NCBI GenBank assembly: GCA_002189035.1
Contig: CM007989.1
Coordinates: 4,278,001 to 4,342,000 of the forward strand
Source of the DNA: Utricularia gibba
Lineage: Eukaryota > Streptophyta > Magnoliopsida > Lamiales > Lentibulariaceae
Direction: 5' to 3'
DNA length: 64,000 nucleotides
The notes under the pieces were generated by a model that was given only the letters and a program-made list of their open reading frames with translations, had not been told where the DNA came from and made no database searches. The translations under genes and the position numbers were made by a program. Numbering within the stretch: position 1 is the first letter of the stretch; the number at the start of each line of letters is the position of its first letter. This document shows, one piece after another, positions 1 to 64,000 of this stretch.

Positions 1-679
1 AAGAACTACGTTAAGAAAGTTAGAAAAGCAGAAGCCTATGAAAGACCTCATATGCATCTCTAATCTCTTGGAATTTCCTCTTTGCAGAAACGTTGTTCTT
101 GTTTGCATCAGGATGGTACTTCTTTGCAAGCTACATTGCCAAGCATAGAAAGTAAAAAATAACATTAGAAATCATATAAAAAAGAATGGTACTTATTTGC
201 ACGCTACATCCACTTTTCTTTTCTTACATTTTGAAAAGCCTTTTTAATATCCTGCGCAGTTGCATCTTTTGAAATTCCAAGAATATCATAGTAGTCACGT
301 TCTGCAGAACGACAGACTCCTGTTCGAATTGAGTATTATGCATAAAATCATCAAAATCAAACCACTTATTCAAGCGCAAAACCTGTGGCATGGATATAAC
401 GCAGTGCCCAAGGCAACCGGGATGGTGAAAAATCATGGAATATTCTGCTGGAGAAGCACCATTGTGCGCAAGCTAAGCATTAAAAAGATTCATTTTTCAG
501 TTACATCAGGAATAGAATGATCCAAACATTACCCAGTTGAGCATGTAAGCATTTAAAAAAACAAGAGCAAACCTGCAGAACGGAACATAGCTCGTTGAAA
601 AAACGACGGATTACTGAATAAGAGGACAGTGGGTGATCTTACGGAAACCTCGCACCAATACTGGAAACAAAGGCAACAT
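1..679 (-). CDS. ATJ1: Mitochondrial DnaJ co-chaperone, ATJ1-like, 5' exons only (partial)
   Basis: A type I J-protein that should stimulate mitochondrial Hsp70. Four exons fit in one phase: 679-643, 472-383, 319-228 and 130-47; the gene continues past the left edge. The predicted product has a roughly 45-residue N-terminus rich in Arg, Ser and Phe (likely a mitochondrial presequence) ending in RYIHATG, which is close to Arabidopsis ATJ1. The J-domain follows: [13 protein letters not shown], then KKAFQN, then [11 protein letters not shown] with an intact HPD motif and [12 protein letters not shown]. Donors and acceptors are GT-AG throughout (for example CACAG|GT and CAG|GA). I chose the ATG at 679 because it gives a presequence of ATJ1-like length; an in-frame ATG at 808 would add 43 residues. 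Exons 1 and 2 are less certain than the J-domain exons. The zinc-finger and C-terminal domains lie outside the window. A broken copy sits at 5345-6145. Confidence 0.82.
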
Positions 680-2077
680 AATTGGCGAATGACTACGTCC
701 AAATAGAGAGGAAACAAAATCTGCGAAGACCAAAAAAAAAAAAGAATCTACCAGAAACTTCCGCACAAGTGATCCTCGTGGGAGAGGCAGCCGTCTCAGG
801 CGCACCATTCCGCAGACTATCCAAATCGGAAATCAAAGGCGTTTGTCCAAACAACCAGCCGCACTTTCGCCGCAAGGACAACTCTTCTCATTTCATCGAG
901 CGGTGCTACTGGCTCTGGCTTCTACCTTGGGGAACAAGACAGTGCTCAACATTCAACCCTGGCAACGGCTCGCGACCCGCGAACCCGGTTCAAAAATGGT
1001 TGTCAGAATTGAGAGAGACATCGTTGGCTCTCATCGAACCGGGTCTTGTCAAATCCACGATAACAAGACCCGAAAGCCGTTATTTGACCCATTTGGTTAC
1101 GCATCCACCAATTTGTACCACATTCAATTTGCATAAATTCATTTCTAATGAGTTTGGTATGCTATATTAAGTAGAAAATATTCATAAATATATACAAATT
1201 TTGGGGTTAGAATTGGAATTTGACATCTATTCTAGGATATACCAATCTCATTTTTCTTATAATTCATTTTACATTAAAAATAATGAATAAATAATTATAT
1301 TTTCATTTAATGAAATGTTCCGCATCCATATATTCTTAATCCATTTACGTATACCAATCAAAAAATTTCCCAAATATATATTTAAATCTCACAATATAAC
1401 GGGCCGTGATGGTTACTGGGCCGTGATCATGGGCTTGAATTAGTGAGCAAACAGCCCAACCAAAATTAGGATGCTACAACTTGAAGACGTGTGACTTTTA
1501 ATTTTAATTTGGATTTAATGTATGATTTCTTTTAATTTACTATTAAATTAATATTTTTTAATGCGAAAAACATTAATTAATAATATCAAGTGTAACAATC
1601 GAAAAAAATGTTTGATATGTAAAAATAGAAATAGAAACAATTTTTTTAAATAGATATAAATGAGAAAAAATATTTTAATATAGATATATTTAACTTTTAT
1701 CATCCACATACTTAAAAAATAAGTATGTGAGTGGTATATTCATACAAAATTGGCCTACATATACTATAATTAATATGTAAGTGATATTATCATGTAAACT
1801 AGTTAATTAAATAATGATTTATATATAAATTTGAATATAAATCTTATATACTATATATTACCAAACAACACTGCGAAACCCTCCATTTGAGCTACTAAGT
1901 GAGTGTGTAAATTGCTATAGAAACCAATAGTGTGGTTGTAGGAAGAGCATGAGTGAAACACGCAGGAGAATAGAGCAGTCTCATTATTGCCATTTGAGAT
2001 TTATTTTACATTACCACATATTACATCACAGATTACAGACAACGGCATCGGGGAGACTGGAGAGCGTTCCTCGTAAT

Positions 2078-2798
2078 CTAGGGCTTGGTTTGAGCTTCAG
2101 TGTCCTTCTGTCCATCTGCTCCTAGCCACCCATGGCCGCCGTGTCTGTGCCCGTGTCCGTATCTAGGCCAGTAGTGATCCTCAGCAGCGTCTCCGGCATC
2201 TTCTTGAGGTCCATCTGCTCCTAGCCACCCATGGCCGCCGTGTCTGTGCCCGTGTCCGTATCTAGGCCAGTAGTGATCCTCAGCAGCGTCTCCGGCATCT
2301 TCTTGAGGTCCATCTGCTCCTAGCCACCCATGGCCGCCGTGTCTGTGCCCGTGTCCGTATCTAGGCCAGTAGTGATCCTCAGCAGCGTCTCCGGCATCTT
2401 CTTGAGGTCCATCTGCTCCTAGCCACCCATGGCCGCCGTGTCTGTGCCCGTGTCCGTATCTAGGCCAGTAGTGATCCTCAACAGTATCTCCGGCATCTTC
2501 TTGAGGTCCATGTCCTCCATGCCACCCATGGCCACCGTGTCCGTACCGGGGTCTACGCCAGTAGAGATCCTCACCCACGCCTTGTGTGGCAGCTAGTAAA
2601 AACACCCCACAGAAAATAAATACACAATCCAGACGATGAGTTTAAGCACAAACTAGTTTCTCAGCAAGGAGGAAGCACAAGCATCCACTTACATGCATCG
2701 TCGCTCTTCTCAGCAAGATCTCTCGCAGCCACCTGCGAAGAAAGGAGAACCAGCGCAGCTAAGAAGAAACCGCACAAGAGAAGTGACTTAGAAGCCAT
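2078..2798 (-). CDS. Secreted Gly/His-rich protein with tandem 33-residue repeats (GRP-A)
   Basis: Two exons: 2798-2693 and 2592-2078, with a GTAAGT donor, a CTAG acceptor and phase 1, giving 206 residues. Residues 1 to about 25 form a signal peptide (MASKSLLLCGFFLAALVLLS, cleaved near VAA), followed by RDLAEKSDD, a start typical of plant glycine-rich cell-wall proteins. The rest alternates basic Gly/His/Tyr stretches (RYGHGHRHGGHGW) with acidic spacers (PQEDAGDAAED). Four near-identical 33-residue units lie in the C-terminal part. I infer an apoplastic, possibly metal-binding protein from the dense HGGHG clusters; no enzymatic domain is visible. It is paralogous to the genes at 46830-47502 and 45569-45962, with the same intron phase. 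A TATA box lies 35 bp upstream of the ATG. The exact family name is not recognised. Confidence 0.82.
2112..2507 (-). repeat. Coding minisatellite, four 99-bp units
   Basis: Near-identical 99-bp units begin at about 2112, 2211, 2310 and 2409, inside exon 2 of the Gly/His-rich gene. The period is a multiple of three, so each unit adds 33 residues in frame. The three left units look almost identical; the fourth differs at a few bases (aacagtatc for agcagcgtc). The repeats in the unit 2 paralogue are far more diverged from one another. Confidence 0.95.
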
Positions 2799-2832
2799 TT
2801 TGGGGATGAAGATGGAGGAGAAACCCCTCACC

Positions 2833-2840
2833 TATTTATA
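2833..2840 (-). promoter_or_regulatory. TATA box of GRP-A
   Basis: TATAAATA on the minus strand, 35 bp upstream of the ATG at 2798, implying a very short 5' leader. The same box with the same surroundings stands before the unit 2 paralogue at 47537-47544. Confidence 0.72.
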
Positions 2841-4549
2841 GGAGAACAACAGGGCATAAGTGTTGTTAATAGGGTATATTATTTAAACGTTGTTTTTAAA
2901 TACAAAATGTGTTTTAAAATTATTTGATATGAGAGTTTAAAATAAGTGGATTAAATTTTATTTGGAATAATTTTTTATTCTAAATAAGTATTACGAAATT
3001 AGTTTTATTGTAAAAAAAAAAACGATTGAATTTTATTTTAGAAACAAAATTAAAAATTAAAAATATTTTTTAATGATAAATTATTGACCACTATTTAAAT
3101 CGGTATACCAAATTTTGTTATTTTTAATTTTTATAAGAATTAAAAAGTGATTTTAATAACATATAAAATATGGATATGTATTAAATTTCTATTTTTTCTT
3201 GAAATATAAATAACTTCTTTTTTAAACAAAATTGTTTCATTCAAACAGTATATTGTTTATTATGTATAAATATCGGCTTGCTTGACATTTGGTATCAAAT
3301 CTTGATAATAATTTGGTTTGAATTTTCGAGAATGCATTTTCGCATCGTTTCGAATGTTACAAATCAAAGATTCATGAATTATCGTTGTCATAAGAAACAT
3401 ATTTAATTTATAGCTTACTACAAATTACATCTAATGAGACGTTTGATAGACGTGTTTAGATGTTTAAACATATGTGTATTGATAATAATGAATATTTAAT
3501 AATAATGATTTTTAATATATGAATGCTTTGTAAAACAATTGCAAAGTATTCCAAACTAAGTATTTCGAAATTCAACTTCTATATTAGTTCTGTCAATCAA
3601 ACCAAGTTTAATAAAAAGTTATAAATTGTCTTTTATCATCAATGTTTATAAACTATATATTTTATAAACACATATAGTAAGCTTAATAAAAGTTTGGGTA
3701 CATATGTTCAAAACCTATGTATCAACAATATATACTTATGTAAATATAAATAATTAAAATATATTATTAGTTAGATTATTGTACGGAACACCCCGTTACT
3801 ATGATTCGAATTGGTACTGATATCTCCCATATTCATTGCACCTGGACGCTTTCTAAGGTACTGCTTCTCATGATTGGCGCTCCGATTTCCTACGGTTCAT
3901 CGCACCCGGACGATTTCAGGAATCAACAAGCGTCCCATTTTTAACCGCATTCGGTATATAGTTTTATCTGCATTTTATTTTTCACAAAAGTAATATTATT
4001 GAATGATGTAGTAAGGCTGCTTTGACGTGTATTACATTAGATAAGATTTACATTTCCGCCCCAATCATATCATTTCGAGCTTGAAAGAACTTATAATTTT
4101 AGGCTGTAATTAATTTTATTGCATCAATGCAAGAATAAGAGAATACTCATAAGAAAATACAATGGCATGAAAATCTTTTACTTTGAAGAATTAAAAGATG
4201 AAATAAAATGATATTAATATAATAACATATTATCAATTTATAATTGAATATGAATGCAATCTATAATATAACTCAAATAATTCTAATTTTTAATTTAATC
4301 AAAATTTAATATAAACATTAATAATCATTTAGGAAATCATGGAATATAGAAATAATTGGAAGATAAAGATTAAAAAATCAGAAATAACATCTAGTATAAA
4401 AAAGTATACATTATTTTCTTTACTATATACTATATTGATTCTCTAGATAAAATTTTATCCATTAATCAGTACTTACTATAACTTTAATTTTTCATTACAC
4501 ATAACTAGGGTGGAGTGATGGAACATATTGTAGATCAAAAGGGGCTCAG

Positions 4550-4565
4550 CCCCCCCCCCCCCCCC
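4550..4565. repeat. Poly-C tract (16 C)
   Basis: A run of 16 C following ggggctcag. The equivalent tract in unit 2 (49166-49174) has 9 C. Confidence 0.95.
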
Positions 4566-5344
4566 TCTAATAATAGTTAATTTAAAAAACAGATGTATTT
4601 TTTAAAAAAATCATTAACAGTTGATTATAGCGATTGGATTAAATTGGAATCACTTCAAAATAAAATAAAATAATTATGATTTGATATTTTAGTTAAGAAA
4701 TTATTTTTTTACACTTTTATTTATTGATTTATTTATTTCGGGTGAATTTGGGATAACTATGCATGCATTAGTCAAAGAAGGCTGCCTCCATAGGAATGAA
4801 AGGGGCTGCTGAGCTACTCCACTAACCGAGTGGCTGCTGTTTTTTTTAAAAAAATTCAAGTAATAAATTCAAACTCAGGAATAGTTGTTGTCTGTCTGAT
4901 TGATAAGTCGAAAGGGAATATAAATTAATAGATAAATAATACTGTATTCTATTTCTGATTAAATCAAAAGCTCAACCGGTTCAAACCGTCCATTTTTTTT
5001 AAACCTTTGAATAATGTGAATAAATTTTCTAGAATGATCTTAAATAATTTCTATAAGATTATATTGTAAATTAAATATATATATTTTTTAAAAATAGAAG
5101 TAAATAGTGAGTTGAGTTAATTCTATTTAAATGTGGATGCTATATTTTTAGACAATAATATCCTTAAATTTAAAACTCAATTATTTTTATGCCCTTTTAA
5201 TTTTTTAATTATAATTAAAAAGTAAAATTAGTATTTTCTTTATTTCATCAATTTTCCTTAATTTAATGAAATATAATAATCAACAATCATTTTTCTTATA
5301 AAGACAAGTGTTAATTCTGTAAATGCATAGATCGGCTAGTTATT

Positions 5345-6145
5345 CACATGGCAAATCTGCTTCACACGATAAATGCCTTGTGCATCCTTCAGCAGCTTCA
5401 GCAAATGTAAGCATGAGTTCCACCTATTTTCAAAATAATTAAAACTTAAAAATTCTCTAATTGAAGAGATAAAACAAGGTATTTACAGAAATAACTCAAA
5501 TGTATATCACTATCCATACTTTCAGCTCCATTTTCAAATATCTGCAACATTCACAAAGAAACAAGGATGTCGGTATTTGGGAACAATTTATAGAAAGCAG
5601 CCAAACTTTCCAAGAAACATGGAAGCAGCAAAGGAAGTACCTCAGAGAATATTTCATGGAAGGAATCAGAAAACCTTGTCCTATGCTCAAATCTAGCACC
5701 ATCCTCATCCCTTGTTGAATGCATAGGATCCTGGTACCATCCAGAATAGTTTTTCATCTGTTTTATATCAGCATTTCCAAGAATAAATAATCAGAAGTTT
5801 TTCAAACTGCGATTGGAAATCAGTATGAAGGTGGATTCCATAATAATCTAAGGAAAGAAGTTAAAAAAAAAAACCTTATCATATTGAGATTTCTTGTCAG
5901 GATCTCGCAGAGTCTGCAGTTACTACCATAAAAAAAGCAAAGTTTAGAAAAGAACTACGTCAAGAATGTTAGAAAAGCAGAAGCCTATGAAAGACCTCAT
6001 ATGCATCTCTAATCTCTTGGAATTTCCTCTTTGCAGAAACATTGTTCTTGTTTGCATCAGGATGTTACTTCTTTGCGAGCTACATTGACAAGCATAGAAA
6101 GTAAAAAATACCATTAGAAATCATATAAAAAAGAATGGTACTTAT
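5345..6145 (-). pseudogene. Broken second copy of the ATJ1-like DnaJ gene (internal exons)
   Basis: Exons recognisable in order: about 6084-6001 ([22 protein letters not shown]), 5913-5875 (TLRDPDKKSQYDK), 5757-5641 (KNYSGWYQDP to SFHEIFSE), about 5544-5495 (IFENGAESMDSDIH) and 5423 to about 5345 (VELMLTFAEAAEGC to DLPC). They match the J-domain, linker and start of the client-binding region of ATJ1. Damage: TAC has become TAA immediately before HPD; the donor after DIH reads TTGAGT where GTGAGT is expected; the last exon stops inside coding sequence at the duplication breakpoint, so the zinc finger and C-terminus are missing; and the first exons are absent, replaced by the transposon nest starting at 6146. 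The first 194 bases of the window are almost identical to 5952-6145. Confidence 0.88.
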
Positions 6146-6157
6146 TGTTGGTGTGTG

Positions 6158-6346
6158 TGTTTAGAAAGCAAGCTTGTACGCATGTGGTTGCCTGATGTAC
6201 TTGACGGTTATCACCCTCAAGTAAAGAATAGGCTCACCTATATTAATTGGATCGATGTGTGTTTTTTGCTTTCAATGAAATCGACTATGATTTCAGTTCT
6301 CCTTTGTTTTTCCATCTCGATTAGATTGCCGACACATTTTCATACA
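6158..6346 (+). repeat. Copia-A left LTR
   Basis: 189 bp, starting TGTTTAGAAAGC and ending CATACA, matching 19395-19584 with scattered substitutions. The PBS-like sequence starts at 6347. Confidence 0.86.
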
Positions 6347-6387
6347 TGGTGCGGTGAGCATGGAGACAACCTCCGATTGTCAGATAT

Positions 6388-6759
6388 TTGCTGCTGGCCG
6401 CGACGATGAATGATCCTTCTGTTGAACCCGCTTCCGATAGATCCGATCCGCTGATGTTGAGCGGATCCGATCATCCAAATATCGCATTGGTAAACGCTCC
6501 ACTCACTACACTTAATTACTTTGAGTGGAGGTGTAACGTGCGTTTAGCCCTTGGTTCGAAAAACAAGCTCGGCTTCATTGATGGAGAAGTTTCATGTCCA
6601 CTTATTGGTGATCCCACTTATAACCTCTGGATGCGTAATGATTACATGATCATGTCGTGGTTGTTGAACTCCATTTCTAAGAGCCTGGTTTCTAGTTTCA
6701 GTCATGCATCGAATTCATGCAACTTGTGGGTCTCTCTGCAAAATCACTACGGCAGGTAG
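6388..6759 (+). pseudogene. Copia-A gag, N-terminal part
   Basis: An open stretch with the typical Copia gag start: SDHPNIALVNAPLTTLNYFEW, then WRCNVRLALGSKNKLGF, and a W-rich segment (SWLLNSISKSL, LWVSLQNHYGR). The methionine of MNDPSVEP at 6406 is the likely start. A stop in place of the next codon ends it. The continuation is interrupted near 6895 and resumes at about 7211. Confidence 0.8.
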
Positions 6760-6894
6760 AATCATAGCCAATTTTACTAGATTCAGCATGATCTATATCA
6801 TCTTAAACAGGGAAATCTCTCTATCATTGAATATTATACTACGCTTAGTGGTCTGTGGATGATGAACTTATCAGAAGCCATTGATGAGAAAATC

Positions 6895-7206
6895 ATGTTC
6901 GGGAGATGCAACGCATAAATTGGGGAAGGAGTAGGGATTGAAGACATAATTCATGGGCCAAGAAATAAGATCAATGGGCCATGAAATGAGACCCAACAAG
7001 ATCTCTTAATTATGTAACAGCATGACCTGACCCAACACAAATGAGAGAGGAAGAGCAGTGCAACGGTCACCTGCAAGGAAGAATTAACGTTCATATGAAC
7101 GTTGGAGCACTACTGAAACCAATATAAATAGATGCAGGAACACTCATTTGTTTTTGGTTGATGTACCCCATATTTTCACACACCTTTAGATAATTCTATA
7201 TAACAA
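6895..7206 (+). mobile_element. Putative small solo LTR or TRIM-like insertion in Copia-A gag
   Basis: A noncoding block of about 310 bp splits the gag sequence. It can be read as TGTTCGGG...TATAACA, contains a promoter-like tataaata near 7123, and has a composition unlike the flanking coding sequence. I could not find a clean target duplication, so the ends are approximate. Confidence 0.4.
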
Positions 7207-7210
7207 CCAT

Positions 7211-7840
7211 ATGCACTTCATGCAATTTTTGATTCAAAACTCTTCTGGTCTGTGGAAAGACTTGGAGACCATCACACCTGATATAAAATGTTGCAACTGC
7301 TCAACTCTCGTTTCCACAGTAGATATTTTCGGCCCTACCAAGCTGACTCAATTTTTGCGTGGACTGAGTGATCGCTATGAGTCCATTAAAAATCATATTA
7401 TTGTAATGGACAACCTTACTGTGGACAAAGCTTACTCTATTCTGCTTAATGTGGAACAGAAGAAGAGTAGAATATCCACTACCTCTGTTGAGATTTTCAC
7501 TCATGTGGCGATGAACACATAGTTCCCTGAGGTTCCACTGGATGGGAATTTTGCATGTCAAGTCTCTCATAATAATTCATTCACTGGCAATGCTGAGAAA
7601 TGGGATGGTCATTATTGTGATTATTGTAGGTAACAAGGACACACTCGAGATACTTGTTTTGTGCTTATTGGGAATTATCCTTCATGGTGGAAGAAGAGGC
7701 CTTCCTTCATGGGTTCTGGGGGCCATCCTAATCTTCCCGTGCATGGGCAACCATCAGGCCTGCCCCCTGGAGGTAACACTAGACCAATGCATTTGTGAAA
7801 AGAGAGAAAAACTACTGCATTTTTCCATCAGTCTTTAGAG
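7211..7840 (+). pseudogene. Copia-A gag, C-terminal part and zinc knuckle
   Basis: Frames carry SGLWKDLETITPD, LTQFLRGLSDRYESI and NLTVDKAYSILLNVEQKK, typical of the gag domain of Copia. Near 7615 follows a zinc-knuckle-like CDYCR-QGHTRDTCF with a stop in the middle. Several frameshifts are present. Confidence 0.75.
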
Positions 7841-8289
7841 TACAAGGCAACCGATATTTATTACACCATTGCTCTTTCGTGTCTGATCACACATTCTGTC
7901 TCCTACATCTCAGTTTCTCGAGCCAACTGTTTGTCTCTGCCTCCTGCATTCTCATGGATTTAGGCTTGATGACTCATCATGAAATGGGACTTGCGACTTG
8001 GGCTCGTGCATGTGCTATCATTCAACAGCATTCTGCCCATCCTAACATACCTTATTCGTGCTAGGTGGTGCACTTAGCCAATACACCTGTGGACAATCTT
8101 TACTCCGAACTAGCTGTCACCTCCCCAGAGGTCAGCATCCAGTCTCTGCAGCTAGAACTTCCTGCTTTGCAATCTGAATTTCGAAAGCTACATTCCACTG
8201 GATAGCCTGTAAACCAAGTCCAACATTGTGCAGATATCGTACCTGTTGAGCTCTCTATGCATAGTCAATTGGCTGAAGGTTTTATTTGT

Positions 8290-9370
8290 AAGCCTTGGGA
8301 ATGGGTCATCGATCTGGCGCTACCACCCATATTTGTTTCACTAAGCACAATCTTCAGCTATCTGTGAGCGTTGGCAGAGTCGATGTTGCTTTACCTGATG
8401 GATCTCTGGCCAATGTTGCTGGTCGTGGCACTGTGACTTTGTAGAACAATGTGCTCCTGCACTGAGCTCTCTATATCCCTACCTTTAAATTCAACTTGCT
8501 GTCCGTTCATAGATTGGCCACTGACTTGGGAGTCATTTTTCGATTCTTGGCTAATGGATGCATTCTGCAGGCCCAAGACTCCGGTAAAGTCCTTGCTGTT
8601 GGGCAACTTCGTGATGGTCTCTACATCTTAGACAGCAAATCCTGACTACCACATTTCACTGTTGCGGCATACAAGGCCATCACCCATGGTGACATTGCCT
8701 TATGTCATTTACTTGATGCTCTGTGGAAAAAAGTTTTGTTGTTTTGTGGCTCTGTTTCACCTGCTGATAACTCCTTGTTATGACATTGCCATTTGAGCCA
8801 TATCTCTGATTCCAAGGCACATCATATGAACGTTTCCTATGGTCTCCACGGCCATCTGTGTGATATTTGTGAGCTCGCAAAGTTTCAGCGCCCCTGTTTT
8901 CCCTCAAGTGATTCGGTAGCCCCTGATAAATTCTCCCTCATTCACTGCGATTTATGAGGTCCTTACAAGGTTGCAACCATCCATGGGACATGGTATTTCC
9001 TCTCGGTTCTTGATGATTATACACGCAGCACATGGACTTTTCTATTAAAATACAAGTTGGACGCTATTGGTCACATCGCCCGGCTTCTCCCTTACTTTCA
9101 ACGACAGTTTGGGGCTGAGGTGAAACAGATTCGGAGTGATAAAGGTGGTGAGTTTCTTAATGCACAAATGCCACAATTTTGTGCTGATCATGGTCTTTTG
9201 CATCAGTTTACTTGCACTAATAGAGCACAACAGAATGGACGCGTAGAACGAAAACACAAACTTATCTCCTTGAGGTCACACGTGCCTTGTTGCTCCAATC
9301 CGGGGCTCCTGATGCCTTTTTAAGGTGATGCTGTAATGGCTGCCACTTATCTAATTAACCATCTTCCTAG
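8290..9370 (+). pseudogene. Copia-A protease, GAG-pre-integrase and integrase core
   Basis: Protease start WVID with a one-base loss that destroys DSGAT (near 8310). Then LAVGQLRDGLYILD, a His-containing LCHLSHIS-like zinc-binding region, GHLCDICELAKFQRPCF, and the integrase core: FSLIHCDL*GPY, VLDDYTRSTWTFLLK, QIRSDKGGEFLNAQM and QQNGRVERKHK. The D, D and E positions are recognisable although stops interrupt the frame. The Athila-like insertion at 9376 cuts the coding sequence. Confidence 0.85.
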
Positions 9371-9375
9371 TGCTC

Positions 9376-10736
9376 TGGTAAACAAAAATTTCCTAATGTC
9401 GTTGCAAAAATAGAAATTTCGTATCAAATAAATTTATAGGCACTAATCTACACAAAATACAAATTTAGAAAACTTGTATAGTGGATTTCAGGGTCGATCA
9501 CAAGAAGCTTGTGCTTGTTAAGTGTTTTAGCAGATACAGAATTCCAAACAGCAGTAGGTCTTAGTCTAGGCTCAAACTAACAGTGGTAAACAAGTTCAGT
9601 AAACAAGATCAGGTCTCAACACGTAAGGTAACAAATAATGGTTCTAACTCAGAGTAATACTAATATGCTAAAATTCCTAATTTAATTTACCATATTCCTA
9701 CACTCACAACTTCAAATAACCTAAGTCTACCCAGATCATTCATCACATTTTCGACTAAGCTAGTCCCTATTATAATCACCAACATTGCAATTAGATCTTC
9801 CCATATGCAAAGCATATAAAACTAGGTCTTCTCACATGCAAAGCATATAAAACTAGGTCTACCTGGTTCTACCACGGACTAACACCTACTACTTCTGTCT
9901 TGATTGTTGGTCTACCTCTAAATCAAGTATCTTAGTTGTGAAGCTACTTATTCTTCTCCTTAGGTCTACCCATGGAATAATAGAAAAAATAGTTAATAAA
10001 CAATGATGAATTTTATTATGAATCATAGATCCACATCACCATGCTTTACTTAAGGCATCCCTAAGGTTCTTGTTACTCATACTTCTAAGGTAAAATATGA
10101 TAACATTAACATGAAACAACGAAAATGTCAAGAACATCGTGAAAGAGTTGGTTGCAGAAACTAAAAATGTCAACAAACGAAAGTAAAGAAGTGATAGTTC
10201 TGGTTTCCATCGACTACTGTTCACAGGCCGGAACAGTATTGCTGGACTGGGTCTTGATCTTCTTCCTTCACGTTGGAGGTTCTTCTACAGAAAAAATCGC
10301 CCTTCTCATCCTTCTGGTTCAGTATTCGTCGTGATGGAGTTGGAGGGGAGAAACCCTCGTGTGTGTGCTGCAAACTGCTGCTCAAATCCCTTTGCGATTC
10401 TCTCTCCTCCTCATCTTTCTCTTGCCTCTTACTTTCCAAGACAAGTACAATCTCTGACAACTCTGATACTCTTGCCCCTGACTTGCAAACTACCGCCGCG
10501 ATAGTATACTCATTGCTCCCTGCTGCATGGTAACTTGCACGAAATCCTTGTTTCTTCCATGATCTTGGGGTTGATGCTAGACTCAAAATTGGATTAGAAC
10601 ATGGGATGGCCTAAATCCTTTGATTTAGCCCACTAACACACCAAAAATCACATTTTCCTAAGTTATATAAAAATACTTAAAACTATAAAATAAACAATTA
10701 AATATATTTAAAACTTGAAAAATTTGTTTGCTATCA
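9376..10736 (-). repeat. Athila-like element, left (3') LTR, LTR family Y
   Basis: 1361 bp, related along its length to 13974-15144 and to the solo LTR at 35947-37342. All share the block around gtgttttag, the aacctaagtctaccc stretch and the terminal ATTTGT-GCTATCA. Confidence 0.88.
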
Positions 10737-11961
10737 CACTATGCTACAATGACACTAGACTTGTCCCCAATTCTTACCTAAGACTAACAGAGAACTGGTT
10801 CCTAAAACATCAGTGATGAACATAAATAACTGAAAGTAATTTTCGGTGCATGAGCTACAGAAGTGCAAGTGTGCATATCATTTCATCACTCAAATGTGCA
10901 TGAGTAGATTCCTCTTGAGGAGTGTTTTTGAAGATCATGTCTTATAGAGATGATCCCTCCAAAGTCACTTAAGATCACGGTTGCCAACTCATTTTTTCTC
11001 TCTTTTTTTTTAAGCAATGAAGGGTTAGCTTGTTCTAGACTAATCCGGGCACACTGTCAATACCTTTTCTTTATCAGAGTGTTGGGCAAGCACTCACACC
11101 TTATAACCCTAGGCTTCTTCATACTCCTCTGGATTATTCTATCCTCGCTCACCCTTGCACTACTTATTGAGTCCGTACATGCTCTTTTGATATGTGCTGC
11201 TTTTTAGGATTTGAGTGCCATGTTTTTTTCTCTCTCTCTTTTTTTTGACCCTTTATTCACCTTTCTGTTTTTTTCGTGGTTGGCAACCAGTTCCATAGCC
11301 ACTATGAAGTTCAACAACTCATATAAAGATAATCTAAATCACACTCCTTAGATTCCTCTAGTCACTCACATGCTCTCATAAAATAAAAAGATAAAAACAT
11401 GCTCATGGGTATCAGAAAGGTCTACAAAGCTCATGCAACAGAATTTATCTAGCAGCTGTAATGTTCAATTACATAGTTACCGGAAACAATTTACTACTAC
11501 TAAACAAAACATGTAGTAAACACAACTCTAAGTCTGGACTTAAACTAATAGATACCACTCTTTCCCGACGTAAACAAGATCCTAAACATGAAAATAAAAT
11601 AAAAAAAATAAAAAACTACTATACTAAATCATTCTAGCAGCAGATTACTTGTTTAGGGAGGCGTTGGCCACTCATTGTTTCAACTATGTGATCACCCGAA
11701 TAAGGTCAGAAATTTTGTCACTCATCACTTTTAATATTTTTGGGCAGCAGAAGCATTTTTCTCCTTGAGCTGGGGTTGAGGTTGATGGAGGAGCAATGTC
11801 TTCCTTCTTCTTCCTTGGAATAACCCTTGCTTCCAGTCCTGCCAAGGATTTGAAAACAAACCCACTTCTTTGGGCTTTGATTAGTCCAGCAACTTTCAAC
11901 GAATATGCATCCAGAGGCACTCTCTTCATCTCCATGGAAGAATTCAAGTTCAGACAGCTTT

Positions 11962-12255
11962 TCAAGACAAAGAGTGTGAACCAGACACAATATGACCAAA
12001 GCTTAAATGGTGAATTTTCGTGCGCCTAAAATCCCTATTCATTTGTTCAGCAAGTATTGCACCTAAATTCACAGACCGCTTATGCATAATGCACCACAAC
12101 ACAAATAATTCACGTTTGTAAAGAGCATTAAATCCTACATTTCTACCGAAAAGAGTTGTAGTGATTAACATATAAACATAACGCATGAACGGATCAACAA
12201 ACAATTCAGATTTTGTTCCTTTTGCCTTAAATTCAATCACATGGTGATCAGTCAA
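11962..12255 (-). pseudogene. Athila-type accessory ORF fragment
   Basis: The reading frame contains TDHHVIEFKAKGTKSELFVDP, YVYMLITTTLFGRNVGFNAL and a hydrophobic LWCIMHKRSVNLGAILAEQM segment. This resembles the 'putative plant transposon protein' region found after pol or in the accessory ORF of Athila/Tat Gypsy elements. It joins RT sequence at about 12335, marking an internal deletion. Frames continuing to about 11684 (rich in Lys, Pro and Ser) may be the degenerate end. Assignment is from recalled family resemblance only. Confidence 0.5.
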
Positions 12256-12334
12256 AATTCCATAAAATTCTTTAGCATCAAAGTTTGCTAAATAATCGAA
12301 TAAGGAAGTAGCGAAATCATGTGAATCTACTTGC

Positions 12335-13611
12335 TATTTTGAACAAATGGACACATGAAGGTTGTCTTATCTTGGTTCTGCCCTGAAATAGGAACTTAAT
12401 TATATCCAGAATATCCATCAAAAAAACAATAAAATGATTTTTCAGCCAATTTTTCCAACATCTGATCAATAAAAGGTAAAGGATAATGGTCTTTTTTTGT
12501 CACTTCATTTAGTTTTTGATAATCAATGCAAACGCACCATCCATTCTACACCCTTTGTGGAACAAGCTCGCCTTTCTCATTTTTCACCACAGTCATCCTA
12601 GTCTTCTTTTGCACAATGTGAATGGGGCTCACCCATTCATTATCTGTGATAGAGTAAATAATCCTTGTATCATGAAGTTTAACAATTTCTTTTCTTACCA
12701 CCTCCATCATGTTTGGGTTGAGGCGTCTTTGAGGTTGGTGAACGGGTTTGGCTCCATCCTCTAGGAAAATTCTATGCATGCATATGGATGTGCAGATCCC
12801 TTCAATGTCATCAAGCATCCAACCTATCGCCTTCTTGTTTCTGTTCAAGACTTCGAGAAGTCGCGATTCTTGGTGTGAGCTCAGACCAATGGAGATGATG
12901 ACAGGATTCCTAAACTCCGCGTCAAGAAAAACATATTTTAAATGATTAGGCAATGGTTTCAATTCAGCTAACCTCTCTTCCCGAGTCTTGGCTTGCACCA
13001 TATTTAATTGCTCAAATTTTTCCTCAGCTTCAAATTTTGAAAATAAAGATTCTTCATGAGCCTCTTCTTTTTCTTGAATTTCTTTCTTCAAATACTCCTC
13101 AATTAGTCCATCCATGACATCCACAGCACAAATGCTCTTAAAATCACTGCATCCTTCATGTCGAGAAAGCTCAATGGTCCCCATCTTCGTTGATGATAGC
13201 ATTTGAAGTGCTCAAGAATGGTCTCCCTAAAATTATTGTCATGTCCTTTGATCCTCCAGTGAGCATGTTCACCATATAAAAATCAACTGGGAATACTAGA
13301 TGGTCAATATTCACCAAAACATCCTCAACCAAGCCTTTGGGAGAAATCACTCTCCTATTCACTAGCTCAATTAGTACACCCGATGCCTGCAAAGGTTTCA
13401 ACCTAAGTGCTTCATAAACAGAATTTGGCATGACATTTATAGAAGCTCCCAGGTCTGCCATAGCTCTGCTGCTGCACAAATCTCCTATTTTGCATGGGAT
13501 AAAAAACATACCTAGATCCTTATGCTTTTCGGGTAATTTCCATGTTAAAAGTGTTGAACAGCTTTCACTCAACTTCACCTTGCCCTTCTCATTCAGCTTG
13601 GGTTTAGACAT
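12335..13611 (-). pseudogene. Gypsy protease and N-terminal reverse transcriptase
   Basis: 13611-13171 has the retropepsin region: CKIGDLCSSRAMADLGASIN (the D-L-G-A-S active-site variant common in plant Gypsy), VLVNIDHLVFPVDFYM and ILGRPFLSTSNAII. After a small overlap, 13202-12546 carries the linker and the RT fingers: HQPQRRLNPNMMEVVRKEI, WVSPIHIVQKK. Codons further left read CIDYQKLNEVTKKDHYPLPF and FDGYSGYN. The reading ends near TTFMCPF, before the YVDD catalytic motif, where the deletion begins. Confidence 0.85.
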
Positions 13612-13739
13612 ACACAGCTACTTCAAATATTTGACACTCTTTGGCACAAGATCGATATACTCTAAGAGAGTTAAATTCAATTGAGTGTTCCTCAATGTTT
13701 TTAACATTTTTTCTTTCTCCGTTTGCTCGTCTTTTAGCT

Positions 13740-14015
13740 TCAGCCTTCGTGGAAAGGAGGTTGGGTCACCTTCACCGTGACAGGTTCTGGTAGTACTTCA
13801 ATTTCGTCTTCACTTTGCACAACAACTTCATACTCTTCTGTCTCATTCTTCTTAGTCCTAGTCTGGACTAGTTCTCGCCTAGGCTTCTCTTTTTCACTCC
13901 TCAAAGTCATAGCGCTTATGTTCGACCCTCCACTAGAATTTGGGTTTGACCTAGGTTGAGATGGCAAGGAGAATGTGCTTGCTAAGTGTTTTAGCAGATG
14001 CAGAATTCGAAACAA
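13740..14015 (-). pseudogene. Gypsy gag C-terminal fragment
   Basis: A short frame with a Ser/Pro-rich stretch, MTLRSEKEKPRREL and acidic linker sequence, as found between gag and protease of Athila/Tat elements. Its upstream end runs directly into truncated LTR at 13974, so the gag start is missing. Confidence 0.6.
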
Positions 14016-15144
14016 CAGTAGCTCTTAATCTAGGCTCAAACTAACAGTGGTAAACAAGTTCAGTAAACAAGATCAGGTCTCAATGCGGAAGGTAACAAAT
14101 ACTTGTTCTAAATCAGAGTAATACTAAGATGCCTTAAGGGTCTGTAGGTGGGGTGATGCTAAAATTCATCATTTAATTTACCATGTTCCTACACTAACAA
14201 CTTCAAATAACCTAAGTCTACCTAGCTCATTCATCGCATTTTCGGCTAAGCTAGTCCCCAATATCATCACCAACATTGCAATTAGGTCTACTCGCATGCA
14301 AAGCATATAGAACTAGGTCTACCCGGTTCTACTGGTTCTACTCCGGACTAACACCTACTGCTTCCGTCTTGATTTGTTGATCTACCTCTAAATGAAGCAT
14401 CTTAAATGTGAAGCTACTTGTTTTCCTCCCTAGGTCTACCCATGGAATTATAGAAATAATGATGAATTTTATTATGAATCCTAGATCCACACCATCATGC
14501 TTTACTTAAGACATCCCTAAAGTTCTAGTTAGTCATACTTGTAAGATAAAATATGATAACATTAACATGAAACAACGAAAATATCAAGAACAGAGTCGGC
14601 TAATGTTCACAGGCCGGAATAGTAGCGTTGGACTAGGTCTTGATCTTCTTCCTTCATGTTGGAGGTTCTTCTTCAGAAAAAATCGCCCTTCTCCTCCTTC
14701 TGGTTCAGTATTCGTCATGTTGGAGTTGGAGGGGAGAACCCCTTATGTGTGCGCTGCAAACTACTGCTCGAACCCCTTTGCGATTCTCTCTCCTCCTCAT
14801 CTTTCTCTCGCCTCTCACTTCCCAAGACAAGTACAATTTCTGACAACTCTAATGCTTCTGCCCCTGACTTGCAAACTGCCGCTACGACAGTGAACTCATT
14901 GCTCCTTTCTGTATGGTGGCTTGCACGAAATCCTTCTTTCTTCCATGATCTTGGGGTTGGTGCTAGACTCAAAATCGGATTAGAACATGGGGTGGGTTAA
15001 ATCAATGGATTTAGCCCACTAACACACCAAAAATCACATTTTCCTAAGTTATATAAAATACTTAAAACTATAAAATAAACAATTCAACATAATTAAAAAC
15101 TTGTGATTTTCATATCTTAAAACCTAAAAATTTGTGTGCTATCA
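13974..15144 (-). repeat. Athila-like element, right (5') LTR, truncated
   Basis: Begins at tgtgcttgctaagtg, which corresponds to about 9510 of the left LTR, so about 135 bp of LTR plus the PBS are gone. It ends GTGCTATCA next to the target duplication. Confidence 0.86.
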
Positions 15145-15149
15145 TGCTC

Positions 15150-16107
15150 TCTTAAATTGGGATTCTCCCTTAAGCTTATGGGCAAGTCACTCACTTTGGC
15201 TCATTTGAGAGTTTTTCGGTTGCCTCTATTTTATTGGAGTCTCAGACCCTCAAGCCGACAAATTGCCACCTTGTGCGCGGAAGTGTGTCTGCCTCGGTTA
15301 TCCAATGGACCATAAGGGTTACAAATGTTATGATTTGACCTCACAGGAAGTGTTGATGAATCCCCTAATGAACCCTCGGTTCTAGTTCCTAATTAACGGC
15401 GGAGTTCACGGACTATTCAGCTGCCTCAATGGATGCAGTATTATGTCGCTCTCCAACTTCATATCCCTGATGCAGTCATCCCTGAGCTGATTTTCTTATT
15501 CGGTGAGCCTCCCACTTATGAACATGCTAAGGGGATCTCTGTTTGGGAAACTTCCATGTCTCAAGAATTGCAGGCCCTCTTGCAAAGTTGCACCTGGACA
15601 CTTGTGCATCTACCTCTTGGTAAACGGCCTATAGGCTGCCAATGGATCTTCAAAGTTTAGCGGAATGCGGATGATTCTGTTGCATGACATAAAGCATGCT
15701 TTGTAGCCAAGGGATACACACAGGTGGAGGGAGTGGACTTCACGGATCGATTTGCACCAGTGACGAAGGTCACTACGGTGCGCATTTTGTTGACCGTTTG
15801 CGCACATCACAATTGTTATGTTCACCAGGTAGATGTCAACAATGCATTTTTGTCACAAATGGATTGGTCTGTAAACTACATCATTCCCTCTACAGCCTAA
15901 AGCAGGAATCTTTATAGTGGAATCTGGAGTTGACTCGATTTCTGCAAACTCTTGGGTTTGCTCAATCCCTGTTCAACCCGTGTCTATTTGTCAAGGCCTC
16001 CTCCGACCACTTCTTGGCCTTATTAGGACATTTTGGTGGTTGGACCCAATCTTGGTCTTATTACACTATTGAAGCATCAATCACACCTTCAATTCACTAT
16101 TAAGGAC
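15150..16107 (+). pseudogene. Copia-A integrase C-terminus and reverse transcriptase, first part
   Basis: Continues the integrase interrupted at 9370: SLTLAHLRVFGCLYF, KCVCLGYPMDHKGYKC. Then [69 protein letters not shown] and [11 protein letters not shown]. The YVDD region and beyond are disturbed by a decayed segment before the solo LTR at 16108. The last codons before it (TTC ACT ATT AAG GAC) resume at 17457. Confidence 0.85.
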
Positions 16108-17456
16108 TGTTAAGTGTCATTTTCTTATTATTTCTTAGGTTGTTTTTATGTTTAAATGTGATTCGAAGTGTCTAATTAGGAGTCTATAATGTGAGATTTG
16201 GGTTTTTATCTAGTTTAGGGTAATTATCCTAAATCTTGTATTTTATCTATTAATTTTACTAGTTTTAATTGAGATTTTTCTAGAGGCGCACACGTGGCAG
16301 GAAGTGAGAGAAAGAGGGCATCAGATGGCGATAAATTGGATCTTCCTGAGCTGACATTCCCTTGATTTCCGGAAGACTGCAGATGCCTAATCATGAGCCT
16401 TGACGTGCGGAACACGAAAGTCTCTGGCAGGCGGCATCATTAGCGTACCAGTGTCAGACAGTGCTTGCAAGTCATCCCAAGTTCAACAGAATCATAGGGA
16501 CACGAAAGCTCAGACTCTCAATGAAGTTCAGTTTTGTTCAGACAAGTTTAGTTTTTTTTTCAGTTTAGTTTTCCCTTTTGTTTCTCTCTCTAGAGGAATT
16601 TTCCTCTAGCTTCTCTCTAGAACCTTGTTTGCGTTTCCTTTAGTTTGTATGACCGTTCGTGGCTAGAAGCTTCCGTTTCTGGGTTGGAACACCCCCAGAT
16701 CTATGTATCGTTAGCTTATCTTCACATTTTGTCTGAATCCGAACGGGTTTCGTATGTCTTCGCGCGACTATGTTGCAGTCTTTCTGTAACAGTCCCCTTG
16801 TTCAAGGTTCATGGTTAGCTGATCACTACCCACGGATTTTGGAGAGGAGCAAGGTGGAAAACACCAACTCGAGCCCTTTTGGCAGGAAGAAGACAACGTT
16901 TTGTCTGTAGCCATACTTCAGGATTAATGGACAGGTAGTGACCTCGTATATGAACTCATTGGGTCATTGGCAACACTCGGGCACACGCGCGCAATTCGGC
17001 CGTGAGGGTACGCTGGCAGGACCTCTTATTCTCACGTTCGTCCAAGGAGGAGCAACATCGGGCTATTCCTGTGCCTTCTTGCAAGAGAGTGTAAGGGAGG
17101 GTAGGCTATTCCTTACTCATATAACTGAGTACTCGAGAGGACCAGAGAAGAGTGAAGACGCAACGAACATAGCTGGACAGGATTCCAAACCCAGGAACAT
17201 TTACTTTATTTAAGGTTCATCGCTTACGCTTATTTCAGTTCTCTCTTCAAAACCCTCTAATTCCCTTACTCAAGCTTCATCACCAACGTTTCTCACACCT
17301 TTTACCTTCAAAACCGTTTACAAATCGTGACAGTTGTATTCGGGGTGCCTCACCTTTCACTCAAAAACAACTCCCTATGTTTGACACCCGTACTACGCTT
17401 TTGTGTTTTACGAGTTTTAAAGGTATTAAAATTTGTTGTGGAAACGACACGCATCA
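16108..17456 (+). mobile_element. Solo LTR, family X, in Copia-A RT
   Basis: 1349 bp beginning TGTTAAGTGTCATTTT and ending GACACGCATCA, flanked by a perfect 5-bp duplication aggac (16103-16107 and 17457-17461). It interrupts the conserved Copia text IKDLGPAHFFLG. It matches 21064-22373 in inverse orientation and, more distantly, the LTR at 33073-38987. That third copy is followed by a gtgtggggg-type polypurine tract, typical of Athila/Tat Gypsy, which fixes the sense direction. Confidence 0.92.
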
Positions 17457-18067
17457 AGGACCTCGGACCTGCACATTTTTTCCTTGGTGTTGTACTTATG
17501 TGCACTGATACAGGGTTGCATCCTTCTCAACAAAAGTACACACTGGACATTATACAAGGTGCTAAGTTGAGTGATTTGTAGGAGTACGAGGTCCTTGCAC
17601 TCTTGCCTTGTAACTTTAAATTTGCTGATGATAGTCTTCCCCTTCCTAGTCCTGAAGCTTATCGTGCCCTGATTGAGCAGTTACTATATCTCAGTTTTAC
17701 ATGCCCTGACATTGCCTTTCCGATTCAACAGCTTTCACAGTTCTTGCAACATCCCACTGAGGAACACATGTGCACTACCAAGTGTATTCTCGGCTATCTA
17801 TCATGTACCGCCTCTCATGGCCTTTTTTATCCTCTGAATGGGAATCTCACCCTCTCTGGATATTGTGATGCTGACTAGGGAGCATGCAATCTCACTCACA
17901 AGTCCGTCACTGGGTATTGCATGTTTCTGAGGGATCGACTGATTTCTTGAAAGACCAAGAAACAAGCCATGGCTTCTAAATCCTCCACAAAGGCAAAGTA
18001 TCAGAGCCTAGCTTCTGCCACCATTGAATTATTATGGATTTCCTATATATTGAAGGATCTGCAACAA
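17457..18067 (+). pseudogene. Copia-A RT C-terminus and RNase H, first part
   Basis: IKDLGPAHFFLGVVL, HPSQQKYTLDIIQGAKL, FTCPDIAFPIQQLSQFLQ, and the RNase H start SGYCDAD*GACNLTHKSVTG, KQAMASKSSTKAKYQSLASA (Lys in place of the catalytic Glu) and LLWISYILKDLQQ. Cut at about 18068 by hAT sequence. Confidence 0.85.
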
Positions 18068-18069
18068 CT

Positions 18070-19035
18070 AGTGGTTTAAAAGACAGACCATGTCGCACGG
18101 TCTGATCGGAAAAAATGGGAACCGGTGTCTGGATCGGTTCTGTTTCAATAATAGCTAGCAAATTAGGGCTTTTGTGACCATGTGGCAAAAAAGAAGTGGG
18201 ATTCTCTATTTCTACTCCTCTTTCTTTGGATTTGTGTAATCTTTGGTCCAATTCTTTTTTTGTGGTTTTCAACGAACAATCACAATGAATATTGATGCTT
18301 CTACAACTAGTATGAATTTTTTGGGTACTTCTTTTCGAATTTTTGTTTAAATGGTTGAACTTGAACCTTGTTAAGCTTTTGTTTATTTTAAGTAAATTAA
18401 TGTAAATACATTTCAGTTGTAGTTCCAATCTTGCGTTATTCCACTTTACATTAGCAATTTAGCATTAAATTTAGATTGCATCTGATTACTCTATGCGGTA
18501 TTTTTATTGATGATGGTTTAGTTATTTTTTTTTATTATTATTGTTGCAGAATGATTTTTTTGTTTGTGTATTTATGTTGGATGATTTTACTTAAGATTAT
18601 TGAATATGCTATAAGTTTATGTTTGGTGAAAAATTTTTGGACAAGTGAAGTAGTAGTGAGAAAGGTAAAACTTGAAATCGATAAGTTTTTATATGATTCA
18701 TGCATACCATTGAGTGTGGTCAAATTACGTTGTTTTCATACTATAATTGAAGATGCAATTAAACTAGGTCATGATTTCACAATGCCAAGTTATTATGAGG
18801 TATGGATTCCTTTTCTTAGAGATGCTAAGAGACAAATTGGATTAAGGATAGATAGTATTAAAACTTTGTGGGCAGAAACTAGTTGCACAATAATGGTAGA
18901 TGGATGTACTGATATGTCTCATAGAACTTTGATTAGCATTTTGATTTATTGTCGTCGTGGAACTGTCTTTTATCGCTCAATTGATGCTTTTAGCATTTCT
19001 AAGACTGCCTGCAAGTTGTTTTTCTTATTCGTGGG
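18070..19035 (+). mobile_element. hAT element fragment carrying a DUF659-type transposase region
   Basis: Inserted in the Copia-A RNase H domain between LKDLQQ and the continuation [13 protein letters not shown]. The open frame at 18476-19008 contains FTMPSYYEVWIPFLRDAKRQ and SCTIMVDGCTDMSHRTLISI, then [16 protein letters not shown]. These match the DUF659 segment of plant hAT transposases, including the first catalytic Asp region (MVDGCTD). The BED finger and C-terminal dimerisation domain are missing. Flanks resemble each other (caacaact against cagaaact), but no exact 8-bp duplication or terminal inverted repeat could be fixed. Confidence 0.72.
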
Positions 19036-19373
19036 CAGAAACTGGTTGCTGCCAGCAACCCCTCACCACTCTGATCCCACTATTCTGTGACATCAAGTCA
19101 GCTATCTATCTCATCTCTAATCTTGTGTTTCACAAGCGCACGAAGCATATCGAAATAGACTGCCACCTCGTCCATGACCAGTACAAGAAGGGGTTCGTCA
19201 TGCCTTGCCCTATCTCTTCCTCCCAGCAATTGGCAGATGTCTTCACCAAATCTCTTAACATTATTCCTTTCCGAACCATCATGGAGAAGCTCAATTTGAG
19301 TCCTGCCCCTGTTTTGTCGCACCAGCCCAGCTCTTCAGACTTGGAACCAGACATGCAGCCGACAGTCCTCTGA
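19036..19373 (+). pseudogene. Copia-A RNase H C-terminus
   Basis: [38 protein letters not shown] and [12 protein letters not shown]: the conserved Copia RNase H end, finishing at a TGA shortly before the polypurine tract and right LTR. Confidence 0.86.
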
Positions 19374-19394
19374 GACTTGGGAGGGGTGGTAGGA

Positions 19395-19584
19395 TGTTAA
19401 GAAAGCAGACTTGTATGCAGGTGCGTGCTTGATGTACTTGACGGTTATCACTGTCAAATACAGGTATAAGCTCAGCTATATTATCTGGACCGATGTATCT
19501 TTTTTGCTTTCAACGGAATCAATTACGATTTTAGTTCTCCTTTGTTTTCCCTTCTCGATTAGATTGTCGGTGCACTTTCGTATA
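19395..19584 (+). repeat. Copia-A right LTR
   Basis: 190 bp, starting TGTTAAGAAAGC, preceded by a G-rich purine tract. It ends TATA where the left LTR has TACA, a decayed terminal CA. Confidence 0.86.
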
Positions 19585-20053
19585 GTGTGAAGAAGGAATT
19601 GATCCTAGCTCCACCCAAAATGATGAAGAAATGTGCAGAATTGAAGAATTGAGGAAGAAGGTGCGAGAGTCCGTGAAGCCGCTTAAGAAGAAGAAAGATG
19701 ATGGAGTTAAACCTCAACGTGTAGTGTTGGGTGTCTGTCAATACAAGTCTTTCTGGTGTGCGGCTAGCATCTATAGAGGCCCATTGGAGGAATAGCTCGA
19801 TGACAAACAAGTGTAGGTAACGTGAGGAAACAAGTCCTGAGAGATAAATTGCGTCTCTCCTCAATAATGAAGCAATTGAATTTCCCAACGGTAACTCCTC
19901 CAACAATCATAAGTTGAGTCTATAAATATTAGCATTCAACATACCTGTATGCAAGTTGAGAGACATAAAAGTTCTCATATTTTTTACAACCAGTCCTTAC
20001 ACTCACAAAAGATCTTCTTCCTCCCACTTACACTCGAAATGTATTTTCCAACA
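19585..20053 (+). repeat. Copia-B left LTR, right-hand part
   Basis: Continues the LTR whose first 12 bases are 6146-6157. It shares the block around gatcctagctccaccc with the truncated 3' LTR at 24813. It ends CCAACA, followed by a PBS-like TGGTGAATCC. Confidence 0.78.
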
Positions 20054-20177
20054 TGGTGAATCCGATGTGAATCCAAAAAACCCCTATGCAACAAGTCTGA
20101 AACACTCACTCTGATCTACATTGCTTGGTTCTGACTTCATCTCTTACGTCCGCCTTGCAATCACCACTTTCGCTGAC

Positions 20178-21058
20178 ATGAGTGCATCAGAAGTTCCACT
20201 CGTGTTCGATGATCAAAACTACAGAGCGTGGGCCAAGCTCATGGAGGACTTCTTAGACCTCCATGATCTATGGTGTCTTCCAAGGAACCTACTACAACGA
20301 GCCAGAATCTGGTGAGTCCAAGAAATTGATCAACAGGGCCATGGTGATGCTAGGCAGAGCTGTTAGTGCTGAAATACACAAAAGAATATTCTTAAGCTCT
20401 GGACCCAGAGAAGCATGGAAAAAACACAAAGAAATCTATGGGAAGGACAAAAAATAAAGATCTCTAGGCTCTAGTGTTACTTCAAAAATCTCTCCTCTTC
20501 ATCAGGTATGTCTATCTCGCAATTTTAAGAACTAACCAACACTGTCTTGTAGCTGTAGCTCATGGGGGAAAAGATAGAAGATGACGGATCAAACGGAAAC
20601 TCATTAGTGAGGTACCTCTGCATATGCGGAGGTCATCTTCAACCTTCAAGCCAACAGAACATTGCACTCCATGTCCTTTGCAGAACTTCTAGACAGCCTG
20701 CAAAAAGAAGAGATAGAAAATCCAAATCCACTTGGACAACTAGTATCGCAAGATTTGGCATTTCAAGCCTCAGGGAATATGACCACTATGGGAACCGAGA
20801 GTGGATCAGTGACAACCAAGTCCGATCTAGCGGAATCCATATTTCAACAAAGCAGGCTAGAGAAATAGGGATCACTACCACACTGCACCTAATGTAAACA
20901 AAAGAATCACATCCCTTCGAAATGGTGCTGGCATTTAGAGGCCCTGTGTGGATATTGCAAGCTCATTGGGCATCTTCACAAAGTGTGTCCCTTGAGAAAA
21001 TATCACCAACTAGGAAGGAAATGAATTGAAGGGATTGAAAATGTAGTGCTCATGATCA
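20178..21058 (+). pseudogene. Copia-B gag remnants
   Basis: MSASEVPLVFDDQNYRAWAK, MEDFLDLHDLW and, after a frameshift, KKLINRAMVMLGRAVSAEI with PREAWKKHKEIYGKDKK are typical Copia gag text. Near 20890 a double knuckle-like CTQCKQKNHIPSKWCW and CGYCKLIGHLHKVCP follows. The target site of the solo LTR at 21064 lies just downstream. Confidence 0.78.
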
Positions 21059-21063
21059 ACAAT

Positions 21064-22373
21064 TGATGCGTGTCGTTTCCACAACAAATTTTAATACTTT
21101 TAAAACTCGTAAAACACAAAAGTGTAGTACGGGTGTCGAACACAGGGAGTTTTTTTTGAGTGAAATGTGAGGTACCCCGAATACAACTGTCACGATTTGT
21201 AAACGGCTTTGAAAGTAAAAGGTGAGAGAAACGTTGATGATGAAACTTGAGTAAGGGAATAAGAGGGGTTTTGAACAGAAAACAGAAATAAACGTAAGCG
21301 ATGAACCTTAAATAAAGTAAATGTTCCTGGGTTTGAAATCCTGTCCAGCTATGTTCGTTGCATCTTCACTCTTCTCTAGTCCTCTCGAGTACTCGGTTAT
21401 ATGAGTAAGGAATTGCCTACCCTCCCGTACACTCTCTTGCAAGAAGGCACGGGAATAGCCCGATATTGCTCCTCCTTGGACGAACGTGAGAATAAGAGGT
21501 CTTGCCAGTGTACTCTCGCGGCTGAATTGCGCGTGTGTGCCTGAGTGTTGCCAATGATCCAATGAGTCCAAATACGAGGTCACTACCTGTCCATTGATCC
21601 TGAGGTACGACCACAGACAAAACGTTGTCTTCCTCCTGCCAAAAGGGCTCGAGTTGGTGCTTTCCAACTTGCTCCTCTCCAAAATCCACGGATAGTGATC
21701 AGCTAATCATGAACCTTGAATAAGGGGACTGTTACAGAAAGACTACAACATAGTCGCGCGAAGACATACGAAACTCGTTCGGATTCAGAGAAGAGATGAA
21801 GATAAGCTAACGAAACATAGATCTGGGGGTGTTCCAACCCAGAAATGGAGGTTTCTAACCACGAACGGTCATACAAACTAAAGGAAACGCAAACAAGGTT
21901 CTAGAGAGAAGCTAGAGGAAAAATCCTCTAGAGAGAGAAAAACAAAAGGGATAACTAAATTTAACTAATACCTAAGGTCTAAATAGAATGGAACTTCAAT
22001 GAGAGTCTGAGAATTCGTGTTCCTGTGATTCTGCTGAACTTGGGATGACTTGCATGACATTAGTACGCTAATGATGTTGCCTGTCAGAGACTCCCGTATT
22101 CTTTACGTCAAGGCTCATGATTAGGTGTCAGCTCGGGAAGATCCAATTTGTCGCCATCTGATGCCCTCTTTCTCTCACTTCCTAACACGTGTGTACCTCT
22201 AGAAAAACTCAATTAAAACTAGTAAAATTAATAGATAAAATACAAGATTTAATATAATTACCCTAAACTAGATAAAAACCTAAATCTCATATTATAGACT
22301 CCTAATTACACACTTCTAATCACATTTAAACATAAAAACAACCTAAGAAATAATAAGAAAATGACACTTAACA
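21064..22373 (-). mobile_element. Solo LTR, family X, in Copia-B
   Basis: 1310 bp, TGATGCGTGTCG to GACACTTAACA on the plus strand, with a perfect 5-bp duplication acaat (21059-21063 and 22374-22378). It is inverted with respect to the copy at 16108-17456. Its long minus-strand frames are near-identical to plus-strand frames of that copy but match no protein; they are LTR sequence, not genes. Confidence 0.93.
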
Positions 22374-22449
22374 ACAATGTAAAAGCCTCTGAGGACTGAA
22401 ACAAGCAGAATATCAAACTTTATTCTATGTGTCGCAACACACTGCTTAC

Positions 22450-24246
22450 CTCATTCACCGATCTGAGGAAGAGTGGCATCTGACTAATTGATAGTGGCTG
22501 TAGTCACCACTTGTCAAAAGACAGGAACACGTTCACCTCCTTTGTGGACATCTATGACAAAACAATAGAAGTAGTGAATGGACAACATATCTTTGTAAAA
22601 GGATGAGGAAACTTCTGTTTGGAGACAACCCAAAAAATCATCAAAATAGCAGATGTGTATTATGTTCCAGAAGTATCACATAATCTCATCAGTACAAGGC
22701 AACTGATCGAGAAGGGACTTAAGGTGATACCACTTTGTTTTTGGGGAGAGGCCGTAAACACGGTAGTTTACCTACTCAATCGCTTGCCATCTAAAGGTGC
22801 CAAGGACGGATGATCACCTTATGAAATTTGGAACAACAAGGTGCCTGACATGACTCACATCAAAGTCTCCACTCCCTGTGATATATCCACATTCCAAAAG
22901 AAAAAAGGATCAAACTAGACATGAAATTTGACCTAGGAATTCTGTTGAGATATGGGGACACCAGCAAAGCTTATCGAGTCTTAAACCTGAAAATGAATAG
23001 AGTAGAGCTGACCCAAGGTGTAATTTTAGATGAAAGCAAAAACTATGATTGGAAAAAATCAGCTCTTGTCTCAACGGACTCTAACTACTATTCTGATCTC
23101 TCGGCTCTATTTCCTAACATTGAGGAGGAAAACCAATCAATATCCTCCAGGCAACACCATATAGTTGACTCCTCTGATTCCACTCAAACTCGCATCCTTG
23201 AGCTGTCACCTTTGAGATTAGAAAGTGGAAGAGACTCCGAGAGTATTCAAGATGATTGTCTCTCTCAGAGCCTGAAAGCAACAGAGTGCATGAACCTAAT
23301 GAAGAAGAATATTTATAGTACCTCACTAATGAATCCAATGAAGACGATCTCTCTTATCAAAATGACAACTCTGGTTTCGTCCCAAGACTACTGCAAGAAA
23401 TTTCAAACTCTAAGACACATGATCATGAAAGAGACGAAGAAAAAAAATCTCTATGCCCGATATGTTCCCCATTTCACTAAAATGAGCCCTGAAGATAATG
23501 AAGACTATCATGAGAACAGTGATCCACCTCTCCTACCCAAATACAGAAATATTGGAGATATCCTTGACAAGTGTCTTCTGATCTACAAACCTATCAGTAA
23601 TCAAGAAGCATTAAAAGATCCAGAGTGGAGCAAATCAATGTATGAGGAACTAACCTCTATTGAGAAGCATGATGTATGGGAAGTAATCAATAAACTTGCA
23701 AATGCCAAAGTCCTTGGTCTCAAATGGATTTGAAAACCGAATCTGAACTTGGACTACACCATAAATAAGCTGAAATCGAGATTAGTAGCTCTAGAGTACC
23801 TTCAAAGGGCAGGGGTGGACTATGTCGAGACCTTTGCTCCAGTAGCTCGACTTGATACTATAAAACTGGTGTTTGCAATGGCAGCAAGTTTTCGCTGGAA
23901 GTTGTATCACTTGGTCATTAAATGTGCCTTCCTCAATGGAGAACGCCACGAAGACATTTATGTCTATCTGCCACCTAGTTTCAAAATCAAAGTAGGCAAA
24001 AACAAAGTGATGAAACTGAAAAAGGCCTTGTACGATTTAAAGCAAGCACCCAAGGAATGGTATGGGACTATAGATGCTTACTTTATTGAACTAGACTTCA
24101 TGAAAAGCAAGAGCGACACTACATTGTATATCCTAGAGAATTCCAGAGGCAAAGTTATAACTCTGTATGTCGATGATATTCTCATTATGGGAAGCAATAC
24201 TGAGCAGATTGAAAAGCAAAAGGAGCTTCTGAAGACATATTTCTAA
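22450..24246 (+). pseudogene. Copia-B protease and reverse transcriptase; integrase core deleted
   Basis: Protease LIDSGCSHHLSKDRNTF, then VYYVPEVSHNLISTRQLIEK. The next codons jump straight to FWGEAVNTVVYLLNRLPSKG, the end of integrase, so the whole integrase core is deleted at about 22735. Downstream, 22921-23733 and 23749-24246 hold the linker and RT: EWSKSMYEELTSIEKHDVW, YLQRAGVDYVETFAPVARLD, KKALYDLKQAPKEWYG and the catalytic TLYVDDILIMG. The RT ends abruptly after LLKTYF. Confidence 0.87.
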
Positions 24247-24329
24247 ATCAGAAGAAATACACAGAAGACATCATATCCAGATTAGGGCAATAAAATGCAA
24301 GAGACTGTTTCGTACCTTTTCCTCCAGAA

Positions 24330-24811
24330 ATGAAACATAAGATGAAGCAACTGGATAATGAGTGGTATATGCAAAAACCACACACCATGCACATGGATAT
24401 TGCCAAGAAAATAATCCATTATCTGAAGTCTATGCTAAACTTTGGCTTATATTTTAAAAAGGTAACTGAAGCTAACCGGCAAAGGTTTGTAGACTCAGAC
24501 TTTGCAGGGGATGATTTTACATCGCTAAGCCTATTGTGCTGAAAATAGATAATAAATTGGTGATCAGCATAGCTCAAAACCCAATGATATTTGGAAGGAC
24601 AAAACATGTCAAAATCAAGTACCATGTTCTCAGGGATTATATCAAAGAAGGATCATTCAGGCTGGACTACATACTTTCAGAAGAACAGGCTGCAGACATC
24701 CTTACGAAATGTGTATTTCCAAAATACTTCAACAAAATCAACATCATGCTAGGGTTGAGGTCGAATTCACTGGATGCTAAGCTAGAATCCAAATTCCTTC
24801 ATCAAGGATGA
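24330..24811 (+). pseudogene. Copia-B RNase H remnants
   Basis: FVDSDFAGDDF, then AQNPMIFGRTKHVKIKYHVL and SEEQAADILTKCVFPKYF, the conserved end of Copia RNase H. The middle, including the catalytic Glu region, is deleted. Confidence 0.8.
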
Positions 24812-24812
24812 A

Positions 24813-24904
24813 TGTTGGTGTGTGAAGAAGTCATCGATCCTAGCTCCACCCAAAACGAGGAAGCTGTGTGTAGAATTGAAGATTTGAGGAAGAAGGCATG
24901 AGAG
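24813..24904 (+). repeat. Copia-B right LTR, truncated
   Basis: Starts TGTTGGTGTGTGAAG exactly as the left LTR and follows it for about 90 bp, then similarity ends abruptly. Confidence 0.8.
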
Positions 24905-25233
24905 GGCCAATTTAGTTAAATACCAATGTCAGAAAAAGTTTTTGTTAAAATACATGTTGTTTTAACATTATTATAATTTTAATAACCTTGATTAATTAGA
25001 TACTACGAAAGAAAAAATAAACATGTACTATTTTGTTAAAATAAAATTACATCATGTCACTCCAATAATGTAGGAGTTGGATAGCTTTATTAATATGACC
25101 GTGTAATATCCAAAAAATTATCAAAATACCTTCTATTTGTTTAAAATTATTAAAATTATTAATATGACCGTGTAATAAAATTAGCTTTTTATTATATTAA
25201 ATATGATATACAAAAAGTAATATTGTTTAACCA

Positions 25234-25254
25234 ATATATATATATATATATATA
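25234..25254. repeat. AT dinucleotide microsatellite
   Basis: An uninterrupted AT run of about 21 bases in an AT-rich noncoding stretch (24905-25970) in which no gene is seen. Confidence 0.9.
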
Positions 25255-25974
25255 AGAAAATTATTTGACCAATGTTTAATTATAATTTTTATTTAAATCA
25301 ATTAACACAATTTAAATAATTAAAACACCAGTAATTTGTTTTTGTATATTTAATTCATAAGAATTTACAATTATACATTTATATGTGTTTTTTTCTATAT
25401 TAATGAACATCTATGTAAAAAAAAACTAATGGTAAATTGTAAAATTCAAAAATAATTTCAAAAATCCATGAAACAAATATTCTGAATAATAGAGAACAAA
25501 TAACAAATTATTTGTTATTAACTAAAAGATTGATGCAACATGAAAACATAAATCTGAAAATGCAATTATTTATTTAAATGAACACACTTTACTTTGAAAT
25601 AAAGATCATACACATAATTTTATCTTTTCTTTGGTGGAATCAAGTTCCAAACAAGTCTACAAACCAATGATTTTGATTTGTTTCCTTGTTGTCTTGGTTG
25701 GTGTATATCCATTGACGAGAAGGGTTCTTGTGATGATTGAGAATGTGAAAGTGAATACCTTGGAGTTATATATGTTGAATTTTCATCTAGATTCCAAGAG
25801 TTTTCCCTTATACGATGAGTGTCTTAACCTTGAATTTGAAGCAGTGGTCAATTGTTGAGACAACATAGTTGAATCTCTTCTTGATGGTGGCTCTGGTGTA
25901 GAAGAGACATCAAGTCATTCATCTAATGTGGATATATTGAAGTTAGCCTCAATAGAATTTGGATCTTACCTTGT

Positions 25975-28900
25975 TTGTTGATAATGATGATGTCTTCCTC
26001 TTCTTTGAAAATCATTTGTGTCCTTCAATCGTGTTTTTTGGGTCGGTCCTCTTTTCTTTGCTCTACGTCGTGATGGATCAACCAATAGCCAAAAAGGTGC
26101 TGGTCCCCATTTCCGCTCATCTCGAATAGGATAAACCTAACTACTATATGTATTAACAAGATAATGAGATCGATAGTAGTCACTTACTTTATCATTTGGA
26201 TTCACTTGAAAGTGATGAAATGCCTACAAAAAAAATGATAATTAGTTGTAAAATCATAATAGTGTAACATATATATTTCATTTTAATTTGCCTTTTCAGC
26301 ATGACAGTAGGAGTAGTGGTCACATTGCCAAACTCCACAATCCCATACTTGTTTTTTCACATTAATCTTGCAAGACTCTATCCCATCTCTTGTCTTGAAT
26401 GTGATTTCCACCTCTTGCTCAAAGGAATTGTAAACAGTTTTCACGCAATGCACTACTGAGTGCCTCCACATGATTTGTAGTGATGATAGTATGCATGTTT
26501 TCAATTGTTGAGTAAGGTTTGTACTCCATAAGAAAACGAAATAGAAGAACATAAATGTAACTTACTGATGGCCACCGTCATATAATAAAGTCCGCTGATT
26601 CAATGGAATTGCTTTCATATACTCAAATGCCTTTAAATTTTCACTGTTTAATGCTTTCATGGTATCTTCAAAATCTCTTCGTGTTTTTGCATATGATGCT
26701 CTTCAAAAAATCTCATCTAAATCTTTTGTTTTGCATCCAACATGAACCATGCAATTTTTCCGTATATGAAATGCGCAAAATATGTGCACTTCATGAGGTG
26801 GTGAAAAAGACTTATAGAGCTTATAAGCTGGTAAGAGTCTTGATCCTCGATCAGTCATTAGGCATACTTCTTGCATCCCACGTATCACATATATATCTAA
26901 TTGTTTCATAAAAAAATGTCCAATCTTCCCCTCCTTTACTTGATACAAAAGTATATGCAATTGGGCATACACAATAATTATCATTTATTGCAACAACACC
27001 AACAACTTGTAACCATAACGACCATATAAATGCGTAGCATCAATGCATAATATTGGTCTACAATGAAAGAAATCATCAATAGTGACTCCGATGGCCCATA
27101 ATACTCTGCAAAATATATAATTTTCATTCTCGTCTACCTCAATGTTATCCCATGTCATTATTGTTCCAGGATTCGTTCGACAAACCTCCTCTATATACCT
27201 CACCCCATACCGTAGCTCATATGTTTATACAACGTTGCAATAATAAGGACAATCAGAATGTTGTTTGTATTTTTGCCAACACATCACATGATACTGGATT
27301 TTATCATTGTGCATCACATAGTATTATAATGCAATATAGCATTGATGATCTCTTGTTCCTTCATTAAATGCATCCCAATTTGTAGTTGTTGATGATTTCT
27401 ACGATAATAATTAAGTTGAGGACCTTAGTCATTGGCATCAGCAAAACAATAGTCAATCTCTATATTATTCTCATATAATGATAAATTATGTTGTTTGTCT
27501 TCTTCAGGTAGTGGTTTGTCAGGAAATTTAACCTCTTCATCTGCGTAAAGAATATCTGCTACATGATCTTGTTCTTCAACATGACATTCATTTTCATAAA
27601 CACCACCTCTATTTATATCATAGAAATAAGTAGGTTCGGTATAATGTATACCTGAAAAATTTAGATTTATAAATATCAATGAATGATTCAAGAACTTAAA
27701 TTAATAAACATTTAACTTATGTAATCTCAAAAAAAAATAATATAAGTGATTACATAAATTAAAAAATAAATAAATGAATAATAAGATAATTCTAATAAAT
27801 AAAAAAATTCATTAAAATGAACATGAAAAATCTACTAAATAATTTAATTGGTAATAATTTAAACTTGCATATTAAATATAATATGTAACAAAATTATTAA
27901 ACCAAGTATATCGAAATGTTGGAAGCCTGCATCATCAATATTTTGTGTATAACTGGTTTTTTACTTGAATGCATTGGCGGATTGTTAGTATATATGTTCT
28001 AGAGACAATCAGCTTATTGACAAATCTTATCTTTTGATATTTATTTTGAATTGTGAACAAATTTATATCATTGATAAAATCCTCGATCTATGTGCTAGAA
28101 ATTATGATGAGATCATAATGTGAGATTCTTCAAACACTCATAATCAAGTTAAAACTCCCTGGCTAGAGTATTTGTGAAATGAGGATATCACAAATATAGA
28201 TAAGCTGGCACACATTGAGTTCCCTAAACTGTTTAGGCAATGGTTCTCACAATTGATGTAATGACATTACTAGAACCTATGTGTGGGTGTCGATTAGAGA
28301 ATCGATTCACTAGATGACTCATCTTCGAGATGCTACTATGGGAAGCTAACCAAGTGTCAATAGCAAGATCTCGAATATGACAACCGTGCAAGTAAACTTA
28401 GAGTTGAGGTCAACAAAGTTATTTTGATCTTAAGCTCACATTTTCACTCATTACTAATGAGAGTCTAACCATGGCTTTCATAGTATGGATGAATAGGGAT
28501 GTGACTCCTTAACGTTGGAGATAGTTGATTGATCAATAAAGGATTCATCACTCATGTTAGCGATGAGATCATATCTCAAGTAATTGCATCAAAACCTAAC
28601 ATTAAGTCCTAGGCCCAGGGTAATGACACTCGAATTGTTTGAGTAAGTCATTAAATGTTAGTACTTAAATGCAATTATAAGTTCGATACATCAGAAAGGC
28701 ACACACCCATGTTCTGGTATCGAATGAGATATAAGTATGATGAAAGCTTTTCATTGCATGGTGGCTAGTCATGGAAAGGCTCAATCAGTTCACCTGATTA
28801 TTCATTAATCTTCTGGATCATGATATATTGTTAGACATCACTCATGATCGATAATGATGGATTTGATTAATTAAGAGTTAATTAATAAATACATTATTAC

Positions 28901-29900
28901 GGTCTTGATTGAAGAAGCCTATAGGATCACAAACAACAGTGGAGTCATTCATTGATATAAAATAGAACGACACAATTACATGAGATGTAATTGGTAAAGT
29001 AGATAAATTAAATAGAGAGTTTGAAACATATACATATCTTCACAAGATGAGATCTTTGTGGAGATTTGATTTGATATGTCACCAAATATCTATCAAAAGA
29101 TTTAGATCAAAAAGATCCGTTTCTAGGTCTTCGTGCTCTCTGAGATTGATCCAGAAGGAGGCGTTTTTCTCTACTAATACCTGAGGAATTCGACCAGCAT
29201 TCAACAACCTTGAGAAGGTTATCGATAGAGTGCTCCATGTCTGGATATCATAGAGGCCGTCTGCTATTGGCGATTGATGAACAACGGAGTCCTCTAAAAG
29301 ATATTTTCAGCATCCCTTTGTCTGATTTATACCGTATTCCAAGATCTGTGTCGGGGGTTTCTCAAAATTTTTAAAATTTCGCTGCTTTTGTGACATACGA
29401 TGTCTACGAGAAACCCAACACAGATTTGTAAATACGTCAACAAAATCATCGAGTGTAGGATATTATGTAAATCATTTACATGAATATTGTAAAATTAACT
29501 TGAAGATTATCGAAAAAAAGTTTTAAAAAAAATTACTCACCTGTGTAGCTGGTAGTGACTTTAACATTCTTCGATTTTTTTGAAATATAAAAGTCAACAT
29601 CAAAAACTAAGTTATTTGAATTGAATACATAGCGAATTGTTGATAAATCATTGATTATAACTTCATTCATTATTCCAACTGCTTTATCAATAAACTTGGC
29701 CATAATTTCATAGTTATTTGGATGAATAACAATATCAAGCTCAATCTCAAATAATTTCTTAACACTTTCTTGAATAATATAAAACGCTTAACTTCAATAA
29801 AACCACATGAATCTTTATCATAGTAGGAGATACCATTAATATCTCTTCAAATTTGACCACCATAATACAATTTCAAACAAACTTTGAACATTGGAAGAGA
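25975..29900 (-). mobile_element. Mutator-like element (MULE) coding remnants
   Basis: Minus-strand fragments in order: about 29890-29540 (FKVCLKLYYGGQI and degenerate N-terminal text), 27691-27425 (acidic N-terminal frame), 27203-26985 (YIEEVCRTNPGTIMTW, DDFFHCRPILCIDATHLYGR, the first catalytic Asp of the MULE transposase), 26980-26700 (ending DRGSRLLPA), 26552-26283 (a SWIM-like CGVWQCDHYSYCH) and about 26130-25975 (PSRRRAKKRGPTQKTR tail). Stops and frameshifts occur throughout, and a solo LTR (27983-29420) splits it. Possible degenerate terminal inverted repeats (aatttagtt) lie at about 24909 and 31082, but no 9-bp duplication was found, so the element limits are uncertain. Confidence 0.78.
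27983..29420. mobile_element. Putative solo LTR in the MULE
   Basis: 1438 bp starting TGTTAGTATATATG and ending GAAACCCAACA. The flanks are cggat (27978-27982) and cagat (29421-29425), a 5-bp duplication with one G-to-A change. It interrupts MULE sequence and has no coding potential. Confidence 0.7.
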
Positions 29901-29924
29901 AATGAAAAATGAGAATTGTTAAAA

Positions 29925-31125
29925 AAAATACTTGTTTGTTATCATTAATTTATCATCATTCTTTTATAGAAATTTTTTTAGATATTTTCTTACTTGTGAA
30001 TTCATTTTAGATCACATATTAAATATCAATAACATTTGTGGTTATAAATCAATAACATTTTGATTTAATTAGATATTTTTAGTGCAAATGCTTTTTAGTC
30101 ACAAATTCTTGTTTTTAAAAAATATAACTTTTAATAATACGAATTTTTATATTATTGATATTCAATGAGTATAAATATGATCAAATTTATATTGATAAGT
30201 ACTTATTATTGATACTAAATTAGGTTTATATTAAAGTTTATGATATAGCTATAATATTAAATTTTTGATTCATTTTATATGAATTCATTATTATTAAAAT
30301 ACCTAAAGTTTTGTTTAAATTGAAATATTTTAATTGAAAGCAAATGTGAAATATTTTTTGTTAATATTTGTATTTTATTCATAAAATTTTAAAAATTTTA
30401 CTAAATATTATAATTATATATTTATGTTTGTTGTTTGTTTATTAAAAAATGTATTAAAAACATGGCAAGTAAATTGTAATATTATAAAATTTGTGGCATA
30501 TGGACTTCATTGTTCATTGGATTTGTTAATATTTTGATTTATAAAAATGTTTTGAATGTGAATAATTTTTATCTTATTAAAGTATAAAATTTAAAAAAAT
30601 TTAACTTTTTTATTCTATCGGTATCTATTGAACATAAATATTATCAGATTGAGAAAGACAAATGTTTATAATCTCAATTCATGACTTATATTATAAATGT
30701 TGATATTTATTTTTTAATCATTATTTTTTCTTTGTCAATAATGTGATATCATTGAGAAAATCAATGATATCACATTCTTTGAACAAAAATGTGATATGAT
30801 TGAGAAAATCAAATCTTTTGTATTAATATCAATTCATGATTTATATTATAATTCTATATTGTTAGTTTTTAATCATCATTTTTTTCTTTGTCAATAAAAT
30901 TAATATGTTTCAATATTTTTTTAATAGTAATAATTCATAGTATTAGAGATAAACTAATATATTTAATATATCATATTATATATTTCAATAAAATAAAAAC
31001 AACTTCAATTTTAATGAAGTAAAAATAACACAATTACGGTAGTTATGCGCAAAAATATAAAAATAGGCAGTAAAACTAAATTTTTGTAGCACAATATGAA
31101 TATTTTCTATGTACTTAATCACTCA
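29925..31125. other. AT-rich stretch without recognised features
   Basis: About 1.2 kb of very AT-rich DNA with locally repeated phrases such as gtgatatcattgagaaaatca (two imperfect copies near 30742 and 30790) but no gene, RNA or clear element end apart from the possible MULE terminus near 31082. Confidence 0.6.
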
Positions 31126-31129
31126 AAAA

Positions 31130-32360
31130 TATGTGTTATAAGAAGCCAATGGTGAAGAACACAAAATACTAAGAATGAAAAAAGCCTTGTATGGCTTAAA
31201 ACAGGCTCCAAGAGCTTGGAATGAAAGAATTATCAAATTCCTTGAATCTGAAGGCTTCATCCAAACGCACAATGAGCAAACCCCATTTTATAAAGAGGAA
31301 AACGGCCAGAAACTATTGGTGAGCATATATATGTAGATGATCTGCTCATCACTTCAAGCAACAGTTTTTTTTGTAGACGATTTGAAAGCAAAACTGAAGG
31401 GGGAGTTCGAAATGACATACCTAGGATTGATGCGTTTCTATTTGGGACTTGAAATTATGCAGGTACCGACAAAAGGCACTTTCTTGTGCCAAAGAAATTA
31501 TTCACATGAGTTACTCACGAAATTAGAGATGGACGAGGCAAATGGAAGCCTCACTCCTATGCTGCCAAAAATATCTCTTGATCACTCACCTGATGAGACA
31601 GATGTAGATCCCATGTTTTACAGAAGCTTGATCACTCACCTAATTTATCTCAACCACTCCAGACTTGATTTATGCTACTCTGTGAACATTCTTTCCAGAT
31701 TTATGAAGGCCCCTAAAGTCTCTCACCTCATTGCAACCAAACAGATCCTACGTTTCATCAAGAAAACGCTAGACTATGGCATTTTTTTATCCCTGCTCAA
31801 AGAATGAACCACCAAAAATCTCAGGCTTCTGTAACAGTGATTATGCTCGGAGCACGAATTGCAAAAGCACATCTGGATATATTTTTTACCTAAACAACAG
31901 TCCCTTCTCCTGGAACACAAAGAGACAATTTGTAGTGGCTCAGTCCATGGTGGACACAGAATACACCTCTGCATCTTCAGCCTCAAATAAGGCAATGTGG
32001 GTTAGGCATATGCTTGAGAGAATTGGAATGATTCAATCAAAACCTACAGTTCTATATATGGATAACATGACCGCTATATAGATTGCAAACAATTCATCTC
32101 AATTCAGCAAAGCCAAACACATCCAGGTATGCTTTCATGCAATTCGAGATGCAATCAAGAAAAACAGACTTATAGTTCAATATGTTGAGAGCAGTGGGCA
32201 ACGTGCGGACATTCTCATAAAGCCCCTTGGAAAAACTCTTTTTGAGAAGTTCAAATCTGAAATTAGCATAGGAAACATCACTAGTGTGGTGAAAATTGAG
32301 TCCGAGGAAGATCAGGGGAGTGTTGAAAGCCTTCCTCAGCTGAAGAACCAGAAGGGGCAA
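31130..32360 (+). pseudogene. Copia-C RT C-terminus and RNase H (5'-truncated element)
   Basis: KKALYGLKQAPRAWNERI, YGLMRFYLGLEI-like text (TYLGLMRFYLGLEIMQVPTK), RSLITHLIYLNHSRLDLCYS, SGFCNSDYARSTNCKSTSGY, and the RNase H end KAKHIQVCFHAIRDAIKK and GQRADILIKPL. The YVDD motif is disrupted by a frameshift near 31335, and an overlap at 31774-31807 marks another frameshift. The element has no 5' part. It ends in a purine tract agaaggggcaa followed immediately by an LTR. Confidence 0.87.
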
Positions 32361-32847
32361 TGTAGTTATGAGGAAACAGACAATGGGTGCGAGTCTAATG
32401 TGCTCAAGAAGAACTAAAGAATTCGCCTACTGAAAAATCTGGTCACCTTCTGACTTTATTTTGTTTTTGGGGCTTCAATGGGTCAGCAGACACAATTCTA
32501 CATGAATTATGGGACATATTTAAATTGTATCAAAAAAACCCTAGCTTGCAAGCTGTTGCACAAACTGGTTTTTGGTGAAATGTCTGCCGTTCTCATTCTC
32601 TCATTACTATTTCATCAAATTAGATCTAAACCCAAAATTCATCATACGTGTTCATCTTCTTCACAGCGCTGAGTTAGTAGAAAAACTGTAAGTTCATCGT
32701 TGATTGCCTCTAGTGAACAACGTTCCCTTGCCCGTGGTTTTTTCCTTTCGGGTTCGAAGTAAATTCTGTGTTGTTTTTACTTTCTTCGTCAAAACACACG
32801 AAACAGATTAAAAAATGGGAATGAAAACTAGCGCTCAGTTTATAACA
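32361..32847 (+). repeat. LTR shared by Copia-C and Copia-D (chimeric)
   Basis: 487 bp from TGTAGTTATG, directly after the Copia-C polypurine tract, to TTTATAACA, directly before a tRNA-Met-type PBS (TGGTATCGAAGC) of Copia-D. Its last ~215 bp (from about 32633) match the last ~215 bp of the Copia-D right LTR, but the first ~270 bp do not match that LTR's upstream part. Confidence 0.75.
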
Positions 32848-34785
32848 AATGGTATCGAAGCTGTGGTTTGACCTCGTGTATAAGAGATTTCAGCTATTCA
32901 AACTATTGTTAACCTCTCTGTATTTTCTGGTTTTCTGGTCTTCTGGATTTTCTGGTTTTCTTAGACTTCTGGACTTGTAATCTTTATATTTATCTCTTTG
33001 GATTTCTCAAGCGTTATTTGCTACTTTGTTGTGAAAATATCATTCAGACAGCACACTATGGCAACCATAACATGTGTGTTGTGTGTCGTTTCCTCAATAA
33101 ATTTTGAATATTTAAAACATAAAACAGAAAAGAGCGTAGTACGAGCATCGATTTGAGAGAGTTGTTTTTCGTGAAAAGTGTTTTGTAGAAAGCTTTTACA
33201 AAATGTCACGGTTTTGCAAATGTGAGTTTTTGAGATGCAGAAATAAAATTTACAACCTAAGTGATGGGCATTAACTACGGGACGTAATTCCTGGAAATGA
33301 GATTCCGTCTCCTTCCTTTTTCTATTCTCGCCTCGGTTTTCACTCATTCCTTCTGAATAGCTGATTATAGAAGCAAAGAATAGCTTACTCTCTCTTACAC
33401 TCTGATTGACAAGGAGACAAGGGAATAGCCTCATGTGATTCCCCCCTTGGACAATCAAGAAGACAAGAGGATTGTCATCGATTGCCTTCAAAACCAAATT
33501 GCACGCATGTGCCCAACTGTTGCCAATGGCCAATGGCAGGTTCAAGGTCACAACATGTCCATTGTCGCGGTACCTAGGCCACAAACAATCTGCTACTTCC
33601 CTCGAATCGGTAGGGTTGGAGTTGGTGCTCTTCACCTTGATCTTCATCAAAATCCGCGAGGAGTGCCTACTACTCATGAACCTTGAGTAGGTGTCGTTAC
33701 AGAAAGACTGCAACAAGATGCGTGGAAGTATGCAAAATCCAAAATGAATTCAGCGAAGAACTGAGTGTATTACTTAGGACTTGGAAGGAAACTTCATCTT
33801 CTCCCAGAAACTAAAAGGTTTTAGCCACAAAGGGCTATAAAAACATAAACGAAACCCTTCCAAAAGATCCGAAAATAAGTATTTCAAGTTGCTTTTATCT
33901 CACGCCTCACATGCATTAACTCCTTTGAGTTCCCTTCCCATCATTCCTTCTGTCTTGTGCGCCACCAGCTTTTCTTTACATGCAAGTTAGTGCCCAATCA
34001 TTTATGTAGACTCTGACATACCGTAAGTCAAGGGTAGAGATGTCAATGGGTCGTGGTCTACCCAAACCCGAACCGAAACCAACCCGAACTGGTTCAGTTT
34101 CGGGCCAAGAAATGCTAACTATTTTTCGGGTTCGGGTTGTTTGACATGGACCCAACAAGCTATCGGGTTGGGTTCGGGTTTAGCTTTCTAAAACCCGTAG
34201 ATCCGGATCCGAACCGATGCACAAATATTTTTAAAATATTAATAAAATTTAATTTCTTAATGGTCTTAATAAGTAATATATCCTTAACCCTAATTCATCT
34301 TTTCAACTTTTAAAATCATCACAGTGGTAACTTGAAGAGTATATACTGCATCATTTTCGAATTTCTGTTTTGCAACGCTTTGAATTGTGGTTGAATATTT
34401 TTTTTGCTTTTTTTGTTCAATAGTTCTGTGATTATTTTTTATTGTTTTTTTTATTGATTAACTTTTTTCCCATTTTTGACTTGCATGCTCCAATCGATAG
34501 ATGGGTCTCTTATTGTGCATTTTTTATTTTTTAGTTTTAGGGTTTAGCGAGCAATAGATGGGTTTCTTAATGGCTAGTACCACTAGCTAGTAAGCACACC
34601 ACACACACCATTTGAATATGGAACTAAAATTATTATTTTTTAGAAAAAAGTTTCTTATTTTTTAGAAACTTTGAATTTTGAAATAACCAAGTTTTAGATA
34701 TTACTTTTTGTTCCTTTTTTTACCATTTCATATAAAATCTAAATTCCTAATTCCAACCTTATGTTTGTATTTTTAATTTCTATAG

Positions 34786-37700
34786 ATGACATCTCAGCAA
34801 GACAGTTCACAAGCATGCATTCCGTTATTGGGATCTCTAGATCAAGGTAGCGGTGGAGTTGATGATGATAATGATCAAGTGAAGGAAGCTGTTGAAATTT
34901 CAGATGATGACGGTAGAATCTCTAAAAAAAGAAAACTAAAATCTCATATATGGGAGCACTTCAAGCGATTCCATGATGATAAGACAAATGAATGGAAAGC
35001 TCAATGCACAAAAAAGTCATGAGTGGAGATACAAAAAATGGTGCGAAATCTTTTAAAAGACATTTCAAAGATACTATGAATATTAAGCAAGCTATTTTGA
35101 AGATGGGAAACTCTGGAAATATTGAAAAATTTGTGTTTGATCAAGATCAATCAAGAGAAAACTTTGCAAAACTGATTATATTGCATGATTATCCACTAAG
35201 TATGGTAGATCGTGTTGGTTTTAGGAATTTTTGTGCTAGTTTGAATATAAGTTTTAAAGCTATTACCAGAAATACATTGAGGTGTGATGTTCTTACTCTA
35301 TATGCCAAGTATAAATCCATGTAATACAAAGAGTTAAAAAAGGTAAAAAGTTGAATTGCTGTAACAACTGATATGTGGACATCTCAGAATAACAATAAAG
35401 GATTTATGGCAATTACGGCTCATTAAATTGATGAGAATTGGTCATTGAAAAGTTTTATTCTAAGGTATATTTTATTTGATGAATATGATCTTGATAGTGA
35501 TTATTGGCTATTGCACTTTAAATTTAATGCAGTATTTTTTTTTTCCAAATTTGTATTTGTTCTTGCACCACATACCGGAGAAGCAATTTCTGGAGCTTTG
35601 GTAGAAACTTTTGTTGAATGGAATATGGATCGTAAATTATGTATAATTACAGTGGACAATTGTTCAACAAAATGACAAAGTTCTAGGTTTACTTCTACAT
35701 AAACTTATGAGAAAGGATTTGATCTTAAATGGGAAGATACTTCATGTACGCTGCAATGCTCACATTCTTAATTTGATTGTGCAAGTAGGTTTGACAGAGA
35801 TTGAAGGTGTGATTGATAAAATGCGTGCTGGTGTAGTGTATTGGACAACTTCAGCGAACAGAGTTGAAAAATTTGAGCATGCATGTCGCCAATGCAATAT
35901 TCCTTATGAGAAGAAGTTATCTTATGATTGTAAGATTTTTTGGAACTGATAAACGGAAATTTCCAAATATCGTTGCAAAAATAGAAATTTTGTTATCAAA
36001 TAAATTTATAATCCCTAATCTACACAAAATACAAATTTAGAAAACTTGTATAGTGGATATCGGGGTCGATCATGAAGAGCTTGTGCTTGCTAAGTGTTTT
36101 AGTAAATGCATAATTTGGGATAACATGAAGTCTTAGTCTAAGCTCGGACCAACAATGGTAAACAAGTTCGGTAAATAAGATAAGTAAACAATATCATGTC
36201 TTAATGCTAAGGTAACAAATACTGGTTCTAACTTAGAATAATACTAAAATGCCTTAAGGGTCTGCAGGTGGTGTAGTGTCAAAATCCCTAATTTAATCTA
36301 TCATGTTCCCACATTAACAACTTCAAATAACCTAAGTCTACCCAAGTCATTCACCATGTTTTCGGCTAAGCTAGTCCCCCATATTATCACAAACATTGCA
36401 ATTAGGTCTACCCGCATGCAAAGCATATATAACTAGGTCTACCCGGTTCTACTAGTTCCACCCCGAACTAACACCTACTGCTCACGTCTTCATTTGTTAG
36501 TCTACCTATAAATCAAGCATCTATGTTGTGAATCTATTTGTTCCTCTCCTTAGGTCTACCCATGGTTTGATAGAAACAAGAGCTAAAGAACAATGGTAAA
36601 TTTTATTAAGATTCCTAGATCCACACCACCATGCTTCACCTCAAGGCACTCATAGGGTTTAGCTACTCATGCTTTGAAGGTAAAATATGATAACATTAAC
36701 ATAAAGCAATGAAACTGTCAAGAACATTGTGAAAGAGTTGGCTGCAGAAACTGAAAACATCAACAAACGAAAATAAAGCAGTAAGAGTGCTGGTTTCCGT
36801 CTGCTACTGTTCTCTAGCCGGAACAGTAGCTCTAGATTGGGCTCTTATGCTGTTCTTGAGTATGAAGATCTTCTTCTCCTCTCCTGATTCAGTACTCGTC
36901 GTGTTGAGGGAGAAGCCCCCTCCTCGGGTCTGCCTATCTTCTCTTCCTTCTTCCTTCTCCAAAAATAACTTCACATTTTTTTTCCATTTTTCAAAATCAT
37001 TCCACTGTTCCTAACATCTATACTGTTCCTGGCGTAAACCTGCAGACTGTAGGCGGCTGAATAGTGCATTATGTCTCCTCTTTTAATGCTGTTCATTCCT
37101 CCAAATCTCTACATGCACGAAATTCATGTCTCCTCCCTAATTTTATAACTTTTCTACTGGACTAGAAAAAATGTTAATAACATGGGATGGGTTAAATTAA
37201 AGGATTTAACCCATTAACACATAAAATCACATTATGTCCTAAAATTTTGTAAAAATATTAAAAACTATAAGATAAACACTTAAAACATGATTCAAAAGCA
37301 TAATTTTCTTACTCTAATAATAGAAAAATTTGTGTGTTATCAGGAACTCTACTTATTTAATGCTGAAATCTGTCTTCCCTTATAAAGATGTATTTCCAAG
37401 ACTTTCTCAAATGGATAAGGGGTACAAAAACCCTCCTAATGATGAAAATTGGATAGAGGCAATGAAAGTAGCTGAGCACTTGCAAGTATTCCACCATGCA
37501 ACTTTAGTTTTCTCTGGTACACAATATCCTACTTCAAATCTTTTTTTTTCATACAGTATGTGATATGAAAATCAAGCTTCATAATTGGGAGAAAAGCTCA
37601 GATGAAATAGTTTGTAAGATGGCAAGTAAAATGATAGTGAAGTTCTCTAAATATTAGGATACATGCTATTTATTATTGGGAGTAGCTGCTGTTCTTGATC

Positions 37701-38368
37701 CGAGGTATAAAATGAAAGTGGTGGAGTTTTATTTTCCCTTGATTTATGGATATGATTCTGCAAAAAAAATTAAAGAATTCTGGAAAAATGTTGAAGATTT
37801 ATATGATGAGTACAAATCTCGGTTTGATTCTGATATTCTCTCAAACAATTTTGGTGCTTCTAGAAAAAATATGACTTCATCTTGCTCCATTATTTATGAT
37901 TATGATGATCAAAATATTTCAATGTTTGATCAATATATGGCTCAAGGGATTGAGAATTTCAGTGATTCTAATGTCTCAAAACTAGACTCTTACATAATGG
38001 AACCAATAGTATCAAAAAAGGATAACTTTAATATACTTTCTTGGTGGCAACTATATGGAAATTCATATCCTATTTTGAAGAAGATTGCCATGGACATTTT
38101 AGCTATTCCTATTTCCACCGTTGCTTCGGAGTCTGTATTTAGCATGAGTGGAAATATTGTTACGGATATTCGAAGTAGACTTGATGATGATATTTTGGAA
38201 GCTTTGATGGTTGGCCGTCATTGGGCTTGGAATGACATTAATGGTAAGTACAAGTTTAATAAGATTATTTGTGTGTTTATGTTATTGATTTACTTTTTGT
38301 GTTATTGCTTTTATTGTTTCAGGAGCATGTTCTACAAGAGAGTCTTCTGCATGGGTGCAAAAACATGA
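34786..38368 (+). pseudogene. hAT transposase, zinc finger BED / RICESLEEPER-like, interrupted
   Basis: The N-terminal frame (34786-35022) ends with a BED-finger start SHIWEHFKRFHDDKTNEWKA. The frame then shifts (Cys pair lost) to AKSFKRHF and FDQDQSRENFAKLIILHDYP. Further pieces: AVTTDMW-like text near 35360, SGALVETFVEWNMDRKLCII and VDNCSTK (second Asp) near 35655, and ILHVRCNAHILNLIVQVGL (35735-35795). The solo LTR cuts after DCKIFWN; coding resumes at 37343 with GYKNPPNDENWIEAMKVAEH, AAVLDPRYKMKVVEFYFP and the C-terminal dimerisation domain LSWWQLYGNSYPILKKIAMD and ASESVFSMSG (catalytic Glu region). Several stops and an in-frame intron-like region make it non-functional. Confidence 0.88.
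35947..37342. mobile_element. Solo LTR, family Y, in the hAT transposase
   Basis: 1396 bp, TGATAAACGG to GTGTGTTATCA, with a perfect 5-bp duplication ggaac (35942-35946 and 37343-37347). It is related throughout to the LTRs of the Athila-like element at 9376-15144. Confidence 0.93.
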
Positions 38369-39234
38369 AGTTGAAGATAAAAAAGAAGAACCGTATATTC
38401 ATGGATTTAGAGAGTAAAATAATTTACATTTTTTTATAACCTTATTTAATTTAAATTGTTGAATTGAATTTATTTTTCGTATTAATTTTGATATCATATT
38501 ATTTTAAGATAAAACATAAAAAAAAATTTGATATAGTTTTAAGTAGGTTAGAACCAAAACTGAAACCAAACCCATTGGGTCTTCTTTTTCAGGTTTGGGT
38601 TTGGGTCCTGCTAGGTCTGGTTTGGGTTGAGACTCAGTAAGGGGTTCCTTGGGTCGGGTTCGATTTTGAGGATACCCGAACCGAACCCGGACCATTGACA
38701 TCTCTAGTCAGGGGCCTTGACCAGTGTCAGTCTTCTGCTCATAATTGTTCCAAGTCGCATGCAAGATACGAAAAGTCAGAGTCTGACCTTCTGCAAACTC
38801 CATGACTACTTCCTGACATATCTCGATCAAAGGGCATGATAAAAGACAAAGAAAATATATACAAAATAGGAAAATAGGATTTTTTTAGGAAAATCAATTA
38901 CTTATCAATATAATTCCTAAATGGAAACTTAACACTAGATTAACACATAATAATGCTTAATAATAAACTAGAAAATAACACTTAACATATTCCCCCACAC
39001 TTAAATCATGCTTGTCCTTAAGTATGAAAATCATAGCAATCCACGAAAAAGGACAGAACCTAAGTCATGATGTATTACTAAAGCATATTCTTCCTACAGC
39101 AAGTATTTACTCCAATTCTTTTCTTATCCTTCAATCAAATTAAGGCAGGCCACTCAAGTTCGCATACATCAGGTAAAGACTTAACCAATAACTACTTATA
39201 ACTAGCATCATCAAGTTAAAAACAAGTGGAAGAT

Positions 39235-42200
39235 TATAAAACTACAAAAGATCTTTGAGATGCTTTGAAAGCTATCTGTTTGACTAAGTCACTCTCCAAA
39301 AAATTGAGTCTCAAAAAGAAACTATATTCTCACAAATTAGTTGAGGGAGGCTATCTTGAAACTCACTCAAGGTCTTTAAGGAACTTGTTGCTGATTTGAA
39401 TGCAATGGGAGCTAAATATGAAGAAGAGGATCTGAGTATCTTACTGTTATGCTCACTCTCTACTTCATATGAGCACTTTGGAGACACTATTGTGCACAAG
39501 GACCACCTATACATTGAAAGAGGTGTATGAGAAGCTCTAATCCATAGAGACATCTGAGAAGCTCTATTACTACAGCATCAGACACACATGATGAGAGTCT
39601 GCTGGTTCGTGGGAGGACATCTGAGAAACAAAATGCTGATGAGAAAAAGACAGCTCGATCAAAGTTCAGACACAGGAATAAAATATGCAACTTCTGCAAG
39701 AAAAAGGGCCATATAAAAAAGGATTGTCATAAATGGCAGAACTCACAAAAGAAAGAAGAAGAAAAGAAAAAGGATGAGAAGAAAGTTTGGAAACCTGTCA
39801 ATGGTGAAGCTAGCTATGTAGTCAGAGACAATGACAGTGGCCTGTTAATACTTGAAGCGGAACAGGAGGCTGGTGTATTATCTATGACACAGAAGTAAGA
39901 GCGGTTTAAAGACTGATGGTTCATGGATAGTGCATGTACATTCCATGTTTGTCTGAAAAAGGATTGGTTCACCACTTATGACCCTCATATTGAAGATTCA
40001 GTGTTTATGGGAGATAATTCTGCAAAAGAAGTAGTTGGTATTGGAACCATTTGGATAAAGATGCATGATGGAGTAACTCGAACACTCATGGGTGTTAGAC
40101 ATATTCCTGAGATAAAAAAAAATCTTATCTCCTTGTGCAGCTTAGAGGAGAAAGGCTTCACTTTCACTGGTAGTAATGGTGTACTTAAAGTGAGCAATGG
40201 CTCACCTATTGCAATGAAAGGAGTATAGGGGCCTTCTAAATTATACATCTTGCAAGGCATTACTCAAGCAAGTGAAATAAATATAGTGACAAGTAGTACA
40301 TCAAGCGACGCAAGAAATGCTTTACTCTGGCACTTGAGACTTGATCATATGAGTGAATAAGGGCTGAAGACCTTAAGCGAATGTGGTTTGCTCAATGGAC
40401 AGAATATTAGTAATCTAGAATTTTGTGAGTCATGCATCATGGGAAAGAGAAAAAGAGTCAGATTTAAGAAGGGAATACACAACATATCAAGTCCACTCGC
40501 CTATGTCCACTCGGACTTGTGGGGTCCTACTTCTACTCCCTCATCTTCGGGAGCAACTTTCTTCATGAGCATAATAGACACCTACTCAAGGAAGGTGTGG
40601 ATTTTCTTCTTAAGACATAAATAAGATGCTTTACAAACCTTTAAGGACTGGAAGAACATGATCGAAAAACAAACCGACCTGCAAGTAAAGAAGCTTTGGA
40701 CAGACAACAGTCAAGAGTTTTGCTCCTCTAAATTTGAGCAATATTGCAAGAAAGAAGGGATCCTTAGAGACAAGACGAACCGACATACGCCATAGCAGAA
40801 CGAAGTAGCAGAGAGGATGAATAGAATAGTTATGGAGAAAGTAAGGTGCGTGCTCTTTATTGCAAAATTTTGGACAGAAGCTAGAAACTATGAGAACATT
40901 AAAATATTTAGCTCCCTAGCTTATGCTCTTGTTGACAATGGCAAAGTCAAGCCACATGCCCTCAAGTGTGTATTCATTGGCTTCAAACCAGAAGTGAAAA
41001 GATACAAGTTGTGGTGTCCTACATTACATAGAGTCATAACTAGCAGCGATGTAATATTTAATGAAGAAAATATGATGATAGAAAAATTCAAGACGACTTA
41101 TGAAGAATCAAGCAACCTGAATTTTGAGAGTCAATCGCATAATAAAGTTGAGTTGACTGCTGATAGCAATCAACAACAGCTAGAAACCAGTCAACAATCA
41201 TCTTCAAGTGTTCAAGAAACAAATCAATCCACCATAGGTTAGAATCCATTGCAACTGGTAGACCAAGAAGAACAATACATCCGCCAAGTCGCAATGCTGA
41301 GGCAGACTGTTTGGCTTTTGCATTCAGTGCAGCTGATGCAACATAGCATAATGATAAACCAAGCAGCTTTCAGGCTGCTATAAAATGCAAGGATGCTAAT
41401 AAGTGGTGGACTGCAATGGAAGATGAGATTGACTCAATGAAAAAAAATAATACATGGACTTTGATGATGCTACCAGAGGGCAAAAAGGCCATAAAAAATA
41501 AATGGATTTACAGAGTTAAGCCTAGAATCCCTGGAATCAAAGATGTGAGATTCAAGGCACGCGTCATTGCCAAAGGATTCAATCAGATACCAGGGATAGA
41601 TTTCAGTGATGTCTATGCGCCGATGGTTAAACTCACTACGATTCAATGTGTTTTAAGTATAGTTGCGGTGATGGATCTCGAACTGCATCAAATGAACGTT
41701 AAGAAAGCCTTCTTTAATAGCAACCTTGATGAAGATATTTATATGGAACAGCCAGATGGCTTCATTGCCAAGGGGAAGGAACACATGGTGTGCATGTTAA
41801 ACCGAGCTCTATATGGTTTAAAGCAGTCTCCCCGATAGTGGTATAAAAGGTTTGCTATGTTCATGTTAAATCTTGGTTTCCAAAGAAGTGAGTATGACTT
41901 CTATCTATTTATTAAGGGCAACGTAAAGACTGTCTTCATTTTTCTAATGATTTACGTTGATGATATGCTCATAGTGTCAAATGATCTGAAATTGATTCAA
42001 AATCTAAAACAGCAACTAGCCAGTGAATTTGAAATGAAAGATCTGGGGGAAGCAAACAGAATGTTGGGAATAGATATATGTAGAGACAGGGTGAAGAAGA
42101 CTCTTCACCTCAATCAAGCAGCATATATCCAAAAGCTACTCGACGGGTTCAATATGAACAACAAAAAACCATTCATGATACCCCTAGCACAACATTTCAA

Positions 42201-42918
42201 ACTGACTATGGAGCAAACACCAAAAACTGATGAAGAGAGAAGACTGATGGAAGGTATACCTTAATCGAATGTTATGGGATCACTCATGTACTGTACGGTG
42301 TGCACCAAGCCAAAACTGTCTTATACAGTGAGTGTGATCAGTAGATTTATGGCTAACCCGGGAAAAACTCATTAGCAGGCTGTTAAATGAGTGCTACGTT
42401 ATCTAAGTGGAACTAGATTTCTTGGACTCAATTTTGGCTCTAAGACTTTAGAGGTGATTGGATTTTGTGATGCAGATTTTACAAGTGATATTGATCGCAG
42501 GAGATCCCTCACAGGTTATTTGTTTACATCAGCTGAAAGTGCCATTTCTTGGAAGGCGATGCAATAGCCAACAATCGCACTCTCAACCACTAAAGCTGAG
42601 TTTATGTCTTTAATCGAAGCTCTCAAGGAAGCCACGTGGCTGAAAGGTTTATTCACAAAAATTGGTTTATCAGAAGCAGTTACAAAAATAAGGTGTGATA
42701 GCCAGAGTGCCATTTTCTTGGCAAAAGAACCTTTCTTTCATAACAGAGTAAAGCATATCGACGTTTGTTACCACTTCATCAGAGAAATAGTGGAAAGCGG
42801 ATTTGTTATAGTGGAAAAGGTATCGTCTAAAAAAAATGTGACTGATAGTTTGATCAAGTCGTTGAGGTGTACTAGGTTCACAACTTTAATGAACCTAGTT
42901 GAATTGTGCAGGAAATAA
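39235..42918 (+). pseudogene. Copia-D gag-pol, decayed
   Basis: Domains in order: gag end; zinc knuckle CNFCKKKGHIKKDCHKW (about 39688); protease MDSACTFHVCLKKDW (39923, the DSGA motif altered to DSAC); pre-integrase FCESCIMGKRKRVRF; integrase LAYVHSDLWGPT, IDTYSRKVWIFFLR and LWTDNSQEFCSSKF with a deletion after MEKVRCVLF; RT FKARVIAKGFNQIPGIDF, ALYGLKQSPR and MIYVDDMLIVSND (catalytic pair intact); RNase H IGFCDADFTSD, STTKAEFMSLIEA, DSQSAIFLAKEP and KHIDVCYHFIRE. Single stops break the frame at about ten places, for example after GLKQSPR and in RRL-EGIP. RT and RNase H are the best-preserved retroelement domains in the window. Confidence 0.9.
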
Positions 42919-43170
42919 TGCATGGCAAGAACATGGAATGTGATCACTAAAGGAGAATACCCTTGAGAGCGAAGATGTTTTGACAACGGGATGAACTCCA
43001 GTCACAAGGAGAAGTTTGTTAATTATGACATGTGTTCTCATGTCTTATGGTTGAGCCAGTTACATCTATCTCTTGGGCTTAGGTAGAGATAGCCACCAGG
43101 CAGCCCAGTTGCGCATAGGGATGCACCTCAGTAAAGTCTAAACAGTAGGACTCTTATAGTAGGCAGTTGA

Positions 43171-43971
43171 TGGTGTTGGACGGTGATGTTGAAACTGAGA
43201 AAAATCAGAAGCACCAGGGACCTGAGGCAGAACAGCGTGAGCCGAAGGGAAACGATGCGAGGGAGGAAAACTGTCGCAGAAAGCCCCTCACCAGAAATCA
43301 GAGGGAAAATACAGATACTGGACTTATTGTTATGGGCCCAATAAACAGTATACCAGATCACATATGGAAGCAGAAGTTCGTTGAGCCCTGCAATGTCCCA
43401 AGCCCAATCCAGTAGAGAGCATCCTCTCCCAGGAGATGACCGTTCTGCTGAAGGAGAACTGAAACAGAAATTCTCAAAGGATAAGATATCGCGAATCACA
43501 CAGCCTAACGGCTATTTTTCTGCTCTATAAATATGGCTTCGTTGTAAAGGAAAAATATGCTATTTTGTAGCTGAAAAACCTCAATACAATATCCAAAAAT
43601 CTCCAACAACAACATCCATTCCCAAACAGCAACATCAGCAAAAATATCCTGTCAACCTTCATTACCACATTGGAAATCATCTATTCTACCACTGACCCCA
43701 TTCAGACTTCCAATAGATGGAAGAAAGCAAGACGAAAAGGCAGAAGCCTTATCCCCTATATATATGCATACGTGTTCATCTTCTTCGCAGGGCTGAGCTA
43801 GCAGAAAAACTGTAACCTCATCGTTGATTTCCTCTAGTAAACAACGTTCCATTGCCCGCGGTTTTTCCCTTTGGGTTTCCACATAAATTCTATGTTGTTT
43901 TTACTTTCTTGCTCAAAACACACAAAACAGATTAAGAAACAGGAATGCAAACTAACGGTCAGTTTATAACA
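43171..43971 (+). repeat. Copia-D right LTR
   Basis: Probable start TGTTGGACGGTG near 43171 and end TTTATAACA at 43971. It has its own promoter-like ctataaata near 43526. Its last ~215 bp match 32633-32847. Unit 2 sequence follows immediately at 43972. The left end is less certain than the right. Confidence 0.75.
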
Positions 43972-44097
43972 CTTTCCAAATCGGAAATCAAAGGCGTTTG
44001 TCCAAACACGTGGCCGCACTTTCATCGCAATTATGACTCGTCTCATTTCATCGGGCGGTGCTACTAGCTTTGGCTTCTGCCTTGAGGAACAAGACAG

Positions 44098-44462
44098 CTA
44101 TGTTTTCAACCCAGAATTTTTCCATCACCCGGAAATCTTCTGGGTTCGGGTCAGCCTGGCTCAAACCGGTCAAACCCGATCAAATCCAGTCAAACACAAT
44201 CTACACAGTACAATAAGTAGTTTGGAATAGAAATGGAATGTTTAAGAAATTCATATTTGTTAAAATTATAGCTATTTCAAGAACCCATAGAACATGATTA
44301 TTTGATGTAATGAAGAGAGAAGAGAGGTAATTGAAAATTTGAAAGGAAAATAGATAATTAAATTTGAAGGATATCTAGTTTAGGGTTAACCGCCCCAGAA
44401 ATCTTCCGGGTGCGGGTAACCCGGGTCAACCTGGCCGATTCCCGGCTGTGTTGAAAACATAG
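44098..44462. mobile_element. hAT-type MITE, 365 bp
   Basis: Terminal inverted repeats CTATGTTTTCAAC at the left and GTTGAAAACATAG at the right, flanked by a perfect 8-bp duplication caagacag (44090-44097 and 44463-44470). Unit 1 has a single caagacag at 935-942 and no insert, which proves the insertion boundaries. There is no coding capacity. Confidence 0.97.
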
Positions 44463-45568
44463 CAAGACAGTGCTCAACATTCAACCCTAGCAATGGCTTG
44501 CGACCCACGAACCCGATTCAAAACTGGTTGTCAAACTTGAGACATCGTTGGCTCTCATCGACCCAGGCCTTGTCAAAAATACGAGAACAAGACCTGAAAG
44601 CCGTTATGTGACCCATTTGGTGATGCATCCACCAATTTGTACCACATGCAATTTGCATAAATTCATTTCTAATGTGTTTGATAGGTTATATTAAGTAGAA
44701 AATATAAATGAATATATAAAAAGTTTGGGGCTAGAATTGGAATTTGGCATCTATTCTAGGATATACCAATCTCATTTTCCTTATAATTCATTTTACATTA
44801 AAGATAATGAATAAATAATTATATTTTCATTTGATGTAATGTTCCGCATCCATACATTCTTAATCCATTTATGTATACCAATCAAAAAATTTCCCAAATA
44901 TATATTTAAATCTCAAAATCAAGCATATTAATTCATAGAAAAGAAATTAAATTAATATAACGGGCCGGGATGATTATTGGGCCGGGATCATGGGCTTGAA
45001 TTAGTGAGCAAACAGCCCAAAATGCGTCTAGGCATTCATTATACCCAATGAACACATTTGTTTATTGCCAACCAAAATTAGGATGCTACAACTTGAAGAT
45101 GTGTGACTTTAAATTTTAATTTGGATTTAACGTATGATTTTTTTAAGTTAGTATTAAATTAATATTTTTAATGCGAAAAACATTAATTAATTATAAAACA
45201 GAAAATGATGTCGTGAATTTAAATATGATTTTTCCCACTTGGTTTATCTTTATGGGTATGTCTGCTTTGGGAAAATTGCGACAAATGTTTTAATACGAAT
45301 ATTAGATTGGAAATAGATATATTTTAATGAAAAGTGTTCTAAAAATATGTTTTTTTGGTAAATTGAAATTAGGATAGGAAATATGTTGAATTCGACTATT
45401 GTTTTTTTAAAAAGAAATGATTATACCCTTTTTCAGAAAATATTGCAAACATCTATGTCTGATTTATTCAAATAACATGGATGGAAATTTACACGAGCAT
45501 ACCACGCATTCGAAACATGGATAAATTATTAAGCACAACTTGTGATGGAGACTGCTGTTCCGTACACT

Positions 45569-45962
45569 CTAGGGATCGACATCACGGCTCCCAAATCCGC
45601 CGCCGCGCCCATCTTCCCTGAGGATCTCAGTAGCGGCGGCAACAAGGGGGCCATGCCCACCACCATGCCCGCCGTGTCCGTACTTACCGTGTCCGTACCC
45701 GTACCTCCGCTCCGGCCCGCTGCCCTTTCCAAGGATGGCTAGCAAACCACAAAACCCAATCGTGAGTACTGAATTTTAGAGGAGCGGAGGCGCCACCCCG
45801 ATTACAACAACACTAATCTGAAACAGAGACATCACAGAAGTGCTTACACGCATCAGCCTCGCCGAGGAGTCCTCTGCCGGCAGCCATTTGTGAAGAAAAG
45901 AGAACCAGAGCAGCCAAGACGACGCCACGGAAGAGAAGCAGTAGTTTGGAGGAAGAACCCAT
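45569..45962 (-). CDS. Small secreted Gly/His-rich protein (GRP-C)
   Basis: Two exons: 45962-45848 and 45738-45569, donor GTAAGC, acceptor CTAG, phase 1 as in its paralogues, giving 94 residues. The signal peptide is MGSSSKLLLLFRGVVLAALV followed by LFSSQMAAGRGLLGEADA, clearly related to the MASKSLLL start of the neighbours. The mature part has RRYGYGHGKYGHGGHGGGHG, then PLVAAATEILREDGRGGGF, ending at TAG. It lacks the acidic-spacer repeats. No counterpart exists in unit 1. Splice sites are inferred from homology with the paralogues. It could be a recent pseudogene, but start, splice signals, phase and stop are all intact. Confidence 0.72.
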
Positions 45963-46829
45963 CCCGGGATTGGGATTGCCTGCCAGTCAATGGTTGCGGC
46001 TACGATTTTTATCCACGGAAAATCTGTCGTGGGGTGTGTGGCGGCTGGTCGTCGTCTCTTGTCCTTATCGGAATCATGACAATTACGTTTCGCCAAACCA
46101 AATAATTGCCGGATGTTGTCGGAATCGTGGATATACGAAACTTGGTCAAGCTTTGCGACTCGTCTTCTTTCTTTCTATTTATTTGCACGGTTATGATAAG
46201 TCCATACCACTGGAAACTTCAACAGGCATATTCCTATTTAAATATATTTGCACGGTTAGTATACTTAAATATATTGTAATTTGACATGTATATATTTAAT
46301 TATAAAGTATATAACAAATTACGTATTTGTTATACAAGAATAGAATGATGAGATGTAACAGTAAAAAAAGGTTTGATATATAAAAATAGAAATAGGAATA
46401 ATTTTTTAAATAGATATAAATAAAAAAATACATCTTGATATAGATATAATTAATCTGTCTCCTATTTGTTTATATCATACACAAAGTTAAAAAATGAGTA
46501 TGTGATTAGTATATTCATACAAAATTGACATATATATATACTATAATAAGTATGTAGGTGGTATAGTCATACAAGCTAGTTAATCAAATAATGATTTATA
46601 TATACTATTTTTAAACAACACTGCGGAAACCCTCCATTTGAGCTACTAAGTGAGTGTGTAAATTGCTGTAGAAACCAAATAGTGTGGTTGTAAGAGGAGC
46701 ATGAGTGAAACACGCGGGAGAATAGAGCAGTCTCATTATTGCCATTCGAGATTTATTTTACATTACCACATAGTACATCACAGTTTACAGACAATGGCAT
46801 CGGGGAGACTGGAGAGCGTTCCTCGTAAT

Positions 46830-47502
46830 CTAGGGCTTGGTTTGAGCTTCAGTGTCCCTCGGTCCGTGCCCTCCATGCCCACCGTGTCCGTACCAGGGTC
46901 TACGCCAGTAGTGATCCTCAACAGCATCTCCGGCATCTTCTTGAGCTCCATGTCCTCCACCCCACCCATGGTCGCGCCGGTGCTGGTATCTGGTGTAGTA
47001 ATTCTCAGCAGCATCTCCGGCATCTTCTTGAGCTCCATCTGCTACACGCCACCCACTGCCAGGGCGCCGCCGGTGGTATCCACCGGTGTAGTAATTCTCA
47101 ACAGTATCTCCGGCATCTTCTTGAGGTCCGTGTCCTCCATGGCCACCGTGCCCGCGCCAGTATCCACGGCGGTAGTAATCCTCAACAGCATCTCCGGCGT
47201 CTTCAGCATCTTCGTGAGGCCCGTGTCCTCCATGGCCACCGTGTCCGTACCGGGGTCTACGCCAGTAGAGATCCTCACCCACGCCTTGTGTGGCAGCTAG
47301 TAAAAGCACCCCACAGAAAATAAATATACATTCCAGACGATGAGTTTAAGCACAAACTAGTTTCTCAGCAAGGAGGAAGCACAAGCATCCACTTACATGC
47401 ATCGTCGCTCTTCTCAGCAAGATCTCTCGCAGCCACCTGCGAAGAAAGGAGAACCAGCGCAGCTAAGAAGAAACCGCACAAGAGAAGTGACTTAGAAGCC
47501 AT
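46830..47502 (-). CDS. Secreted Gly/His-rich protein, unit 2 copy (GRP-B)
   Basis: Exons 47502-47397 and 47296-46830 (GTAAGT donor, CTAG acceptor, phase 1), giving 190 residues. Exon 1 looks identical in sequence to unit 1, with the same 25-residue signal peptide. The mature protein has five loose repeats of a basic Gly/His/Tyr block (RYGHGGHGGHG, YWRGHGGHGGHG, YHRRRPGSGW) and an acidic block (PQEDAGDTVENYY). It ends RDTEAQTKP, where GRP-A ends QKDTEAQTKP. Unlike GRP-A its repeats differ from each other, so it looks closer to the ancestral state. The antisense strand is open for 199 codons across this exon, which I regard as a by-product of the repeats. Confidence 0.83.
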
Positions 47503-47536
47503 TTTGGGGATGAAGATGGAGGAGAAACCCCTCACC

Positions 47537-47544
47537 TATTTATA
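47537..47544 (-). promoter_or_regulatory. TATA box of GRP-B
   Basis: TATAAATA on the minus strand 35 bp upstream of the ATG at 47502, in a context identical to that at 2833-2840. Confidence 0.72.
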
Positions 47545-49901
47545 GGAGAACAACAGGGCATAAGTGTTGTTAATAGGGTATATTATTTAAACGTTGTTTT
47601 TAAATACAAAATGTGTATTTTAAAATTATTTGATATCTGAGTTTAAAATAAGTGGATTTAAATTTTATTTGAACAATTTTTTATTCTAAATAAGTACTAC
47701 AAAATTACTTTTATTATTAAATATGATTGAATTTTATTTTAGAAAAAAAATAAATATTTAAAATATTTTGTAATGATACATTATTGACCACTTTTTAAAT
47801 CACTGTACCAAATTTTGTTATTTTTAATTTTATAAGAATTAAAAAGTGATTTTGATAACATATAAAATATGGATATGTATTGAATTTCTATTTTTTTCTT
47901 GAAATACAAATAACTTCTCTTTTAAACAAATTTTTTTCATTCAAACAGTATTGATTATTACATATAAATATTGGCTTGTTTGACATTTGGTATCAAATCT
48001 TCATAATAATTTGGTTTGAAATTTTGAGAATGCGTTTTCACATCATTTCGAATGTTACAAATCGGAGATTCATGAATTGTAGTCATCATAGGAAACATAT
48101 CTCATCTAGACCTTACTATAAATTATATCTAATGAGATGTTTGATAGATGTGTTTAGATTTTTAAACACATGCGTATTGATAATAATGAATACTTAATAA
48201 TAATGATTTTTAATGTATGAATATTTCGTAAAACAATTGTAAAGTATTCCAAACTAAGTATTTCGAAATTCAACTTCTATATTAGTTCTGTTAATCAAAC
48301 CAAGTTTAATAAGAAGTGATAAATTGTCTTTTATTATCAATGTTTATAAACTATATATTATAAACACACATACTAAGCTTAATAAAATTTTGGCTACATA
48401 TGTACAAAGCCTATGTATTAACAATATATAGTTATCTAAATATAAATAATTAAAATCCATTATTAGTTAAATTATAGTACGAACACCCCGTTACTACAAT
48501 TCCAATTGGTGATATCTTTTATGTTCATTGCACCTGGACGCTATCTAAGGTATTGCTTCTCATGATTGTCGTCCGATTTCCTACGGTTCATCGCACCTGG
48601 ACGATTTCAGGAATCAACAAGCGTCCTATTTATAACCGCATTCGGTATATAATTTTATCTGCATTTTTTTTCACAAAAGTAATATGTTTATCCATTTTTA
48701 TGACATAATTTTTTTTTAAGAATATACTTATTGAATGATCTAGTAAGACTGTTTTGTCGTGTATTGCATTAGATAAGAATGTCATTTTCACTCAAATCAT
48801 ATCATTTCGAGCTTGAAACAACTTATAATTTTAGCTTGTAATTAATTTTATTATCAAATATGATCGATTTTTATTATTAAAATGCTTATTATTTTTTAAA
48901 AACTATAAACCTATTTTCATCCATAATTAACTTAATTGAATCAATACAAGAATAAGAGAATACTCATAAAAAAGAAAATACAATGGCATGAAAATCTTTT
49001 ACTTTGAAGCAGTAAAAGATGAAATAAAACGGTATTAACATAATAATATATTATCAATTTATAATGGAATATGAATGCAATCTATAATATAAGTACTTAC
49101 TATAACTTTAATTTTGCATTCTAGGGTGGAGTGATGGAACATACTGTAGATCAAAAGGGGCTCAGCCCCCCCCCTAATAATTAATAGTTAATTAAAAAAA
49201 CAGATATACTTTTTAAAAAAATCATTAATAGTTGATTTATAGCGATTGGATTAAATTGGAATCACTTTAAAATAAAAATAAATGAATATGATTTAATTAC
49301 GATTTGATATTTTTAGTTTAAAAAATTACTTTTTTTTACTTTTATTTATTGATTTATTTATTTCGGTTGAATTTAGGATAACTATGCATGCATTAGTCAA
49401 AGAAGGCTGCCTCCAGAGGATTGAAAGGGGCAGCTGAACCACTCACCGTCCGAATGCATGTTGTTTTTTTAAAATTCAAGTAATAAATTCCAATTCAGGA
49501 ATCGTTACTGTCTGTCTGATTGATAAGTCGAAAGGGAATATAAATAAATAAATAATGATGTATTCTATTTCTGATTAAATCAAAAGCTCAAGAGGTTCAA
49601 ACCGTCCATTTTTCTAAACCTTTAAATAATTTTTATAAATTTTCTAGAATGGTTTTAAATAATTTCTATAAGAACATATTGTAAATTAAATATATTTTTT
49701 TAAAAAATAAAAGTAAATAGTGAGTTGAGTTGATTCGATTTAAATGTGGATGCTATATTTTTAGACAATATTATCCTTTAATTTAAAACTCAATTACTTT
49801 TATGCCCTTTAAATTTTTTAATTATAATTAAAAAGTAAAATTAGTATTTTCTTTTTTTCATCAATTTTCCTTAATTTAATGAAATATAATAGTCAACAAT
49901 C

Positions 49902-50587
49902 TACAAAGAAAGACCAAGAAAGTTGATGGTTGCTCTAGCTGTCAAGAGAGAAGTCCAAATGAGTAAATCTTGGTCCTAGGGTTTTGAAAAAGGAAAAAAA
50001 CATATATTTTTTAAGTTTAGATTAAAATAGTCTTTTTTAAATGATACAATTTTAAAACCATACAAGTAATTTACTAAATAAAATACATATAAAAATGAAA
50101 CATAATATTTAAATTCAGTAAAATACTATATTTAGCTATGTTAACTAATAAATAAGATAGATGAATATGTAATTATTAAAATAATATTTAATTAAAATAA
50201 TGTATTGTAATTAAATAAAAAAACATTTATTAAATCAGATTTTTTTTTTGCTTAAAGTAAATTCTAAATAAAAACGCACTTTATTAAAATGAAAACTCTT
50301 ATTAAAACCTATTAACGGGAATAGCAATAACACCGCAATGCACGGACACATGGGTGTAAAAATGTTAACTTGACCTGAAAAATGGACAGAAGTAAATCAG
50401 CCTGCACTGCATTGATAATAATATTAGTAGTAGGAGGAGATCAAAATAATAGATACTTGACGACCGCCGTTGTTGTCCGGCCACCGGAAACCAACGGTGG
50501 TCTGCAGAGGCGGGGAACTGTTTCCCATTTGAAAAATGAAGCACATTTACATAAGCAGCACAGCACAGCACACCAGGAGCTGCCAGA
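49902..50587. other. Intergenic region between unit 2 and HESO1-like
   Basis: AT-rich DNA without recognised features up to about 50360. The GC-richer 50380-50587 probably contains the 3' UTR of the HESO1-like gene. Confidence 0.5.
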
Positions 50588-53322
50588 TCAGGCTCGAGGC
50601 ACTGATCTTGGCTTCCAAACTTGCCCCCCATGGCCTGATGGTGCCTGCTGAGACATAAATGCTGCCCCATTTGAACGTTCGTCGCTCCTAATTTGAGAAA
50701 TGGGCTGCCTTTTCAAGAAGGGAGGCTTCCTGTGCTGCCCAGTTGTCCCAACAGGTGTTCTTGCCAGATGCCGTGCTGTTGCGGCAACTGCTGGTTGGGG
50801 TATAACTGAGCGTGAAACTCGGGGCGCAAAAAGTGCAGGCAGGAGAGAAGCCTGAGTTGCGTTTGATGAGAAGAGTGCTGCTTGAGTTGCCCGGATTGCT
50901 TCCTGGACTTTCACCAGTTGATTGCTGGTAACCGCCTTGGCTGTATTGGCTGGCTGCTCAAATGGATCTTCTATCTAGTGTTGGTTAACAAGGAAAGCGG
51001 ATGAGTGATTCAACTTCAGCTTTGACATCAAAAGAAAGAGGAACTAAGGAAGCATGTAAACCTGGAATACATCCTTCAATCATGCTGCCTCACATACACA
51101 TGCAAATAAAAAGCAAAGAGATAGAGGAAGTGGGGATTACTAATAGTGCGTATGTTTTGGGTAGCCATGACATGTTGCTGCTGATGTCCTCCAACTCCCC
51201 ATCAAAAAGGCTGACGCCTTTGGTGGAAGCTTGGGAGAAGATGTGCGAGAGCTGCATGTAGAACAAGGCTATCTGTTGATAACATGTAAGAAGATTGAAA
51301 TAAACTTAGGGAATTCTCCCCCTTGGTTACTTACTAATCACAAGAACCTATTTATACAATGAAAGGCAAAAAGCAAAAAACAAATCTGCCACCCTAAATT
51401 TAGGCTACAAGAACAAGTAGTAACCCAGTACAAAGTTTGTCAACAAAAACAAAATATTTAATTCATTTGTCTTTTCCGGTAGTTGCTCAATTATTTCTTC
51501 AACATAACATATAGAAAAATTTAACTCCAGAATGACACGCAACAGTCGCACAAAGTACTGGAGAAAAACCTTTGGCAAAAAGGAGAGGAATAGTTCAGAT
51601 AAACTGTTTCTGTTCACCCTTCTAGGCTTATCCAACTTTATTCTCTTTATGTTTTCTGCGCAAACATCTTCAATGTGTTTTACAGCAACAGCCTTCACAC
51701 CTATAAGAATAACATACCACGGAAGATTGCGATTAACTGTAACAGGGTAAACACAATTTAATAAAAGAATATATGAAAAATCGCTATGTGATGAGCGACA
51801 CTCCATGCTTGAATCCTTCAATGCTTCAGATAAATATAGAGAAAAGTTCTATTGAGTACCTACGAGGGTCTCACACATGTTGAATGGAAATATATCCTTA
51901 AGAGGCGGAAGTATTGCAGGGACCAAAGTCTGAAAAAAGTATGCAAAACATACAAAGAAGACTTCAGTCTCCAAAGCGTTTGAAGAAGGAAATTGGTGTG
52001 ATACCCGAAATGTGTTATATCATCCTGAATTAAAGAGGTTCGGTTTAAAAACATAAACTATTACTTTTACATCCGCATTAAAGATATTCTAAACACCCCT
52101 GATCTTCCATATACTTGATCCTGTTCTCCTACCTCCTTTTAAATGAATATTTTCTCAGTTTTTTGTACTTCATCCTTGTCGGAACTGTTCTACACAAATT
52201 TCAATGAATCTATATGGAGATAGATGAAAAAAAAATCCTCAGACGAATAAAGAATAATGAATGACCCCACAAAAACATGCGATAAATTGATTTTAGGAGA
52301 GAAAAATGAATCAAATTTACCTGAAAATGGAAGATAACCAGAAGAGTAAGGGAGTACGAGTTGAAGCTTCCATTCTTCGGGTCATTTATTTTGTGAGCTT
52401 TAGCCCAATGTTTAACCTACGAAAAGAGGATCAAAGGATGAGTTTTTGTCATTTCATTTCAAAATTACTCGAACAAATTGTATAAACTTGCCAGTAAAAC
52501 GAGATCTCGAAAGCGTCCATCAATATCGTTGATCCAGTATAAAACAATAGACTTCATTTGACCAACCAAATTGTTTATTGATATGTCACAAGAAATGCTG
52601 TTGCACTGGAGCTTCAAAATGGGTACCCTAGCATTTAGAATTAACATAAACCTGTGAAATACTCCTGCCAGATGAAAATAGAAGAAAAAAAAAATATCAA
52701 AGCCAAAATCTAACAGATTCATATCCCTAATTGCCAACACCTTCATGTTGTAAAATCGGGAAAAAATAATAGAATCTGCGTGTAGTTTAAAGCAAAATCA
52801 GATTTCCATCTTATGCAAAAGAAAATATTGACTGCATGTACTCAGTAAGAAAATAAGAGAGACACGATCAAGATAACAGCTGAATAAGAACATTCTTGCC
52901 AACTGTTACCGTTAAGACAACCTTTTTTTCTCATAACCCTTTGTAGTTCTGCCAGCGAGCTTTGCTTGTGCTTTTTCCCTGGACACAAAATATATTCACC
53001 GTTTTTCAAATCGATGGATATATCCAAATCCCCGTCTTCTGAGAAAAGATTAGACACAAATGATCCAAATGGTTCCACCGTAGCACCTATTACAAAGTAA
53101 CTCTTCAATATGGATAAAACTATGAGCTCTGAACAGCATTTAATAAACACAAGAAGGATGCAACAAACCTCTCAAACTTTCCATAGACTCCACAACTGTA
53201 CGAATTTCCTGAATAACATGAAATCTCATGGCCCAATCATCTTTTGATGGATTGATGACACGAAGGACATCCTTTATGGTGATCTCTAAAAGCTGGTATC
53301 TATTACTCTCAGTGGTGGCCAT
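50588..53322 (-). CDS. HESO1: HESO1-like terminal uridylyltransferase
   Basis: In Arabidopsis HESO1 adds U tails to unmethylated small RNAs and cleaved target fragments and so triggers their decay. Eight exons fit one frame: 53322-53169, 53086-52910, 52664-52492, 52416-52321, 51929-51860, 51700-51570, 51272-51141 and 50974-50588, for 439 residues. The nucleotidyltransferase motif GSFVSNL is at residues 59-65 with DLD at 71-73 and the third Asp in SCDIS at 137. INDIDGRFRDLVLLVKHWAK and NSYSLTLLVIFHFQ (central/PAP-associated domain) follow, then VNRNSLSELFLSF, ISSNMSWLPKTYALL and IEDPFEQPANTAKAV, all HESO1 signatures. Intron 3 appears to use a GC donor (GCAAGT). The tail after residue ~330 is Ser/Ala/Arg-rich and shorter than in Arabidopsis HESO1 (about 510 residues). 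The frame is intact. Confidence 0.9.
52491..52491 (-). other. Non-canonical GC splice donor of HESO1-like intron 3
   Basis: The intron (52491-52417 on the minus strand) begins GCAAGT and ends GTAG. Splicing here joins LVLL to VKHWAK in phase 0, matching the conserved family sequence. A GT four bases downstream would add four bases and break the frame. Confidence 0.78.
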
Positions 53323-54649
53323 AAAGCTGACTGGTAGTAGAAGCGACCACTACAAATAAGGAAGGAAACATTTGACAACACATTTTACTCAACCAAATCT
53401 ACTTAAAATCTAGCTCATCCAAAAGAAAGCTTTATCACACCAATATAACCCACACATTCCAGAGGACGGGCGGCCCATTAAACATGAACACTACTGATTG
53501 GATGCCAGCCACGTTTCTCCTACGGCACATTGCCTCAGATCGACACCCACACAAAATCCCAATTCAAAACGACCATCCAAATCCGTATAATGCACTCGGA
53601 AGAAAGCATAATCAATAAACAGAAATGCGCTACGAAATACAGACCTCAGAGCAATGGCCAGCAAGCCTTTCTGAAAGTTGACACAGAATGAATACGTGCA
53701 CGCCCCTCACTGTACCATCGCTTGTTTACGGAACCAACGGAGGAAGTATTGCTCACTTCAAAGTCCTCCGCCACACGTTTGAGGGACTAGGCGGCCTCCG
53801 GCTGGGGAAGAACGAAGCTCCGTCACTCGCATGAAGAGGAAGAGTGCCTAATACGCTCCATTTAACATTTTACGAACGTTGAATTAGGTCATGTTCTATT
53901 TCCCTGTCCCCCCCTTTTTTAAATGATTCGCATCGGAATGCACCAAAATGCCGTGCCGGCATCTTCCATTGGGTGATATTTCTTTTCAAAACTATTCGTT
54001 TTTCATAATATGTAATATTGTCATAATTTTAAGGTATATTTAAAGTTTTTAATGCAATTTTATCCTATTCTAAATTGAATGGAAAGTGGAGTATAAGAAT
54101 TTTGTAATCTATGTTCACTTACTAGCTTTCAATTTTGAACATGTGTTATACGTGTGTGTGATGGATGAATCAATCTTATATTTTCGTGGTTAATAAAATA
54201 TATTCTTGGTGCTTATGTGATGAGTTAGAGCATGTATTGCAAAATGAGTTGACTTAGGATCTTTACATTAATCTAATGCCTCAGCACATACGGGCCAATT
54301 AATGATCACAATATCCATGAGAGAATGGATAATCCGGTATGTGCATTCATGAACATGTTCCTAATCCTGTCTCCTATGAGGATTGAACACCTGAAACATG
54401 GAAAGAGTATCTATAACAATTTAGCGTCTAAGCATGAAGGTCGCGGATTGTCACCAATGGGTGAAGTATGAGAGTTTTTGTAATCATCTTTGTGTTCACG
54501 CAAGAAAAAAAAGGGAAAATGGTGGCTACAAATCAGTAACATGAAAGTGCTCATGAATCTCATTTCATCCAGCAAGTTGAATCACACAGCGGCAAGTAGA
54601 GTTAAATGAAAAGCTACTCACTTTGGCTTCCAAGGCAGAATTCCAGTGG
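53323..54649. other. Region between HESO1-like and bL31m genes
   Basis: Holds the presumed promoter and 5' UTR of the HESO1-like gene (the GC-richer 53340-53830 may contain a 5' UTR intron) and AT-rich DNA. No further coding exon was recognised. Confidence 0.5.
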
Positions 54650-54856
54650 TCACTTGTTGTCAGATTCATCTTCGTTGTTGCCATATTTGCGCTTGAACTT
54701 GGCTATCGCCCCAACGCTCTCAGCCATCTGCCTCTTAGCCCGGAAATGGTAGACTTTGCCAACAGGATGAATCTTGGTCATCATCATGTTCATCAGACGC
54801 CCGCTTTGGGTCACGTATGATATCCATTGCAGTTGGGGATGAATCCCTTTCTTCAT
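54650..54856 (-). CDS. Mitochondrial ribosomal protein bL31 (bL31m)
   Basis: A single-exon coding region of 68 residues starting MKKGIHPQLQWISYVTQSG, then MMMTKIHPVGKVYHFRAK and AKFKRKYGNNEDESDNK. It has the length and the M-K-K-x-I-H-P start of bacterial bL31, and the basic middle and short acidic tail that I recall from plant mitochondrial large-subunit L31 proteins. The cysteines of zinc-binding L31 are absent, as expected for the C-minus form. ATG at 54856, TGA/TAA-type stop at 54650. The 5' UTR may contain an intron (possible acceptor just upstream). It lies about 1.3 kb upstream of, and in the same direction as, the HESO1-like gene. Confidence 0.8.
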   Translation of the reverse strand: MKKGIHPQLQWISYVTQSGRLMNMMMTKIHPVGKVYHFRAKRQMAESVGAIAKFKRKYGNNEDESDNK

Positions 54857-55236
54857 GCTTCAGACAACAAGAGTCCTAGAAGAGAAATTGTGGTGAGTGC
54901 TCTACACTTACATCTATGCAAAAGGACTTTCAATTAGCACACAAATTTAAACTAGCATTTCATCGAACACATTGTAGTCATCAACGTTTGATGCACAGGA
55001 AACCAAACAAAAAGACTGCACCTTACAAGACACAGTCTACCGATCCATACCCAAAAAAACAGCGTAAACAGATCAAAAGTAGGATTCAACAGCGGACTCA
55101 GATCAATGCAAACCACGTTGCCCAGGAAAGCTCAACTTTCAAGAACAAATAGTAGGATCGCATGTTCCACAACGTACCCATTAATCATGAAATCACAACC
55201 AATAGTTCCTTTCAAACGTTCAAAGACATAAGCTGC

Positions 55237-55255
55237 AAAAAAAAAAAAAAAAAAA
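55237..55255. repeat. Poly-A tract (19 A)
   Basis: An uninterrupted run of 19 A. The flanks show no retroposed gene, so it is treated as a simple repeat. Confidence 0.9.
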
Positions 55256-56168
55256 GCTCACCTCAGTAAGACTCCTTGAAACCAGACGAATGAACATAGC
55301 ACAAGAAAGGGGGAGCTGCCAGGTTTTGTTAAGGGAGAAATGGCCTGGGATAAACGGCCCAGATTAATATGTCCATCATCTATTCATCTTCTAATTAAAG
55401 GTCGACAGGGGCCGACACTGGGCCTTGAGGCCCATAAAGCTCACAATGTTTTTAAAACATTAAATAGGGCTGAAAAAAAATCGATACGCGATCTAAGTTA
55501 TCTGATACATGAGGATTGGATTCTCGTTTTATTTTAATGTTTTGAAATTGTCTAATGCCAAACATAATGATTTATGCACTTTGGATGAGTCCTTAAATTT
55601 ATCATATGAAATAATGATTATGTAAACGATGATGATGAGTAATAGCTAAAGTAACAAATTATTTCAAGCAACGCTCGTACAAATGTTCTATTAATATTCA
55701 GACACCAAAATATGTAAAAATGCAGACAAAAAACAACTAATTATATATCTTAAGTCATTTTCTATAACATAACCTAGATAATAAAAGATAAAATCACAAC
55801 TTTATAAATTGAAACTAAAGATATATTAATATTCATATTTGAAAACAAAACTAATAATACTGAGTATTCAAAAAATATAAAAAAATAAAAATTAACAATT
55901 TTTTTCATTAACTATTATTTCCGACTTGTAATAATAACGGTGAAAGTAGGTTTAGCCATAAAAAAAATTTCAGATGAATAGCTTCTTCTAAAATCGTCCC
56001 CTATTTTTTTTCTGGTTGAAGTTGCTTCTAGCATAAACCTAGAGACTAGCCTAAACCTAGAGACTAATGGCAAGTAGAATGATCTCTCATGTCAATTCCA
56101 TGTTTAATGTGCTCCATGGACTTTTTGTATGCAACTTAGGTTTGATTTGTTGTACAACACTACTATTA

Positions 56169-56782
56169 GGGTGTGTTTGGTATGTGGGTTTGCGTAGATT
56201 TTCAGATGAGCTTGATAGCCAAACGTAGGTTACAGACGATTAAACATAAACCTACATACTGATCATATACTGATCAAATTTGTAGCAAATCTATAGAATA
56301 CAACTTCATTTTTGCAACCATTTGTTCACAAAGTGTCGTGAGTAAACTGTGTCGCGGTGCTAGCAGTTAAATAAAGGTTATGTTTACAGCATTTGTGGAA
56401 TGTGGTGCACAAGGAATTCACGAAGGAGCATCTTTTCCATTATTTACAGAGTTCCTCAAGAAAGTGTAACACTTCTATGAAAGAGGGAGCAAAATCGAAG
56501 AGAAGAATGCAGTGGATTGAAACTTAAATTTGAGAAAATAGTAAAAAACAAATTATGTATAATATTTTTATTTTAGATGAGATGTATATTTAATATTTTG
56601 TATATAAAATTATCAAATACTTAATTTTTATCTCTTATATCAAACATGTTTTTATCTATAACTCAGATAAATTATATCCATTCATTAAATAAGAATTATT
56701 TTTTAAATTAAAAAAATGTATTTATCTAAATTCAAATAAACTAAATTTAGTTTAACACAGTACATAGCAACCGAATGTGTCC
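56169..56782. mobile_element. PIF/Harbinger-type (Tourist-like) MITE, 614 bp
   Basis: Left end GGGTGTGTTTGG and right end CCGAATGTGTCC form imperfect 12-bp inverted repeats, flanked by TTA on both sides (56166-56168 and 56783-56785), the target duplication typical of PIF/Harbinger. The inside is AT-rich and noncoding. The region 55340-58000 around it has no recognisable gene. Confidence 0.7.
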
Positions 56783-57553
56783 TTAATATAAATATTAGAA
56801 AACATAAGTTGTACTAAATTATTGATTTAATCTATTTTAATGCATAAAAACCCAAATAATAATGAATTACCAAAAAATTAAAAATCATATATAAAAACAC
56901 CTAAATTCACTATTAAACATATTTATTTTACAACCTAAAAACATAAACAAAATGCGTGTTATTACTATGCCTCCAGCATATATTATTGATGTAAGATGTT
57001 GAGATGGAGTTGAGGAGGGAGAGTAGAGTGGGGCAGCAAGAGAAGGGTTAGGTTGGATTGGATTAGATGGTGTGGGGCAACCAAAATGCAAAAGCGATCA
57101 TGGACGACAAGACTGCAATATTTGGATTATGATTTATTCATGATATGATGCTTTTTTATTAAAAAAATTCTATAAAAAATGAGCGATTCAATCTCAATTG
57201 ATTTCACGATTTATAGCAATAGATATGGTGCATATGTGTTTACAAGCATATTTTAAATTGTTATATTTTAATAAATACGCTTAGAATATATATATATATA
57301 AAAAAAAAAAAAAAAAAAAGAGGGAGCGGGGACTGGGACTGGGAGGGAGGGGAGTTTCACCCCCGACATGTAACTCTTTTCCGATGGCACATTAAAGGGG
57401 AAATCTACGTTGTAAGACGACAAAGGAGGCATGGCCATGGAAGTCATCCAGGACCACCCCTCGATTCTCTGCTTCGCAATTACCATGGGCCGCCCGCCCA
57501 TCCATTTTTCTCCTACCCAAATCTGACCTCGGACCGGGCGGAATCCTTTCCGA

Positions 57554-57577
57554 CCGCCCGCCCGCCCGCCCGCCCGG
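57554..57577. repeat. CCCG tandem repeat upstream of the UGT gene
   Basis: Six consecutive CCGC/CCCG units in a locally GC-rich island (57340-57600) inside otherwise AT-rich DNA, about 630 bp before the UGT start codon. A mixed A-rich run precedes it at 57300-57320. Confidence 0.85.
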
Positions 57578-58205
57578 CCTCTTCGCTTCTCTTTTTTTAA
57601 TCTCATAAAATAGGGATTGGGTCAAAATTAATATAAATAGAAAAAAAGGCAGGGGGACCAACTTCATTGTGTCATCATCATATGTTGTTGAATATCATTC
57701 CACCCACGAGTGCCAATTGCTTTTTTTTTTCTTTTTTTTTTAAAAAGAAAATATTTATTCCAAATAATTATAAAAATGTTTTTTTTTTCTCTTCTTAAAA
57801 GCATATCACCACCGCAGAAAGTAGAACTTGTACTTGCGCTAGTAACAGGGGTACATGTGGGGCCTACCCCCTAGTGTTTTTTTTATTATTTTTATTTTGA
57901 ATTTTCTTTTTTTAGTTTGGATATTGAAAAATAAATTTATTATTTAGTAAATGAAATAAATAGGGATTTGAGGGTTAGTTTATTTGAATAAATATTTTTT
58001 CATATTGTTATATGGGGGGTAATGAGAGAGGAAACGGCGTCGTTTTGGGATAACGATCTCAGGAGCAGCGGAGAGAATCAAATGTCAAATCAGTAGAAAG
58101 AGAGTTCCCTCTTCTTCTTCTTCCTCGTGCTGTTGTTCGCTAAAAAATGGAACTTCTTTTTCTGCTTATTTAATTCTCATTTTTCTTGTTCGGAGGGCTA
58201 ATTCA

Positions 58206-60065
58206 ATGGCGAGCGGGTCCTCTACGCCCCATGTCCTCATCTTCCCTCTGCCTCTCCAGGGTCCCGTCAACTCTATGCTCAAACTCGCGGAAATCTTCTG
58301 CCTTAACCAAATCAATATCACGTTCCTCAACACCGACTACATTCAAAATCGCCTCACTTCTTGCACTGCCCCAGAAAAGTACTCCAACTTCCGCTTCCGT
58401 ACGCTTCCCGACGGCTTGCCGGAGAACACCCCAAGAACTGTTGAGCAAATTGGGGCGGTCATAAACTCACTTGCAGCAACTGGGGTTCCGCTTTTACGCC
58501 AGATTTTGAGCTGCACTGATTCGGGTGAAGGGATAACTTGCCTGATAGTGGATGGTGCATTCGCATTCGTAGCGGATGTTGCTAGAGAAATGGGTGTTCC
58601 TTTGTTGTTTTTCGATACGGTGAGTCCCTGTGCGTTTTGGACATATATGTGTCTGCCTAAGCTCATTGAATCTGGAGAGATTCCTTTCAAAGGTATTTTC
58701 TTGTTGTTTTTTTCATTCTTCATGTTATATGAAAGTTCTGTGATTGACATGGTTAACGGCAGAAATTGCCCTCCGGCTAAAGGGTTTTCGGAAAAACCAC
58801 TTGTTGAAGGAACCAAACACTACACCCTGTTTTCATTGAATTTTTTGCGTATGTTTGATTAGTAGAAGAATAGTAAGTGAATAGGAGGAGCAATATTGCC
58901 ATTCTTTCTCGCAATGTCAATAGAAAGATGTCCCCCTAATCCCTATGTAAATAGTAAGTGAATAGGAGGAGCAATATGATTTCTCCAACATGTGTTTTGG
59001 TTGTTTCAGATGACAATTTGGATGAGGTTTTAACAAGCATCACCGGAACCGGAGGCATCATTCGTCGTCGTGATCTGCCCGGCCTCTGTCGAACCGAGGA
59101 CCTGAATGATCCAACACTCCAACTGTTGCTCAAGGAAGTGAAGAGCATTCCTCTGGCTCAAGGGCTTATTTTCAACACATTTGAACAGCTTGAAGCTCCC
59201 ATCTTATCTGAAATACTCAGCATCAGTCCCAACATCTATGCCGTAGGACCTCTGCACACTCTCCTGAAAGCCCAGTTATCATCTCAGACCACCTCCTCGA
59301 ATAGCTTGTGGGAAGAAGATGAGAGCTGCGTGACTTGGCTGGATGCACAGCCTCCAAAATCTGTGGTCTACGTTAGCATTGGAAGCCTGGCTGTGATGAC
59401 CAAGGACCAGATGCTGGAAATTTGGCATGGTTTGGTGAACAGTGGCTCTAGATTTCTTTGGGCTCAGAGGCTCGATTCGATCATCGGATTCGACTATAGC
59501 TACGAGGGTCTGCCTGAATTGTTGGATAGCACGAAAGAGAGAGGGTATATCGTGAACTGGGTTCCTCAAGAAGAGGTCTTGGCTCATCCCTCCATTGCTT
59601 GCTTTCTCACACACAGCGGATGGAACTCCACACTGGAGAGCATTGCTGAAGGGAAACCAATGATCTGCTGGCCTCATCACTTCGATCAACAGGTTTTCTT
59701 TTTCCTCAAGCTGCTCATGTATACATATTCATGATCAAATCCGGTTTAGAACTTTGATCTTGCACAACGCCCCTCAAGAGCAGGTAACCAGCAGGTTCGT
59801 CGAAAAGGCGTGGAGACTTGGGGTAGACATGAAAGACACCTGTGACAGAGCCGTGGTTGAGAAGATGATCAGGGAGATGATGGATCCAAGCAATGAAGCC
59901 TACACCAAACGAGCCGACGAGATCGCCAAATGGGCCAAAGCAAGCATTACCAACGGCGGTTCCTCCTCCAACGACATGGCCCGCCTTATTGACGACATCA
60001 AGCTAATGAAGCTGAATGCAAAAGCAGACAATGCTTCACCCTCCGGTATGCAAACTCAGGCCTGA
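58206..60065 (+). CDS. UDP-glucosyltransferase, UGT709 / 7-deoxyloganetic acid glucosyltransferase-like
   Basis: A family 1 glycosyltransferase expected to move glucose from UDP-glucose to a small-molecule acceptor in the cytosol. Three exons: 58206-58692, 59010-59692 and 59784-60065 (phases 1 and 0; all GT-AG), giving 483 residues, the normal family length. N-terminal acceptor domain: PHVLIFPLPLQGPVNSMLKL, with Asp116 in IVDG at the usual catalytic-partner position. The PSPG donor-binding box is complete at residues 346-389 (from WVPQEEV, via HSGWNS, to HHFDQ), with the final Gln expected for UDP-glucose users. The catalytic His expected in the QGH motif is Pro20 here. FEKGII-like text (EVLTSITGTGGIIRRRDLPG) resembles UGT709/UGT85 enzymes annotated as 7-deoxyloganetic acid glucosyltransferases; the actual acceptor cannot be told. 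The start codon is the first ATG in frame after a pyrimidine-rich leader. Confidence 0.92.
58869..58977. repeat. 28-bp direct repeat in UGT intron 1
   Basis: Two identical 28-bp copies at 58869-58896 and 58950-58977, 81 bp apart start to start, within the 317-bp first intron. The second copy ends 32 bp before the splice acceptor. Confidence 0.92.
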
Positions 60066-60360
60066 GCGCCTCATGTGGGAATTTTTGACTCTGGAAGTGC
60101 ATCTTTTACCATCTCAGATTCATGGGAAGTTGTGGGGTTTGTGCGAGAAGGATCTTTTTGACTCCGTTTCATTCAATATACGCAAAGGCGGTCCCTTTGT
60201 GATAATGCTTTCCGATAACATGTTGGTTGGAGGGCGGAGAGTGGAGGTGGTCCGATGGTCAGCAGCCGTGGCGTGGGGGAATATCATCTCAAATGTGGTG
60301 CAGTGGTCCACTCGGTGTTGGAAAACTGCTTTTAACTTAGCCGTGAATTTGCAATTTTAA

Positions 60361-61079
60361 TTATTTAATGGATGCTGATTGAAACACAGTGGACTAACTC
60401 TCTAACACCACATGATTTTGCTTTTTTCTAACAAAAAGGTGGTTGGGTAGTCCCCACCCTAGTTTTTTTTTTCTTTTTTATAATATTTTGTTAGAAGTGA
60501 TTTTTATAATACTCGAATAATTCTTTGAAGCAAGTATTTTAAAAATTTTCTTTCATAATAATAATAATTTTTATTTAAATATAATATATTATTAATTAAA
60601 CATCTCAACATACTATAGAAAATCAAGTTCAAAATGATAAACAAAAACATGTGAAAGCTTAAAGACAAACAATGAAAAAAAACCTAGGTTGAAGAAATGG
60701 TAATTAAATTCAAAAATAATCTAAAAAGAGATAAGTTTATCTAGTGAAGATGAAATAACTTATTCTTATAAGACTTTTCATGAGCAAGAAAAAGATTTTT
60801 AGAAAGTTATGAAATCTCATGGTTCTTAGTGGATGCTCATAGATTTTGCCTCTTCCTCATTCATACAACCCCTTGGAAATAGTTGCATTGATGAAACTAC
60901 CTTAACACATCACAAACAGATGTCAAAATTGGAGGAATGACATAAAAATAAGTAGAAAATTCCCAACACAATAAGCTAGGGTTTGCAAAGTAAAATGATC
61001 TGATGGGCCAAACATAAGTTGCTCTAATACCAATTGTAGGAAAATTAAGCTAAAAATGATTGTGAAAAATCAGCTAAGA
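60361..61079. other. AT-rich spacer downstream of the UGT gene
   Basis: No gene seen. Near 61020, reading the minus strand, TTGGTATTAGAGC resembles a Copia primer-binding site, a possible relic of an old retroelement. Confidence 0.4.
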
Positions 61080-61660
61080 ATAACTATTGAATGTCTTTTT
61101 GTTTAACAAACTAAAATAAAAATAAAATATATAACACTTTGAAAACATAATATAAGTATCAATTATAGAGAGTTATTTTTGAAGAGAAAAGTATAATTAA
61201 AAATTAAGTGTAAACTATCATGATTTTGTAAAAGATATTATTAATATAAATAATAAAAATAAACTTTAAATGATAGATATTAAATAAGAAAATTATTTTT
61301 GATTGGCATACTTTTCAATTATACTTCTTGTAAACCTCATGCCTCTTCAATTATTTCAGATGATTGATTATATTAACAAGAAATCACTTATGGTCTTTTA
61401 TATTCTATTATAAGAAGAGGCAAGAATTGCCTCACAATATTATCCTTTAGACAATCACGAAAACAAGATAAATTCTCATTGATTGACTTAAGATCAAATT
61501 ATGACATGTACATGAATGTTGTCAATAATCAAATAGTCCATATATGAGGTCTTATTTGTCTATTGATGTAGGGTAACACTTGCGAATAAATTACTATTTT
61601 TTTTTAATAAAGAAAGTTATAAATTAGTACTTTTCATCTTGCTCCCCTCCCCCTATCAAA
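61080..61660 (-). mobile_element. Ancient, decayed LTR of family X
   Basis: Block-by-block resemblance to the solo LTR at 21064-22373: a shared order of motifs (a C/T-altered start, agagagtta near the gtgtcgaacacagggag position, actatcatgattttgtaaa against actgtcacgatttgtaaac, the stretch with gttgtcaataatcaaatag against gttgccaatgatccaatga, and cttgctcccctcc against cttgctcctctcc). Most differences are C-to-T or G-to-A. Neither end is preserved. Confidence 0.65.
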
Positions 61661-62794
61661 AGTCAACCAGTAGTATACAATTAATTTACTGAATAAGAGA
61701 CGTTATAAAAATAATATAACATATATATGTGTAGATATATAAAATTTGAAATAAGTCTAAAGAGAAAGACAAAGATTATTTACAAAATATAAAAATATAA
61801 TATTTTTTCGTACATAAATCATAAGTTTAATTATAAGCTGTCATTACAATATTGGAAATGAAAAGTAAACAAAAAATCTTCTTAAAGACAAATAAGATGA
61901 ACATTAAAAGTAAAAAATGAAATTAACGTATAAAATAATTAAAAAATCACAATTATCAATGAAACTAATAACATGTGAAAATTTGAAGGAAAATAGGAAA
62001 AAAAAAACTAGTTTGAAAAAATGGTAATTAAACTAAAAAATAAGTTAACGGTAGATACTCAAATTCATTTACTTTTGGAGACTTTGTAAAACTGAATAAA
62101 CAAACTAGATCTCTTAATATTTGATTGTGAAAAATTTAGTATGAATCAAATATAAAATATACATGTATATTTATCACAAAACACAAAATCAAAAATCTTA
62201 AAGAAAGAATCAAGCCAGTAAACTAACTCTAATAGCCTTAGAAATAATTCATCATTGACCTAACATCTTTGAATTGATCCAAAGGAGACCCAACATCACC
62301 ATAGCCAACCTCAGCCAGCACATACCTATTCCAAGTGTTTTAAAGTAAATCATCACGACTTTTAGAGCATTTTATATTAGTATGAATAATTTAAAAAAAA
62401 AACAGAATGACTCATCTATCAACAATATTTTTAGAGCATGTTAGTAGTAGCGGCTGGAAATTCATCCATATCACTTGAAATTTCACTCGTCTGATCCATG
62501 CTACACAATACTTAGATACTTCCATCTTCTTTGGTATTTCGGTGATCGATTGTGGCATCCAGCACGCAGGTTGTGAGGTAAAATAGGGATAATCCTGAAG
62601 TCAAAGCGAAGCTCCACCTATACAAAACAGAAAAGAAAACAAAGTGGCACACACTCCTGAAGAATAGGGGAGAGAAAGTATCAGCCATGGAAGTCCCAAT
62701 CCCCCCCCTACCTAAGGGGCGGGAGAGCATCCAACACAAGCACAGAGACTATGAAATGTGGTCAGCCCCCACCTAAGCGTAATGTACATGTCTC
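61661..62794. other. AT-rich spacer and probable COI1 3' UTR
   Basis: No gene or defined element seen in 61661-62500. The GC-richer 62510-62794 most likely includes the 3' UTR of the COI1 gene. Confidence 0.5.
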
Positions 62795-64000
62795 TCATGG
62801 ACATCCGTAAGGCCTAACTGTTGCAGGGAAGTCTGCTCGTGGTCCAGCCAGTGAATAGTAAGCCAGGATGTGGGCGGGGTGCTCCACCTGGACTTCATTG
62901 CCGTTGCCGTCGGAGATGCTGTCTCGCCTCGCAGGGATGAGCTCGATGTTCCAAAAGGGTCGAATCATGGGTGACAGATCTCGGCCGTCTCCTGATGCTA
63001 GGTATCCTTGCACCCACAAGTACCTCATGGAGGTGAGCTGCAGTGCGGCCATTGCTATTGCACGTTCACTGAAACAGCATCCTCTCATCTCTAGCTTCTG
63101 CAGCCTGGGGCACCCTCTGGAGAATTCCAGTAGCCCTTTATCTGATTCTCCCACGAACCCAAGAAGCATCCATTTAATGTTATTGCTATACTGACCGATG
63201 TAACTAAGGCCTAAATCTGTCAATCCCCCAGGTCGGAGATACAAGGCGAACCTCTCAAGTTTATGGCAGCCGGTTAGAAGTGCTCGGACACCCTTGTCAA
63301 GAGGCAAGTCTGTGATTCTTTCTTGTCTTTCAAGTAGAACTAACCGAAAATCATTGAGTTCCTTGGAGTGACTACCAATGCATGCCAAGGATTCGTTGGT
63401 GACGTCCGACACATATACGGCAAAGTATTCAAGTTTAAGGCATCCTTGTGCCACAGCCATCAATCCTCTCTGCGTTACTATGCCCTCTAAATCTTCAATA
63501 TCATCATTTTCATCAGCTCCACGCTCGATCCTCAGTCTTGTAATCCTCTTACAGAATGAAGCAACAATCTCCAACCCTCTATCTCCTATGACATTTCTAG
63601 CCTGTTACATGTGAAGAGGGAGAAAGGTTATGATAATATAAAGCAACAAAAGAAAGTCTGTTCATGACATGTAGAAGAGGGTCTTAGTGATGGATTCCAG
63701 TAATATTAGTGGCAATTCACTATACTAATCAGCAAACCAGGTCCTAGGAAACCTCGGACCTCAATGTGACTGCTACACAAACTCTACGCCAATGTACTTA
63801 GGAATGTGTCATTCATGTAACTCATAACGAGGCAGCCCAAAAACCAAAATACCTTCAAATTAACAGCTAGATGAAATCATCACACACCGGATGGATATCA
63901 ATAAATAAAACTGCATCTTGCGTCAATAGCATTCAAAATATTCTGCATCATCAAAACTGAATCATGATACAAATTTTACCTCAAGATTTTCAAGGTTAGG
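62795..64000 (-). CDS. COI1: COI1, jasmonate receptor F-box/LRR protein, C-terminal exons (partial)
   Basis: COI1 is the F-box subunit of the SCF complex that binds jasmonoyl-isoleucine with JAZ repressors and leads to their ubiquitination. The last exon is 63601-62795 (268 residues plus stop), joined in phase 0 to the end of the preceding exon (63980 to the window edge, encoding PNLENLE) across a 378-bp GT-AG intron. Diagnostic text: ARNVIGDRGLEIVASFCKR, CLKLEYFAVYVSDVTNESL, DFRLVLLERQERITDLPLDK, KLERFALYLRPGGLTDLGLS, WMLLGFVGESDKGLLEFSRG, LEMRGCCFSERA, YLWVQGY, PFWNIELIPARR and EHPAHILAYYSLAGPRADFP. These are the C-terminal leucine-rich repeats, including the Arg- and Tyr-containing loops that form the hormone pocket in Arabidopsis COI1. 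The frame is intact. The N-terminal F-box lies beyond the edge. Confidence 0.95.

Follow-up and report, generated by a model that had tools for sequence, protein, structure and literature searches.

Minisatellites are well described in genes for extracellular proteins, where slippage and unequal recombination are the usual mechanisms (PMC3899988). The yeast genes FLO1 and FLO11 have units of about 100 nt, whose number varies and alters the phenotype (PMC3899988). It is also a general observation that repeats within a protein diverge faster than those between orthologues (PMC5120217). For glycine-rich proteins that plants secrete, the family model PF07172 describes a signal peptide followed by a compositional, glycine-rich region, and false hits of this model are on record (PMC2912341). 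A literature search for glycine-rich proteins in Utricularia gibba returned nothing.

We analysed a 64-kb stretch of the U. gibba genome, subsequently referred to as the window (C1:4278001-4342000), and searched the complete assembly that contains it (100.1 Mb, 516 contigs; the genome size is about 100 Mb, PMC8333044). Two glycine-rich protein genes, GRP-A and GRP-B, lie about 44.7 kb apart in the two copies of one segmental duplication. The flanks of the duplication have diverged by 8.8% (K2P 0.094) and differ by 36 indels over 3084 aligned sites, in line with the common ancestor that an earlier, sequence-only reading had proposed for the two genes. No other good copies of the duplicated flank were found in the assembly. 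The features are as follows.

816-5288, plus strand: duplication, A copy (blastn self-comparison and alignment)
43971-49901, plus strand: duplication, B copy (blastn self-comparison and alignment)
2693-2798 and 2078-2592, minus strand: GRP-A gene, two exons, 206 aa, intact frame
2693-2798, minus strand: GRP-A exon 1, signal peptide region MASKSLLLCGFFLAALVLLSSQVAARDLAEKSDDA, 0 of 106 positions different from GRP-B exon 1
2593-2692, minus strand: GRP-A intron, GT-AG, 100 bp
2078-2592, minus strand: GRP-A exon 2 with repeat domain and the C-terminal tail DTEAQTKP (open frame, AG acceptor)
2110-2480, minus strand: perfectly 99-bp-periodic stretch coding for 33-residue units, 3.75 identical copies
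47397-47502 and 46830-47296, minus strand: GRP-B gene, two exons, 190 aa, intact frame
47397-47502, minus strand: GRP-B exon 1 (gene model)
46830-47296, minus strand: GRP-B exon 2 with four heterogeneous units (TRF, ORF and unit comparison)

The B copy of the duplication contains about 1.1 kb (approximately 45215-46314) without a counterpart in A, which reflects either an insertion in B or a deletion in A. GRP-A is bracketed by two direct copies of a DnaJ-domain gene fragment (about 810 bp, 95–96% identical); no such copy was seen beside GRP-B.

1-197 (continuing upstream of the window at L026:7391-8000) and 5342-6146, direct orientation: copies of the DnaJ-domain fragment

The space between the two GRP genes harbors remnants of copia-type retroelements (RVT_2) and of a hAT transposase (22921-24246, 39923-42918 and 37676-38368). 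There is also a pair of inverted repeats of about 1.35 kb (16108-17457 and 21063-22373, 89% identical) with a related open frame at 33021-33716, none of which had a Pfam match. By eye, the regions 58206-60065 and 62795-63574 resemble a UDP-glycosyltransferase gene and a piece of a COI1-like F-box/LRR gene, and the single open frames tested there did not match Pfam.

The array in GRP-A is the strongest in the window by a wide margin (2110-2541; period 99 bp, 4.4 copies, 97% matches, TRF score 808 in the 64-kb window), and the runner-up is the array of GRP-B (46908-47139; period 87, TRF score 297). Self-comparison at a lag of 99 gave an unbroken match of 272 bp, so that 371 bp (2110-2480) are periodic without any mismatch. 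The array consists of head-to-tail units well above 10 bp within an open reading frame, with a unit length that is a multiple of three, as is characteristic of a coding minisatellite. It encodes four 33-aa units of the form EDAGD(TV/AA)EDHYWPRYGHGHRHGGHGWLGADG(PQ), which bears out the near-identical, frame-keeping units described in the sequence-only reading. Outside the periodic stretch, differences are confined to the 5' header of unit 1, which deviates by 3 nt, and to the 3' junction, where the last unit lacks PQ next to the tail. The GRP-A array is thus more exactly described as 3.75 identical copies following one older header.

The units of GRP-B are quite different. Its four units, of 28–31 codons each, differ from one another at 19–39% of nucleotides, a strong divergence that had been noted before, and from the GRP-A units at 21–34%. 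A search of the assembly with the 99-bp unit found GRP-A and, weakly, GRP-B, and no further matches. The claim that the minisatellite is present in one paralogue only therefore holds for the homogeneous 99-bp form, but not for arrays as such, since GRP-B and most of the distant paralogues sampled possess arrays of their own.

These paralogues, on contigs C213, C508, C402, C375, C505 and C2, share the exon-1 type of the GRP pair. Short arrays of a glycine-coding type with periods of 12–57 bp occur in the stretches from C213, C508, C402, C505 and C2, while none was reported for the stretch from C375. Unit lengths and sequences thus differ from GRP-A, and the 99-bp unit occurs in none of them. 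That most of the sampled paralogues have their own arrays indicates that repeat turnover is normal in these genes. The C213 paralogue also carries acidic headers of the AGEVVAED type, which suggests that the two-part module predates the A/B pair. In the same paralogue (C213:236500-240500), exon 2 shows an apparent one-base frameshift next to a C run, and it is either a pseudogene or contains a residual long-read error.

With respect to the protein family, the N-terminal 61 residues of GRP-B scored 37.3 bits against PF07172, above the gathering cut-off of 30 bits, which two of the paralogues also exceeded. The full-length proteins remained below it (18.1 bits for GRP-A and 19.2 bits for GRP-B). 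As in PF07172 proteins, a glycine-rich exon follows a signal-peptide exon of the MASK...LLLSS..AARDLAE type in both genes; what sets them apart is a bipartite repeat domain composed of an acidic EDAGDxxED part and a His/Gly body. The hydrophobic N-terminus, read by eye as a signal peptide, is on a separate exon, and the mature proteins contain 21–23% glycine, 9–13% histidine, about 18% Asp+Glu and no cysteine. We regard GRP-A and GRP-B as intact sister genes for predicted small secreted glycine/histidine-rich proteins of the PF07172 kind. A search of solved structures with exon 2 gave no match, and the protein is low in complexity and probably disordered.

In the A/B alignment, exon 2 contains seven indels, each with a length divisible by three, whereas this holds for 4 of 36 in the flanks; the frame has thus been kept. 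Codons with replacement changes outnumbered those with silent changes in every comparison of A and B units, at ratios from about 2:1 to 13:0, although the counts are small (15 replacement and 2 silent codons for A2-B2, 10 and 6 for A2-B4). The same test within the GRP-A array has nothing to compare, as the copies are identical. Judging from these changes, the exact sequence of the repeats seems to be only weakly constrained. Most likely, the genes encode flexible proteins of the wall or apoplast, a role suggested by the family, in which exact repeat number and sequence would be under little constraint, in contrast to frame and composition. As a hypothesis, the sequence-only reading had ligand-binding or cross-linking capacity scale with the length of the array.

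When did the GRP-A array arise? At the flank rate, and with all sites taken as neutral, 17.4 changes would be expected in the 371 periodic bp, and none is seen (P ~3e-8). If only silent sites are counted, the expectation drops to 3.8 changes (P ~0.02), and the 95% bound from these sites permits an array age of up to about 80% of the age of the duplication. It is therefore well supported by the sequence comparison that the array was amplified, or continuously homogenised, after the duplication, as the sequence-only reading had argued. The description of the array as recent fares less well: it is probably younger than the duplication, but how recent the amplification is depends on the constraint on the protein, and under strong constraint a recent origin has only moderate support.

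The divergence among the GRP-B units amounts to two to four times that of the flanks. Most likely, therefore, the ancestral array was already heterogeneous. The headers of the units point in the same direction. The header of A unit 1 (ACT GTT) equals that of B unit 2 at 24 of 24 positions, the header of A unit 2 is closest to B unit 3 (23 of 24; A units 2–4 have GCT GCT), and the order of the variants agrees between the genes. Even the nearest pair of A and B units is 21% apart, so that none of the A units reaches the similarity to B that the flanks predict. Unit orthology accordingly rests on the short, 24-nt headers, from which it was judged, while the protein alignment of the units is gappy. 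The periodic stretch begins just 3' of the variants in the unit-1 header, which suggests that the amplified segment comprised one body and the next header.

A further feature of the pair lies upstream of the repeats.

2526-2911, unstranded: putative ectopic gene-conversion tract (counterpart 47230-47615; 3 substitutions in 386 bp)

At the flank rate of 8.8%, about 34 substitutions would be expected in this tract. It includes an identical run of 284 bp (2628-2911), for which the expected number at flank divergence is about 2e-9. A TATA-like box and the 5' leader lie within the tract, as do exon 1, the intron and 67 bp at the start of exon 2, and the tract ends where the array starts. The GRP-A and GRP-B introns show only three differences, all within 26 bp near the acceptor (2602-2627). 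Unchanged noncoding DNA adds up to 178 bp (113 bp upstream and about 65 bp of intron; P ~8e-8 at the flank rate). Such a bounded island of identity far above that of the flanks, noncoding DNA included, is the pattern left by gene conversion, and ectopic conversion between A and B appears to be the simplest reading of it. A recent exchange spanning the promoter, the first exon and most of the intron would be a new element of this locus, absent from the sequence-only reading. If it took place, the 5' similarity of A and B is unusable for dating the duplication, and the exchange would have stopped at the diverged repeats.

Taken together, the pre-duplication ancestor would have contained a mixed array of units with an acidic header and a Gly/His body. 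In GRP-A, head-to-tail amplification of one segment of body and header would then have produced about 3.75 identical copies in place of the older 3' units, presumably through slippage or unequal exchange. A separate process, ectopic conversion between A and B, would have homogenised the 5' part of the two genes as far as the edge of the array. We consider this history of an old duplication with a mixed array, followed by amplification in A and 5' conversion, and with a flexible wall or apoplast protein as product, to be highly probable as a whole. The array may have been shaped by slippage, by unequal crossing-over or by continuing conversion among its units.

It is conceivable that the homogeneous array is ancestral and that GRP-B diverged after the duplication through relaxed selection or decay. 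GRP-B is indeed richer in arginine, and the differences between units are mostly replacements. However, with units 19–39% apart between flanks at 8.8%, GRP-B would need a rate of change several times that of neutral DNA; moreover, its frame is intact, and the header variants of its units 2 and 3 recur in A in the same order. This makes an ancestral homogeneous array highly improbable. Nearly as improbable is an artefact in which the assembler, or the polishing of the consensus, produced the number or identity of the GRP-A copies. The copies, which come from a single assembly sequence, are perfectly identical, the published long-read assembly of U. gibba was built on PacBio reads (PMC8333044, PMC10663240), and the seeming frameshift at the C run of the C213 paralogue could be a residual error. 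But the array measures about 0.43 kb, far shorter than a long read. In addition, the assembly has no alternative contig carrying the array, the frame of GRP-A is intact, and unit-specific variants bound the array at either end.

Conversion would not be needed to explain the near-identical 5' tract if purifying selection acted strongly on the promoter, exon 1 and the intron. The tract does include a TATA-like box and the signal-peptide exon, but the noncoding DNA upstream (113 bp) and in much of the intron (about 65 bp) is equally unchanged, and the three substitutions cluster in 26 bp of intron by the acceptor. Furthermore, the tract aligns with the distant paralogue on C213 over only about 97 bp, at 79% identity. 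We therefore regard selection as an unlikely explanation of the tract. A different possibility, unlikely in our opinion, is that the GRP-A array is a hypervariable minisatellite that is still changing its copy number in living populations and thereby tunes, by dose, a putative secreted His/Gly-acidic wall or metal-binding protein, with recurrent conversion preserving the identity of promoter and signal peptide in the two copies. If so, homogenisation and diversification would go on side by side in one locus pair.

GRP-A shares with FLO1 and FLO11 a tandem array that keeps the reading frame, with closely similar units of about 100 nt, in a gene for a secreted or cell-surface protein. The yeast genes are unrelated to it, and their copy-number variation and its phenotype have been demonstrated, whereas GRP-A is known from one assembly. 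What the U. gibba locus offers is datable repeat turnover in a secreted plant protein: the duplication can be dated from its flanks, B as the sister gene retains the older mixed array, and the putative conversion tract ends at the array edge. The pair is thus suited to testing how such repeats evolve. It overturns nothing known; GRP-A is a clear, fresh example of ordinary coding-minisatellite evolution and does not represent a new kind.
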